Source: Odiellus spinosus (Eukaryota > Arthropoda > Arachnida > Opiliones > Phalangiidae). Taken from it: a DNA stretch of 64,000 nt. How positions within the stretch are numbered: the first letter of the stretch is position 1; each line of letters begins with the position of its first letter. Below the pieces are notes generated by a model that made no database searches, had not been told where the DNA came from, and worked only from the letters and a program-made list of their open reading frames with translations. Below, in pieces: positions 1 to 64,000 of this stretch. The stretch spans positions 16,455,434 through 16,519,433 of the forward strand of contig OY987227.1 in NCBI GenBank assembly GCA_963920705.1, given 5' to 3'. The translations under genes and the position numbers were made by a program.

Positions 1-199
1 TTCTTAAACCGGATTGACATTGAAATTTCTCGTGTTTTAATAGTCATGTATGATATGGTTGACCCAAGAGTGAAATGTAGACAGAGTGAGGAAAAGAATC
101 ACGTGATTGGATCTCGTGATGACTGCTAGTTTTAGTTTCACACTTTTTCATACATGAATTTAATGTTAATCCGAATTAAGTATAATAGAACCAGGCTTT

Positions 200-1790
200 T
201 AATGCCTACTGTCGTGTATTTCCGGTAACATTTTAGCTAGTGTGGAGTCACGTAAAATGACGTTTGTTTCACAACTTGGTATATTTTTACTCAGGCCTGC
301 CCTGTCAGAAAAAAAAAAATATAAAAAAATTATGGTAGGGCCAAAAGAGAAACATCTATTCTTTACTCACAGCATTATCACCAAAAAACGTGTTTTTAGA
401 CGTAGGCTTATAAGGTATCTGTAGGTCGTGTAGCACCAAAAAGCGAAATTGTACGTCACAGTTCGTAGTTTAGCGTGTTATGCGGAAAGCTTATTCGTTA
501 ATTGTTTATTGAATATGTTTATTTACGGTTATATGACGATACCGAGGTCATAACTTGATTTTGATGAAATATTTTGCCTAATGACGTTACTTGGTCTACA
601 AATACTCTAGTTTTCTTAACGCCGATATTATTTTACTGAGGGACCTTGACCTTGCTTATCTAAATTTTAATTTATTGAACGTAAAATCGTTTCATTTCTT
701 TTGAAATCTTCGACGAAGTTTGTTCTCTAGAGATTTGACTCGTTGAAATTTTAAATTAAGTTTCATTCGTTTGAATACAATTTATTGGTAAGGAAGTAAT
801 TTTGAATTTGAATCATTTATTTGATGCGTTTATTATTTGTTTGGACATTTTTGGTATATTTTCATTGACCTGAACTCTAATTTTTATTACTGAGTTGTGA
901 CTGAAATATTAGTTTGGAAATCAAAAGGTTTTTTTTTTCTGACTCATTTTTCTCTGTAGTAATTTTTTGTTTTCGTAAAAGAGTTATTAATGCCTACTGT
1001 CGTTTATTTTCGGTGATGTTTTAGCTAGTGTGTAGTCACGTAAAATAACGTTTGTTTCACAACTTGTGTTGTATACTGAAGCCATGTATAGGTTCAATTT
1101 GATATAACATTTTGCCTTTTCACGTTACTTGGTCTACAAATACTCTACAACCGTCAAAATTCTGATATGGTTTTAAAAGAAGAACCTTGACCTTGTGTAT
1201 TTAATCTCATATCGAGATTAAATGTTTTTCGCATCTAATTTTAATTGGTTTATCAATATGTTATTTGTATAGAAATTTTTTTTAAGATTTTATATTTTTT
1301 AGATTAAAATAAATTTATTATTCCAGAAGATTTTGTAGAATCTAGTTCTCAGGATTACCGGTGTTGAAAATTTATTTTGCTAATGTTATCTTGATGTCTG
1401 TGTTTTCTGCCCGCTATTTGGTAGTGGTAAGATTAATATTTTTAATTTTAATTAATTGACTTATTTGGCGTTTATTTGATAATTTGCTTTACTTAAATTG
1501 TTCGTGTAAGGGCTATTTTACATATTACCAAAGATTGCTAATTTCAGTTGTCTTAATTCTGATTTTTTTGTTTTAATACTGAATTATGGACTGGATTATT
1601 TATCTTGAAATCTATGTGGTTATATCTTATTTATTTTCCTTTTTTTCTCTAGTTAGGTTTGGTTTTAAGTAGAGAATTATTTAGGGTTGTGTTGGTATAC
1701 TGAAGAAATGCATATAGGTTCAATGTGATATAATATTTTGCCTATTTCGCTGTTTCTTCTACTCATCCAATACTCTACATTTCTTTTCAT
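200..1790 (+). repeat. Diverged direct repeats
   Basis: A block beginning taatgcctactgtcgt occurs at about 198-280 and again at 988-1065. A second block (gacgttacttggtctacaaa and relatives) occurs at about 563-612, 1099-1148 and, more diverged, 1726-1778. Order and partial spacing are kept, so this looks like an old two- to three-copy tandem duplication. No gene is seen in it. Confidence 0.75.
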
Positions 1791-1800
1791 CTTTTATTTT

Positions 1801-1826
1801 AGGTAGGGTTAGGTTAGGTTAGATTA
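1801..1826 (+). repeat. Short TTAGG run
   Basis: About four imperfect copies of TTAGG/AGGTT. Another short run in CCTAA orientation sits near 5415-5428. Such islands are common in arthropod genomes. Confidence 0.7.
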
Positions 1827-1839
1827 CCTTAACGTCGGG

Positions 1840-2521
1840 GTCGGGGAGGTTATATTTTGGTTTCCCAACTTGTTCTAGCTTCTCCAGCTGTGCCAACCCG
1901 AGTTAATGAGCCCTGATTCTGATTTATTTTAAACAAGTTTTTTATTCGTTGCTTTAAATCTTTCATTTCGTATCACGATGACGTCATCCCCCCTGCTCTT
2001 TGCTGTCTCGCTATAGAATGACTACATAATTTAAACTTTCCTTAGGCCGAATTTATGCGTCTTTTTTTTGTGTCATTTTTATTCATATTAATATCTAAAA
2101 GTTTAACTTCCTAATTTCATAGACTGTGGCTTTCTTATTTCTTTAATCGTTAGTTTTTAATTTCTGACCCTTCACGGTTTTGAATTTTTAATTTCTGTAC
2201 CTTTACGATTTTGGTCAACCATCGATGGGTATAAATGCACTTTTTTAGAAATGCGAAGCAAAGCTACGTTTTTGTATATTTAAATTATAATTTCTCGGTT
2301 TAACATTAAATTTGTGCATCTAAATCTCTTCCTTATTTTCTGATTCGAAATGCAAATTTTTATCTTCTATAGGTCTACAACAGTTGAGACCGAAATATTC
2401 TGGCGATGAAATCATGAAAGAGGAGTAACTGGAATTACCATTTCTTTAGGGGTTCCCATCCCATTTTTCTTTAAATATTTGAATAAAGTCCTATTTGCAG
2501 TTTAGATGCGCAGCCTTTCCC

Positions 2522-2555
<34 letters not shown>

Positions 2556-2970
2556 TCATTTGGATCTTTTTGTTTTCATTTGCATTCTCCCTCTCACTCA
2601 CTTGACACAGCACTTCAACACTGGTAAGCCGTAATTCCCTCCTCTCACTGAAAAAGGGTCACTTGTTCGCCAGAAATTATCTTATAGTCATCATTTTGAC
2701 GTAACAAAACGCGGGAGTTCGTAATTAAAGGGAGAATGCAGCCCTAATATAACTTCCTTATCCTTAAAACAGGTATTTACACGAATTTTGTTGGCCATGG
2801 TGAATAAATAAAAATATTATTAAGATAATTAACGAGACGGCGAAATTCAAAAATTCTCAAAATAGATTCATAATGGATAATAATATATTAAGGCATTAAT
2901 ACACTACCAAAAATGTCTACAAACAAATGTTATGCAAGAAATTAATTTTTTACATACTGAAAAAGAAAGC
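1840..2970. other. Gene-free stretch with poly-T tract
   Basis: No coding exon or structural RNA could be recognised. A T tract of about 30 bases lies near 2525-2555. Confidence 0.5.
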
Positions 2971-2974
2971 TTAA

Positions 2975-3335
2975 CAAGGATCCACATAGCGTTTAATATC
3001 TCATCGTTAAAGAGCCTCCGGTCAACGAGCGAAATCGAGGGACTCTTAAGGCCCATTTACAAAAGAGTGGAAAGCTGAAGCGTAATCTGATGCATGGAGC
3101 AATAATAACAGGAGGCATAGGTTCATACATCGTTTAAAAATGAGATTTTGGAACCTATGCCTCCTCTTGTTATTGTTCCATGCATCGGCTTACGCTTAAG
3201 CTTGTCGCTCTTTTGTAAACGGGCCTTAAAGCTTGGTTTAAAACGTGTTATTGTAGGAATAAAGCGGACGCTTTTATCTGATTGGCCGAAGACTCGTTAA
3301 CATTGAGATATTAAACTCTCCGTGGATTCTTTATT
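2975..3335. repeat. 360-bp fold-back element
   Basis: Long imperfect palindrome. The outer arms (ggatccacatagcgtttaat at about 2979, and its complement ending near 3330) and inner arms (gatgcatggagcaataataa from about 3089, and its complement near 3180) pair almost throughout, with a short centre around 3145. Short relatives of the outer arm occur near 16610 and 29690, so it belongs to a dispersed family. It has no coding capacity. Confidence 0.85.
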
Positions 3336-3499
3336 GTTATAAACCTACTTTTCAAATAAATTAAAACAAAATTTCATAACTTATTCCAGGAAAATAGTTA
3401 ATGGGCAGTAGGGAAGCGTAATGATCGATGCAAACTATAAATTGAACTAAAAAAGTTGCGAGGTTTAGCGCTTAATAGTGAACGACGGGATTACGCTTA

Positions 3500-3668
3500 A
3501 GCCGCGTTCACACTAGAGACTTTGAACAATTTCTAACCGTTTTGGAAAGATCAAATTATAAAATGTGTTTATCTTTGATCGGGAAACCAAATTAATATCC
3601 TGGAATGTCGATTTGTACATTCGAATCGGTTTGAAAACTGTTTCAAAGTGGCAAGTGTGAACGTAGGT
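3500..3668. mobile_element. MITE of the TTCACACTAG family, copy 1
   Basis: Inverted ends: gcgttcacactagagacttt at the left and the complementary ..aagtgtgaacgta at the right, with AT-rich middle. The same ends recur at 17943-18085, 21897-22015 and 43690-43832, which defines a family of about 120-170 bp. Confidence 0.8.
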
Positions 3669-6600
3669 TTAGTGTAACAATGACCTCTTGGGTATATGGC
3701 TTCCCTTATGGACTTCCCCATCTTGTTTATTACTGTATTACTGTTTTATCTAAACAAAATTGGGCTTTTGATTTTCCTTTCGGGTTCTCTTTAAGACTAC
3801 TTTCCGAGTAATTTAAAAATATAATCCCTATTTTCCTTCGAAAAAAATGATGATAGCGTTTCTTTAACTCGAACAATTATAACTTCATCTATACCTTTAG
3901 TATTAAATCACATTTAATTTCCTAGTAGAAATATGGGAACTGGTTAGCGTTTCCATATAATTTCGGTCTTTGTCTGAGCCGTATATTAAGCTTTATCTTT
4001 TCGTTCGCGTAAAGTAGGGCGATTTTAATAATTTGGGCCCAAGAAAAATGACGCCAAATTTAAGATGAAAAGGTCTATATATTATACATAGACCTAATTT
4101 GAAGTGGCGCGCCTGTTTCTGTCAGATTTCGAGCGAGAAAGAGAGTGGATAAAGGGAAAAAAACGATTTTTTGGGAAAAGAAAAGGAAAATTAGAGTTTA
4201 ATAGCCATTTATATTAGGCTACCACCAAATTTATATTCTTAAAATGTCATTCTTTCTCCCCAAAAAAAGATTTTTTAAAAGGTAATTTTTAAGGTTTTGA
4301 CACGTATTAAAGGCTTCGATATTTTAGATTATCGGAAGATGAGATGAAGGAGGGAGCCTTTTTATTCCGCGAACATTTAGTGAAAGAGTTGGTTCCCTTT
4401 TATTCTACATATATCAGAAATACCTTTAGGGAGTAGATTGACAGTTTACTAAGCTTGTCTGATTCTAGTTAACAAGTTATTGAAATAACACTCACTCACT
4501 AAGTGCTGCGAAACGAAGTCAATAAATCAAAATTGGGCCATAATTTAATTTAAAGATAATTAATTTAAAGATAATTAATTAAAGTCAGGCTGTCACCATT
4601 TTTTTTAAAGCAAATGAATAATATTTTTATTTTTGATACTATTAAAATCCCATATTCATGACGCCCTTTCAGAATTAAAATATCCAAAATATGTAAAGAA
4701 ATTTTCATTTTTCTTTTAGAAATGACGTAGAATGATTCTGAAACGTAATTAAGGCTAAGTTTCGAATGAAACGTGACAGAATGCGATATAATTAATAAAC
4801 TATAATATTTAGAAGTATGTACATATATTTTGAATCGTTTTTTAACGATCTCTCCGCAAATTTTACTCAAATTCCATTTGAAACTCAAGAAACATTTCGT
4901 GGCAGATTCATTTTATCAGAGTATTGAAGAAAAAAAACAAAAAATACTCCGAAACTAAATCAATAACTCCTAAATTGGGCCATAAATAACAGAGTTTTCA
5001 AAAATAACTAATAAATTAAACTCTCAAATCTTATTTCTAGAACCTTAATAATAAATATTGCGATGAATTTATCTATGCTAACTTGAATATGTAACTGTAT
5101 CATTCGATTTTCTGACGATTGGGTCCCATTGGAACGAATCAAATTCCACTGAAAACTGCAATTTTGGATATTTTCATAGAATAAATTATTAGACTTGAAA
5201 ATTACATAATTTTGTTGCATTACAAAAAATTTCGACCATGTTTATTTTGTGGTGCTGTTAATTTTTAACTTCTATCTCAGAGTAACGTTATAAATATTTT
5301 ATTACAATCATTTTCTACTTTCGTTTTGCGGTGTAGTATTTAAGCGTCTCGATTAATAGGAAGGGAAGGGTTTGACTTGCAATGGAAAAAATCGTTAACA
5401 ATTATGGTTTTCTAACCTAACCTACGTTAGGTTCGGGTAATTGGCTTAGGGAGGGTTTTCAAATACTCTTGATATAAGTAATCGATTCCTAAAACTCTAC
5501 AAATAAACTTCTCAGTGGTTAAAGAAGCATTTTGATAGCAAATATTTGCGTTCGTTCGTTAGATTTAAGGCAAATTATGAACAAAATTTGTTGGTTGAAA
5601 AAGTCTCTATATAGGAAAACCGAAAACTACCAAATTACACGAAGGAAAATAAAATAAAATTAATCCCGGTAATCTCGCTTGGATTCTTTTTTCTTTTTTT
5701 TCTTTCGTGGATGTTAAGCTGCTTTGTATCTCAACGGGGAGTGTAACGAGCGATGTTAATTGATAGGTATATGAGAGAGTGGCCACTAATCCTCTTGTTT
5801 AAATTTTAATTGTAGAGGAGCGAGTAGCTATTTTTATCTTCCCGTTACAATTAACTGTAGTCGCACGAAGAAAAAGAAAATGGTTTTATAATAAATCTTC
5901 GTAAATCTCAACACAATTTTGTTATTCTAAGGAAAACCGAAACTGATTAACGCGCAATTATTACTAGACATTTAACGAGGAAAATATATATAACAGCGAA
6001 TAAGAAATTTACCGAAATTCGTGTGAAAAAATAAAAGTAAAATAATTAAAAATTTTAATCCGAAAAATAAATAACACAAAAGCTTTTAGATTTAATTTGT
6101 ATTTAATTTAATATTTTCCACGAAAATAAATTTTCAAATTTTCTGCTCCTAGGATAAGGCCATTTTCGAATAAAAGGGTATACCAATATTCCTCTCGAAT
6201 GAGCAACTGTCTATTTTTTAACCACTTAGTTATAATATCTTGTTAAAATTCCATATATGATATTCAATTACTAAAGGTTATAAGAAATAATAGCACTACT
6301 AACATTATAATTTCTATTGTAAATATTTTGGCAAAGAACTAATTGTTTATATCAAAACTAGACTATCAATAGAGAGAGATTTGGTCTACATGTCGATGAT
6401 TCTCAGATCATCAAATAAGGATTGGTGGTATGAGGTCGTGGTTAGAATTTTACCGTGATTAACAGACTTCTTTTACGTATAAAAATGTACGGGGATTTTT
6501 ATATACGTATTCCTCCGCCGTATAGTTTTACATGCTATTGACATAAACTGAATTATCTTTATTTTTGCATGCAGGTAGAGGACATTATTTAAAAATTTCA

Positions 6601-7610
6601 GTGTGAATTTTTTAAATAACATAAACGGGTTTATTTTTTTAAAAGTTGTTATATATTATATATTAAGATGTACTCTATATATCGTATAACATTTATCCCT
6701 TAAAAATCAAAGTTTTATGTCTCGGTTGGGTCGTTCTCGCGTCTTAAGCCCAAAAATAAAATTTAAGCCTAATTTAAAACCTCTGATAAATTTGCATTTT
6801 TAAATTTTTCGCTTCTAAATCCTTAATAATAAGCCGACGAGATTTTCCCGGAAGAATTTTTCGAGCTATTCGAGCGTTATCCCAAAGACGGATTAAGGAA
6901 CAAAGGCCCAACGAAAAGATTGCGAGGCTAAAGGGTTAGGATGCTTGAGTTGGGGGTTGAGTCCCTTTAAAGGATATTTCGACGAGATAATAATGTAGAA
7001 TGGGAAACCTCAACATGTTGGCTGCCTAACCACGGACCGTTATATGGCTGGATGGCACCTCTAGGACAAGGTTTATCCAGCACCACCCCTCAAATCTTTG
7101 AAGCAAAAATAGCCCTATTTCTACGGGATTACTGTCGCTAGCGCAAATAATCGCCTCATTTTCGCCTGACCGATCATTTCTATTGGATTGGGTATACGTA
7201 TAATATTACCGAAGCTTAGATCGCACCACCCTCTGCTTGTCTTGACTATTCTTGGACAGCAGCACGGCGCGGCTTTGACCGATGTCCAGTCACCCGAAAA
7301 ATATATATTTCTGACCAACCTCCTTTTCTATCATTACTTAGTAATCCGACAGATTCCCCTAGATCGTCACCTCCAAGAAATTACCACGTATCTATATGGC
7401 TACAATTTTACCATGGAGACTGGTTCAATCAATCGTCGAAGTCGTGGTAAAATTTTAATAGAACGAAGAAAGCTACACTGGCAATCGTGATACAAAAGTT
7501 CGTCAAAGCATAATATAGTAAGGCTTCCCTTTGTCTCGGAAATTTAAAATGAGTGTCTTTCAGTTTTAATGATCTACATCCGGTCTGGATTATTTCCTTA
7601 ACTGTGACGG
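3669..7610. other. Gene-free AT-rich stretch
   Basis: No exon could be recognised. A roughly 60-bp diverged direct repeat including aaattgggccataa occurs near 4530 and 4972. The reading frames at 4565-5220 and 7121-7490 lack any family signature or splice context and are treated as chance. Confidence 0.5.
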
Positions 7611-7818
7611 CTATAAGCCTTTTCGATAAGAAAAGGGGGTTGGCACCAGTCGTCATCCTTTATTATAAGGCTCAGTAAGGGCATCCCCCCTTACTGAGCC
7701 TTATATAGTAAAGAATGACCAACACTATCACTGCGCACTCGCTTATGCGCAGTGATAGCGTTGGGTTTAGCCTCCATACTGAGACTGATACTGAAGGATG
7801 ACGAAAAGGCTAAATGCT
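7611..7818. repeat. Nested hairpins
   Basis: Two adjacent strong hairpins: ataaggctcagtaagg/ccttactgagccttat (about 7665-7704) and cactatcactgcgca/tgcgcagtgatagcg (about 7722-7759). They sit inside an outer imperfect inverted repeat (agccttttcg..gtcatcctt at about 7617-7660 and its complement at about 7792-7812). This is typical of fold-back DNA elements. Confidence 0.8.
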
Positions 7819-8640
7819 TAAAGGCTGACATATGAGTGAACCATAGGAAGGAATAGAGCGACGAAAAAAGTATTTTAAAACTAAAAACTAGGTTCTAATA
7901 CGAATATAAATCTCAGAGGCACCCTCCAATGGTCAACCTTCTATCCTCTCGCTATATTCTCTATAATCAAAGTAACGTCAATACCTAAGAATAATCCGTA
8001 ATCAAACAAAATGAAATAAGTCTGATATCAAAATTTATTGGCTATTGGATATAAATTGAAATGCCCAATATTCTACCGCGAAATCTTAAAGTTGTTTTGC
8101 ATAGAGCCCCGCAGTCATTGAACGCTTTTTTTCTCGAAAAAAAACTATAATTTATTACACAATGTCTCGGATCAACGAGAACACGCTTTCAATTTCGAGA
8201 AGCAAATGGATAGAGTTATCTAGCTTTGTAAAAGCTGAAATCTCTGATAGAAAAGTATAGTTCGAATTGCAATCTAATTTTTTCTGAATAATCCAAATGG
8301 AAAAAAGTTTTATAATGTCCCGTCGTTTTACGTTAGAGTATAGCATACGTGGTTTTAGCCTTCGGCCGAAGTTATATATGATATGACCTTTTCCCGAACA
8401 CTGACTCGCTAATAAAATGATTTCCAAAAATATTTGTTTTCCGCCCAATTGGAAGATATATATATATATATTTCTTTCTGGATTACGGTAAGACTGGTAA
8501 GCCAGACATAACTCTCTATGGACAAACGATATGGAAGGTATATAAAAGGTCGCGCAACTACCAATGTTATATTTACAAGAAGAGGTGACTAATAATGTAT
8601 CGAATAAAAACCTGGGAAATATAGTTCTAGTTAAAAAAAG
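7819..8640. other. Gene-free stretch
   Basis: Contains a 164-codon minus-strand open frame (8155-8649) with no recognisable domain, no codon pattern resembling the real genes here, and an AT dinucleotide tract inside it. No gene is called. Confidence 0.45.
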
Positions 8641-8785
8641 GTAAAACAAAAGGTTAAAAAGACTTAAAAAAAAAAAGACTGGTAAAAATAGGACTGAAAA
8701 AAAAAAAAAAAAAAAACACTCGAAAAAAAGACTGAAAAAAAAAAGACTGGTAAAAAAAAGAATGGTAAAAAAAGACTAGTTTACT
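8640..8785 (+). repeat. A-rich GACTGGTAAAAA tract
   Basis: Purine-only stretches of A interrupted by degenerate gactggtaaaaa units, next to the start of the large inverted-repeat complex. Looks like slippage-driven simple sequence. Confidence 0.8.
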
Positions 8786-9649
8786 AAGTTTATATTAATT
8801 AAGTTAAAATTAATGTGTCCTTGGCACGTAACAAAATATTTAATTTCTCTGACTATTTGGGCTCATTTTCAAATTCCCTGACTTTTCCAGGTTTTCCAGG
8901 TCGAGTACGAAGCCTGTAAAAATTGAGCCTAAAACTGGATTTGCGCCGGCCCTGCTTTCCTAATCATAACATAAATAGCCTAGTAAAGCAAATTAACAGT
9001 GACTCCGTCAGAATGTCGGCTTAGAATATAGCCCTTTCTCAAGAATATATTATAAATAAAAACTGATCTTAATTAACTAATTCGAATTGATTTAACTTTT
9101 AGGCGAATCCTTAAATCCCTCGAAATTACGAAACGCGGTAATCATTGATAGAGAAAAACCGACATTGGAATTGTAGACTAACACGAACGATGGAAAAATC
9201 CGCGGCTACTAATTTCCCGTTTCGCGATTAATTTTAACGGTTATAATCGTAATAAACATTAAAAAAACAATCGTTGGGCCCTAAAATCGCGAAATTAAAA
9301 TCTTTTTTGAACGAGAAGAACGGGTTTCAGAAGTTACCCTTTGAAAACTGTCAAATACGGCTTAGCTTTTGGCGCGCACCGCCACCGTCGTTGATAGATG
9401 GCGCAAGGGGTTCCATAAACATTAGAAAAATCACCAAATATTTTTCGCGAGATCTTTTCTTGGGACCCGATTCTCTAAGGCTCGAGATCTAAATGTCGAT
9501 CGACATATCAGTCGAAGTCGAACTGAGATGTCGAAAACGAACAAAACTGAATTCTGTAAGATATTTGTCGCAAAAATTTCTCGAACTTCGACTGCGTAAT
9601 CGAAGTCGATCTCACCTGGGTTTGGGCTGTCGATATCCTTTTCGACGGT

Positions 9650-9950
9650 ATGTACCCATTTCGCCCAAAATATTTCGCCCAAAATGATCTATTCCCATTT
9701 CGCCCAAGGCATTTTTTGCCCAAAATTATCTATTCCCATTTCGCCCAATCCTACTTTGCCCAATCGCTTTATCATTTGGCCCTAAATTATCTCTTCCCAT
9801 TTTGCCCAAAGTAAAAATTCCTTTTCTCAATTCGCCCAATCCCAATTTGCCCAATCGTTTTATCAGTTAGCCTAGAATTATCTATTCCCATTTCGCCCAA
9901 CCCAAAAATTTCTCTTCCCTTTTCGCCTAAAACGATTAAAGCTTAAATCT
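9650..9950 (-). repeat. Minisatellite arm, (TTGGGCGAAATGGGAA)-like, minus orientation
   Basis: Repeated cccatttcgcccaa units with variable AT-rich spacers. It is the left, inverted partner of the array at 10062-10350. The two face each other across the TTAGG run. Confidence 0.85.
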
Positions 9951-9997
9951 TTTAAAATTTAAAGTCTTAGTAGGCCAAAAAAGTGACTTTTATTTAA

Positions 9998-10055
9998 TTT
10001 AGGTTAGGTTAGGTTAGGTTGGGTTAGGTTAGGTTAGGTTAGGTTAGGTTGGGGG
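9998..10055 (+). repeat. Interstitial TTAGG array
   Basis: About eleven TTAGG units with one TTGGG variant. TTAGG is the telomere repeat of most arthropods. The array is too short and too far inside the sequence to be a chromosome end, and it sits at the centre of an inverted minisatellite pair. Confidence 0.9.
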
Positions 10056-10061
10056 AAAAAA

Positions 10062-10350
10062 GTGGAAAAATGTGACTTGGGCAAAATGAGATTGATCCAA
10101 ATCACAATTGGGCGAAACGAGATTGGGCGAGAAGACATTAGGCCAAATGGGAATTGGGCCAAATGGGAATTGGGCCAACGGGAATTGGGCGAAAAGAAAT
10201 TGGGCGAAAAGAAATTGGGCCAAATGGGATTTGGGCGAAAAGAAATTGGGCGAAATGGGAATTGGGCGAAATGAAATTGTGCGAAAAGAAACTGGGCGAA
10301 ATGGGAATTGGGCGAAATGAAATTGGGCGAAAATAAATTGGGCATCAAAA
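10062..10350 (+). repeat. Minisatellite arm, (TTGGGCGAAATGGGAA)-like, plus orientation
   Basis: About 15 units of roughly 16-18 bp (aattgggcgaaatggg and variants such as aattgggcgaaaagaa). The length is open in several frames on both strands, which gives repetitive pseudo-peptides but no real protein. Confidence 0.9.
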
Positions 10351-11257
10351 GAAATCCATACGGGGCGTCACTCAACAGCAGGTCACTGTAGCTTATGAGT
10401 GAAAACTAAAATGGCCGTAAATAATTTTGCTCGTCTAGCCGTATTAAATGCCGCCTTGGAGATGGAGATTGATAATCTTTTTTTTTTTTTTTTGGCCATT
10501 TCCTTCACAGTATAATTTATCAGCTAGAGAATTTCATAGTTTATCATATTCATTTAATGTAAACCCTGCCGAAAGCTTTCTTGTTTTAAACCTTTCGTTA
10601 TTTTCTAATACATCTATCATCGTTTCTTGTTGTGATTGCGTTACTCGATTGCGTCTAACTTCAGCCATGTCTAAATTTAAAATAATCTATGGAACCCATG
10701 GCAACCGAAAAAATACCAAATGCTCTTGTTGTGTAGTCTGCTTAGATCTACTAATATCCTATTGGTGAAATTATTTTTGCGCATGCTTGTTAAAACCGGA
10801 AGTGTGTCAATCGTTCTCGAAGTCGCATTTCGATAACTCTCTTATCGATCTCGAACAGAGAGAGTTACAGAATTCATCTTTACAATCGACATCGATAAGA
10901 AAGGTTTCGATATCGACATCGACACGAGATCGAGAAAAGTTAGAGAATCGGGTCCCAGATCTTTCGCAAGTCTTTCGCGAGTCTTGGCGAGTATAAAGTT
11001 TGGATTTTTATGAAAATGAGCCACTGAAATTGATAGATGGCGCCTGAGGCTACATAAGAGAGATAAAAATCAACAAATTTCTTTCGCGAGAATAAAGTTT
11101 GGATTTTTATGAAAAAGCTATTTCTTTTACAGCGAGTTCAAATATATTGAAAATGAAAATGAATTCAAATAAATTGGTAATTTTAACGGAATTTAAAGTC
11201 GAGATTATAATTTATTTTGAAAGTTATTATTTTTAATAGTTGTAAAATATAAATGTA

Positions 11258-11325
11258 AGATAATTTATAGTGTTAATAAGATAATTTATAGTGTTAATAA
11301 GATAATTTATAGTGTAAATAAAATA
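11258..11325 (+). repeat. 21-bp tandem repeat, about three copies
   Basis: Copies of aagataatttatagtgttaa follow one another within the inverted-repeat complex. Confidence 0.85.
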
Positions 11326-12739
11326 ATTAATAAATACTGTAAACTCCCTATTCTTATTGCAGTTTGAGACATTATTATTAATTAAAACAGGGTTCGTACA
11401 AAAGTTTGGAAGTTAATTTCCCTGACTTTTCCAGGTTTTCCAGGTCGAGTACGAAGCCTGTAAAAATTAAGCCTAAAATTGAATTTGCGCCGGCCCTGCT
11501 TTCCTAATGATAACATAAATAGCCTACTAAAGCAAATTAACAGTAACTCCGTCAGAAATTCAGAATGTCATCTTAGAATATAGTCCTTCATCAAGAATAC
11601 ATTATAAATAAAAACTGATCTTAATTAAATGATTCGAATTGATTTACCTTTTACGCGAATCCTTAAATCCCTAGAAATTACGAATCGCGGTAATCATCGA
11701 TAGAGAAAAACCGAGGATATAGGGGATGTGTACAAGGCTAATCCCGAAATATCTTTAAAAGAGATTTTTTTTGGGGGCTTATAAGAGCAATATACTGCTG
11801 GCACACCCAAAATAATGAGAAAACTACTCCATGATAGTAGATAACCCAGAAAATATTTTCTAATTGTAAAACAAACTCTATTATTATTGTTTCACGATCA
11901 GAGCTTAGTGGGAAAAGTCAGGGAATTTGAAAATGAGCCCAAATAGTCGGAGGAATTAAATAGTTTGTTACGTGCCAAGGAATATGGTTGGCTGACAAAT
12001 TAATTTTAACTTAATTATTATAAACTAAGTAAACTATTGACCCTCAATGATAAAATATATCATATTAAAAGTGGGAATTGCCAAGAGATCGCCAGAAAGA
12101 TTAAATTCATGAAAAAATGATTAATTATTAATTAGGGAAATTATTTAGAAATGTTTAGGGAAATCCTGGAAAAGTCAGGGAAATTAACTTCCAAACTTTT
12201 GTACGAACCCTGTTTTAAAATTACCAATTTATTTAAATTAATTTTCATTTTCAATATTTGAACTCGCTGTAAAAGAAATAGCTTTTTCATAAAAATCCAA
12301 ACTTTATTCTCGCGAAAGAAATTTGGTGATTTTTATCTCTCTTATGGAACCTCAGGCGCCATCTATCAATTTCAGTGGCTCATTTTCATAAAAATCCAAA
12401 CTTTATACTCGCGAAAGATCAAAAGATCTCGCGAAAAATATTTGGTGATTTTTATAATGTTTATGGAACTCCTTGCGCCATCTATCAACGACGGTGGCGG
12501 CGCGCGCCAAAAGCTAAGCCGTATTTGACAGTTTTCAAAGGGTAACTTCTGAAACCCGTTCTTCTCGTTCAAAAAAGATTTTAATTTCGTGATTTTAGTG
12601 CCCAAAGAGTGTTTTTTTTAATGTTTATTACGATTATAATCGTTAAAATTAATCGCGAAACGGGAAATTAGTAGCCGCGGATTTTTCCATCGTTCGTGTT
12701 AGTCTAAAATTCCAATGTCGGTTTTTCTCTAGCCTATAT

Positions 12740-13450
12740 CCCTCCTATTTTATTTTTATTTTTATTTTTTTTATTTTGCTGTGGTTTTTTCACCTCTCAG
12801 AAGCGAAGATTCACGTAAGACCTCGACCTGTAGACCCCGCTCCGACATTCGTATCAATAGGAGAACTCTATTCAAACAAGCGTTAAATCCTCTTTTTTGG
12901 AATTTACAATTTTCTGGCGTAAACATTACCGGGCGTTGAATAGTCGGATTGAGATGTACTCGAGCTCCATCCTCTTTCAATCCTACCAAAATGACCGAAT
13001 ATATGGATCGATAACGAGAGAATAGAAAGCGAGGGAAAATGTCGAACCGCGTTCCTTACTTTTCGGCAAAATCTTTTTAGTTTTGGTTTCTTTTTCACGT
13101 GGTTTTCCCCCAAAAAAACAATAACTTGGGTTTCCAATCTCATTTTGTTGCTGACACGAAAATTCTTCCCATAGACTAAGTACACATTTTCAGTTCATTT
13201 TATTACGCTATTCAAGCCTTAAAGTTTCGTTAAAATCTAAGGTATGTCCACGTTCTAATGATGTCTAAGAGATTATAGAGAAAAGTTATGGCAGGGTTTC
13301 CAGCGATTCCCAAGATAAGAAATAGAGGAGAAAATCCCCAAAATTGTAGGATTTTTTTCAAGTCCAAAATAACAGAGTTATAGGATTCTATAGGATTAAA
13401 TTTTGAACTGACTTACCGTTTTCTTCCATAAAAAGCCCAAAAGAAAATAA
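12740..13450. other. Gene-free stretch
   Basis: No exon recognised. Overlapping minus-strand open frames at 12771-13185 show no known motif. Confidence 0.45.
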
Positions 13451-13457
13451 TTAAGAT

Positions 13458-13738
13458 CAAGAAGGATCAGATAAGGAGAGGAAAAGTGGGAACGGCGCGG
13501 CTCCTACTGCGTCGGCCTAAACTCCCACTCTGGGAGAACGGGGGTAGAGATGCTTCGTGGTAAATTGTTGTCACGTGGGTAAAACGAATCCTTTATGAGA
13601 CGCGCTAGCTAGCGACCACGTGACAACAGTTTACCTCGAGAATTTCCTATCCCCCCTTTCCACCCGAGTGGGAGGTTGGCTCTTCTCTCTCTAACTCAAC
13701 GCAGCCCCACTTTTCCTCTCCTTATCTGATCCTTCTTG
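13458..13738. mobile_element. 281-bp non-autonomous DNA transposon, 7-bp TSD
   Basis: Perfect terminal inverted repeats of 33 bp beginning caagaaggatcagataagga, flanked on both sides by TTAAGAT (13451-13457 and 13739-13745). The interior is also partly palindromic around gcgctagctagcg. No coding capacity. A similar 7-bp duplication flanks 36934-37278. Confidence 0.9.
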
Positions 13739-14322
13739 TTAAGATGCAATACTAACTAACGAACTTCACACGAAAATGTCCTAAATCCCCGAGGGGCCAG
13801 TCATTCAGAGTAATCGGTACAGTCTGTACATTAGACTGTACTAAAGCGCTTACGCGTAATCTTTAAAATCTTTGCCTTTGAGAGTGCTAAAATGATTAAG
13901 CGTAATCAGTAATCAGGGTAGGGAATCCGAGAATGATTAGCCCCTGCCCCTCATAAATCGGGCGAGTTTTCTGGTTGAAGGATTGAAATCAGGAGAATAT
14001 TATGAGACTCACGCCTAAAGGGAGTTTCTTATTTAATCCTGATTTCCTGATAGAACCAAGTTTGACCAGAGCTAATATAACTGGCAGGATAAAAATAGGA
14101 AGGTTACAATGTCATTCCTGTTAAAACCAATACTTGATCGAGAATTATTGTATGTTAAATTTAATACCGAATATTAAAATTAATTATTTTATTAAAAGGG
14201 TTGGTATGTATAATTTACTATATTTATTAGTAGCCCCGCTAGGAAACAGCAGCAACACTTATTAGCAGGCACAAAATATATTTTTGACCGTTAGATTGCA
14301 GCATTCCAAACCCAAAGAAGAT

Positions 14323-14573
14323 CAGGGACGGAAATAAGCACAAGTCACTGGTCATTTGTCCGATAAATTTTCCAAATGTCCGATAACTTTTTATTTTTAA
14401 GAGGGGGTCACTGGACAAATGTCCGATAAAAAAAAAGTACTTTTCAATATAGGAAATGTAGCATTGTCCGGTAATTTTGTTAAATGTCCGATAACTTTTG
14501 AATTTTAAAGGGGGGGGGTTAGTAGGTTACTGGACATTTGTCCAATAAGAAAAATTTCTTATTTCCGTCCCTG
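14323..14573. mobile_element. 251-bp hAT-type MITE, 8-bp TSD
   Basis: Terminal inverted repeats CAGGGACGGAAATAAG with exact 8-bp target duplications AAGAAGAT (14315-14322 and 14574-14581). The 8-bp duplication and CAGGG ends are hallmarks of hAT elements. The interior has subterminal repeats of the type atttgtccgataa in both orientations, as expected for transposase binding sites. Confidence 0.92.
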
Positions 14574-14969
14574 AAGAAGATCCTCTTCCTGTCTACTGCT
14601 TATGCAAGTCTATTTATAACAGGAATTTTTATTCCGCAGTCAGTACAGTTTAAATTAAATTTTAATTAATTTTTGGAAAACGATAGTGTCTTATGTAAAT
14701 TAGTATACAGCCACGTTCTTAAATCGGAATTAGATTTTTTCTGCATTGTCATAGAAGGAAAATAGAACAATAAAAATATATTTCAGGCAAAGGGTTGGAT
14801 TACTAGTAAATTTCAAATTTGTCAAAGTTCAAGCTGAACTTCTGAAGTAGCGCTTTTTATCTTACAAAATTTCACCTTGAAAAGTACTGTCATATTTTAG
14901 TAGTTACGTTATTAACCCATGTGTATTGAGATCTGCACCGGGGCTGATAGTTAAATCAATCTTTAAATT

Positions 14970-17900
14970 ATGGAGTTATTCGAAGATAGAAATGACGAAG
15001 CTCGAATGAATGCCTTGTACATGGCTTTTCGTAACAAAAGTGTCAATCCCGAAGGATGGGTAAATAAAATGAACACTTGGATTAGCGTTATTAACAGTTA
15101 TTGCAAAAAATACCGCAAAGTTTGCTTCACGCAAAGAGACTTAGAAATGGCTTTCGAAAGAAACCATTTGAAACCTCAGTGTCTAGATTTGGTTCTGGCC
15201 GAAATGTCAAGGTAAGGATATAGAACAATTGTGCCTTACATAACTGATTTGTATTTAAGCAGAGTTTGTTTGAGAGCAAATCTGCGACTAAACTTGCACA
15301 ACGTTAATGTTCGTTCATTTTATAGGCAAGCTATGTTAATTCAACGAAACAACTTCGAGTCTTCCCTCTCCTCCTGGACAGCGTGGGGAGTCAGTACGTT
15401 TGTTAAAAAACCAATTTCTTGGGGCTGGTCCATAGTATCGCAATCTATATTTGGTGCGGGTGAACCCACTCCTGTAGAATATATCCACGAAGACACGTTT
15501 AAGGTTAATTAATCTTAAAAGTACCTGGATAACACGAAACTTAAATTTTAATATTTCAGGAAGTGGCTGGTTTAATATTAGAAAAACTTGTGAATATAAG
15601 CAACGCTAACACGATGTGCGCTGTCCAAGAAGTTAGGTCGTTTCACAACAAGTCTTTGGATCTATGCTCAGATTTTGAAGTCTTCAAATTAATACTTTCT
15701 CATCTAAATTCGCAAGGAAGGGTTGCCTTATTTTCTGAAGCTGGGCAAAGTGTAAATATATTTAAAATTGTTATAAATGATCCTAAATTAATGGGATAAT
15801 TATTGAAAATCTCTATTTATTTTAGTACGTCAAACTTTTGGGTATCAGTCCTATACGCTCGGATAAATCCGAACCCCCGGTCACTAAAGCAGATTTAGGA
15901 GCCCTGAAGTATGTTTTAATGTTATGACTTTTTTAGTTTGAAACTTGACAGTTAAATTGGAGGGCAGGGGCTATAACAAGCAGTCATTTCAAACACGACT
16001 CAAATCTCCAATGTACCATGTTAAGTCTAAATCAGTGAAGAGACCAATTTTTTTAAAGGGAGGGTGAAAAGGAAAATGAAGTAATTTTTATTGATTCTGC
16101 TTCTAAAAATAAGACCCATTTGTATAGTTAAAACATTCAGAAAGTGTACATTCTCTGAATTGTACAACAAATTGGAAACCTACTGATTTTGGCATTCAAT
16201 TTTCAATAAAAAGGAGAACCTCAGACTAATCAAAAGACTCCCCATCTTTGGCTGTGCACAATCTTTGAATCACGCTAAATCTCGTACAATCATACGTACA
16301 CACCAAGGTGGGGGGAGTGTTTTGATTAGTCGGAGGAAAATTAATTAGTAATGGCCAGGGAAAAGTCTGGGAATCCCACTTTTTGGTAAAAACTCTGAAT
16401 ATGAGTGCAAGTCTTATTTTTAATAGTAGAATCAATAAAAAAACAAGTTTTTTTTTGACCCTCCCTTTAAAGAGAACATGCGTGCTGACTGCAAGTGATT
16501 TCAATAGATTTATTATCGTTTAAATAGGCCTAATCCACTAGTAAAAAATTGACTAACAAATATTAAGCTAGAAATCAATTTTTAACTTAACTCGGATGGT
16601 AGGCTTAACATGGATCCACAGATTTTGATATCAAAATATCACTTATAACAAAATGTTTTGGAATTCCTCCACGTATCGCCTGCAAATCATTCATTTTTGG
16701 TCTTTGTAATATGTTCTTAAAATTACAGAGATAATGAAACGGTTTTTCCCCCTCAGAATTTCATTATAACCAGGTATTACTGTAGTCTTGTTGTTCGGAG
16801 ACTCCTTATCAAAGAGATATTAACTTTCCCATGAAACTTTGTTAATCCTATTTTATGTTTAAAATTGATTTCTAGCTTAATTTTTGTTTCTAATGTTTTT
16901 TTAATAGAGAATTAGACATATTTTAAGGATAAAGAAGTGATAGAAAATCACTCGTTGTCAGACTAGTAGAGACTACATTCTCCCTTTAAATTTATTACTT
17001 TAACTTGGTTTATTTTTTATTAAAGACTACGAAATGCCTTAGCTCAAGTACAAGAGGAGATTGAAAACCAAGAACAAGAAATGGAAAAGTAAAATCTTCG
17101 ATCAAAAATAATTATGAATTTGATAAAATGTTTTAAAAACTATTATTATGCTCCGAAATTGTTTTTCAGTTTACGAAAAGAAGCTGTTATTCTGCTTAAA
17201 GAAGGAAAAAAATCGAAAGCTAAAGGTCTCCTGGCCAAGAAACAAAGAATAGAGAAAAGCTTGCAACAAAAGTTAAATGCGGCGGAAAATATCGAAGGGA
17301 TGCTACATCAATTGGAAAATTCTGTCACTAATCAAGGCGTTATGGAGGCTTTGAAAGCTGGAGTTCAAGCCCACAAAGAAGCCGCTTCGGGTGGAATGAG
17401 CATCGATAATATTGATGAAACATTAAATGAAATTGAAGATGTAAGAACTCGATTACGAAATAATGATACGTCCAAATCAATATCATATCGGTTTTATCAG
17501 AAGCGGATGGAAATTATAAAAAGTCTGGGACCTAAACCCTTCCCCAACTTTGGCTGTAGCCACCGTGAAATCATTATGCCAAAATAATCATCCCCTCAAA
17601 CCACTTAAAAGATGGCCAATCAGAGATTATTTGGGTGAACGTTATCATGGTTACAAATGCCCACGGAACTATGTTCGAACACCAACGCTCCAAACGTTGA
17701 TCTCTTACGTGCCTATTTACGTGTGTTCTTTGTACTACACCCCTCATTAGTTAGATTTCACCAAAGGGGTTCACATAGTAGAGTCTCGTAGGGCTTACGT
17801 CCCAGACTTCTTATAGTTTCTAGGGCCATTGGTTTTATTGATAAATATCAGTGCCAAACTTAAAAAAATTTCGGCTAAGCCAAAGATATTGGTTTTGATT

Positions 17901-19105
17901 TATCAAGTTTGTCATAACTGTTAAAGTTATTGGAATCAGATAAGTTGCTTTCACATGAGACTTTGAAACGTTTTTAACCATTTTGGAAATGTAAAATTGT
18001 AAAATTTCAAGGTGAACTGTAAAGATCATGGGTGAAAATATTGAAAGAATCAAATCAGTTTCAAAGTCTCTAGTGTGAACGTAGCTTTTGATTATGATAT
18101 CGGTTAACACTATTACGAACATTAGATAGCTTCTTAAATAGTTTGAAGTTTACTAACATTATTTCCTTTACATCTCCTAGGCATTTGAAGAGCAAAATGA
18201 AATATCGGAAGTCATGGGCCGCGGAATTGGTTTCAATACAACCGTAAATGATGCTGACTTGGAGGAGGAATTAGACATGATAATGGAATTGGATAAGTTA
18301 GAGGAGAAGAACAAAGAAAATGAAAAGTCTTTTGATGGTACAAATATACTTTTTATCGGTTTACAGGTTTTATTATATACGCTGTTTAGATTATTATTAG
18401 CTATTGGCCAGAACCCATGGGTATGGGTTTACCAATTTCTAGGTTCCATCAATATCATTTTTGCGTTAAAAATAAAAGGAAAACAGTCTTTCCTAGTTTT
18501 AATAGTGAATTTTCTGAGAGAAAAGAGCGCTTGCCAGGTTCATTTTGGGCGGGAATTTCAAACTTTAATGATGTAGGTATAAAAACTGTATAAAAAAGTA
18601 CCGTTGGAACTAAAAATATCGGTAAAAAATCCATTTTAGTTTGCAGGATTCGTTTAAACTTGAAAATATCTGTGATTTTAAATGTTTTTTAGATTAGCTA
18701 AATTCATGTACTTGGGCATAAACTTCAAGACATTAAGTAGATACGACTTCAATGACTTAATTTTCTGTAGTTTTATATTTTTAATATGGTTTTTTAAAAC
18801 ATTTTGAGCACGTGGGAAATATCAGGGAAAATTCACTGTTAAAACCTAGAAAAATCGGAAAATCTATTGCTTATATTTAGTATTAACCCTGGGTTTAGAA
18901 TTTAATCTATTCGTCCACAATTTATTTGATCCTGGTTTATATTATATGAATATATATGTTGCGAAATTGTGAACTAATTATACTTATTCAAAACTTTTTA
19001 GAAACAAAATTGCCGGATGTCCCTCAAACTGAAATTGAAGAGAATAAGGGAATAAATCCAACACCGACTCGCAGTCAGCCAACTTTGTCTAAAACTTTGA
19101 ACTGA
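14970..19105 (+). CDS. CHMP7: CHMP7, ESCRT-III subunit, 8 exons
   Basis: Encodes charged multivesicular body protein 7, the ESCRT-III/ESCRT-II hybrid that recruits ESCRT-III to the reforming nuclear envelope and to endosomes. Exons: 14970-15211, 15326-15503, 15560-15751, 15826-15908, 17026-17088, 17170-17440, 18181-18337, 19002-19105. All have GT..AG introns, phases agree, and they sum to 1290 nt (429 aa plus stop; human about 453 aa). Residues about 1-200 match the winged-helix N-terminal half (motifs SSWTAWGVSTFVKKPISWGW and GRVALFSEAG). Residues about 205-400 are the SNF7 core, with a basic helix (RKEAVILLKEGKKSKAKGLL), followed by an acidic stretch (DADLEEELDMIMELDKLEE). The C-terminus has LPDVPQ at about 399-404, like the MIM2 motif that binds MIT domains. 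The start is the first ATG after in-frame stops. Intron 4 (1.1 kb) contains a fold-back repeat and intron 6 a short MITE. Identification is very secure. Confidence 0.96.
16058..16468. repeat. Fold-back element in CHMP7 intron 4
   Basis: The arm starting gggagggtgaaaagg (16058) with ttattgattctgcttctaaa pairs with 16409-16468. Inner arms actaatcaaaagactcccc and its complement near 16313-16335 also pair. The copy splits a second dispersed repeat, parts of which lie on either side (about 15990-16057 and 16504-16640). Confidence 0.8.
17943..18085. mobile_element. MITE of the TTCACACTAG family, copy 2
   Basis: Lies in CHMP7 intron 6. Left end tttcacatgagactttgaaa and right end tttcaaagtctctagtgtga are complementary with a few changes. 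Confidence 0.8.
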
Positions 19106-19229
19106 ATGGGTTTACTATTTTGATTTGGTATTTGTACGTTATTTAACAGGTGTTTTATATAAGTTTTCCCTTTTTAAAAAAAAAATAAATAAATAAAAAA
19201 ATTATGATGTTAAAACCTTGTAGAAATTT

Positions 19230-19235
19230 AATAAA
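19230..19235 (+). terminator. Poly(A) signal AATAAA of CHMP7
   Basis: A canonical AATAAA lies 125 nt after the CHMP7 stop codon. Another A-rich AATAAATAAATAAA run occurs at about 19184-19198, so either could be used. No transcript data are available to choose between them. Confidence 0.55.
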
Positions 19236-19239
19236 GTAA

Positions 19240-22200
19240 TTATTTCAAATAAAAACTGACCATATATTTTATTTTAAGGGGATAGGGGTCATACAACCCT
19301 GACCTGGTAAGTCTGGGAACCCTTGTGGCCGCCCCTGTATAATTTTAAAAACCTAACCCTTGGAAAAATACTTTTCTCTCACCAGAGTAAATTAGGGACT
19401 CCCCAGATCAAGATTTTAAAATTTTATTAAAATCAAAACCTGTGGTTTTGTAGCCAACTATCAGAGTGGAATTAGGCAGTTTGCTAATGACGTCACGACA
19501 ATCAGATGGCATGTGCCTGATTGCACGTGCCACTTGAATAGTTTTTTAAATTATGTTTATGCTTAGCGCATGCTTTTGCGACCATTTTTAATATGAATTG
19601 GGAGCTAACAGTCCTGATCTTACAACGTCACACCCTTATATCTTCCTCGGTTGGTGGTACTTCAATATCAGCACGAACCCAGAGGGGGATGCGTGGCGTT
19701 TCGTTACCGTCCCCCACTGCACAACTGTTAATTTCCTATTAGGCCTTACTCGCATTATAGAACTCGATCACTCTTAAAGCAGCTGATCAGAGTTCATGAA
19801 CTTATCATTGAAGTCGATTCTCAATCTAATAAAGATAGATATAGTATTAAAGTACTATATACACAATCCTTTTTAACGTCGACGTACAAGATTTTAACAA
19901 ATGTTTCCTTCTACTGTACAAATTTCCCGCAATACAGAGGTTCATGTGACGTCCCCCTGTGGCACGCAGTTCCTTTTTCATTTCCCGATAATTTAATCTC
20001 GCGAACCAATAGCGAGACGGCATAGAGACGAGGGGGAAAGGAGCCTGACGTCATGTATCCCCCTTACTGAAGGAGCGTTTATATGGAAGAATACTGTAAC
20101 TCCCTCACTAAGGGGGATGCCACTGAGGTGAGAGATAGAAGTATATATGACGTTTCTATGTCTTCCTTGCCGACTCCCTATATTTTTCAAATAGTAAACT
20201 TTATCATGTAGTATCATAATAACGAGCGCGATGATAAAGTTGGCGCTTGACAACCCGCCTTTCTCTGAATAAATTATAAAGATCTATGTCCGTCCCGTAT
20301 TTTCAAAAAATGGATCTCTTGAAGAAAATATATTGGTTTTGTGCAGTGAAAGTCGAGAAAATATTTCCTATTTCTAGGTTTTTTGAATGAGACTTGGGTC
20401 GAGTAGTTTATCTATATAGCTCTAAAACAGGCTAATCTGTAGAGCGCTTTATTTTGAGCCGATGGATTATTATTTTCATAACAAGATAGATATTTTATAA
20501 CCAAAATAAGAAAATTTTAGAAGAAAACAAGTCCATAACTCTAAAAGGTTAAAAAACTTCAAAGGTAAACTGTTAAAGTTAGGCTGTCACAAAGGAGATC
20601 AACCTTTTTTGGAGTTTTGTTCAAGGAAGGAATAGATGGGATGCTATAACAACAGAGTACAAAAAAAGTTGACTAACAATTTTTTGCTAACAGACTAAAA
20701 ATATGAAGTCAGAAAGCGATTCAAGGTGGCAGTGAAGTTAGAACGACAGTAGAAAAGTTGAAGCCAGCTTGGTTTTTTCAGTCTTTATATTTCGTTTAAA
20801 AAATGTATATAAAAAACTTTACGTCTACAATGCGTTTAAGAACTAACAGTTTTCACTCGTTTTTCCATTTAAATAGATGATTATCAAGAGAAATGGGGGG
20901 AAAAGGGGAAATCAACCCGGACTCCAAAATTTCTCACGGAACAAATAGTGTTCATCCCCATCATTCCTCTTAAACCCGCGCTTTAACTTTAAAAGAAAAG
21001 ATTTCGAAATCGTGATGACAATTCTGTATAACACCCAAATCCTTAATCTACCTTTTTGGACTTTTGTCTTCACATTTCAACCAAAAAAAAAAAAACCCAA
21101 AAAATGACAATTGTTTAGTATATATCTCACTTCCGAAATCGGGTGAAAGGACGAGGGTGCATGTCGGCTAATCTTCTCGTCAAAGGAAATACACCGGGAA
21201 TTATTAAACAAAAAAGAAAGAAAAAGAAACAAAAAAATATATCTAGAGTTCTAGACTAAGGTGCAGCATCGAAACTGCCTTTTCCGGAGAGAAATATGTG
21301 TTCGTTCAGGCAGAGAATGCAGCTCGTAAATTGATAAGCTAATCTATATTGCGTTACCGTTATTTAGATATTATATAAAGCATATCTTTTTAAATTAAGT
21401 ACTGAAATTGTCGAGTGATTCTTACTATACAAATGTCTAAACCTTTTTGATAAACGTTGCGCGAATCTAAGCTTATAGATTAGTGTTAGTGAAGAAAAAA
21501 ATAAAATAAAAGTTACACTTTTTCCGGTGAACTGAGGAAAATTACGTTCTTTAAAAAAAACGGATGTAAAACAATTAAACGTGTGTAGACCTATGAGACT
21601 AGGACTTTTTCCATTTCCATACGGTAATTAAAAAGTATTTAGTACACAAATCTTTTAAAGTTCACGAAATAATAAAAGTACTAGAAGCTAATAACAAACA
21701 ATAAATTAGTCGTGATCGCCACTCTGCGAAACGGTATGTAGGTAAAAAAGCTCTATAGCTTAGCAAAATAGCGTTTGTAAAAAGTGGTTTTTGGTTGAGA
21801 AACGCTGTTTTAAAAAACGCCCTGACATATCAACAAATCCTGTGAAACACCGGAGTGATTAAAGTGATTTATAGTTAGTTATTAGTTTCTGACATTACGG
21901 ATTCACACTAAGGACTATGAAGCCCTTTTCAAACCGTTTTAAATCTTCAAATCAACTTTTCAATTCCACCTTTCTATAAAGGTTAAAAACGGCTTCAAAG
22001 TCTCTAGTGTGAAGGCTCTGGTACAATGAAAGGTACGGCGTATACACCAGCCTCTAGATTATTTACATATAAACGTAAGTTTGAAATGAATTAAAACGGT
22101 TTTCGAGAAAAGTGAAAATGAACGGATGCTATATTTTGGGAGGATGTCCTTCCAGATAAAGTTCTCCTGTGTTACAGGGAATATAACCCCAAAAAGATAC

Positions 22201-22245
22201 AAACATTCGCCGCTCATTTAAACAATATAATTATAATTTTCTTAA
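19240..22245. other. Gene-free intergenic stretch
   Basis: No exon recognised. A modest inverted pair (atcccccttactga near 20058 and tcactaagggggat near 20106) and a MITE at 21897-22015 are the only structures noted. Confidence 0.5.
21897..22015. mobile_element. MITE of the TTCACACTAG family, copy 3
   Basis: Left end attcacactaaggactatga and right end cttcaaagtctctagtgtga pair, with an AT-rich centre. Confidence 0.75.
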
Positions 22246-22249
22246 CTAA

Positions 22250-25185
22250 TTACGAGGAAAAAACCAGGTCAGAATCAATCAAATTCTCAAAATAATACAT
22301 TATAAGAGTCCTATGGGAAAATAACATGTCAAATCTGGATTTTAAATATTTTATTTTGACAAAACTGATTAGCGGATTGGTCTCAACTCGCTTTAATGGA
22401 AATAGGACCCCAAAAGCAACCGAAATCCACCAAAAAAAGTTCCAGATTCGAAACTTTATTTTTGACATTTCGAAACTCCTCGAAATTTTCAAAACTTCAT
22501 TTTCCCTTTTTTAAGTTTTTCGCTTCTTCAAAAATGACCAAAAATAAAGTTTCGAATCTGGAACTTTTTTTGGTGGATTTCGGTTCACTTGGGGGTCCTA
22601 TTTCCATTAAAGCGAGTTGAGACCAATCCTCCAATCAGTTTGGTCAAAATTAAATATATTAAATCAGATTTCGCCATGTCAATCTCCATAGGGCGCCAAT
22701 AAGGTATTATTTGGAGTATTTGGTTGATTGTAACAGGGTTTTTTCTCCTTAAAAGACATTTAAACGATATAATTATAATTTATGTAACTAATTACGAGGA
22801 AAAAACCAGGTCAGAATCAATCAAATTCTCAAAATAATACATTATATGAGTCCTATGGGAAAATAACATGTCAAATCTGGATTTTAAATATTTTATTTTG
22901 ACAAAACTGATTAGCGGATTGGTCTCAACTCGCTTTAATGGAAATAGGACCCCAAAAGCAACCGAAATCCACCAAAAAAAGTTCCAGATTCGAAACTTTA
23001 TTTTTTTGACATTTCGAAACTTCGCGAAATCTTCAAAACTTCATTTTCCTTTTTTTCATTTTTTCGCTTCTTCAAAAATGACCCAAAATAAAGTTTCGAA
23101 TCTGGAACTTTTTTTGGTGGATTTCGGTTCACTTCGGGGTCCTATTTCCATTAAAGCGAGTTGAGACCAATCCCCCAATCAGTTTTGTCAAAATTAAATA
23201 TATTAAATCAGATTTTGCCATGTTAATCTCCATAGGGCGCCAATAAGGTATTATTTGGAGTATTTGGTTAATTGTGAAAGGATTGTTTTCTCCTTAAAAG
23301 ACATTTAAACGATATAATTATAATTTACGTAACTAATTACGAGGAAAAAACCAGGTCAGAATCAATCAAATTCTCAAAATAATACATTATATGAGTCCTA
23401 TGGGAAAATAACATGTCGACTCTGGATTTTAAATATTTTATTTTGACAAAACTGATTAACGGATTGGTCTCAACTCGCTTTAATGGAAATAGGACCCCAA
23501 AAGCAACCGAAATCCACCAAAAAAGGTTCCGGATTCGAAACTTTATTTTTGTCATTTCGGAGCTCCGCGAAATCTTCAAAACTTCATTTTCCCTTTTTTC
23601 ATTTTTTCGCTTCTTCAAAAATGACCCAAAATAAAGTTTCGAATCTGGAACTTTTTTTGGTGGATTTCGGTTCACTTCGGGGTCCTATTTCCATTAAAGC
23701 GAGTTGAGACCAATCCCCCAATCAGTTTTGTCAAAATTAAATATATTAAATCAGATTTTGCCATGTTAATCTCCATAGGGCGCCAATAAGGTATTATTTG
23801 GAGTATTTGGTTAATTGTGACCGGATTGTTTTCTCCTTAAAAGACATTTAAACGATATAATTATAATTTACGTAACTAATTACGAGGAAAAAACCAGGTC
23901 AGAATCAATCAAATTCTCAAAATAATACATTATATGAGTCCTATGGGAAAATAACATGTCAAATCTGGATTTTAAATATTTTATTTTGACAAAACTGATT
24001 AGCGGATTGGTCTCAACTCGCTTTAATGGAAATAGGACCCCTAAAGCAACCGAAATCCACCAAAAAAAGTTCCAGATTCGAAACTTTATTTTTTTGACAT
24101 TTCGAAACTTCGCGAAATCTTCAAAACTTCATTTTCCCTTTTTTCATTTTTTCGCTTCTTCAAAAATGACCCAAAATAAAGTTTCGAATCTGGAACTTTT
24201 TTTGGTGGATTTCGGTTCACTTCGGGGTCCTATTTCCATTAAAGCGAGTTGAGACCAATCCCCCAATCAGTTTTGTCAAAATTAAATATATTAAATCAGA
24301 TTTTGCCATGTTAATCTCCATAGGGCGCCAATAAGGTATTATTTGGAGTATTTGGTTAATTGTGAAAGGATTGTTTTCTCCTTAAAAGACATTTAAACGA
24401 TATAATTATAATTTACGTAACTAATTACGAGGAAAAAACCAGGTCAGAATCAATCAAATTCTCAAAATAATACATTATATGAGTCCTATGGGAAAATAAC
24501 ATGTCGACTCTGGATTTTAAATATTTTATTTTGACAAAACTGATTAACGGATTGGTCTCAACTCGCTTTAATGGAAATAGGACCCCAAAAGCAACCGAAA
24601 TCCACCAAAAAAGGTTCCGGATTCGAAACTTTATTTTTGTCATTTCGGAGCTCCGCGAAATCTTCAAAACTTCATTTTCCCTTTTTTCATTTTTTCGCTT
24701 CTTCAAAAATGACCCAAAATAAAGTTTCGAATCTGGAACTTTTTTTGGTGGATTTCGGTTCACTTCGGGGTCCTATTTCCATTAAAGCGAGTTGAGACCA
24801 ATCCCCCAATCGGTTTTGTCAAAATTAAATATATTAAATCAGATTTTGCCATGTTAATCTCCATAGGGCGCCAATAAGGTATTATTTGGAGTATTTGGTT
24901 AATTGTGACCGGATTTTTTTCTCCTTAAAAGACATTTAAACGATATAATTATAATTTACGTAACTAATTACGAGGAAAAAACCAGGTCAGAATCAATCAA
25001 ATTCTCAAAATAATACATTATATGAGTCCTATGGGAAAATAACATGTCGAATCTGGATTTTAAATATTTTATTTTGGCAAAAGTGATTAACGGATTGGTC
25101 TCAACTCGCTTTAATGGAAAAAGGACCACAAAAGCAATAGAAATCCAAAAAAAGTTTCAGATTCGAAACTTTATTAATAACGGTT
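22250..25185. repeat. Tandem array of about 544-bp palindromic units
   Basis: The marker gaggaaaaaaccaggtcaga recurs at 22254, 22796, 23341, 23884, 24429 and 24972 (spacings 542-545), giving five full units and a truncated sixth that ends near 25185. Within a unit, nearly all of the left half (from the marker through ggattggtctcaactcgc and gttccagattcgaaacttta) reappears as its complement in the right half, so each unit is an imperfect palindrome with arms of roughly 230 bp around a short T-rich centre. Units 2 and 4 are nearly identical, as are 3 and 5, giving a dimeric higher-order period of about 1088 bp. Open frames inside are mirror-image by-products. Confidence 0.95.
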
Positions 25186-25189
25186 TATA

Positions 25190-28050
25190 ATTAATATTAA
25201 AAAAGGTCACATAACTCTTTTGAAAATTAATTTATTAATATTCTAAATTAACTATCGTGGTCTAGAGGTCGGAGTATGGATATGGACAAAATGAGTCTAT
25301 AATCAGTTAATTTAGTCGCAAATTCGTTGAATTTATCACGTAATACTGTGGATAATCTCTGATTATGGATATAGATAAAATTAAAAGGATTATCTAATCC
25401 AAACGCCGATCTCTATACCTAGATCAATACGTTTTGTATGAAGGATTCCCACAGATTGTTCGAGTTAAGCGTGTTCCACGTTTTTCAGACGGGTCCCAAA
25501 AGCTATCAAATTTACGACAAGATTCGTATGGATAAATATTTGCGATTCGTGAATCGTGATTTTTCACACGTATTAGCGCAAAGTTACGACTGTTACGTAG
25601 AATATAAAATAAAATATCGACAATCGAAGCCTTTGATTGAAATAAAATCTCAAGTATCATTTGTCCATCTTTGTTAAGTTTCAATTACACGCAGTATCGT
25701 AATCCCGCTATCAAGACATAAGAGATATCAGTTAGTGAGTGTGTAATTAAAGACATCCCCTAAAAGCTTCCACAATATAAACCCGACCCTTACGTACACT
25801 TTTTTTTTCAAAAGAAACCGCGATTCTTGGCGCCGCTGATTAATGACAATAACTTAATAAATCGTTATCTATACGACATTCCCAGAATTTTGAACCGATA
25901 TTGCGCAACAAGAGCTTTCCTTTCACAATACAATCTTTTAAAGTACCCTATTTTGAAGTTTTAGGCTTAACACTACTTTTATAGTTTGTACTATCAAGAA
26001 ATTATTTAGGTGATGTTGCGCAAATTCGAGGAAAACTAAATTATAACATCGAAATCGTTTAAAGAAATAGTTGAAAACAAAAATTTTGAATAATTTGCAA
26101 ATTAATATCGCGTTAAGTTCGATAGAAACGTTCTTAACGGGAGAAAAAATAATTGTAATCACTGTATTAAATTTCGTTATCTTAAAGAAATAAACGATGT
26201 TTAGTGTTACCGTTTTGAATCAAAGTTGAATACGCGCGAAGGTTGATATGAATTGCAAAGTACTGAACCATGAAAGCGGGCTAAGAATTAAAGCTTTAAG
26301 ATGTGTAAAAATACCATTATAGAATATTGGACCATATAAATTATTTATCTATACCATTATGGACAGTCTAATACCCTTTTCAGACGAGGCGTAACTAGCC
26401 GGTTTAATCAGATTTAACCATGGTTTATTCAAAATAAACCGAGGTTTATTGAACTGAAAAGGCTTTGTAAACCTCGGTTAAATCTGATTAAACCACGGCT
26501 AATTACGCCTCGTCTGAAGAGGGTATTACGCGGCTTACTCAGGTCCTCTCTATACTAGCTGAGGCGGTCTATGATTTCAAAAAAAAAAAAAGTTTGTTAG
26601 TCTTTCTACCACCTTTCTAACGTGTAAATAAACCGCTTTCGAGATGATGCAATCGAGCTTGTATATTGTATATTTGATGACGCTAGATTTATTAAAATTG
26701 TTTTAAAACGGCGTATTTCAAAAACTAATTAATATTTTAAGCCCAAAATCGAGACATAATAGGATAAAACAAAGTTTAAAGTGTGTGTAAAATTTCATAA
26801 AAATTGCATGATTGCGTGGCTGAGTTCACGTGGAATAGCCCTACACTATATTATCCATTTAAGTTTAGAAAAACGAGGAAAATTATGCCATTGAAATAAA
26901 ACATATTTCTCTCTCACTCTCAACTTCCAGTCAATTTGACAAGAGTACGAGTTTTCATTTAGATAACGTTTTTGATTGCGCAACTAGTACCAAAATGTTT
27001 TGATATATAGTGTAGGAATTGCCGACGTAGATATCGGAACGCGAATGGTTGGATGTTGGGTAAGTTATTGTATTATATAGTTGGGAGGAGTTTATTTTTA
27101 TATAGATTATTCTGGTTTTTCCAATTATACCCATTTGAACCGGGACTTGTAATAGCTTCAGGTATGCGGATGGTAATAGTAAAAAAACGAGCCCGTTTTT
27201 AGGTAGGTCTGCGATATTACGTGGATTTGACAAACGCAATCATTTTATCGTAGAGATTTTTCGCTTTTAAAGTTTTACATGTTATCCCCCCCCCCCCCCC
27301 CCCCCGCTACAAAAGTGAAGGTGAAACGAGAATGATAATTTTTAGATTGCAGTTTTAGGATTGTTACAAACGTCTATACTACTTCGTAGCCTTGTCCTTG
27401 GAACAACTTAGATCATAAGCCTATTTCCGACTACTCAAATTCATCAGTATCACTCCTAAATGAAAAGATATTCCCATCAAAAATACGCAGGCACGATTCG
27501 TGTTTTTCTTTTTTAATCTTTATACTTAAATAAATTGGAGTATTTAAGATTATAATCAAATTTGTCTACCCGAAAAAGTTATATTTTAATATGTCCAAAA
27601 AGGTTCAAAATGGTTTCAAAATTTCTAGTGTGATAGCGGATTTAGACGCTTTGGAATAGTTTTAAATTATCAAATTTGTCTTCAAGTTAATAATAGACAA
27701 CTTCATAGAAGCTCGAGTGTTATGAAGTTTAGCGTATAGATCTCGCGTATCAGCGTTTTTAGCAATCTTGCATCTCGCTTATCTATTGTCTTTGTTAAAT
27801 TATCTTCACAGTTGAGCCTAAAATTTTACATTTGGACCGATTTTGACCTTTCCAAATATGTTTAAAACGGTATCTAGAGCGGAGATTTTTAATTTCTCTG
27901 AAAACTTATTAATAGATTCAAACTTGATATAATAATAACCTCATAAAATATGTTTTAAACCACGTAAATTTCGGTATTAATTTTTCGGGTTAATAGTTCC
28001 GATAGGTGTTATCAAACGTGGATTATAATAAAGAGTGTTAATATACAGCA
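25190..28050. other. Gene-free stretch after the satellite
   Basis: No exon recognised. A diverged fold-back (about 25262-25420) resembles 44264-44470. A 20-base poly-C tract lies at 27286-27305, and partial ends of the TTCACACTAG MITE near 27610-27640. Confidence 0.5.
26371..26526. mobile_element. 156-bp MITE with long inverted ends, TA duplication
   Basis: Ends ataccctttt cagacgaggc and complement extend about 48 bp inwards (through ggtttaatcagatttaacc) with few mismatches. It is flanked by TA on both sides, as for Tc1/mariner-type insertion, although the family is not identified. The copy is well preserved and probably young. Confidence 0.85.
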
Positions 28051-28054
28051 TTTG

Positions 28055-28414
28055 CAGGGTTGCCACAGTTTTTTCAGATTCGAATTCCCTGATTTTTCCA
28101 GGTTTTTCCCTGACCTTTTCCAACGATTTATCCTGGCCGTTTCAGCTAATACTACCCAATTTTTAACCTTTTATTTTTTATATAACTGCGTTCGCCAAAC
28201 CTTTTGCACGCATATCTTTGTTCTAATCTATACAACTGACACGGTCAGCTTCAAATCTTTTCTGCAGATAATGATTGTAATTTACTGGCTTCTTGAAAGA
28301 TCTTTAAATTCCCTGGTTTTTCCCTGACTTTTTAAAATATCTTAAAATTACCTGACTTTTTTGGTTCATTTTCAAATTCCCTGACTTTTCCCTGTTTTCC
28401 CTGACCTGTGGCAA
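28055..28414. mobile_element. Element with CAGGGTTGCCACAG ends, copy 1
   Basis: Starts cagggttgccacag and ends gacctgtggcaa, inverted with respect to each other. The interior repeats ttccctgacttttcc. Other copies with the same ends are at 40451-40606 and 60406-60947, and interior fragments occur near 8870, 11420 and 12165. Confidence 0.75.
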
Positions 28415-28449
28415 TGAATTATCATTGTTACTTCCTTTTTTTTTTTTTT

Positions 28450-28710
28450 TTAATGCATTATCCGTTACTTCTAGGTTTTTCCAATGAATTATCCCTGATA
28501 ATTCCAGGTTTTCCCAATGAGTTATCCCTCCCAATTTATAGGTTTTCCCAATGAGTTAGCCCCCAACTTATAGGTTTTTCTAATGAATTATCCCTGCAGC
28601 TACTTCTAGGTTTTTCCAATAAATTAACCCTGATACTTCTAGGTTTTTCCAATGAATTGTTCCTGATACTTGTAGGTTTTTCTTACGAAGTATCCCTGAT
28701 ATTTCCTAAC
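28450..28710 (+). repeat. About 30-bp minisatellite
   Basis: Seven to eight diverged units around ttctaggtttttccaatgaa ttatccctga. It directly follows the transposon-like copy and may derive from its interior. Confidence 0.8.
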
Positions 28711-31700
28711 TTTTTGTCTTCACTATACGGGGATATAAACACGTTAGTTTTCTTTTACTATAATTTAAATATTTCACTTATAATTTCTTGATTTGTCAAG
28801 ATTCTATAATTCTCTAATATTTCCAGGTTTGTAACCCAATTTAAATGAAGCCACAGTTGAAAATGACTTATAGGTCAAGGGTTAGATTTGATATTTCCTG
28901 CCAGAAATATATCTATTTCCAAATTACCATTAATAAGTCTAGACAATTTTCAATCTGCCATCTCGTTAGATTTGAATATAACTCGTAATCTAACGTAAAA
29001 ACCCTTTGACGTCATACTGTGTTTTATTGGTAAAACCCAATCAACTTTTTCTATGATAATATGTTTTTAATTTCATAAGATTAACCAAAATATTTGACGC
29101 TTTTTCTAATTACTCGGGTCAAACATTTGACTTTCAATTCTATACCGTACTCCCTCTTTCCTCTCATATATCAAGAATTGCGCTTCCTGTATCAAATATG
29201 CTATATTGATTTTGGAAAATGATATGCCCCATTGCGTAATTTGAAACTACTAGCTAAAAAACATCTTTTGAGTCTGCGAGTAAAAATTATGAATAAAATA
29301 TTGTTCACACAATTTTTAGGCGACCTTTTAGCCCTTAATTTAAATTGTGAAGTTGCGGATTAGGTTTGAATTTCAACATAAAGTAAATTCAGGCAACTAC
29401 AGAGGCTTAACCTATTATATCAGCCTTCAACAGCGCGATCGCGATTGAGTTTCTAGAAAACTTCGCCAGATGGCGAGATGAGCTATATTATTATTTAGCT
29501 ATATTATCCCTTTAAAACACATCAGTTCGAAGCCCTTACAGGAAAAATGCAAACCAAGCAAAAATGATTTTCTATCGATTTGTTATCATTGAAATGCCTA
29601 ATTCACTGGTAAAATAAAATAACAAACAAATATTAATCAAGAAATGCACTTTTAACTTATTCGGAAGCAGGCTTAACACGGATTCATGGATAGTTTGATA
29701 TCGAGTGCTTTAAACAGCCTCCGGCCAATCACATGATAAACGTGTACTAAACGTTTCAATGTAAGGAACCCTTTAGTTCGTTGGACGAATTCTGTTTAAA
29801 CGGCTAAATGTAAAAACATTCAAGAATCCTGGTTTAGCCTAGTTTCCGATTAAGTTAAAAAAATATTTTTAGCTTTATATTTGTTGTATATTTATTTAAC
29901 GATAATAAAAATCGATAGAAAATGATGAAAATTATTTGTTATTACAGCCATTTGCTCAACCAGGTATCACTGAAAAGATTAGTAGAGGACAATGAAAAGT
30001 TAAAAATGAGACAAATCGGACCAATGGGCGATCGGACACGAGAATAATATAGATATTATCCGATTTGCATCAATTTGAAGCACTCATTGACCTATAGACT
30101 ACTATTTTCACTCCAAGTTGTTTGCAAAGTAAAGTTATTCTCATGTTAATTATCCATTTAAAGTATCATGTTCTTATAAATTAAAAGTCAATTATAGCTC
30201 ATTCCTTACAGTCACACGTTCTATGGTTTTAAACAAAGAATATTATGTCCTTAAAAATTTAAACTCTCCAATCCCTTAATTTAAAAGACACAACTGATTC
30301 CAAAAATGGAAGGTTTTGATCCATTCCATGAAGATAGCCTGTTAAAAACTATTCAAGAAAATGTAAACTTTTGAACTTTGTTAAACATAGCCTCCCCCCC
30401 CCCCCCCCGAGTTATTCGGTTTCCCTTTCCATAAAAACTCACAGAGGGTAATTGTAATGGATGATAGTTCTTGGTACTAATCTTGGAAAACTGGTATATT
30501 TCCCCAGAAACATTATATTTAACAGCAATTATTGTTGGCTCCAAGATTGAGGAAAAGTATAGGATTTCTCATATTATAGAAATATCTATTGAAAGTGTAC
30601 CGACGCTAGTGGTTAGGGGGTAGTATCCTTTCACGCAGCCATAATGAATTGAAGAGGATACCCCTTCATAAGAACAAGCCTATATTATAATTTAACAAAA
30701 GTCACATCATTCACCCCTCAAATTAAAGCACATCCCGAAATTTCTTAGTATATTTCGTCGACTAAAAATTAAGAATTTACCAATCTACGACGCGTACAGA
30801 AAATAACACTTTTGGGAATCAATATCAAAAATATGTACTTACAAATTTGAAGATCTTGTAGTTCCATTACCGAGTATAAAATGTAAAAAACTTTAAAATA
30901 CGCGACTATATTCGTTGGGCCAATATTTGACTTATTGGCACTACGCGTTCGGGAACCATATTTTTTGGACTTTTTAAATTATACGAAAGGTATTCAAGTG
31001 GTTTCCCGCGACCCTTTGATATCAGGACCGCCAATTAATCTTGATCCCGTCGATGGAAGGCCTCTCGCTTGTTCAGTGGTCAAACGTGACCCTTCTAAGA
31101 CGTTCTAGATGATTGATAACAATGGAAAAGATAATGTAGTACAAATCTGTAATGAAAATTAAAATAATACTATATAAGGAACATTATTAAAATTTAATTT
31201 TCAAATTCAACATTTAATAACAAAAAATCCCGGATATTTGACGAGTATCAAATTTCGAACATCTGGAGAGTATTTTTCACTAATCATATTCTCAAAACTT
31301 TTAGAAATTTGATCTTCCGCGCGATCATTCATAAATTATTAATTTTAACAATAAAGAGGGGAAAATTTTATGTTACATCCTGCCTTGAAAAAATCTCGCG
31401 AGCAAAGTTCGTCCGGAAGCTAATAGGAGGTGGGATCTAATTTTATTTAACGTTTATAGGAGAAGAAGGGGTAAAAATAGTTTCATCCCAATCGTCCATC
31501 ACGTGACCACCAGCCTCTCGGAAACGGGGAATCTTGGATAAAAGAGAGATGCTCTTCTCCTGATAAATCAGTTGTATAAAAATCAGTCAATGTTAAGTAC
31601 GAACTAAAATACTGAATCGTTTTAAAATGTAGTATAGTTTACGACCATATAATTTAACTTTATAGGTTTATAATTGTAAAGTAAATATTTATACTCAATA

Positions 31701-32299
31701 ATTTGCATAAAATTAAGTCTATAGATTTAGATTTACAGCTAAAAAGTTTTTCTAAATAAGTGTCAATCAAGTTTCATCAATTACTTCAACACAGTTCGAT
31801 TGGACAATTACCAATATACGGACAAATAAGGACAAGAACAATTCTGAAGAGTCTCTCAAGTAGAATTTCAAGTTTCCTTAAACTACAGCTCTTTATCACG
31901 AACAAAAAGGTTTTTGGATATGGACTCTAATTTTTCAAGCAACATTCTTACGGATATGGTTAATGGCTTCGCTTTCCCGTAATACATGGTAAAATCCCTA
32001 TTTTGAAAAGTTCGCCTCCCACTTTCCTTCATTGTTAAGTCAATCTTAGAAGTCAGTGGTTGCTGAAGCCACGTTTTATACGTCAATAAAACGTCATATT
32101 TTTGAACCCATTAAAAACACGTAAAGGACGAACAGAAAAGCTACAAAATCACCCTTCGCCGAGCAGATTCGAAACCGCAAACTTATATCCAAAAGTGGGA
32201 AATTTGTAGATACGTCCTTCTAGAAACTAGTTTGATGTAGAGAGATTCCGAGAAGGGAATAAAAATCAGACATTTTCCCACACACGCGTTGCTGTCTGC
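28711..32299. other. Gene-free stretch before the TIR-SLOG gene
   Basis: No exon recognised. It contains a copy of the dispersed repeat shared with 16504-16640 and 48140-48240 (about 29590-29715) and a poly-C tract near 30394-30408. Confidence 0.5.
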
Positions 32300-32741
32300 T
32301 AGTCGGCTTATCCAACGCGATTTAAAACTTTACAAGTGGCTCGGTTGTTGAGAGAGAAGGACGCGCGAAGCCGCTCTCCTCGCTTTCGAAATTACGAATT
32401 GTCAATATCGGCGTAGAAAGTTAATTTAAAAGTTTCGTTTTTCATAATGTGAAACGACAAGGTTTTTATTTAACTTTTAGTAAAACCGGTATAACTAGCG
32501 AAATTTATCGAGACGAGTTTTTAAGACCGAGGCTTAGAAAGTTTATCATTTAGCGACAGCCAACAGGTGTCTATAATTTCTAGTACAGAAAGTGTAAAGG
32601 AATTTTTGCCAGTGATTGGTAATTTTCTTTCGAAAGAGAAACTTTAGAATTTTTTGGCGCGAATAAGAATAATAAGACGCCGCGAGTATAGGGACCGTGA
32701 ATATAGATTATTCCGATCTTTTGAAGACGGAGGGAGAGGGA
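32300..32741 (+). promoter_or_regulatory. Probable promoter and 5'UTR of the TIR-SLOG gene
   Basis: The stretch before the ATG is richer in CpG than its surroundings (for example acgcgcgaagccgc near 32360) and has an in-frame stop at 32673-32675, so translation cannot extend further back without splicing. No clear TATA box is placed. The pyrimidine/AG junction near 32480 (aacttttag) could be a 5'UTR splice acceptor. Assignment rests mainly on position. Confidence 0.35.
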
Positions 32742-33383
32742 ATGAGAGAAGGCAGTACTCCGGGGAGAATGCCCGTTGAGACGATGATAGCGCATCATCA
32801 GAACGGTTTCTCGGCCGCTGACGAGCGTGGCTTCGAAAACAGCAAGAATATGCAGCATCAAATGGCGCATTCTTCGGCCGTACCCAGCCGGCGACCAGTG
32901 ACTTTGACCCTGTCCGCCGAAGATTGCAGGCTGACCAATCGCGAATCCGGGAGCGTCGTCCTAGGAGTACTTATGGTCGACGAACGCGGGATCGGTACTT
33001 TGCGCAATGGCGATGACTTTAAAAACTTTAACGAAAGATTGTGCACCCCGGTCGTATTGGGATCCGTTTTACTCGAAAAAAGAATATCGTTCAGTTTGGT
33101 TTTGGCTGAAGAACTTAGAAATCGAATTCTCAAACAAGTGCCGTCCTTATCCGGGAACTTTTGCTTTTTAACGAAGAACGGGTATGTGTTATATAATTTA
33201 CTTTTCATTGCTCTTTCTCTATCTCTTCTTTGGGGCGTAATGTATACACGATGGTCGCGTTTAAGAACCAATTTGAGTCACAGTCACTCGAGACCAGGTC
33301 ACCAGGTGGTAACAATAGCTACGAAATTTGTTTTCGCAAAAAGATTTACTACGAAAGTTCTTGTTTTTTTTTTTTGCGACCTT

Positions 33384-33417
<34 letters not shown>

Positions 33418-36400
33418 ATTAATTGCCCCTGAAATTCCTCAGTGAATATTAGCCAATAGCCTGTTCCACCTTTCTACATTACGATCAGAGAGATAACGCG
33501 GATGGTGTGACTTTGCACGTGAAATAGGTCTATTTTTCCATGTTTCTCTATAGTTGCCTATCTGGAAACTTTAACATTTTCCGTAGAAAACAGGTGTTAT
33601 TGCGTTAAATTCTACTGTTTCCAAGGTTGGTTTCTTGTATAGCAACTTTTAAAACCGTTTGGTGAAGGTCTATAGTTGTAATATGATCTGTGAAGATCAT
33701 TTGTCGAAAGTGGAATTATTAACTTGAAAAGTTTTCAGCAGAGTTTAAAATCGGTAATTTACACGGTAAATTACCAGGGTAATGGTAATGCTCAGATAAA
33801 ATTACCAAAAATTGTATTAAACGTTTTAAATCGTTATACAACTTTACTTTTCAATTAATGAACTATCTATGGAAAGTAAAATGGCCAAGCGTATCATGAT
33901 CATGAAAAACATTGCATTTCTCACGAGTGTGGGAGTTTTTTTTAGTCAGAAATAAGAATTTTGAAGAGTTTGAAAGAGAAATTCCGAATTTAAAAATCAC
34001 AGAAACATCTTGAATATACGATCTGAACATTCAAAACGGTTCCAAAGTAAAGGCGCGTTTTGAATCAAGATTGTTTTAAATAAAAATCAAGTTATCTCGT
34101 CAAAACAAAGATGAAGCTTAAATCAAGCTTTTTCATTTAACACGCGTTAATAGATTTCAACTGACAGAGAGGCGGATGTTAAATGAATTTGATACAAGCT
34201 AATTCTCTTGGAAAAGCGAAATCAAAAACTTGATTGAAAACGGTCTTTGTAAGGAATTAAAGGTATAACGAAGACAAAAAACATCATATTTTAATAGCCA
34301 ATGATCTTCAAAATATGCATATACACATATTAAAATTCACCAAAGGTTTCTCGTTAATTTACAGTTACTTATCAAAGTTATTATTAACCTCCGATAAGCC
34401 TAGCTTCATTTTAAGATTAGGAAAAATGTAATCTGTAGCCAATCAAAACGCGTCTTAAACTTTCGCGCGTGAAAATTTTAACACGTTCTTTGACTATCAT
34501 CAGATTTTCTTATCTATGATTTTATTAACTCGTATTCTTGTTAATTAACCTTAAATTAACGAGAAGCATTTCATTTCTTGATATTTATGCATTTTGTAAG
34601 CTGGGTGGTTTGATATAATTTTTTTTTTTTTTTTTTTTTAATTATATAGAATTAAATCAAATCAATTTATTTTATCTGAAAGTTTTAATTTGAATCTATT
34701 TTGCTTTTGGATCTTTTCAAAGATTACTTTGAAAATAATAATGGTTGAAATTGCAGTTCTAGTATCTTTTTAAATAAAAATTTTAAATATCCAAAACAAA
34801 TTAGATTTAAATTTAAATTTATTTGATTATTTTTTTATAAAAACTAAACGCAATCTAGCTTGATTTTAACGCTCTTAATGAATAACATTTTAATCGTCTT
34901 CATTATCCCTTTTCTAAAAGTGATTATGTTCATTAAACTCGAAATTATCTTAAGAAATTGATTTGAAATAATCAAAAAACTAATTTTAATTATATTCTAA
35001 TGTGAACTTAGATAAATTTACCCGGTTGAAAATCCTAAGGTGGGTGTCCATCCATTATATTTTAAATCGTTTGGAATGTAAACCCGTTTCAACTTGCATA
35101 ACACCAGCGTGAAAATTGCAATAAATTGGCCGTATCCCCTTGATAGACATTATTTTCACCTAAATTACAATAGTTTAGTGGGGAATAAATTATACAGTGC
35201 TATTAATATTCTACATTTACTACACTTTTACTTAAAACGTAAAAATCGCGATCTAATTAGGGGTTTACGACCTACAAAAGGAAAAGTGTCGGAAAAACTA
35301 GTTTTATAAACTATAAAAGGGCAAATCCCACGAACATTTAAGGTAATTTTATTGTTATTTCAAGAAAGTTCTGTCTATGAAAATTTGAAAATTAATTTAC
35401 CTGGGGTTCTAGTTATGAAATTTAATCAATTTAATTTAAATAATTTGTAATATCCATAAAATCCACTATCTGAAGTCTTTCAATTCCTTATCTAAGTTTA
35501 AGAAAAAATTGTTTTTTCTTTATTTTCTAAAATACGCTTGATAATAACTTATTAAAAGATCTAAAGCTCGCCCGCCAATCGAGTGATAAAAGAGCGCTTT
35601 ATTGCGTCATTTAAACGTTTACGGATTGGCTTTCTTCTCAACTGAAGCGATAATTTCAAATCTAGCAGTGGAATCTTGTTTAGTCTACTTTTGGAACGAG
35701 TTAAAATTAATTTATAACATAGTATTTGTTTTTATTACTGGTGAATTATCCTTATTTTTATTTTAATTGTAAGGAATCGATAGATTATCACTTTGAAAAT
35801 ACTAAACTTTCATTTTAAATACCTATTATCTTCGAACTTTAAAAGTCCAAATTTTTAACCTTAAAATTTCAAAATTTTAACTTAATTATAAAAAAGTTTA
35901 AAATTTAACTTTAAAAGCTTAAAATTGATCTTTAAAAGTTTAAATTTTAACTTTAAAAGTTGGAATTTTAACTTTAAAAGTTCTAATTTTAACTTTAAAA
36001 ATTGTAATTTTAACTTTAGAAGTTCGAATTTTAACTTTAAAAGTTTAAAATTTATCTTTAAAAGTTTAAAATTTAACTTTAAAAAGTTTAAAATTTAACT
36101 TTAAAAAGTTTAAAATTTAACTTTAAAATTTAACTTTAAAATTTAACTTTAAAAGTTTAAAATTTAACTTTAAAAGTTTAAATTTTAACTTTAAAAGTTT
36201 CAAATCTAACTTTAAAAGTCCAAATTTTAAAATAATTATCTTTGAAAAATCTTGAAATAGTTGTTAGTGGCTTCATATTTCGTGAGACTTGTTCCTAGGC
36301 ACCCAAATATAGCTAAGCCTACCTCCGGATTTTTAAAACAAAAAAATAACAACCGCAAAAACTGGTTTTAAATTTACGTGAATTATTTCTTTTCCTTCCT

Positions 36401-39400
36401 TTTCTTCGCATGATCGAATAAGGGGGACAATTTTAATTCTATTTCCCATTATTATAATTAAAAGAGACATTAATAATACGAGTTATGAAGTATTATGTAG
36501 TATTATACATTCCTCTGACAATCGAATGACAGGGCATTTAAAGTTCAGATTATAGATATATTTTTGATTAGATTTAGATTTAACTCTGATTATATTACGT
36601 TTGAGTACAGGTTTTTATTTTATAAAATAATTGGGATCATATATGACTTAATAATAATATAATAATGTACAGGCGAATGGATACCGCGTAATTTTTACTG
36701 TAATTAAATTTCATAAGTGACGTTACACTCCTTATAACATTTATCATTTTTTAAAGGGATGGTGAAAAGCAAAAGTTTTATTTATTATGTTTATTACATT
36801 TATTTTTAATTCTTACTCGTAAAAGGTTTAACGAGTTTCATCAGAATGGTGTCTAAGTAGTTTTAGACCGTATTTAATTTCAAAAAACAGGGAGCAGAAG
36901 ATTAGCCTTCTTCAAAAATTTGATTACTTAATTCATGGGCCAAGAAACGTGATACCAGGACATGACTTTTCTTAAAAAACCCGTCTCCTATCTGTAACAC
37001 GCGTCTACTATCGCCGCCTTTTGACAAAAGCACGAAACTTCGGAACTACGTCACTTTAGGTACAAATATAAAGGTCACGTGATAGGGTATATTTTATAAA
37101 TTTTAAACCGTCGTCTGCAAAAACGGAAATTCCGTCAGATTTTTGTACCCAATTTCCTTCCCTCCCCCTACCATTTCACCCCCATCACGAGCGTCGCCCG
37201 TTACAATTAGTGTCCGTCTGGGTTTGTACGTACGAAGCTGCGGCTGTTATGTCCTGGTATCACGTTTCTTGGCCCATGCTTAATTGAAGACCTTTCTTTT
37301 TTCGAAATTAAATGCAGTCTCAAACTATTGTTTGTATCTTTATTCCTATTCTACTCCAAGACTGTCACGTCAGTGTCCTCGCCTTTTAATGTGTTTTTCT
37401 TGTTTATTTTAATTAAGATTAAATTGGAGGAGTTACCATGGGATTAATTAAATATTTGCCGCCTTACACGTGGAAAGGCTAGAATATGACGTCACGCGTA
37501 ACCTTCCGCTTTTCACTTTCCCTTTAGAAACAATATTTAAGTATTAAGTAACATCGTAACCATGGTATATATAAATAGAAATTTTAGGGTTGGGCGTGTG
37601 GTTTTTACAGTGTTTTTGCATTTAGGAATGTGATTTTTTTTTTTTTTTTTTTTTTAGAAAAAAGTGTGGTAGAGGCCTTTCCGGTGTTTTAGGGCATAAC
37701 CAACTTGTCACTATAAATGACTCACTGCTGTTCAAAAAAATATATTGTCGTGGTTTCCTGCGTGAGTCTAGTCATTCAAAAATAGCTAAGCGTACAATAG
37801 AGATAGAATTATTGTCACATAAACTGAAGAAACCTTAATCGTAAAAAAATTCCCTCGAGTTACGTAGATACCCAAATATTTGATCTAAATTTACCGCCCT
37901 CCTATTAACATATTTTTGGATTAAAGGTCACATTAAAGCTACAAGATCTTGAATTTTTAATCATTTTAATGAGTTTCAAAGAATTGTTTTGAATATATAA
38001 TTTTATTTTAATTTTTAATATTAAAATTATTAACGAAGGTGAAATACAAATTTATTTAACTTTTATTTAAGAGAATGGTTTTAAAACCACTTTTTTGAGG
38101 TTTTAAATGGTTCACTTAAATAAATGTAAATTAAATTAAATTTATTATAAAAAATAATTTTAATTTATATTCTTATTTTATAATTCCTATAAAAGAATAC
38201 TCGACCAATCAGAGCATGTTTTTCTCAATTTTAAACCCCCTTAAACCTATATTTGATCGAATTACTCGTTTATCATCCCCTAAGATCGTTGGTATATACC
38301 TAGAATCTATGACGTCAATTTGACCTCTCCTTCAGGGTATCGGTACTATTAGTCACTCTAACCTAGGAGAATTTTATAAAAAAAAAGGCAGAGAAATACC
38401 CTAACATTTCTAACTTAAAATTCAAAATCCCAGGTGAATAGCGAACCCTAAATATGGAGGTTTCAGGATACTCTGACCATTGTTAGTACGTCACGATTTT
38501 AGACTAACGTCACTCCTAGCCTTTCTACGCTCCTATGTCTGGTAGTCTACTGAATGACCAACCTTAAAAATGTCGAGTCATGGGACGGACAAAAGGCCCC
38601 TGGGAAAAAGCGAGTATTGTTATCTAGTTTGAAAATAAAGTTTAGAAAGTATCCAAATCTAAAATTTATAGGATAAAAATCTAAAAAATTACAAAATCAA
38701 AATATAAAAATTAAAGGATAAAAATTTAGAAATTATAGGATAAAAATCTAAAAATTATAGAATAAAAATCTAAAAATTAGAGAATCAAAATCTAAAAATT
38801 GTAGAATCAAAATCTAAAAATTGTAGGATTAAAATTTAAAAATTATAGGATAAAATCTAATAATTATCGGATAAAAATCTATAAATTATAGGAGCAAAAT
38901 ACATTATTATAGTATTTAATATATAGAATCAAATTTTGAATTGAAATTAAAAATATTTAATTTAATCATAATTTTTAATATGAAATTTATAATAAGATGA
39001 ATCAGATTGGTTCAGAAAGATATAATAATTATCTTTCGAGTTTCAAGAACTAAGAGGGGAAAATAATGCTTATCTATATTTTAGGTACTGAACCCAAAAA
39101 CAGTGAACTTGGGGGAAATATTGGAATTACATATCTATAGATACTACAGGATCGCCTTGAAGTTATTGTAATAATATGATCATTGGGAAACCCATACCTA
39201 AATAATTTTCTTTTCTACGGAAGCGAGTCCTTTAATGTATCCCTACGCCTTAACATTATTCGCAGTATATACGCACTATTTTCAAAGTTAATCAAATATA
39301 TCCATCTTGTAGATTAACTTTAAAAGCCAAAATACCAAAAATTAAGGGCGTTACCCCTTTTACTTTCAGAAAGTGGGAATTTATTTCGATAAACCAATTT

Positions 39401-42400
39401 TAATAGTTATCATTTTAAAGTGTCATATTTGATGACAAGCCACCCAAGTCTTTGCTCATATATAGCCTAGTATACGAGATAATTTCGAGCCCACGTAATG
39501 TTAGACGATTTAATGATTGTATACGAATCAAGGTTATATTAAAAAAAAAAAGGCATAATATGAACACCCTTTAAAATTATTTAAGAGACGCTCTCTTGAT
39601 TATAAATTAACATTAATTAGGTCCGGTTACGTATGTAGTAAAGCCCGTGAGTATAAACTAAATGGCTAACCCAATTGAGCGGCCCTTTTTTATACAAATT
39701 TTTATTTCGCGCCTTTTTTTTTTTTTTTTTTTTTTGGGTCTCCCGCGCTTCTAATTATAATTTAGGACTTCTTAGAATGTTCAACCCCCTTTTTCTAAGC
39801 GAACTAACAGAGGGAATCTTCCTTCACACGTGATATGAAAGAAAAGCGCGGCTTAAGTTCTTATTATCGCGTTTCAAGGTTCTCCAGTCTAAGTTTTGAA
39901 TTAAAGCTGGCCTTACGCCCATGTACATTCGATATAAACCTCTAAACTTCAAGGGATAGTAAACTTATTGTATTTAAAATTTACTTATGATTCGTTAACT
40001 ATGTAAAAAATAAGAAAATTCTTCAATATCACCCTAATTAAAGACACAAATATCGTTATCTATATACACTAATTAGAATTTAATATAATTATTGAACTCC
40101 CAAAAATTATGTTATAATAATTAGGCTTAACAACTCTTGGAAATTTGATCTTAATTAGGCTTAGCAACACTACGAAAATGTGATCATAATTCGGCTTAGC
40201 AACTCTCAGGAATTTTATCATATTTAGGCTTAACAACTATCATAAATTTGATCATAATTAGACTTATCAACTTTCAGAAATTTAATGATAATTAGGCTTA
40301 GCAACTCTCAGAAATTTAATCATAATTAGGCTTAGCAAGACTCAGATTTAGGTTTAACAGCCCTAGGAATTTATAATCCTTATCAAGCCTTAAAAATCTA
40401 ATCAACTTGACATTATAATTAACAACTGTTGAACTTTGTCCCAAATTTTTAGGGCTGCCACAAATTTTCCTTTTTTTTTTATTATGGCCTTTTAAAAACA
40501 TATACTAACTATAAATGATAACATTAAGTCATTTTTACATGTTTACGCTATTTTGAACATTGATATTTTGTTCCAATTTTCATATTTCGTGACCTGTGGC
40601 AACCCTAAATTGTTATTATGTTATTAAATAATTTCACGCTTCATACAGCCTTTAAATTGCATCGATCAAGGTCTAGCACAATCGTAATTCCGCCCCATTA
40701 CTATTTTTCATATCTGCTGTTTACATTTTTACGCTTAATTAAGGTTTCTTGTATGTAACTAAATAACAATTTTCGCTGACATTAAAGTGCAATATAATTT
40801 TATCATTTTAAAGTTTTGTTTACGCGCTTTGCCTTAAAAAATACTTGATCCAAAACTATTATCTGCATCAAATCAAGCATCGCTTTTAAGATTTTTCCTA
40901 TTTTCTATACAAAGTTTATTTTTAGCAAGGTGAGTTTCCCCAACTTTCCCAGCTGTAGTTGCTAACCATGATCCGAATCAGGTTTAATTTTAAAACGAGT
41001 GAAAAGGTATTCTACCTTACTTCCCTGTGAAAAATATTATAGGGATAAATGGGCTCTAGGTTTGTTAACGCTCAAAACTCGGACTGATTTTTCACCTCTC
41101 TCTCTTCCAAGTTTTCACTGGCTTGGAAAAACCCTCAACCTTTTTATTTATTTTTTTATTATTTTTTTGGGCTTTTCTCCATGAAGGACGAAATAAAAAG
41201 AGAGGATCAGTTTAAGAGTTTAACACGTTCAAACCTAGAGTCTATCGGAAAGAGGCGTACCTAGGTATTTAATCTCATTCTGAAACTTTAAATTTTGGCC
41301 TGAGGATGGTTTTAGCGAGGGATTGAAAAAAATGCGAGCGTTGGGACTTGGGAGGGGTTAATTGAGATCTTGTACATATAGTGATAAAATCTAAATTATA
41401 TATTGTATCCGGTGGGACCCGAGGGGAAAAATGCATCGGAATGACGGAAAATATTATGCTTTTATAATCGAAATTCAACAGGTTTATTTCTTGAAGTGAG
41501 AGGGAATTTATAATGAGGTTCAGTCGCGTATTGCAACGGGATCTCAATCGTATAGATATACACTATGAAGTTAATCTTTGTACCCGCTACAATAAAGCAT
41601 TGAATCTTAACCTTATAATACCACGTGTCTGACGTTGTTAAAGTGCGTCAATGAAAATAACCACCCAGATTGATAATCTAAACACTTAGCGGGAAAGTAA
41701 AGATAACCTCCTTTATGCACTCTTGCATCTTACGAAAATTTACGAGTGTTTTATGGCCGCCACTTTTCTCATTTTTTCCCTGCCTGGAGAAATTACCCTT
41801 TTACAGCCCATATCAAGGATAGTGAATATTTCCAGTTATTCCGGTAAAAACAAAAGGATTGTGTTGTTTTTAATAAAAGCAGGGGCTTGATTACTTTACC
41901 CCCCCCCCCCCAATTAAGATGGGTTTGGGGTCATTAGGGCTTTGTGAGTTCAGAAAACAAAAAATCTACGATCAGCTGAATTTTGATATCGACATTGTTC
42001 TTAACTTAACCCAACATCTAATTTATTCTATGGGATTTTAACATGGAAATTTAAAATTTCAAATACGTTTTTCTCAAACTATCGTTGGTCGTAGATTTTT
42101 TTAAATATTTTTTTGCAACTTCACACGTTTCAATTAATTTGGTTTTTAATTAATAGCCATCGTTATTTGGTGGTGGGGTCTGTTAACGGAACTAAAACAG
42201 CTATCGTTTTGTTCTTTGATATCCGCAAATAATAGATTTTGGACCAAAACAATGACATGACGAGATTTTTATTCAGATTTGTCTGAATATTTAATCTCGT
42301 AAGAGTGAGATAAAGTTGATATAAAGTAGTCTTGCAGTAAGAAAGGTTGAACATTTCTATTCAATGGTAAAATCATCTTCAATATGCCTAGACTTCACAA

Positions 42401-45400
42401 CTTTGTCACACATTCCCATACCTTAATCGCTTTACCAAATGGGCTATAAAATAAATTGAACTTACATCATAAACCTTGAATTTTGTTAACCAGTTGAGAT
42501 TATCCATTTGGGGTATAATTCCGTAAAACACCAGTCCATAATCACCATAAGAATAATTGTACTAGGCCTAGGCCTATATGTCGACAATCGAAACCGATTA
42601 CGGGCGCGCAAAACTTCATTGTCACGTGATGTCGCGATTTCCGGGTCGGCGAACGCGTTCTCTCCCCGATCTCGATATAGCAATCATAGCCCATATAGCC
42701 GAGGCTTAACGCGCTTGTCAAAAGTTCCGATACTCATAATCGCATAAATATTTTATACTAGAGTAAAAAATTGTTCGTAATTGTTACCTTAACTCTTCTA
42801 ATCCAGTTAAATTGATAAATTCAGTGATATAACACTTCAAAAGCTCGATCAAACTTGTACACATTACGGGAGTCCTGGATAGAGTTCTCAAATTGAACAC
42901 TTTGAGTTTTAACTGAGTGACTGTCTGACTGACCGTTATAAGGTAAGGAGAATAAACATTGGGATATGAATAGGTAATTTGAAGTATAATGTATTTAATC
43001 TTGTAAGTTCAGCGATGTAAGATCTCTGGGTCACAATTTTTATCGAGATGACTTTTACATTTCTGATAAAACTTCAAAACTTTTTTAGTGTTAAATAAAA
43101 TCATTTTACTTAGGAGAATATATATGAATAGGTTGAATGTCAGTGAGATACGCATAATGACGTCATATAAGCCTTTCTCTCTTTCTTCCGCTCTGTTGCC
43201 TCTAAGAATATTTCAGTCCTTCGGAATAAATTATTTCACAAATTATTATTATAATCAGTAATTCATATATAAATTTTATGAATTCTTGTTATAAAATTCT
43301 TGTAGATAAAATTATTCCGCCAGTAGTAATTCAATTAATAAGCTTATATCGTCGTTTTTATTAAATATTTATTAGTTTATTGACTTTTAAGTGTTTATGA
43401 ACAAGTATTTTGGTTTTCAGTATTATTTTGTCATTCATATTGAGAGTAATATCACATAGTTATAAAGAAGTTATCCGATCATTTTGGCACGAGACTCTAG
43501 AGTTGTGACAATATGAAAGTAAATATTGTTTCATTTAATTACTTCCATTATTAGCCCCATTTATGCATTGTGTTATTTAAAAGAAAAATCTGAAATTATA
43601 TTCAATGCATTTTATATTCACAATATAAAAGCGTGCTGTAATTTTCAACATACCAATTTTAATTTATGCGCCACGAAGTTCGAATTATAAGCTACGTTCA
43701 CACTAGAAATTTGAAACCGATTTCAAACCTTTTCGAATGTACAAATCTATTTTTACAGTTAATAATTCCGTTTTTAATTGACCACAAAATTATTCATATT
43801 GACCTTTCCAAAACGGTCTTTAGTGTGAACTGTAAAAATGTGGTTTAAATCGATATTTTGGTATAATATTAACTCTGAGTAAAGTAAAGGGAAGACACAT
43901 TTTCAGTGGTTCCAAATGGTTGACTACGTGTTTCCGTAAATAACCGGATAATCATGGGAAAATTAATAAAAAAAATATATTTAAAACCGGATAGCCTAGT
44001 GCGTGCGTAAATTCATGCCTGGTTGAAGACGTAGATGATAGACCTAAAATACAATATATAAATTAATTTTGCTAAATAAATTTTGAAGGCAAAACGTTAG
44101 GCAGGAATATCATTCCATTGTTTTCATTTTAACTCGGATATGCTCTCTTCTACGTTTACTCTCGAAATGTCATTCTCCACATTTTTAAAACGTTTAAATT
44201 TCCCGAGGGGTTGATCAGTACACTTAGTACTTATTTATCATTGTCAAAAGCTGCAGTCAGTTACGTAATCGCGAAGTTTGAGGTCTGGGTTTGGACAAGA
44301 TAATATCTGTTTGTTTTATCTTTATTCATAATTTGAAATTATACACTGGAAGTCTATGATAAATGCAATGTAATCGCGAATATTCAACTGATTATTATTA
44401 ATAATTAAGTGATTAATGATATATTTATGGTTATCTTGTCCAAACCCGACCTCTATCGTGAAGTCTGTGTACGGATTTTACCCTTCGACATTTCCCGCGT
44501 AAAACCCGGGGTTTTTACGGTTTTAATGCCGCTTTTTATAGTTTTTCGAGAGCACTTGTTACAATCTACTTTATACCCTATCAGGTTTTATATTGAATAT
44601 TAGTCCGCCTCGTATTTATTAGTTTTGTTAACACATTTTTAACAAACATATAATAGATAAAATCGTCGCAACAACGCGTAACCTCACGTACAAAAATATC
44701 TCTATCACTTCCTGCACATTCTTTCGTTGATGTTATTACATTTTTGCGTGGGATTCAGTCAAACATTTCATTTTCTTTTTGTTTAATTGATAAAATAACA
44801 GGGTTCATGCAGCTTACGTACGTTCAAATAAGACTTTTAAATCAGCTGGGTTTTTTTACCGAAAGTTTCAGTCTAGATGGAAATGGTATTACCGAAGTTA
44901 TTACGCAAGAGAGTTAAAGAACGTATCCATCTCAAACTCATCTAAGGATTAATCCAAAGTTATTAAGGGAATATATTATTCCAAGGACGATTAGAGGATA
45001 ACACGTAATTTCTAGGAAGGATCAGGAACCGTTAGGTTATCTCCGTGAAAATAGCTCAGTTAATGCTAAATACATGCTCAGTTATTACGCAATCACTTTA
45101 GTACAGTTAAATTTACACGCTTGTTCACCAATTACATGGAGTGATTAGCCTCGTGGTTACGTAATATAGTTGAAGAAAACACTGTCTTTATTATCCTTTT
45201 AAAAATTCGTTTATACCTCACGTATTTGTGATTTGAGGGTATGTATTTGATTCTATGTTAATCCAAAAATAGATTTCAATAAAACTTGTCCTTTAGTTAT
45301 ATCACTATATTATATAAATAGGAACATGTATCTAGGACAGTAGCCGGATTTAAATTTTGTATATTTGAAGAGTAAAAAAAAAGGGATTAGATGAGATTTC

Positions 45401-48400
45401 ATCTCCTGATATATACTTTTTATATTATTTCAATATTCAAGACTTTATCTTGTATCCATACACGTAAAAACACCATGCTTATTTTACTTCTATGAAATAT
45501 TTCAAATGAAAACAAACGAGTTGTGGTGATTGTAAAAGACGTCTTCTATGGTACATGTTCTTTAATAAAATTTATAATCACTTCACGTATCAACTAATGG
45601 TTTCAGCTGTATATAGTCGAACAAAAATTTAGTTAGGCATGTCACGTACCACTTCGCTTTTGGTTTTGACTTAAAAATATTTAAAAAAAAATCAGATATC
45701 ACGAGTTTTTCTATAAAATATTACCCATCACTTATATGGAAATATGCAAAATCTTTCGTCGGAAAATTTCATAGGTTTTCTGGTAGCCTATGATTTAAAC
45801 TAGTAACCAATCAAAACTACGCCCTAGATTGATTAAAAGGCAAGCTACATTACAGGAGTAGAGGCCCAGCTCATATTTCTAATTAATAAAATGCGTAAAT
45901 GTTAATTATCATTAAAAAATACAAATTAATATTTATTTAATCTTGTATTTAATGATAATACCGTTGATTTAATATCAAATATTTATGCGGTTACGTTAGG
46001 AAACGAGCCTACAATCTTTTGATTCCATTTCTACAATTTTTATAATAAAACTCCAAATTTCATTAAAAAAAAGTAATGGTTTTGGTGATTAATAATCTAT
46101 TGTATTAATTGCTTTAATTCAATCTCGAACAATTAATAATATTAACATTTGGGTGTTTTGGAATTAAGTGTTGTTTTGCGTGGGAATATGATCAATTAAC
46201 ATATTTGAAGGGTTCGGTCACTAAGTAGGTAGACCAGACGAAAATTGCGCAAGAGATGAAATTATGTTGAAGGAAAATAGTTTTCAACTTTTTTCTCCTT
46301 ACGTATAGGGGTCTGTGATTATGATGAAACGTTTCAGGAACTAGACAAATTTTTACAATAACTATTTACGGAGTTAAACCTAATTTTGCTTCGTATTTAA
46401 ATTGAAGTGCTTACGTTAATTTCGTGGGTGAAAGCAATTATTGCGACACATCATTTCGTTCTAAATGATTTTGATTGTAGTAATGACGTAACAAATAAGA
46501 TTATACGCTAATATAGTTTAGATTTTAAGTTCTAGATCTTGAGTTCGTAGATAACAATCCGGACGCGGTTTTAAATGTTTTTACAAAAGTAAACGGAAGT
46601 CGAATTATCTTTCCAACGTCAGTTGTTTTTGCGCGTCAACAAACTCGAAGTTCACGGTCTTTTGATTAAAAAAATAAAATAAAAAATGCTGTGATTTAAT
46701 GAAATACTCAATGCCATTTATTTATTTATTAAGGTACTAAGATTAACAAGATATTTTAAGTTTAATCCAATTGAAATTCTTCTAAGATTAAAATAATTTA
46801 ATAGGATATTTTAATTCGTAGTATATCAAATATATTGAATATATTTTTTGCATTTAAATTTTGAATATTTGATATCTTAAAAACGTATCAACCCAGATCT
46901 AGGTTTTAATTTCGTATTTTAGTTTTAAATAGGATGATAGAGATTAAAATATAATGCATATATCTTCTAAAATCTTCACAGCTAAATCCAAAACATTTCC
47001 TAATACATTATTATTTGTATCATTTCCGTTTGAATCACATAAAATAATTGAGTAAACTCAATTTGTCATAATTAAGTATGATACTGCAAAATTACAGTTC
47101 TCTTATGCTATAATCATGCAATATAAGAAGTCAATTTAAAGAGTCTTCCAGCTTTTAGCTATAGTGGTCTCGAGTCAAAGTGACTTAAATTAAAAAAAAT
47201 ATTTCTTGATTATAATTAGACTCATTTGTGTTTTTATTGTTTTATAGAATCCGAAACTCTAAACCTAAATCCTGTTTTCTTTTGTTTCTCTATATAGATG
47301 GCCGATATCGAAAGACCAAGAAAAGCAGGTACCCATCGATCAAATCGTAAACGAACAGTACGCCGTCATATTACGAAAACAATTCGGTAAGTTACGTCAC
47401 GCTTAAATTATTTAGTTTGAAAAAAATGTAGTTTGCAAAATTATTTTTATCCTTATGAAGTATTAATCCGCCTTAGCTTTGTAAACTGATATTGAGAAAT
47501 ATTTTTGAAATTCCGAAACTATAAACGCAATATGTTCTTTGTTTTTACAGAAAAAACGAGGGTGGGAGTTATAGCTGACGAAAAAGAGCATCTAGGTTTC
47601 ATATTCATCGAATTAAATTCGAGTCTGAGACAAGTTCGGGACGCTATTGGCGAACAGGTAAATTTTATTCTGACCAATAACAATGTTATTCGTATTATGC
47701 AAGGGTGCTCTAAGATTTCTAAGTAATTGAATACAATTTAGAATCTCGTTTTTGTATCTTTCTTCGTAGATACATTTTATAGTTTTGATAACTACTTAAA
47801 AACGAAGTTTTCCTTTATCTGTATTGATATATGATAGAGGCGGTCTTAACTTTGTGGATTACTATAGAAAGAATTGGTTTGAAATTTCATCACGTACCAA
47901 TCTAAACTCCTCTTATGGCTGTGATTTGTTCTCTATGAAATAAGAGCGAGACCATCTATGTACGTGTTGAAAAGTCAATATAATTCTACGTACTCATAAT
48001 TAATGTGCTCAATCAGGGATGAAAAAAATGTCACGTTTAAAGGTAAAATGAAGTCCGAATCTCCAATTTACCGTGTTAAGCCTAAATCACAAAAGAGGCA
48101 AAATTTTATTTATAGGGAGAATGCTTTTTATCGATTTCTTACCTAATTGACTGGTAAAAAGATTTATAAGCCAAATTTATTAAATTAGAAACCCATTTTT
48201 AATTTAACACTGAAAGTAAGCTTCACAAACAGAAGTAAATGAGAAAAGTATATGCATTCCCCCTAACTAGTGTGCGCCTCTTAAGCCTAGTTTGAATAAT
48301 TTTACTGTTGAAATAAAGCGCTTGTCTGGTAGAAGACTGGTAGAAGAATGTTTTTAACGATAATGAATCGATAGAAAATCTATTGATATCTTAATTCGAT

Positions 48401-51400
48401 ATTCATTCTCCATTTAAAAAGCCTAACATATTATGTGGATCATTTCGCTTTTAAAGAATTCGATACGATCTGTGTAATATCGCTGCAGGCGCTTATTCTT
48501 TTTTAATATTAATTATTATAATAAAATGATGAGTCAGTGAAAGGTATAGAGGATTCCAGTCTGCGTTTTACAGTTCATTCAATACTAAAGAGATAGCTCT
48601 AATATGATTGGCGAGGTAGAGATACGTGGTAGGCGACGGACTACCGACAGTTCATACCCACCATTGCTGTATTATCTTCGTGTTAAAATGGACTATAATC
48701 TTTTGCCCATCCAAATCGGTTTGGATTCAATGGAAAAGATGGAAAGGAATGCTTAATATTTTGTACCGTATGATGTAATCATTACGGTATTTATTATTTT
48801 TCTGTGGCGGCGCCGATTAGTCGCGAAGGGAATTTACAAGAATATTTTGTTACGATAAGGGGACGATTACCCCTCCTAATTTTATGATTCAACGTTCAAG
48901 TGTTTGGTATTAAAATTTTAAACTTGGGAACGATTTTTTAATTAACTCTATATAGCTTGAGAATATAGTTTTAGAGTTACCAACTTACGTAATTTGGATT
49001 AGCAACATTCGTAACAAAATAATTCGATGATCATCTGATAAATTTAGACTTCCCAACTTTCGTAACGAGATAATTTTATTATCTTCAGTAAATTTTGTTA
49101 CAGCAGAGAAAAATATCTCTTTCAACAAGATAATTATCAGTATTATCGGATTAGGCTATAGGCTTAACAACATGGTTCATTTTAAAGCATTTACATAAAG
49201 AGGATTAGGATTAGCCCATGAGAAAAATTTTAATTATATTGTTTAAATTTAATATTGTTTAAATTCGGTTAACAACAAAAAGAAAAATCGTCTGCTAACG
49301 CTCGTGTGACGTCTTGTTACCTAATGCAATCCAGCGTTGATTTTACAGGACATTTGTTAGACTTATTGGCCTGAGTTTTATATTCCCTTTAAGAGGATTA
49401 GGATTATTAAACCTCATATAGTGAAGAAAGTATTCCATTCAAAATCTCCTTGATCACGAGTTTTGTTGGTTTTTAAATATCCCCGGAAGGTTGTTAGTAA
49501 TTTTCGTGTGATTTTTTATCATGTTAGAGTACTTCCCTGATTTTATCCTCATAATCACAAATCACGTGTGATTCTAGTCTGATCACGAACATATTTTTTG
49601 TTTGTTTGAAGAAAAAGAAGAAATATACTGTTCATTTCCCCTTTGACTTAATAGTACAGATAGTATTTTCTGTTTCGCAACAAGTTATTTCTAACGTCTC
49701 GGCGAAATAATCGATCTTATCTTAGAGGATGCTTTTTTTCTAGCTTCTATTATTAATGTTTTATTGACGCAATTGTTTTGGGTTGGGCTTCTAGGGAGGA
49801 GATGGAAGGGATCTTAGCAGAAAAAAATTGTTAATTCCTTCGCCATAATTATTAATTTGTTTGATTAGGAAATATGTAGCTAAAATTTCGAGAATTTTCG
49901 CCCCAGTAGTTGGAAATTGCTATAGCACGTACAAAGCAGACCTTCCATTTATTTATTTATTTATTACCGCCTAACTTTGTACGTGCTGAAAGCTGAAACT
50001 GATTCTTTCTACTTTCCTAGAATATGATATAAAATTACACTAGGAATGCCCGTCTCTTCATAGAGCTTAGCCCTAACTCATAGAACCCGTCCTGGGTGGG
50101 GTTTCGAGCTCGCTTCGAGGCTGAACGTGGAGTGGCGTAACCCTAAACGGGCTCCTTGATAAAAAGCTTTATAAATCCAGATATTTTGGGTATTCTATTA
50201 TATTCTAATGAGTGAAGCATTGGTAGCAGATTTAGTGGAAACTATCCGTTATGCCCTTGTGTCTATTTGCTATAAAATTTAGTCCAAATAGATATAGAAT
50301 AGTATTTTGAGCTTGTATATATATAAGGATAATATTTATTAGATGAATGGCTTTCACTGTCTTTTTTAGCTTTCCAATTGCAATGTTTAAAATAATGTTT
50401 ATTTTAGAGTAATCACTTTGGTATCTGTAGTGAACTAAGCATTTTTCGAAGAAAAGTATCTGGCGATATTTTGAAATTTTCTTCATATTTGAGGACTTAA
50501 ACCCACGTGTATAGCAGTGTTCTCGTGATGGAAAACCCAAAAGTGAAACCTTAGATTAAAAATTATTATTTAAAGTAATTTACAATAAGAAGGACGTTAG
50601 GGCGAAATTTTTCTTCTTAATACCAAGAATATGATTATTTCACTAATGCCCATGGCAGCTGAAAAAATGTTCATCAATGAATCCGTCTATAGGTTGCATG
50701 ATGATCCACAAGTTTTAAAGAGATATAGGCCAATCAGGTGCTTCGACACAGACATTTTATCGCGAGTTCGAAACCCCACCCACGATGGATAGACGGAAAT
50801 TTCAAGTGTAATTGAATATAAATCATATTCTTGGTAATAACACGAGTATCTTCATCATTAAGTCCATTTCTTATTGGTCTATATGATGAACTTGGAATTC
50901 CTCTGAACATTTATCAAATTACGTAATCGACTTGAATTTTCGGAACGTGCAAAAGTATCCCTTTAATTATCTCTGCGAATCTCGTTCTTAATATTATTAC
51001 ATGTAGTAAAGGCAAGAGGGAACCAAAATATTTTATTAAGACACCAAATCATGGATTAAGGAATGACCTATCATGATAGTTTTGCTCGAACTGAAAATTC
51101 TAACTGATTCTGACTAGAATTTGTTTACGATAAGTGCGATAGTGGCGCAAGTGCACCGAGAAGCCAAAAAAATCAACACATGAGCTTCACGGAGGTCTGG
51201 TTTTAATTTAAATTCGATGTTCTTCAGTTGTCGGTATTTTTCGGTATCCTCTTAATTAAAGATCAAAAAAGATTGACAGATTATAATACATAGAGGAATT
51301 TAGTGATTTCCGTTAAAAGCACTCGAGTCAAAACTATAATATCACGTGGCTTTTGAATGAAAAATGTAGAGAGAGAATATTCCCCTTTCAAATCGCGTTG

Positions 51401-54400
51401 TTTTTCGATTGTTACCACGAAACAAAATCTTGATAACCTTCAACATTTTTTCGAGATTAAAATGAAATTTTACTATACCTATACCCTCTTCATTTTGGAG
51501 ATTACACGTTTGTAGTATGTTTAAATACTCAACTATATCTCTCAGACCGTGTTCACACTAACACTAAAGGCTAAAAACCCCTTACAAGTACTTATTTCTA
51601 GTCTAAGGTAACATTGAATATCATATTCTATAAAAACTTGTCGTGTCAGGTTTACAAAAAGTTCAAGGGTAATGGGTATAGGGTCCTCTACGTATCAAGC
51701 GATGATAAAGCCAACTTGTATCTTGCATGTGTTATACCGAAACATCGCTTTTTCAACTTAAGGGTCAAATTTACAACATCCCATTTTATTGAAACTATTT
51801 TTTTGGCATAACTTTTGATCTACCAATTATAATTAGTTTTAGTTATGGGAACTGGAGGTATAATTAACTGGCATCGAAGGTTAAGGATGATATTAAGTCC
51901 AAAGCGTTTAGCTAATGAAGCCTAAAAAATGCAATATCTTCATAGCTAAGCCCAAAGACACGAATAGTTTAGAAGTTTGATCACGAAGTCTAAAATGCGA
52001 AATATTTATTTTCTCGTTTACAGTTGAAAGAAAACAAACTTTTAGTAAGGAATGAATTCAAGTTTATCGAGAAGATGGGCTTCCCGGTCACCAGTCAACA
52101 AGAAAATCTTCTAACGGTGGCGGACGCCATGACGAATAGTACCCTCCTAGTTCAAACTCTCGTATCCTCGCCCTTGTACGAACCATCTTTAGCCCACCCG
52201 AATTCACTCAGCCCACCCTTCAGCAGAGTTACTCCGTCGAGAAGAGGCTCTCCAGTCTTCGCGACGCTATCTCTTCCACCGTCCGTGGACGAAACTGACC
52301 CGCCTAGAATAACACCCACGCTCAGAGAGATTAAGGAGAAGAAGAAATCGTTCTTTTCGTAAGTTTCAAAGCCCCGCAAACGTGTCCGAATAACAACCTT
52401 AGAAGAAAGTAGATCTATCTCGAGAAAGGCATCGTTAAGTGCGTTTTTAGTCTGGTTATAATTATTGTAACCTATTGGTGTATGTTGCGACTCGGATTAG
52501 TGATGAACCGAAGATTATTCCGTACCGTGAACCAATCATTGTCGCGCACCGTTTAATAATTTGTTGTCGATTATGTTGTGGGGCCTTATGTTTGTTCCGC
52601 TTTTATTTCACGCATTTTATATTACCATAATTAGCTATCTCGCCAACATCGCTTTTTGCTTGTTATTTGTATACTTCTTTGATTGCTTAAAATTTGAATA
52701 AAATCAAATAAAATTAAAACAAAAACCTTATATTTTTTATCTTTTTTCGTCCTTGTAGAAGGAACGAGCACAAAGGCCATGTCGCGTCTTCATTGGGACT
52801 GGTCGCTAAGCCTATTTTAATCAGTTACGTTAGAGCCGAAGCTGCCCAACACGCTCTAACGCTCAAAGAAGAGCTTTATAATCTGGGCTTTAGCGTGTAT
52901 CTGGTAAGTTTAGTTTTTGCCGTAAAATATCATCCCAAGATAAGTCTTTTTAACATGAACTGTTGATTTAAAGAACACATTTTTGACTTATTGCTTATTG
53001 GGTCTAAATTTTTAAAATGGGTCGTAACTTATCTATGCAGGGGCGGGACCTATTTTTATTCTTTCGAGGACATTTAAGGTCAACTATGAACGAAATATAG
53101 CCAAATTACCAAATCTTGAAGGCGAACCGCTTTATTTTGATCCTTGAGTGGTAGATGACTCTTTGGAATGAACTAACTTGGTTAAATTTCTTTAGGACGT
53201 ACACGAAATTAAATCGGGAGCTGACTGGCAAGACTCGCTCAATTTCGCAGTTAGTAATTGCGAAGTCTTTGTTCCCTTGATCACCCCCATGTATGGCAAG
53301 ACACAGTGGACTAACAGAGAGGTCAAGTTAGCTGACGTCCTTAATAAATTTATCATTCCCATCAACTTTATGGACCACTGGCCTCCGGAATGTTTGGCCA
53401 TCCAGTTCGCTTCGACGCAATACATACCTTGGAAACCCCTCGAAAATGATCACAGTAAGAACCAAATATTCTTGGGTCTTGGGGCCGGATTAAGAGGGTA
53501 CGAGTTGGCCTACTGCGCTAAGTTGCGCGGAACAAAGAATTTTGAGTCATTTATACCAACGATCGGCAATTCTCTTAACCCGGTAGAGAGTTACTGGTAC
53601 TGTTTATTAATAACGGTATAATATAGTGAAAGGAATCGACGAATCCAAGTACGCTTCCGACTACCGGGTCTGGGACGTTAAATTCGTCAAGACCGTTTCC
53701 CGCCAAATCGCAACCCGTTTGCTAGCTCAATTAAACATGGTTCCCGATTACACCAACTTCGCGCAAAAAAGGTACCGCTCATTGGCCGCGCCTCCACCTA
53801 GCAGCCCACAAAGAAAAACCGTAAGTTTCCCTCCAACTATAGTAATTTATGTTAGCTTATATGTACCATTTTACAAGTCTCATATTATTTATATAAAGGT
53901 ACGAATGAGCGGCATTGTCGACGACTTGATTGAAATGAAGGACCGCCAAACTCAATTAGTCGTCATTAGCGCGCATCCGAAACAACTCATCTTCGTGAGT
54001 ACCTCTTTTATTATATATTACAAGGAGGATATCAATTGTCCTCGTGACCTCGAACGTAAGCGGGAAAACCAGTCTTAAGTTGAAAATATAATTAAACATA
54101 AAACGAGTGTTTTATAATTTTTATTTTTCTTGCAGGAAAACATTAATTTTACTTTTTTCACTTTCAACAAGGAGAGTATCCTTGTTGAAAGTGAAAAAAA
54201 TAAAACGAGTGGTTTAAACGTTGATAAGGTTGCGGTCACGTAAATCTATTCAAGCTTTATTCGGGTAGAGTGTTTGATTTCCTCGTTTTTCTCTTAAAGG
54301 CCTCGGAAGTCAAAAAAATGTTGGAGGAGATGAACTACCAAGTATGGTGCTCGACCGAGCTTATCGAAGGCGCCCAAGACGGGGATTCCTTCGGAGGATT

Positions 54401-56408
54401 GGCGTCAGCGGGGGCGATTATGCGCGAACTTTCCACCATTCCAGAAGGCGAAACGATTAGACCGTTGGACGAACCTAAACCTTTCGCTTCCATCACCCGC
54501 GGACCTTCGCAACACAAAAAACAGCTGGCGCGCTCCGATTCCAACGAAACGAGCGGTTACGTCGATAAACGAGTTCTAACAAGGCTGAGTTCCCAAATGA
54601 GCACGACTAGCATGGTGTCCGAATCGTTGACCCCGGATAAACTCGATCGACTGAAGAAGTTCCAAGAGAAGGTGGACCAAGCCGGCGTTGTCATAGTCGT
54701 CGCCTCCGAAGCCTTCTTTAAATCGACCACTTCGAGACAACAGGCCTTTTATTGCGAACACCGAAAGAAAATTATCCTGGTTAAATACGACGACAGTTCG
54801 ATCCCCGCGCTGTTCGGCATGTTAATGGGAAATGACATGATAAGCGTAAGTTACTTTCGCTCTTTAGAGTTTATAACAGAATTCAAGATAGAGATTTTGA
54901 ACGAACAGGACCCGCAAGGAGCTCAGTTCAGTTGCGCCTTAAAAGCCAGGGTCAAAAGAGAATTGAACCCGGCCTCTTCCGTCACTCCAAAAGACGCCAC
55001 AATGGAAGCCAAAATGCAGTATCTCGTCAGTTTCATGAAGAAGAACTTACCCGTATTGGAATCTTGCGTTTATGTTTCTGGATCAAGCCGGATGCAAAAC
55101 GAACGATCCAAGGAAATTTGCAAGTAAGTTATATCTGCTTCAACGGGAAGATTGTATTCCGTGATTTAGACGGGAAGGGATAAATTTCCAACTAAATGTC
55201 CGTAGAGAAAATTTCATGGCGCCGGCGTGTATCCGTGTTCAGTGAAAACGGACTTTAATACGGTCTTGGTCCATTTGGCTGCGACAGAGACGAATGCTAA
55301 GGATGTGACAAACGCGGATATAAAATAACCATAAACTAACTTAAGTTTTTTTTTTTTTTTTTTTTTTCAAAAAGGGAAATCGGAAAAGCTTTGGCTAAAG
55401 TCAAGAACATAAACGTAGTAACCGGGGGTTTTTACGGTGCTGGTGACATCACGGCTCGCGCTTTCGAAGAGGCGTTACAGAACAATCCCCGCTCGCCCGT
55501 AACACCCAGTCCAACCACTCCTGGACCCATCTTTCACATTCTACCCGTGAAGGACACGAAGGACTTCACGACGAAAGCGACCCAGAACGAGGAAGGAAGC
55601 TTTGAACCGGTAGAATACGGAAACACTCTCTTTCTCGGCGATTCCGTAAAAGAAAGGGAATCCGTCGTCGCCAGATTATTCGACATTTGCATCGTGATAG
55701 AAGGAGGACCGGGTGCGGCCCACGAAGTCGAGGAATTCATATGGAACGACCATTACGTCATTCCTATCATTTCAACCGGCGGTGCCGCTGGTGGAGATTT
55801 TGGTGTTCCCTATAAGATTTTCGAAGTAAGTTCGCTTTGTATATATAGGTATAGTTTATCCATAGCTATTTTTTTTTGGACGGAAAACGCGCGTCTGCCA
55901 ATCGATTTAGCAACAAAGCAATATGTTTATTTTCCGCATGGTTGCTTTATTTAATTTTAATTTAACGGTAATCATATCTGAATGATTTAATTTTTTCTAG
56001 ACTCCGCCGAACGTTCTAGAAGATGATTGGACTGTGTTATCGAGCAAGGAAGCATCACCAACCGAAGTTGCCCAAGCGGTCGTCAAAATCGTTATCGCTT
56101 TGAAGACGGCGATCGCTAACCACGTTATGAAACAAAATCAAGATAAGAAGGAGAAATCGATGGGCAAAATTAACCGCAAAAGATCAAAGAAAAGTCGAAA
56201 ATTAACGCGTAATAATAGAGACGTTAAAGCCATTAGCCAATCGAAAAATTCCACCGAATTCCCTTTGGTGGTCAAATCAGAGAGTTTGGAAGCTAACGAC
56301 CAACTGATAACGGATGGAGACCAAACCTTACATATCCCTGGACATACGAATAGATGGCAAAAAATTGTCAAGTATTTGAGGCCTACTTGTCTCCCGGCGC
56401 AGCCCTAA
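32742..56408 (+). CDS. UBL-UBL-TIR-pseudoTIR-SLOG protein, 12 exons
   Basis: Exons: 32742-33181, 47298-47386, 47551-47657, 52024-52358, 52759-52903, 53196-53454, 53627-53820, 53899-53994, 54300-54845, 54909-55123, 55375-55825, 56001-56408. They sum to 3285 nt with compatible phases (1094 aa). Residues 1-50 look disordered. Two related ubiquitin-like repeats share FxF[LI]xKxG[WF]P[IV][ST]xxQE at 140-155 and 224-239. A Ser/Pro linker follows. TIR1 covers about 342-455: box 1 PILISY, then W410-x-x-x-E414 at the position of the SARM1 catalytic glutamate. TIR2 covers about 540-730, with a roughly 90-residue insertion and Gln at the aligned catalytic site. A SLOG domain spans about 788-945, with VSGSS, VTGGFYGAGD (824-833) and EGGPGAAHE (918-926). 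A lysine/arginine-rich tail lies at about 1000-1035. TIR enzymes cleave NAD and SLOG folds bind nucleotide ligands; the joint role is inferred. The start is the first in-frame ATG after a stop; an upstream coding exon is not excluded. Intron 1 is 14.1 kb. Confidence 0.9.
35845..36235 (+). repeat. AACTTTAAAAGTTTAAAATTT minisatellite
   Basis: About 18 units of roughly 20-21 bp (taactttaaaagtttaaaat and variants). The unit contains the palindrome actttaaaagt. It lies in intron 1 of the TIR-SLOG gene. Confidence 0.9.
36755..37525. repeat. Fold-back interrupted by a second element
   Basis: Outer arms aaagggatggtgaaaagc (about 36755) and its complement near 37510-37528, plus tagaccgtatttaatttc (about 36863) and its complement near 37300-37320, pair. 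The centre has been invaded by the element at 36934-37278. Confidence 0.75.
36934..37278. mobile_element. 345-bp non-autonomous DNA transposon, 7-bp TSD
   Basis: Perfect inverted ends of about 30 bp beginning catgggccaagaaacgtgat, with CTTAATT duplicated on both sides (36927-36933 and 37279-37285). No coding capacity. Identical ends suggest recent insertion into the older fold-back around it. Confidence 0.9.
38690..38900 (+). repeat. AATCTAAAAATTATAGGATAAA minisatellite
   Basis: About ten units of 21-22 bp in intron 1 of the TIR-SLOG gene. Confidence 0.9.
40090..40345 (+). repeat. About 36-bp tandem repeat, seven units
   Basis: Units with ttaggcttagcaactctcag and aaatttaatcataa diverge by a few bases each. 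There is no conserved-repeat/unique-spacer pattern. Confidence 0.9.
40451..40606. mobile_element. Element with AGGGYTGCCACA ends, copy 2
   Basis: Starts agggctgccacaaatttt and ends gacctgtggcaaccct. A short internally deleted relative of 28055-28414. Confidence 0.75.
43690..43832. mobile_element. MITE of the TTCACACTAG family, copy 4
   Basis: Left end ctacgttcacactagaaatt and right end ggtctttagtgtgaac pair. It lies in intron 1 of the TIR-SLOG gene. Confidence 0.8.
44264..44470. repeat. Fold-back with 24-bp arms
   Basis: gaggtctgggtttggacaag (44280) pairs with cttgtccaaacccgacctc (ends 44453) with one mismatch. The flanking bases pair weakly. Confidence 0.8.
50017..50115 (-). mobile_element. 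SINE-like copy with B-box motif
   Basis: Read on the minus strand it has GCGAGCTCGAAACCCC (close to the RNA polymerase III B box GWTCRANNC), followed by about 75 bp ending agtgtaattttatatcatat. The same order is found at 50761-50840 on the plus strand. The 5' part is not conserved between the copies. Confidence 0.5.
50761..50840 (+). mobile_element. SINE-like copy with B-box motif
   Basis: GCGAGTTCGAAACCCC is followed by a tail ending in agtgtaattgaatataaatc then atattcttgg. An inverted piece of this tail (taccaagaatatgatt) lies about 200 bp upstream near 50621, so the region may form a fold-back. Confidence 0.5.
54153..54199. repeat. Perfect 21-bp stem hairpin in intron 8
   Basis: A near-perfect inverted repeat (left arm 54153-54173, 5-nt loop GAGTA, right arm 54179-54199) lies in the 305-nt intron 8 of the TIR-SLOG gene. 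Short direct repeats around AAAACGAGTG flank it at about 54100 and 54203. The exact arms suggest a recent template-switch or inverted-duplication event. Confidence 0.85.
54846..54908 (+). other. 63-nt intron 10 without stop codon
   Basis: GTAAGT at 54846 and CAG at 54906-54908 bound 63 nt. This is a multiple of three with no in-frame stop, so unspliced RNA would add 21 residues between TIR2 and SLOG without a frameshift. I call it an intron because the donor is consensus-like and because 63 nt also occurs as an intron length in the ARL10-like gene. Retention is equally compatible with the reading frame. Confidence 0.6.
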
Positions 56409-56552
56409 TCGAACAAAATAGGTATTTAATCTAATTTTAATGAATTTTTAAAAGCATCATTCATTCACGCGTAAGCTAGTAAATTTATATTCCACGGACT
56501 AATGTTTGTCTAATCGCGATCAAACTCTCATTAAGACTTTAATATTACAGAG

Positions 56553-56558
56553 AATAAA
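56553..56558 (+). terminator. Poly(A) signal AATAAA of the TIR-SLOG gene
   Basis: The first AATAAA after the stop codon, 145 nt downstream. The 950 bp that follow, up to the secreted-protein gene, are AT-rich with no recognisable gene. Confidence 0.5.
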
Positions 56559-57459
56559 AAGAGTCAAACTTATGGACGCGAAATTTTTCGACGAGTTATT
56601 AAGGAAGGCATGATAAAAAAAATTAATCATTTTTAAATTAACTTAGAATATGTAATTACACGGGGAAATTAATTGGGGAATTTTAAAGATAATTGTTTTT
56701 GTTTTTATTATTATAAAAGTTTAACACTGGTTCTAAATTCGGAACACGATTATATATTGTACAGAAAATTCAATTATTTATTTATATTCGAAATATATAA
56801 GGCTACAGTGTCGTAGTCTAGAGAGCGTTACGGACTTTCAATTACAATATCTACTTATAATAATCCTTTAGAACTTTATTTAAATAAATACCTTTCGGTA
56901 CGTTTATAAAATATTTAACTATTTCTTAATTACTATGGGAAATAAAAAACTGGCTCTCTATCCCATAAAAAACTAAACCAAGTGGGTTTTTTAAGTCTTT
57001 GAAAACAGGACAAAGTTTTAACTAAAACCACTTCGCGAATTTCTCATCTATAAGAGATAAACTTCTAATTTTACGTTTATGTTTAAGTTTCGTCAAGCGG
57101 TTGCTACGCGTAATATATTTTTTCGAACTATATAAAAAATATAGAATCGAATAAACGGCTCTGAAGTCACCAGCCAATAAGAAATGTTTTTACCCCACAA
57201 AAATAAATACGATTCAAATAATGTATTATTATTAATTATTTGTTAAGTTTTTAAATAATACTACACTTATTAAATATTATTTCTTACTTATTTCGTCTAA
57301 AAAACCAATAAGGCTTAGAAATTTCTGTTTATAAGTCGTTTCAAGATTGATTCAATCTGTTCAAACAACGATGATAGTATTTACTATACTTTTGCTAAAC
57401 CACCTGCGCGTATTAATCAACTTAATATAAACGAAAGAAAACTTTGAAAAATAGAAACT

Positions 57460-57476
57460 TTTATTTTATATTTATT
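57460..57476 (-). terminator. Poly(A) signals of the secreted-protein gene
   Basis: Two AATAAA hexamers read on the minus strand (57471-57476 and 57460-57465), 29 and 40 nt past the stop codon. Confidence 0.6.
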
Positions 57477-57504
57477 AATTAATAAATGAAATAAATTTAC
57501 GTTT

Positions 57505-57897
57505 TCATTGCTTTTGCGCTTCCTGCTCTTTTTTAAGAAGTCGTCTTTCTTTTGCCTTGGCGGCGAGTTTGGTTACTAAGTCCATTAATTTATTCGGGTC
57601 CCACATTTCGGTCCATTTTTGCATGTCCAAACCTTTCATGATAGACATAATTTTGGATGGATCCATCGACGACATCATTCCGGTTATTGATTGGGACATT
57701 TTCTTAAAATCCATTGTTTTAGCAAACGTTGATATTTGATCAGCTCCTGGCACATTAAATTTCTTTAGAATTTGGGGAATGTCCGCTCCACCGTCGACCA
57801 TCTTCTTAATGTTTTCGGGTGTGAACATTTTGGATATGTCTTGCCCAACGGCTATTCCGACCCCCAGAACCAGAACTAAACGCAAAAGGATCCCCAT
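57505..57897 (-). CDS. Small secreted Met-rich protein, single exon
   Basis: An intact 130-codon reading frame on the minus strand. It begins with a clear signal peptide (MGILLRLVLVLGVGIAVGQ, cleavage likely after G18 or Q19). The mature part of about 111 residues is rich in Met, Lys and Asp, with regularly spaced amphipathic segments (MFTPENIKKMVDG, MDFKKMSQSITGMMSSMD, IMSIMKGLDMQKWTEMWD) and a highly basic, helical C-terminus. There are no cysteines, so it is not a disulphide-rich peptide. I do not recognise the family. A TATA box, a short leader and two poly(A) signals sit at expected distances, which supports a real and perhaps strongly expressed secreted product. It is convergent with the TIR-SLOG gene and divergent from the ARL10-like gene. 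Confidence 0.75.
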   Translation of the reverse strand: MGILLRLVLVLGVGIAVGQDISKMFTPENIKKMVDGGADIPQILKKFNVPGADQISTFAKTMDFKKMSQSITGMMSSMDPSKIMSIMKGLDMQKWTEMWDPNKLMDLVTKLAAKAKERRLLKKEQEAQKQ

Positions 57898-57933
57898 CTT
57901 TCAATTGGAATAAAGCTATACCCTTCTCAATCT

Positions 57934-57941
57934 CTTATATA
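57934..57941 (-). promoter_or_regulatory. TATA box (TATATAAG) of the secreted-protein gene
   Basis: On the minus strand TATATAAG occurs about 37-44 nt upstream of the ATG of the small secreted protein. A transcription start about 30 nt downstream would leave a leader of roughly 10-15 nt. No other gene in the window has so clear a TATA box. Confidence 0.65.
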
Positions 57942-57976
57942 GATTTGAAGATGGTATGCTTCTTGACTATTAACGT

Positions 57977-58853
57977 AGTCGAGTAGGCGTGTCGAGGAAA
58001 CTTCAATTAATATTCAGCTAACTAAATAATAGGAGAAATCGCGTGCGTTGTTTTTGAAGCATTACAGCAGTATTATACGTGCATAACTCTATTAAGCCGC
58101 ATTTTCAATCAATATTATTTTGGCCAAGAATCAAGCTTAAATTTTATTTGTTTATTTAAATTGGAGTCAATATATTATCATAACTTATTATTTTCTAGTC
58201 GTATTTGTCTTCCTGTAATTAATGAATTATATGGAAATTCAACTAAAAATTGAGTGTTTTAGTTTTAACTTAATGTTTATACGCACGCTTGAAATATAAA
58301 CTCAAACGCAAGCGTTGCTTGCAATGAAGTTTAAGGTATCTAACATTGCGTGTACATTTTAGAGAATTAAATATTTTAAATCAGTGACTTTCGGGCGCCT
58401 ACTGTTTAAAAATGTGTTCACACTCACTAGGTGAAAGGTTTTGACCTACGTGCATGAAGCAGGCTCCTAAATATCTTTATTTAACTGTATTAAAACATTT
58501 TTATATTTTTTTATTGCTCCATCTTTTGAAATGGCCTCGGAATTTTGGAAATGACTTGGAAGCCTTTAGAGTAAACGTAATTGTGCTCAGTCATGTGAAT
58601 ATATTGTTAATAATTTCAGTCAGTTCACTCTAAAGTAGATTTTAGCTATTGTTGTAGCACATGGTTCGGTAGCTTTCAAAATAAATAGAAATATATCACG
58701 CGGTACAAATCAATCACGCATGCGCAAATTTGACCAATCATACAAATCGATATTGCGGTCTGCTCTGCTCAATGTTGATTGCGTAATCGTAATCGGCAAT
58801 CTCCTTTTCACAGACTCACAGTAGTGGATTAGTGGTAATATTTTGTTTCGGGT
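57977..58853. other. Intergenic region upstream of the ARL10-like gene
   Basis: Together with the TATA region of the secreted-protein gene at its left edge, this serves as the divergent intergenic space. No exon or strong repeat was seen. Confidence 0.45.
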
Positions 58854-59876
58854 ATGTTTAAAAATTGGAGATATTGGTTACCGATTGTTGTTGTAGGAAG
58901 TAGTGGAGTTTTTGGATTATCTTATACATTTTTTATAATAAGAAATAGAAAGAAGAAATCTAAACCACAGGATTATCCGGTAATATGATGTTTTGTTTAT
59001 CAGCTACTGCTCTAGAGTCTAGGCCTACTTAATATTTCTTTACGTTAAGACTTGGTCACTCACTGTCAGTGACACAGTCAAAGAAGTGTCAATCTCGATT
59101 CTCGAGTAAAACTCAAATTAGTCAAATTCAAGTTTGTTCAACTGACTAAAATGAAACAATTTTTCATTTAAAAATTTGTAATAGATTTCTAATCAGGAAT
59201 CGGAAGAAATTCCTAAAGTTAAAAAAATTATAGTTTTGGGTCTCGATAACTCTGGAAAAAGTGAATTCATGTCCAATTTATCGCATTCAAGTAATGCACC
59301 TCGAGAGAAAATCGAGCCAACTGAAGGTTTTAACGTAGTTTGTCAAAACAGCGATTCCTTGTCCATTAATTACTGGGAAAGTAGGTTTCCACTGTAGATA
59401 GTAGAGTTTGATGATTATCAGAAATTCTAAGCTTGTTAAAAAATATATCAGTAGGTGGACAGAAAAAGCTAAGGGAGTATTGGCCAAATTTCTACATTGA
59501 CACTGGACTCGTCCTGTTTATCATTGACTCGAAAAACAAAATACGCTTTGACGAAGCCGCTACTGAACTTCAAAACTTAGCCAATGATTCCAGACTCATA
59601 AACATCCCATTCGTTCTTCTTATTAACAATAAGGTTAGTTTTCTTTTCCATTTAAAAAACTTTCCTTACAATTTTAACGTTAGTTTAATTTTGAAGGGTC
59701 AGGATGGATGCGCTTCTGTAGAAGAAGTGAAAAACGCTTTGAAAATTCATACCATCCAAAGGGCTAGATCTGATAATAATAATGGCCTCACAGTTTTATC
59801 TTGTGACGCTCGCGATTATGAATCCGTAATTAAAGTTCAAGATACAATTAAGAACTTGCTTAGTACCAAAGATTAA
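58854..59876 (+). CDS. ARL10: ARL10-like membrane-anchored small GTPase, 4 exons
   Basis: Exons 58854-58979, 59197-59380, 59452-59633 and 59697-59876 sum to 672 nt (223 aa). Residues about 8-29 form a hydrophobic membrane segment followed by RNRKKKSK, matching ARL10, which has an N-terminal anchor rather than a myristoylated helix. The G domain has P-loop GLDNSGKS (57-64), switch-I Thr84 in EPTEGFN, and switch-II WEIGGQ (102-107), with Glu where most ARFs have Asp. The guanine motif reads NKGQD (163-167), one residue longer than the usual NKQD. The last intron (59634-59696) is 63 nt with no in-frame stop, so retention would insert 21 residues there. ARL10 function is poorly known; nucleotide binding is inferred from the motifs. 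ARL9 is the main alternative name. Confidence 0.85.
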
Positions 59877-59979
59877 CTATCACTAATTTTGTTAGCTTAT
59901 AAAACTCTACTTAAAATATTTTTGAGGCCTTAAAACGAGCATCTAAATCGGTAGCAATATGTTGCATTTCTCTGAAGAA

Positions 59980-59985
59980 AATAAA
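59980..59985 (+). terminator. Poly(A) signal AATAAA of the ARL10-like gene
   Basis: AATAAA lies 104 nt after the stop codon, followed by T-rich sequence. Confidence 0.6.
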
Positions 59986-60405
59986 TGCATTATTTATTAT
60001 TTTATTTTTATTTTAAAATATCGTGATAAAAAAGTATACAATACAGTTAATAAATTGTTAAGAGTCGTTTGACAGACAAAAATCGCATGTTGAAGTTTTG
60101 ACTGAACTGAAAGAGATCATTTTCACGCAAATATTTTACAAAATGCACTTTTGCGTCTTTGCCTTTAAAACTAAAATATCATCATATATATATATTTATA
60201 TTTCTATAATTAATGATTAAATTTAGATATTAAATAGATAAATTAATATATTTAAACTGTTTTTAAATAATAAATATTTATTTTAAACTCTGAAATGGTT
60301 AAAGAGCTTATGAGGCAGCAATGAAAAATATTATTACTGCTTCTAAAAAATTATTCTAAACCAAAGGAGTCTTTTACATTGTTAGATCTTAAATCATTTA
60401 TATAT

Positions 60406-60947
60406 CAGGGTTGCCTCAAAAGTTGGTATTTCAAATTCACAGACTTTTCTAGGTTTTTACTGTATTTGAGCATTTTCCCTGACCAAATGACTATAACCTT
60501 CCTGTTATAATATATTTCCTATTGTTCGGTGACATCAATTGGTAAAAGCCCCTTTAATCCAGCTCTGATACCAAATTTCGTTACGTGACTCCTTGGCTGT
60601 TTGGCGTAATTTTCAAATTTCCCAAATCTTCTCTAAATTAATATTTTTGACCCAATTTTTAAATTCCATCATTGTAAATTCCTCTGACTTTCCCAAACTT
60701 GGAATCAATTTTCAAGTACTCTGAACTTTTTGGTTCAATTTCCTGATTTTCCTTTACAAAAAGTAAGGGAAAGTCAGAGAATTTTCAAATTCTTATTTTT
60801 CCCTTATATAATATTTGACCAAATTTTCAAATTCCCTAATTTTTGTTACTTTTCCCTTATCTTTTGGCTACATTTTGATTACTAACATTTCCCAAAATTA
60901 ATATTTTTCATCTAATTTGCTATATTCCCAGAACTGTGGCAATCCTG
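60406..60947. mobile_element. Element with CAGGRTTGCC ends, copy 3
   Basis: Starts cagggttgcctca and ends ctgtggcaatcctg. The interior holds many degenerate ttccctgacttttcc units in both orientations. It lies between the ARL10-like and ADISSP genes. Confidence 0.75.
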
Positions 60948-62315
60948 TAGATTTAGTTGTTATGAAATCTTAAATATTAATGTTCCCTTTTTCCTCTCCA
61001 GTTTCAGAATTGTTAAATCTTTCTCCATCATTTATCGAATTGTAACTTTCCCAGAAAAATTGTTATGAACTCTAAAAATTTAAATTTAAAGCTTTAAAAT
61101 CTACTTCTACACTTTCCCTTCACTAAAAGTACTAAATAGACATTTTTATTGTAAAATTTTGATTTTTTACAAATCTTTGCATAAAATTTATTTTTCCTCG
61201 TAGAGAAAAGCTTTCATGTCAATTTTATTTACACAATTTTAATACTCTTGTTTAAAAATAATTACATCAGGTTTCTATTTTTTTTTCTTTCAACACGAAA
61301 TATTAAATGAATTTTGAAAAGCTTTCACTTTTCAAATGATTTTATGTAACTTTTTTTTTAACTTTGTAGGAATGACGTTTGACATGTCAAAAGATTTTTT
61401 TTTTTTTTTCTTAAAATCTTTATTGCCATCACTGAATTCGGAATCCTCATCAATTTTCCACTCCAATGCAACGAATACCATTCTTCAAACAAGGGGTACC
61501 TTTTTCTTTTTCTGTATTTGGACACCCTAACTAAAAGGAACTGTAAATCCCACGGTGGAGCCCCCCAACATTTTTTCCAGTGACGTTGGGTTAAGCAAAT
61601 GTAAGCTACTCTGACGAGAATAGTTTGACATCAAACGTCAGATGTGTCCAATGAAACAGTGATTTACAATGCCTTTAATTGCTTAAGATGAATAACAAAA
61701 CCTAGTGTTCATAAGCGTCCTCTAATGGCAACAGTAGAAACTAAGTGATGACTAAGAGCCAAATACTCCAATTTTCCCTCTAAAATTTTCAGACCTCTTG
61801 GCTGTTATGGAATCGGCTTAGGGGAGGACTGAACGAAGAGCACCATCTATAGTTTTTTATTCCTGCTTGGCTAATACTTAGTATGGAGGCTGCATGGGAA
61901 TATTTTCTTTGTAGGGAATTTTCGTATCCATCTAACATCCTATAGATTACACAGCTACCGTACAAGATTTCATAAAATGAATTTCGCTTATATTTCTAGA
62001 TTTTCTCAAATTTGTATATATTTTTACATATATATATATTATCTTTAAAAGCAAAAATAATGTTAGAAATATAGAACAATATTTAATATCACATCTATTC
62101 AAAAATTTTAATAATTACAACCAAAATTCTTCTTTAAAAATAATTTCAATTTTTTTATGCATCAAAAATCAAAAAGAAATACGGAACCAGTACGCAAGAT
62201 AAAAAGATGTTCATTATAAATATGAATTTTAAAAAGCTTTCACTTTTCAAATGATAGGTATCGAAAACTATGCGTTTTCTTCAATAACTCTGCAGTAATG
62301 ATAAGTCAAAGGATT
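60948..62315. other. 3' flank of ADISSP
   Basis: Apart from the pseudo-exon at 61424-61511 and its duplicated flank, this holds T tracts and an AT dinucleotide tract near 62030. No other gene was seen. Confidence 0.5.
61424..61511 (-). pseudogene. Decayed duplicate of the ADISSP last exon
   Basis: Read on the minus strand this matches the last exon of ADISSP (62316-62416) closely, including the acceptor TACAG and the peptide LKNGIRCIGVE. It then breaks: a one-base insertion after GTGGAA gives AAT TGA, and a one-base deletion follows in the SDW region. The duplication also covers the 3' flank; the 19-nt string gctttcacttttcaaatga occurs at about 61321 and 62235, so the copies lie about 914 bp apart. 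No duplicate of the other exons was seen. It sits downstream of the real gene and could only be reached by read-through. Confidence 0.85.
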
Positions 62316-63184
62316 TTACTCAAAACCTTGCCAGTCACTGAATTCAGAATCCTCATCCATTTCTACTCCAATGCAACGAATACCGTTCTTTAAAAGCGGC
62401 GTACCCTTTCCTTTTCCTGTATTTAAATTAGAAGTTTAGCTAAGTTTTATTTTTTATAAAATCTTTGAGCAAACCTAAAACTCTAGCATTGAGCAAAAAT
62501 GAAATGTGATAAGTTGGATTGTTGCAAGAGACTAATTCCAACTTCTCTCGGATTAGTTTTTCTTTGTGAGCAAATAGTTCTAGGCTTAATAAGTAAACTC
62601 TATCTGAAATTGTATTGGTTTATTAATTGCATAATTTGGCTTTAAATCTTTAACATACTTGGTGATGAAACATCGCACATCACAGGCGTTAAATCTGTAA
62701 CTCTCGTATACAAATTGGCATTATCGGATTCTCGAACCATTAGAGGACAGAATAGTGTATCGCAATCAAATTGAAATTTTACTTCATATCGATGCCCAAT
62801 CTAAAACGATTTTAGTATTCTTGAATTTTGCAACCATAATGTAGATAAATTGATTTACCTGTAAAAACCCCAAATGTACAGAGTAAAATCCCTCTTTGAT
62901 TTTTTGAACGCCAATTTCGCAATCATGGCGGAATGTATCTTCCGACTCCGAAAATTTGACCCGCAGACCTCCTATATATTTGGAATAACTATTTACTTAT
63001 GTGGTTTTCCATCAAAGAAAATGTTTTTGCAATCATGAAGCACTCATAACAGGAAAGTTTTTTTCACAATCTTCAATGATATGGTAACTTGGTCTTTGGT
63101 TTTCATTGACCCATGATTGCAAATACATTTTTCCAATAAATATCACTAACTGGCAGCAGAAGAGCATGCATCATCATCATCCAT
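62316..63184 (-). CDS. ADISSP: ADISSP / C20orf27 homologue, 5 exons
   Basis: Minus-strand exons in transcript order: 63184-63151, 62971-62859, 62800-62659, 62603-62475, 62416-62316, with compatible phases. The total is 519 nt (172 aa; human about 174). The family hallmark is the C-terminus, GTPLLKNGIRCIGVEMD then EDSEFSDWQGFE, matching the vertebrate GTPMLLDGVKC..DSEHSDWHGFD end. The block LGFLQIGHRYEVKF matches VGFLKILHRYEITF and FAHKEKLIREKLEL matches the SAHKEG..EEILL region. Vertebrate ADISSP is reported as an adipose-secreted signalling protein, but no classical signal peptide is visible here and the role in invertebrates is unknown. The first exon (11 codons, acidic, MDDDDACSSAA) is the least certain: it was chosen because phase, donor and final length fit. 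The gene is head-to-head with survivin. Confidence 0.92.
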
Positions 63185-63705
63185 ATTTAAACCACCGTAA
63201 CCACGACCACGTGTTTGAACTTTTGAACTCCTCGATCAGATCATCATCTATCAACATTCAACAGTCCCAGGGACTAATTATTTCTAATGTTTTAGATATA
63301 CTAAGAGAGGTTATGCAAAACACGAGGGGTCCCTGAAAACAACACCAAAAAAACTTATTTCTAGGTGCGATGATAAAGTTTAGCGTCTTTCTTTGAATAG
63401 ACGATAAATAAAGATTTACTAAGGCTCGTATGAAAATTTATATGGATCTCGAGAAGAATATTCCGAACTCAATGTTTTTACCCTGAAATTATTACTCTGC
63501 CTAGTGACCTTTAACCCCATAAAAGAGAATACAAAGACTATATATAACACTACGTTTTAGCGTAGCGTTACATACTCTTTGGTGGAGTGAAGCGGGAAAT
63601 TCGGGCTGCTATTTCCATCAATACCTTGTTTCCATTAACTTCGGGGCTCTAGATTAAAATTTATTCTTTGGGACGTTGTTACTAAAATATTCTTTAAGTA
63701 AAGGG
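63185..63705. promoter_or_regulatory. Divergent ADISSP/BIRC5 intergenic region
   Basis: Only 521 bp separate the proposed ADISSP ATG (minus) from the survivin ATG (plus), so both promoters and leaders must lie here. No TATA box stands out for either gene. There is a small palindromic stretch near 63552 (acgttttagcgtagcgtt). A shared bidirectional promoter is inferred from position alone. Confidence 0.5.
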
Positions 63706-64000
63706 ATGGCCAATGCCAATAATGAACCTAAATTTCCTCTGGATGAATTGGCAATAGCTTCAAATTACATGCTACAATCTCAAAGGCTCGAGTCCTATAA
63801 AGACTGGCCTTTTACAGAAGATTGCAAATGCATCCCGGAAAAAGTAAATAACTAATGACTTTTCTCGCATAGTTTATAAAGGAGAAGCGTATTCCATCGC
63901 GTTCTCTCTATTTTAATGTCTTTTTCATTGGGTTTAATAATTTTTGCAGATGGCTGAAGCTGGATTTTACCATTGTCCAACAGACAACGCCCCTGATGCA
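63706..64000 (+). CDS. BIRC5: Survivin (BIRC5), 5' exons, cut by window end
   Basis: Exon 1 is 63706-63843 (46 codons); the intron is 63844-63949 (GTAAAT..TTTGCAG); exon 2 starts at 63950 and runs off the window. The sequence around YKDWPFTEDCKCIPEK, then MAEAGFYHCPTDNAPDA, matches the start of the survivin BIR domain, and the intron falls at the same place as in vertebrates (between the CxPE[RK] and MAEAGF codons). Survivin is the BIR subunit of the chromosomal passenger complex, with INCENP, borealin and Aurora B, acting at centromeres and the midzone. The zinc-binding Cys/His residues and the C-terminal helix lie beyond the window. The N-terminal extension before the BIR (about 26 residues) is longer than in human. 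Identification is very secure. Confidence 0.95.

Follow-up and report, generated by a model that had tools for sequence, protein, structure and literature searches.

The locus considered here raises the question of whether a single animal polypeptide could both make and sense an NAD-derived messenger. Within the window, i.e. the whole stretch of 64,000 nucleotides of Odiellus spinosus DNA that was analysed and to which all positions refer, 12 phase-consistent exons run on the + strand from 32742 to 56408 and give one predicted protein of 1,094 amino acids. The exon start phases are 0-2-1-0-2-0-1-0-0-0-2-0, all 11 introns are of the GT-AG type, no internal stop is present, and a TAA codon ends the chain at 56408. 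This rebuilt chain agrees with the original prediction in its coordinates and exon count, and the motifs pointed out at that stage are found where expected in the translation (PILISY at aa 342, WTNRE at 410-414, VSGSS at 793, VTGGFYGAGD at 824, and EGGPGAAHE at 918). From the N- to the C-terminus, the protein contains two N-terminal repeats, an intact TIR domain (TIR1), a TIR-like domain devoid of WxxxE (TIR2), and a SLOG domain. The degenerate TIR2 between TIR1 and SLOG, as well as the two repeats, were absent from the original prediction.

The support for the exon chain was evaluated by comparing each of the 12 exon peptides with 15 chosen homologues, reversed homologues being used as a control. 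Each peptide matched at least 4 of the 15 homologues, with best matches ranging from 0.003 (exon 7, 4/15) to 1.4e-78 (exon 11, 15/15), while the best match of any exon in the reversed control was 0.007 (exon 9). Since these values of exon 7 and of the control are close to each other, this weakest exon (53627..53820, aa 459-523), which covers the C-terminal helix of TIR1 and a linker, is supported chiefly by where it lies and by its phase. A model with 11 exons and 1,115 amino acids was dropped in favour of the 12-exon one, the homologues revealing that the 21 excess residues correspond to an in-frame GT-AG intron of 63 nt between exons 9 and 10 (54846..54908): in alignment A1, 23 of the 25 other rows have no residue over this stretch and the two remaining ones have a single residue. 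In addition, two homologues of 1,049 and 1,050 amino acids (P0002 and P0004) have their full coding sequences on contigs of only 3,430 and 4,266 bases, respectively, which is too short for such an intron-rich gene, and we therefore infer that these contigs represent transcripts in which TIR and SLOG are joined. The possibility that TIR and SLOG belong to separate genes was ruled out as the main reading, since relatives with both domains in one chain exist in many phyla.

The N-terminal part is encoded by four exons. Exon 1 (32742..33181, aa 1-147) provides the start methionine, a variable N-terminus and most of repeat 1, and is supported by 7/15 homologues (best 5e-7) together with its phase and splice sites; exon 2 (47298..47386, aa 147-177; 13/15, best 3.3e-5) ends repeat 1 with a GWPI...QE motif. 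Repeat 2 starts in exon 3 (47551..47657, aa 177-212; 10/15, best 1.2e-11) and ends in exon 4 (52024..52358, aa 213-324; 12/15, best 3.8e-6), which also contains a variable linker. The two repeats match each other as profiles of the family alignment (probability 99.1, E 1.9e-18), and a profile scan of 26 family members gave no Pfam match for them; the strand-helix pattern of the structural model suggests a beta-grasp (ubiquitin-like) fold.

TIR1 starts in exon 5 (52759..52903, aa 324-372; 15/15, best 5.2e-25), where box 1 reads PILISYVRAEAA, and its core, with DVHEIK, DWQD, WTNRE and WPPECLAIQF, lies in exon 6 (53196..53454, aa 373-459; 15/15, best 6.8e-71). The domain belongs to the TIR superfamily, as it scores 74.8 bits against Pfam TIR_2 (cut-off 28), and the open frame of exon 6 alone matches this profile at 1.2e-8. 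SARM1/TIR-1 is the closest solved animal TIR, both by sequence and by fold, and its WVHKE aligns over WTNRE (53307..53321, aa 410-414), which contains the predicted catalytic Glu414. At this WxxxE position, where NADase-type TIRs have their glutamate, Glu is found in 174 of the 176 rows having a residue there, 23 of the 199 rows being left out as gapped, many of which stem from TIR2 or from incomplete proteins that the profile also picked up. At the level of proteins, Glu occupies that column in at least one row for 174 out of 175. In all these conservation counts, the proteins are clusters at 90% identity that share ancestry, so that the counts are not independent events. The two rows devoid of Glu414 (P0079 from Littorina and P0001 from Medioppia) carry an indel exactly at this site and may reflect faults of the gene models. 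By its conserved glutamate, TIR1 is thus predicted to be an NADase-type TIR.

TIR2 begins in exon 8 (53899..53994, aa 524-555; 11/15, best 1.6e-6). Its core, interrupted by a long insertion, is encoded by exon 9 (54300..54845, aa 556-737; 15/15, best 9.8e-53), in which QQxFYCEHRK replaces WxxxE, as read from the columns of alignment A2. The open frame holding exon 9 matches Pfam TIR_2 at 5.6e-4 with 20.8 bits, under the cut-off of 28.

Exon 10 (54909..55123, aa 738-809; 12/15, best 2.4e-36) ends TIR2 and brings the first SLOG strand (VYVSGSS), while exon 11 (55375..55825, aa 809-959) encodes the main part of SLOG, and exon 12 (56001..56408, aa 960-1094 and the stop; 13/15, best 2e-15, over the first 41 aa) its end, a C-terminal helix and a basic variable tail. 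In the glycine loop VTGGFYGAGD (55418..55447, aa 824-833), T-G-G-x-x-G is invariant in the 13 rows of alignment A3. The putative nucleotide-site motif EGGPGAAHE (55700..55726, aa 918-926) aligns with EGGPGT of TRPM2, and its last Glu is kept in 181 of 193 rows, 15 gapped rows of 208 being left out of this count as of that of the conserved SLOG Arg. The isolated SLOG sequence belongs to the SLOG superfamily, exceeding the LDcluster4 cut-off of 26.3 bits with a score of 32.1; when the 1,115-aa version was scanned in full, the score was 25.0 bits, below this cut-off. As for the STALD profile (Sir2- and TIR-associating SLOG), the Odiellus spinosus domain has 19.7 bits for a cut-off of 24, and, with an E limit of 1, the profile is matched by 12 of the 13 SLOG pieces, the best at 8.3e-6. 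The EGGPG motif is common to the SLOG-like MHR1/2 region of TRPM2; TRPM proteins differ in that their SLOG is joined to a TRP channel domain, whereas no channel family is among the 14 families matched by the 26 members at E up to 0.1. TRPM-type SLOG matches sit elsewhere in the Odiellus spinosus genome.

A model of the SLOG domain alone from a tick homologue (pLDDT 94.6) has as its best PDB match the SLOG of BcThsA bound to 3'cADPR, and the conserved SLOG Arg and Glu lie on helices corresponding to the BcThsA pocket (Ser288, Phe357, Arg371, Glu403), a correspondence at the level of helices rather than of aligned residues. ThsA was missed by PDB sequence searches with the whole-family profile, the Odiellus spinosus SLOG, the SLOG profile A3, a free SLOG protein and a STALD-labelled member, so that the link to ThsA rests on Pfam and PADLOC profiles and on the fold. 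The family member with a precomputed STALD label had no PDB match at all by sequence. The TIR and SLOG identities initially proposed are supported by sequence profiles, conservation and predicted folds, and the suggested structural comparison led to the BcThsA SLOG on one side and to SARM1 on the other.

The likeness to Thoeris is closer than could be known from the sequence at first reading: the PADLOC model of ThsB matches 24 of 26 family members and that of ThsA/STALD 10 of 26 (E up to 0.1). TIR1 matches the ThsB and ThcB4 models, with scores under the cut-off or with part of the profile covered; for the type III ThcB4 (NCBIfam equivalog), 62 bits are obtained over the TIR part only, for a cut-off of 220. 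Together with the predicted fold of SLOG, these matches place producer-type and sensor-type domains of Thoeris in one animal chain. Nevertheless, Thoeris consists of two prokaryotic genes, ThsB and a ThsA with an effector domain, whereas the animal protein is one polypeptide from a single intron-bearing gene, scores below the ThcB4 and STALD cut-offs, adds the degenerate TIR2 and the N-terminal repeats, and has no recognised SIR2 effector (at E up to 0.1, none of the 26 members matches SIR2 or macro).

The analysis thus gives a continuous open exon chain with its domain order and conserved sites, and shows that relatives in many animal phyla share this order. The named relatives among the matches listed are sponges, a placozoan, hemichordates, echinoderms, molluscs, annelids, nemerteans, a priapulid and chelicerates; no insect, crustacean, nematode, cnidarian or chordate name appears among those listed (120 listed of 186, 21 and 105 matches, many of them nameless). 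The matches are annotated as 'uncharacterized protein', 'hypothetical protein', 'unnamed protein product', 'TIR domain-containing protein' or 'TIR motif-containing protein', which fits the earlier statement that no named animal protein has this order, and a literature search found no description of an animal TIR-SLOG protein. The family may be one of the invertebrate ecTIR-DC families, among which its TIR may have been catalogued by Gerdol 2017 (cited in PMC6321704). Bacterial contamination or recent transfer was ruled out in view of the 11 introns, the location about 16.5 Mb into a large contig, and a tree broadly matching animal relationships. This tree (55 chosen relatives and the Odiellus spinosus protein, 827 columns, root placed by our choice on unnamed sequences) has weak nodes, hemichordates and echinoderms being joined with a support of 0.198 and several protostome nodes having 0.009 to 0.7; the annelid Dimorphilus adjoins Priapulus at 0.688. 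In scans reaching close relatives only, no relative was confirmed in GTDB contigs from whole-protein or SLOG patterns (31 and 98 pattern matches), in viral contigs (25 pattern matches), or in plasmids, the latter searched by tblastn with an E limit of 1.

From conserved sequence and predicted fold, we give even chances to the reading in which this one protein would cleave NAD+ to an ADP-ribose-type messenger and bind that messenger by its own ThsA-like SLOG; such in-cis production and sensing of a messenger derived from NAD is plausible. A trigger, perhaps acting via the two N-terminal repeats, would gather chains, whereupon Glu414 of TIR1 would cut NAD+ to give ADPR or cyclic/glycocyclic ADPR. 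The C-terminal SLOG would bind this product or a close relative, and binding might shift the oligomeric state, as 3'cADPR does on ThsA, thereby amplifying, sustaining or shutting off TIR1, or recruiting a partner. TIR2 could be a structural partner or a pseudoenzyme; any such in-cis reading must also fit TIR2, the repeats and the missing SIR2 effector.

The same features may be read differently. SLOG could be an allosteric gate on the NADase TIR1 for another nucleotide (e.g. ADPR, NMN, AMP or a foreign cyclic nucleotide), in which case the protein would be a metabolic or infection-triggered executioner depleting NAD+ instead of a messenger device; we regard this as somewhat unlikely. The ARM domain of SARM1 is an allosteric gate on its TIR NADase. 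The place of SARM1 as closest solved animal TIR argues for such gating, as do the many nucleotides bound by the SLOG superfamily, the EGGPG motif shared with TRPM2, which binds ADPR according to PMC13143021, and a chain whose sole recognisable effector is TIR1. However, among solved structures it is ThsA, a sensor of cyclic ADPR isomers, rather than TRPM2 that comes nearest to the SLOG-only model, even if the fold does not fix the ligand. In its architecture, SARM1 is organised as ARM-SAM-SAM-TIR; the present protein has its TIR mid-chain and a SLOG at the C-terminus as sensor candidate, and at E up to 0.1 none of the 26 members matches ARM or SAM.

The predicted fold is also that of the LOG/PpnN phosphoribohydrolases and nucleosidases of the SLOG superfamily, which are enzymes not known to carry a TIR domain. 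A SLOG of this type might act catalytically on the TIR1 product, making a two-step NAD+-degrading or messenger-removing enzyme; we consider this improbable. Finally, the protein could be a non-enzymatic scaffold or adaptor of innate signaling, like MyD88, working through TIR1-TIR2 contacts with SLOG as a folded spacer. TIR2 indeed lacks WxxxE and weakly matches the TIRs of TLR (0.0085) and MyD88 (0.81), and ecTIR-DC proteins are proposed as adaptors or regulators in PMC6321704, but the near-invariance of WTNRE and of the SLOG pocket motifs from sponges to chelicerates is hard to explain by a pure scaffold. We regard such a role as very improbable.

Coming back to messenger production and sensing in cis, one may tentatively go further and propose, as a possible rather than a probable view, a one-protein Thoeris inherited from an early common animal ancestor, in which the TIR would make cyclic or glycocyclic ADP-ribose and the fused ThsA-type SLOG would receive it. 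It could have been overlooked because the usual models may lack the protein: the list of named relatives includes no insect, nematode or vertebrate.

In bacteria and plants, NAD derivatives produced by TIRs are well established as alarm signals. As for animals, PMC11025887 reports that SARM1 TIRs make gcADPR in small amounts, postulates a receiver protein, and suggests looking, among other places, at the SLOG-like domains of TRPM channels. With its producer-type TIR and sensor-type SLOG, the protein described here, deeply conserved among animals, is another concrete candidate. The family occurs in tractable species (sea urchin, sea star, hemichordate, placozoan, horseshoe crab and spider), and Thoeris reagents that already exist allow each half to be tested in E. 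coli. If the one-protein Thoeris were true, many invertebrates would have retained an animal receiver for gcADPR-type messengers produced by TIRs.

The TIR-SLOG gene lies about 16.5 Mb into contig C3 of a 443-Mb genome assembled in 286 contigs, and its chain was built from open frames and splice sites of the window. Twelve exons (32742-56408, + strand) encode 1,094 aa up to a TAA stop, with GT-AG borders at every intron and consistent phases. A 63-nt in-frame intron (54846-54908) gives rise to the twelfth exon: of the 21 residues that it could encode, none is present in 23 of the 25 other rows of the family alignment A1, and one in the remaining two. Each exon peptide matches at least four of 15 chosen homologues, with best values from 0.003 to 1.4e-78; since the best match of any exon peptide to the reversed homologues is 0.007, exon 7 (0.003) is the sole exon that is weak on its own. 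The open chain, its introns and phases, and the exon matches to homologues confirm the original prediction of a twelve-exon gene for a single protein, and the scale of the observation exceeds that claim, the gene belonging to an apparently uncharacterised family found across many animal phyla.

The first TIR domain, TIR1 (aa about 340-515), matches Pfam TIR_2 with 74.8 bits (cut-off 28), and its top solved relative by sequence is the SARM1 TIR (2.5e-5), whose WVHKE aligns with the WTNRE of TIR1. The PADLOC ThsB model matches 24 of 26 family members (window protein 6.3e-12), and so does NCBIfam ThcB4 (Thoeris type III; 24/26), for which the window protein gives 4.4e-17 and 62 bits (cut-off 220). 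In A2, an alignment of 68 proteins hand-picked among 120 listed matches, the Ser-Tyr of box 1, the Asp-Trp of DWQD and the W, T, N and R of WTNRE are invariant, and the WTNRE Glu is retained in 67 proteins; over 200 fetched proteins, Glu occupies this position in 174 of the 176 rows with a residue there. The only two rows devoid of it, P0001 (Medioppia) and P0079 (Littorina), have Asn and Lys, respectively, with an indel exactly there. Besides, one and the same in-frame block of 42 aa, which runs from DVHEI to WTNRE, is missing in A1 from the models of both P0057 (Nymphon) and P0116 (Tegillarca). The block includes the catalytic-type Glu as well as the BB-loop region, and its loss could reflect either an exon skipped to yield isoforms without catalysis or annotation faults.

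TIR2 (aa about 535-755) reaches Pfam TIR_2 at 5.6e-4, under the cut-off, and its profile comparison with TIR1 gives E 2.4e-4 with a probability of only 43.6. The place of the WxxxE Glu, set by one gap at Q529 or Q530 of the sponge protein, holds Gln in 55 and 58 of the 68 rows and Glu in 5 and 0, respectively, and Trp occurs in no row over positions 523-531. Because of this replacement and of the absent Trp, TIR2 is likely a pseudo-TIR, as judged from the alignment. At the N-terminus stand two repeats, one with the consensus F-FLTK-GWPI---QE and the other with FLD-NGWP----QE--LTV-DIL. Profile comparison relates them to each other at a probability of 99.1 (E 1.9e-18), and a Pfam search gives no match for them; the strand-helix pattern of the predicted model suggests a beta-grasp fold.

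The SLOG domain (aa about 788-985), followed by a basic variable tail, has motifs conserved across the family. TRPM-type SLOG (LSDAT_euk) matches are found at 13 other places in the genome, on C1, C2, C3 (22.09 Mb), C210 and C215, and both SLOG types therefore seem to be present in Odiellus spinosus. Four proteins of 204-394 aa (P0137, P0139, P0140 and P0141), which seem to carry a SLOG of the TIR-SLOG family type without TIR, are possibly free-standing relatives. Outside TRPM, an LSDAT (SLOG-type) domain is also reported in a further eukaryotic protein, SPIKE1 of the Tetrahymena ciliary tip (PMC11642885).

Searching with the window protein, where scoring was limited to the 7,988 candidates that had most words in common with it, retrieved at least 186 proteins at E <= 1e-3 (120 listed), and searches from a divergent member and with the SLOG part retrieved 105 and 21, respectively. 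Named sources include, among chelicerates, spiders, scorpions, ticks, mites, a pseudoscorpion, horseshoe crabs and a sea spider and, elsewhere, a priapulid, molluscs, annelids, nemerteans, hemichordates, echinoderms, Trichoplax and the sponges Corticium and Oscarella. In the tree, the window protein falls in a clade whose only named members are chelicerates (support 0.998, nested 0.998 and 0.948). Since the tree elsewhere broadly tracks animal relationships, with some weak nodes, we read the gene as vertically inherited since an early ancestor of animals. Tachypleus (P0015, P0019, P0029) and Centruroides (P0003, P0017, P0069) each have three or more divergent members, and one Centruroides copy is placed apart, in a clade with a copy from Limulus. 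Scans of prokaryotic, plasmid and viral sequences found no close prokaryotic or viral relatives. The literature covered, namely titles and openings of abstracts together with passages of PMC9503650, PMC7075850, PMC13143021, PMC11642885, PMC13142454, PMC6321704, PMC10022894, PMC11025887, PMC11204291, PMC7272460, PMC7159879 and PMC6040629, yielded no account of TIR and SLOG fused in an animal protein. An earlier mention is possible in Gerdol 2017, reportedly on invertebrate TIR families, Burroughs 2015, said to treat the SLOG superfamily, or Manik 2022.

An upstream neighbour comprises Snf7-family exons (17093-18573, +; 8.5e-15 and, below the cut-off, 6.8e-4) of a gene which we take to be CHMP7-like, and a downstream one matches Arf-family small GTPases (59415-59873, +; 2.2e-15). 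Just downstream of the TIR-SLOG gene, a 131-aa open frame (57508-57900, -) with a signal-peptide-like start, MGILLRLVLVLGVGIAVGQ, has no Pfam match. The region 22850-24772 is duplicated in tandem, its copies being offset by 1,088 bases, and each strand carries one pair of open-frame peptides whose two members are identical. Finally, six arrays of tandem repeats, whose periods range from 15 to 91 bases, are located at 9733-9927, 10077-10343, 28445-28705, 35892-36230, 38655-38900 and 40117-40346, three of them inside intron 1 of the TIR-SLOG gene.

Regarding the mechanism, the open exon chain, the domain order, the conserved catalytic-type Glu, the conserved SLOG motifs and the wide animal distribution are shown. 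TIR1 would cleave NAD+, the SLOG domain would bind the resulting product, and this binding would control assembly or activity. In Thoeris, a bacterial antiviral system, one domain produces a cADPR isomer and another senses it; given this precedent, the fusion is read most economically if TIR1 may make an NAD-derived product which the SLOG domain reads in the same chain, a reading to which we give an even chance. The fusion could also be that of an NADase whose gate responds to another nucleotide, which is conceivable and distinctly less probable; that the protein is a two-step enzyme is unlikely, and that it serves as a scaffold slightly more so. The TIR-SLOG protein is not a member of Thoeris, of STALD (by the cut-off), of SARM1 or of TRPM, and a Thoeris-like working can be ascribed to it at most by inference. 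The TIR-SLOG family is apparently uncharacterised and combines, within a single polypeptide, domains for each of the two Thoeris functions.
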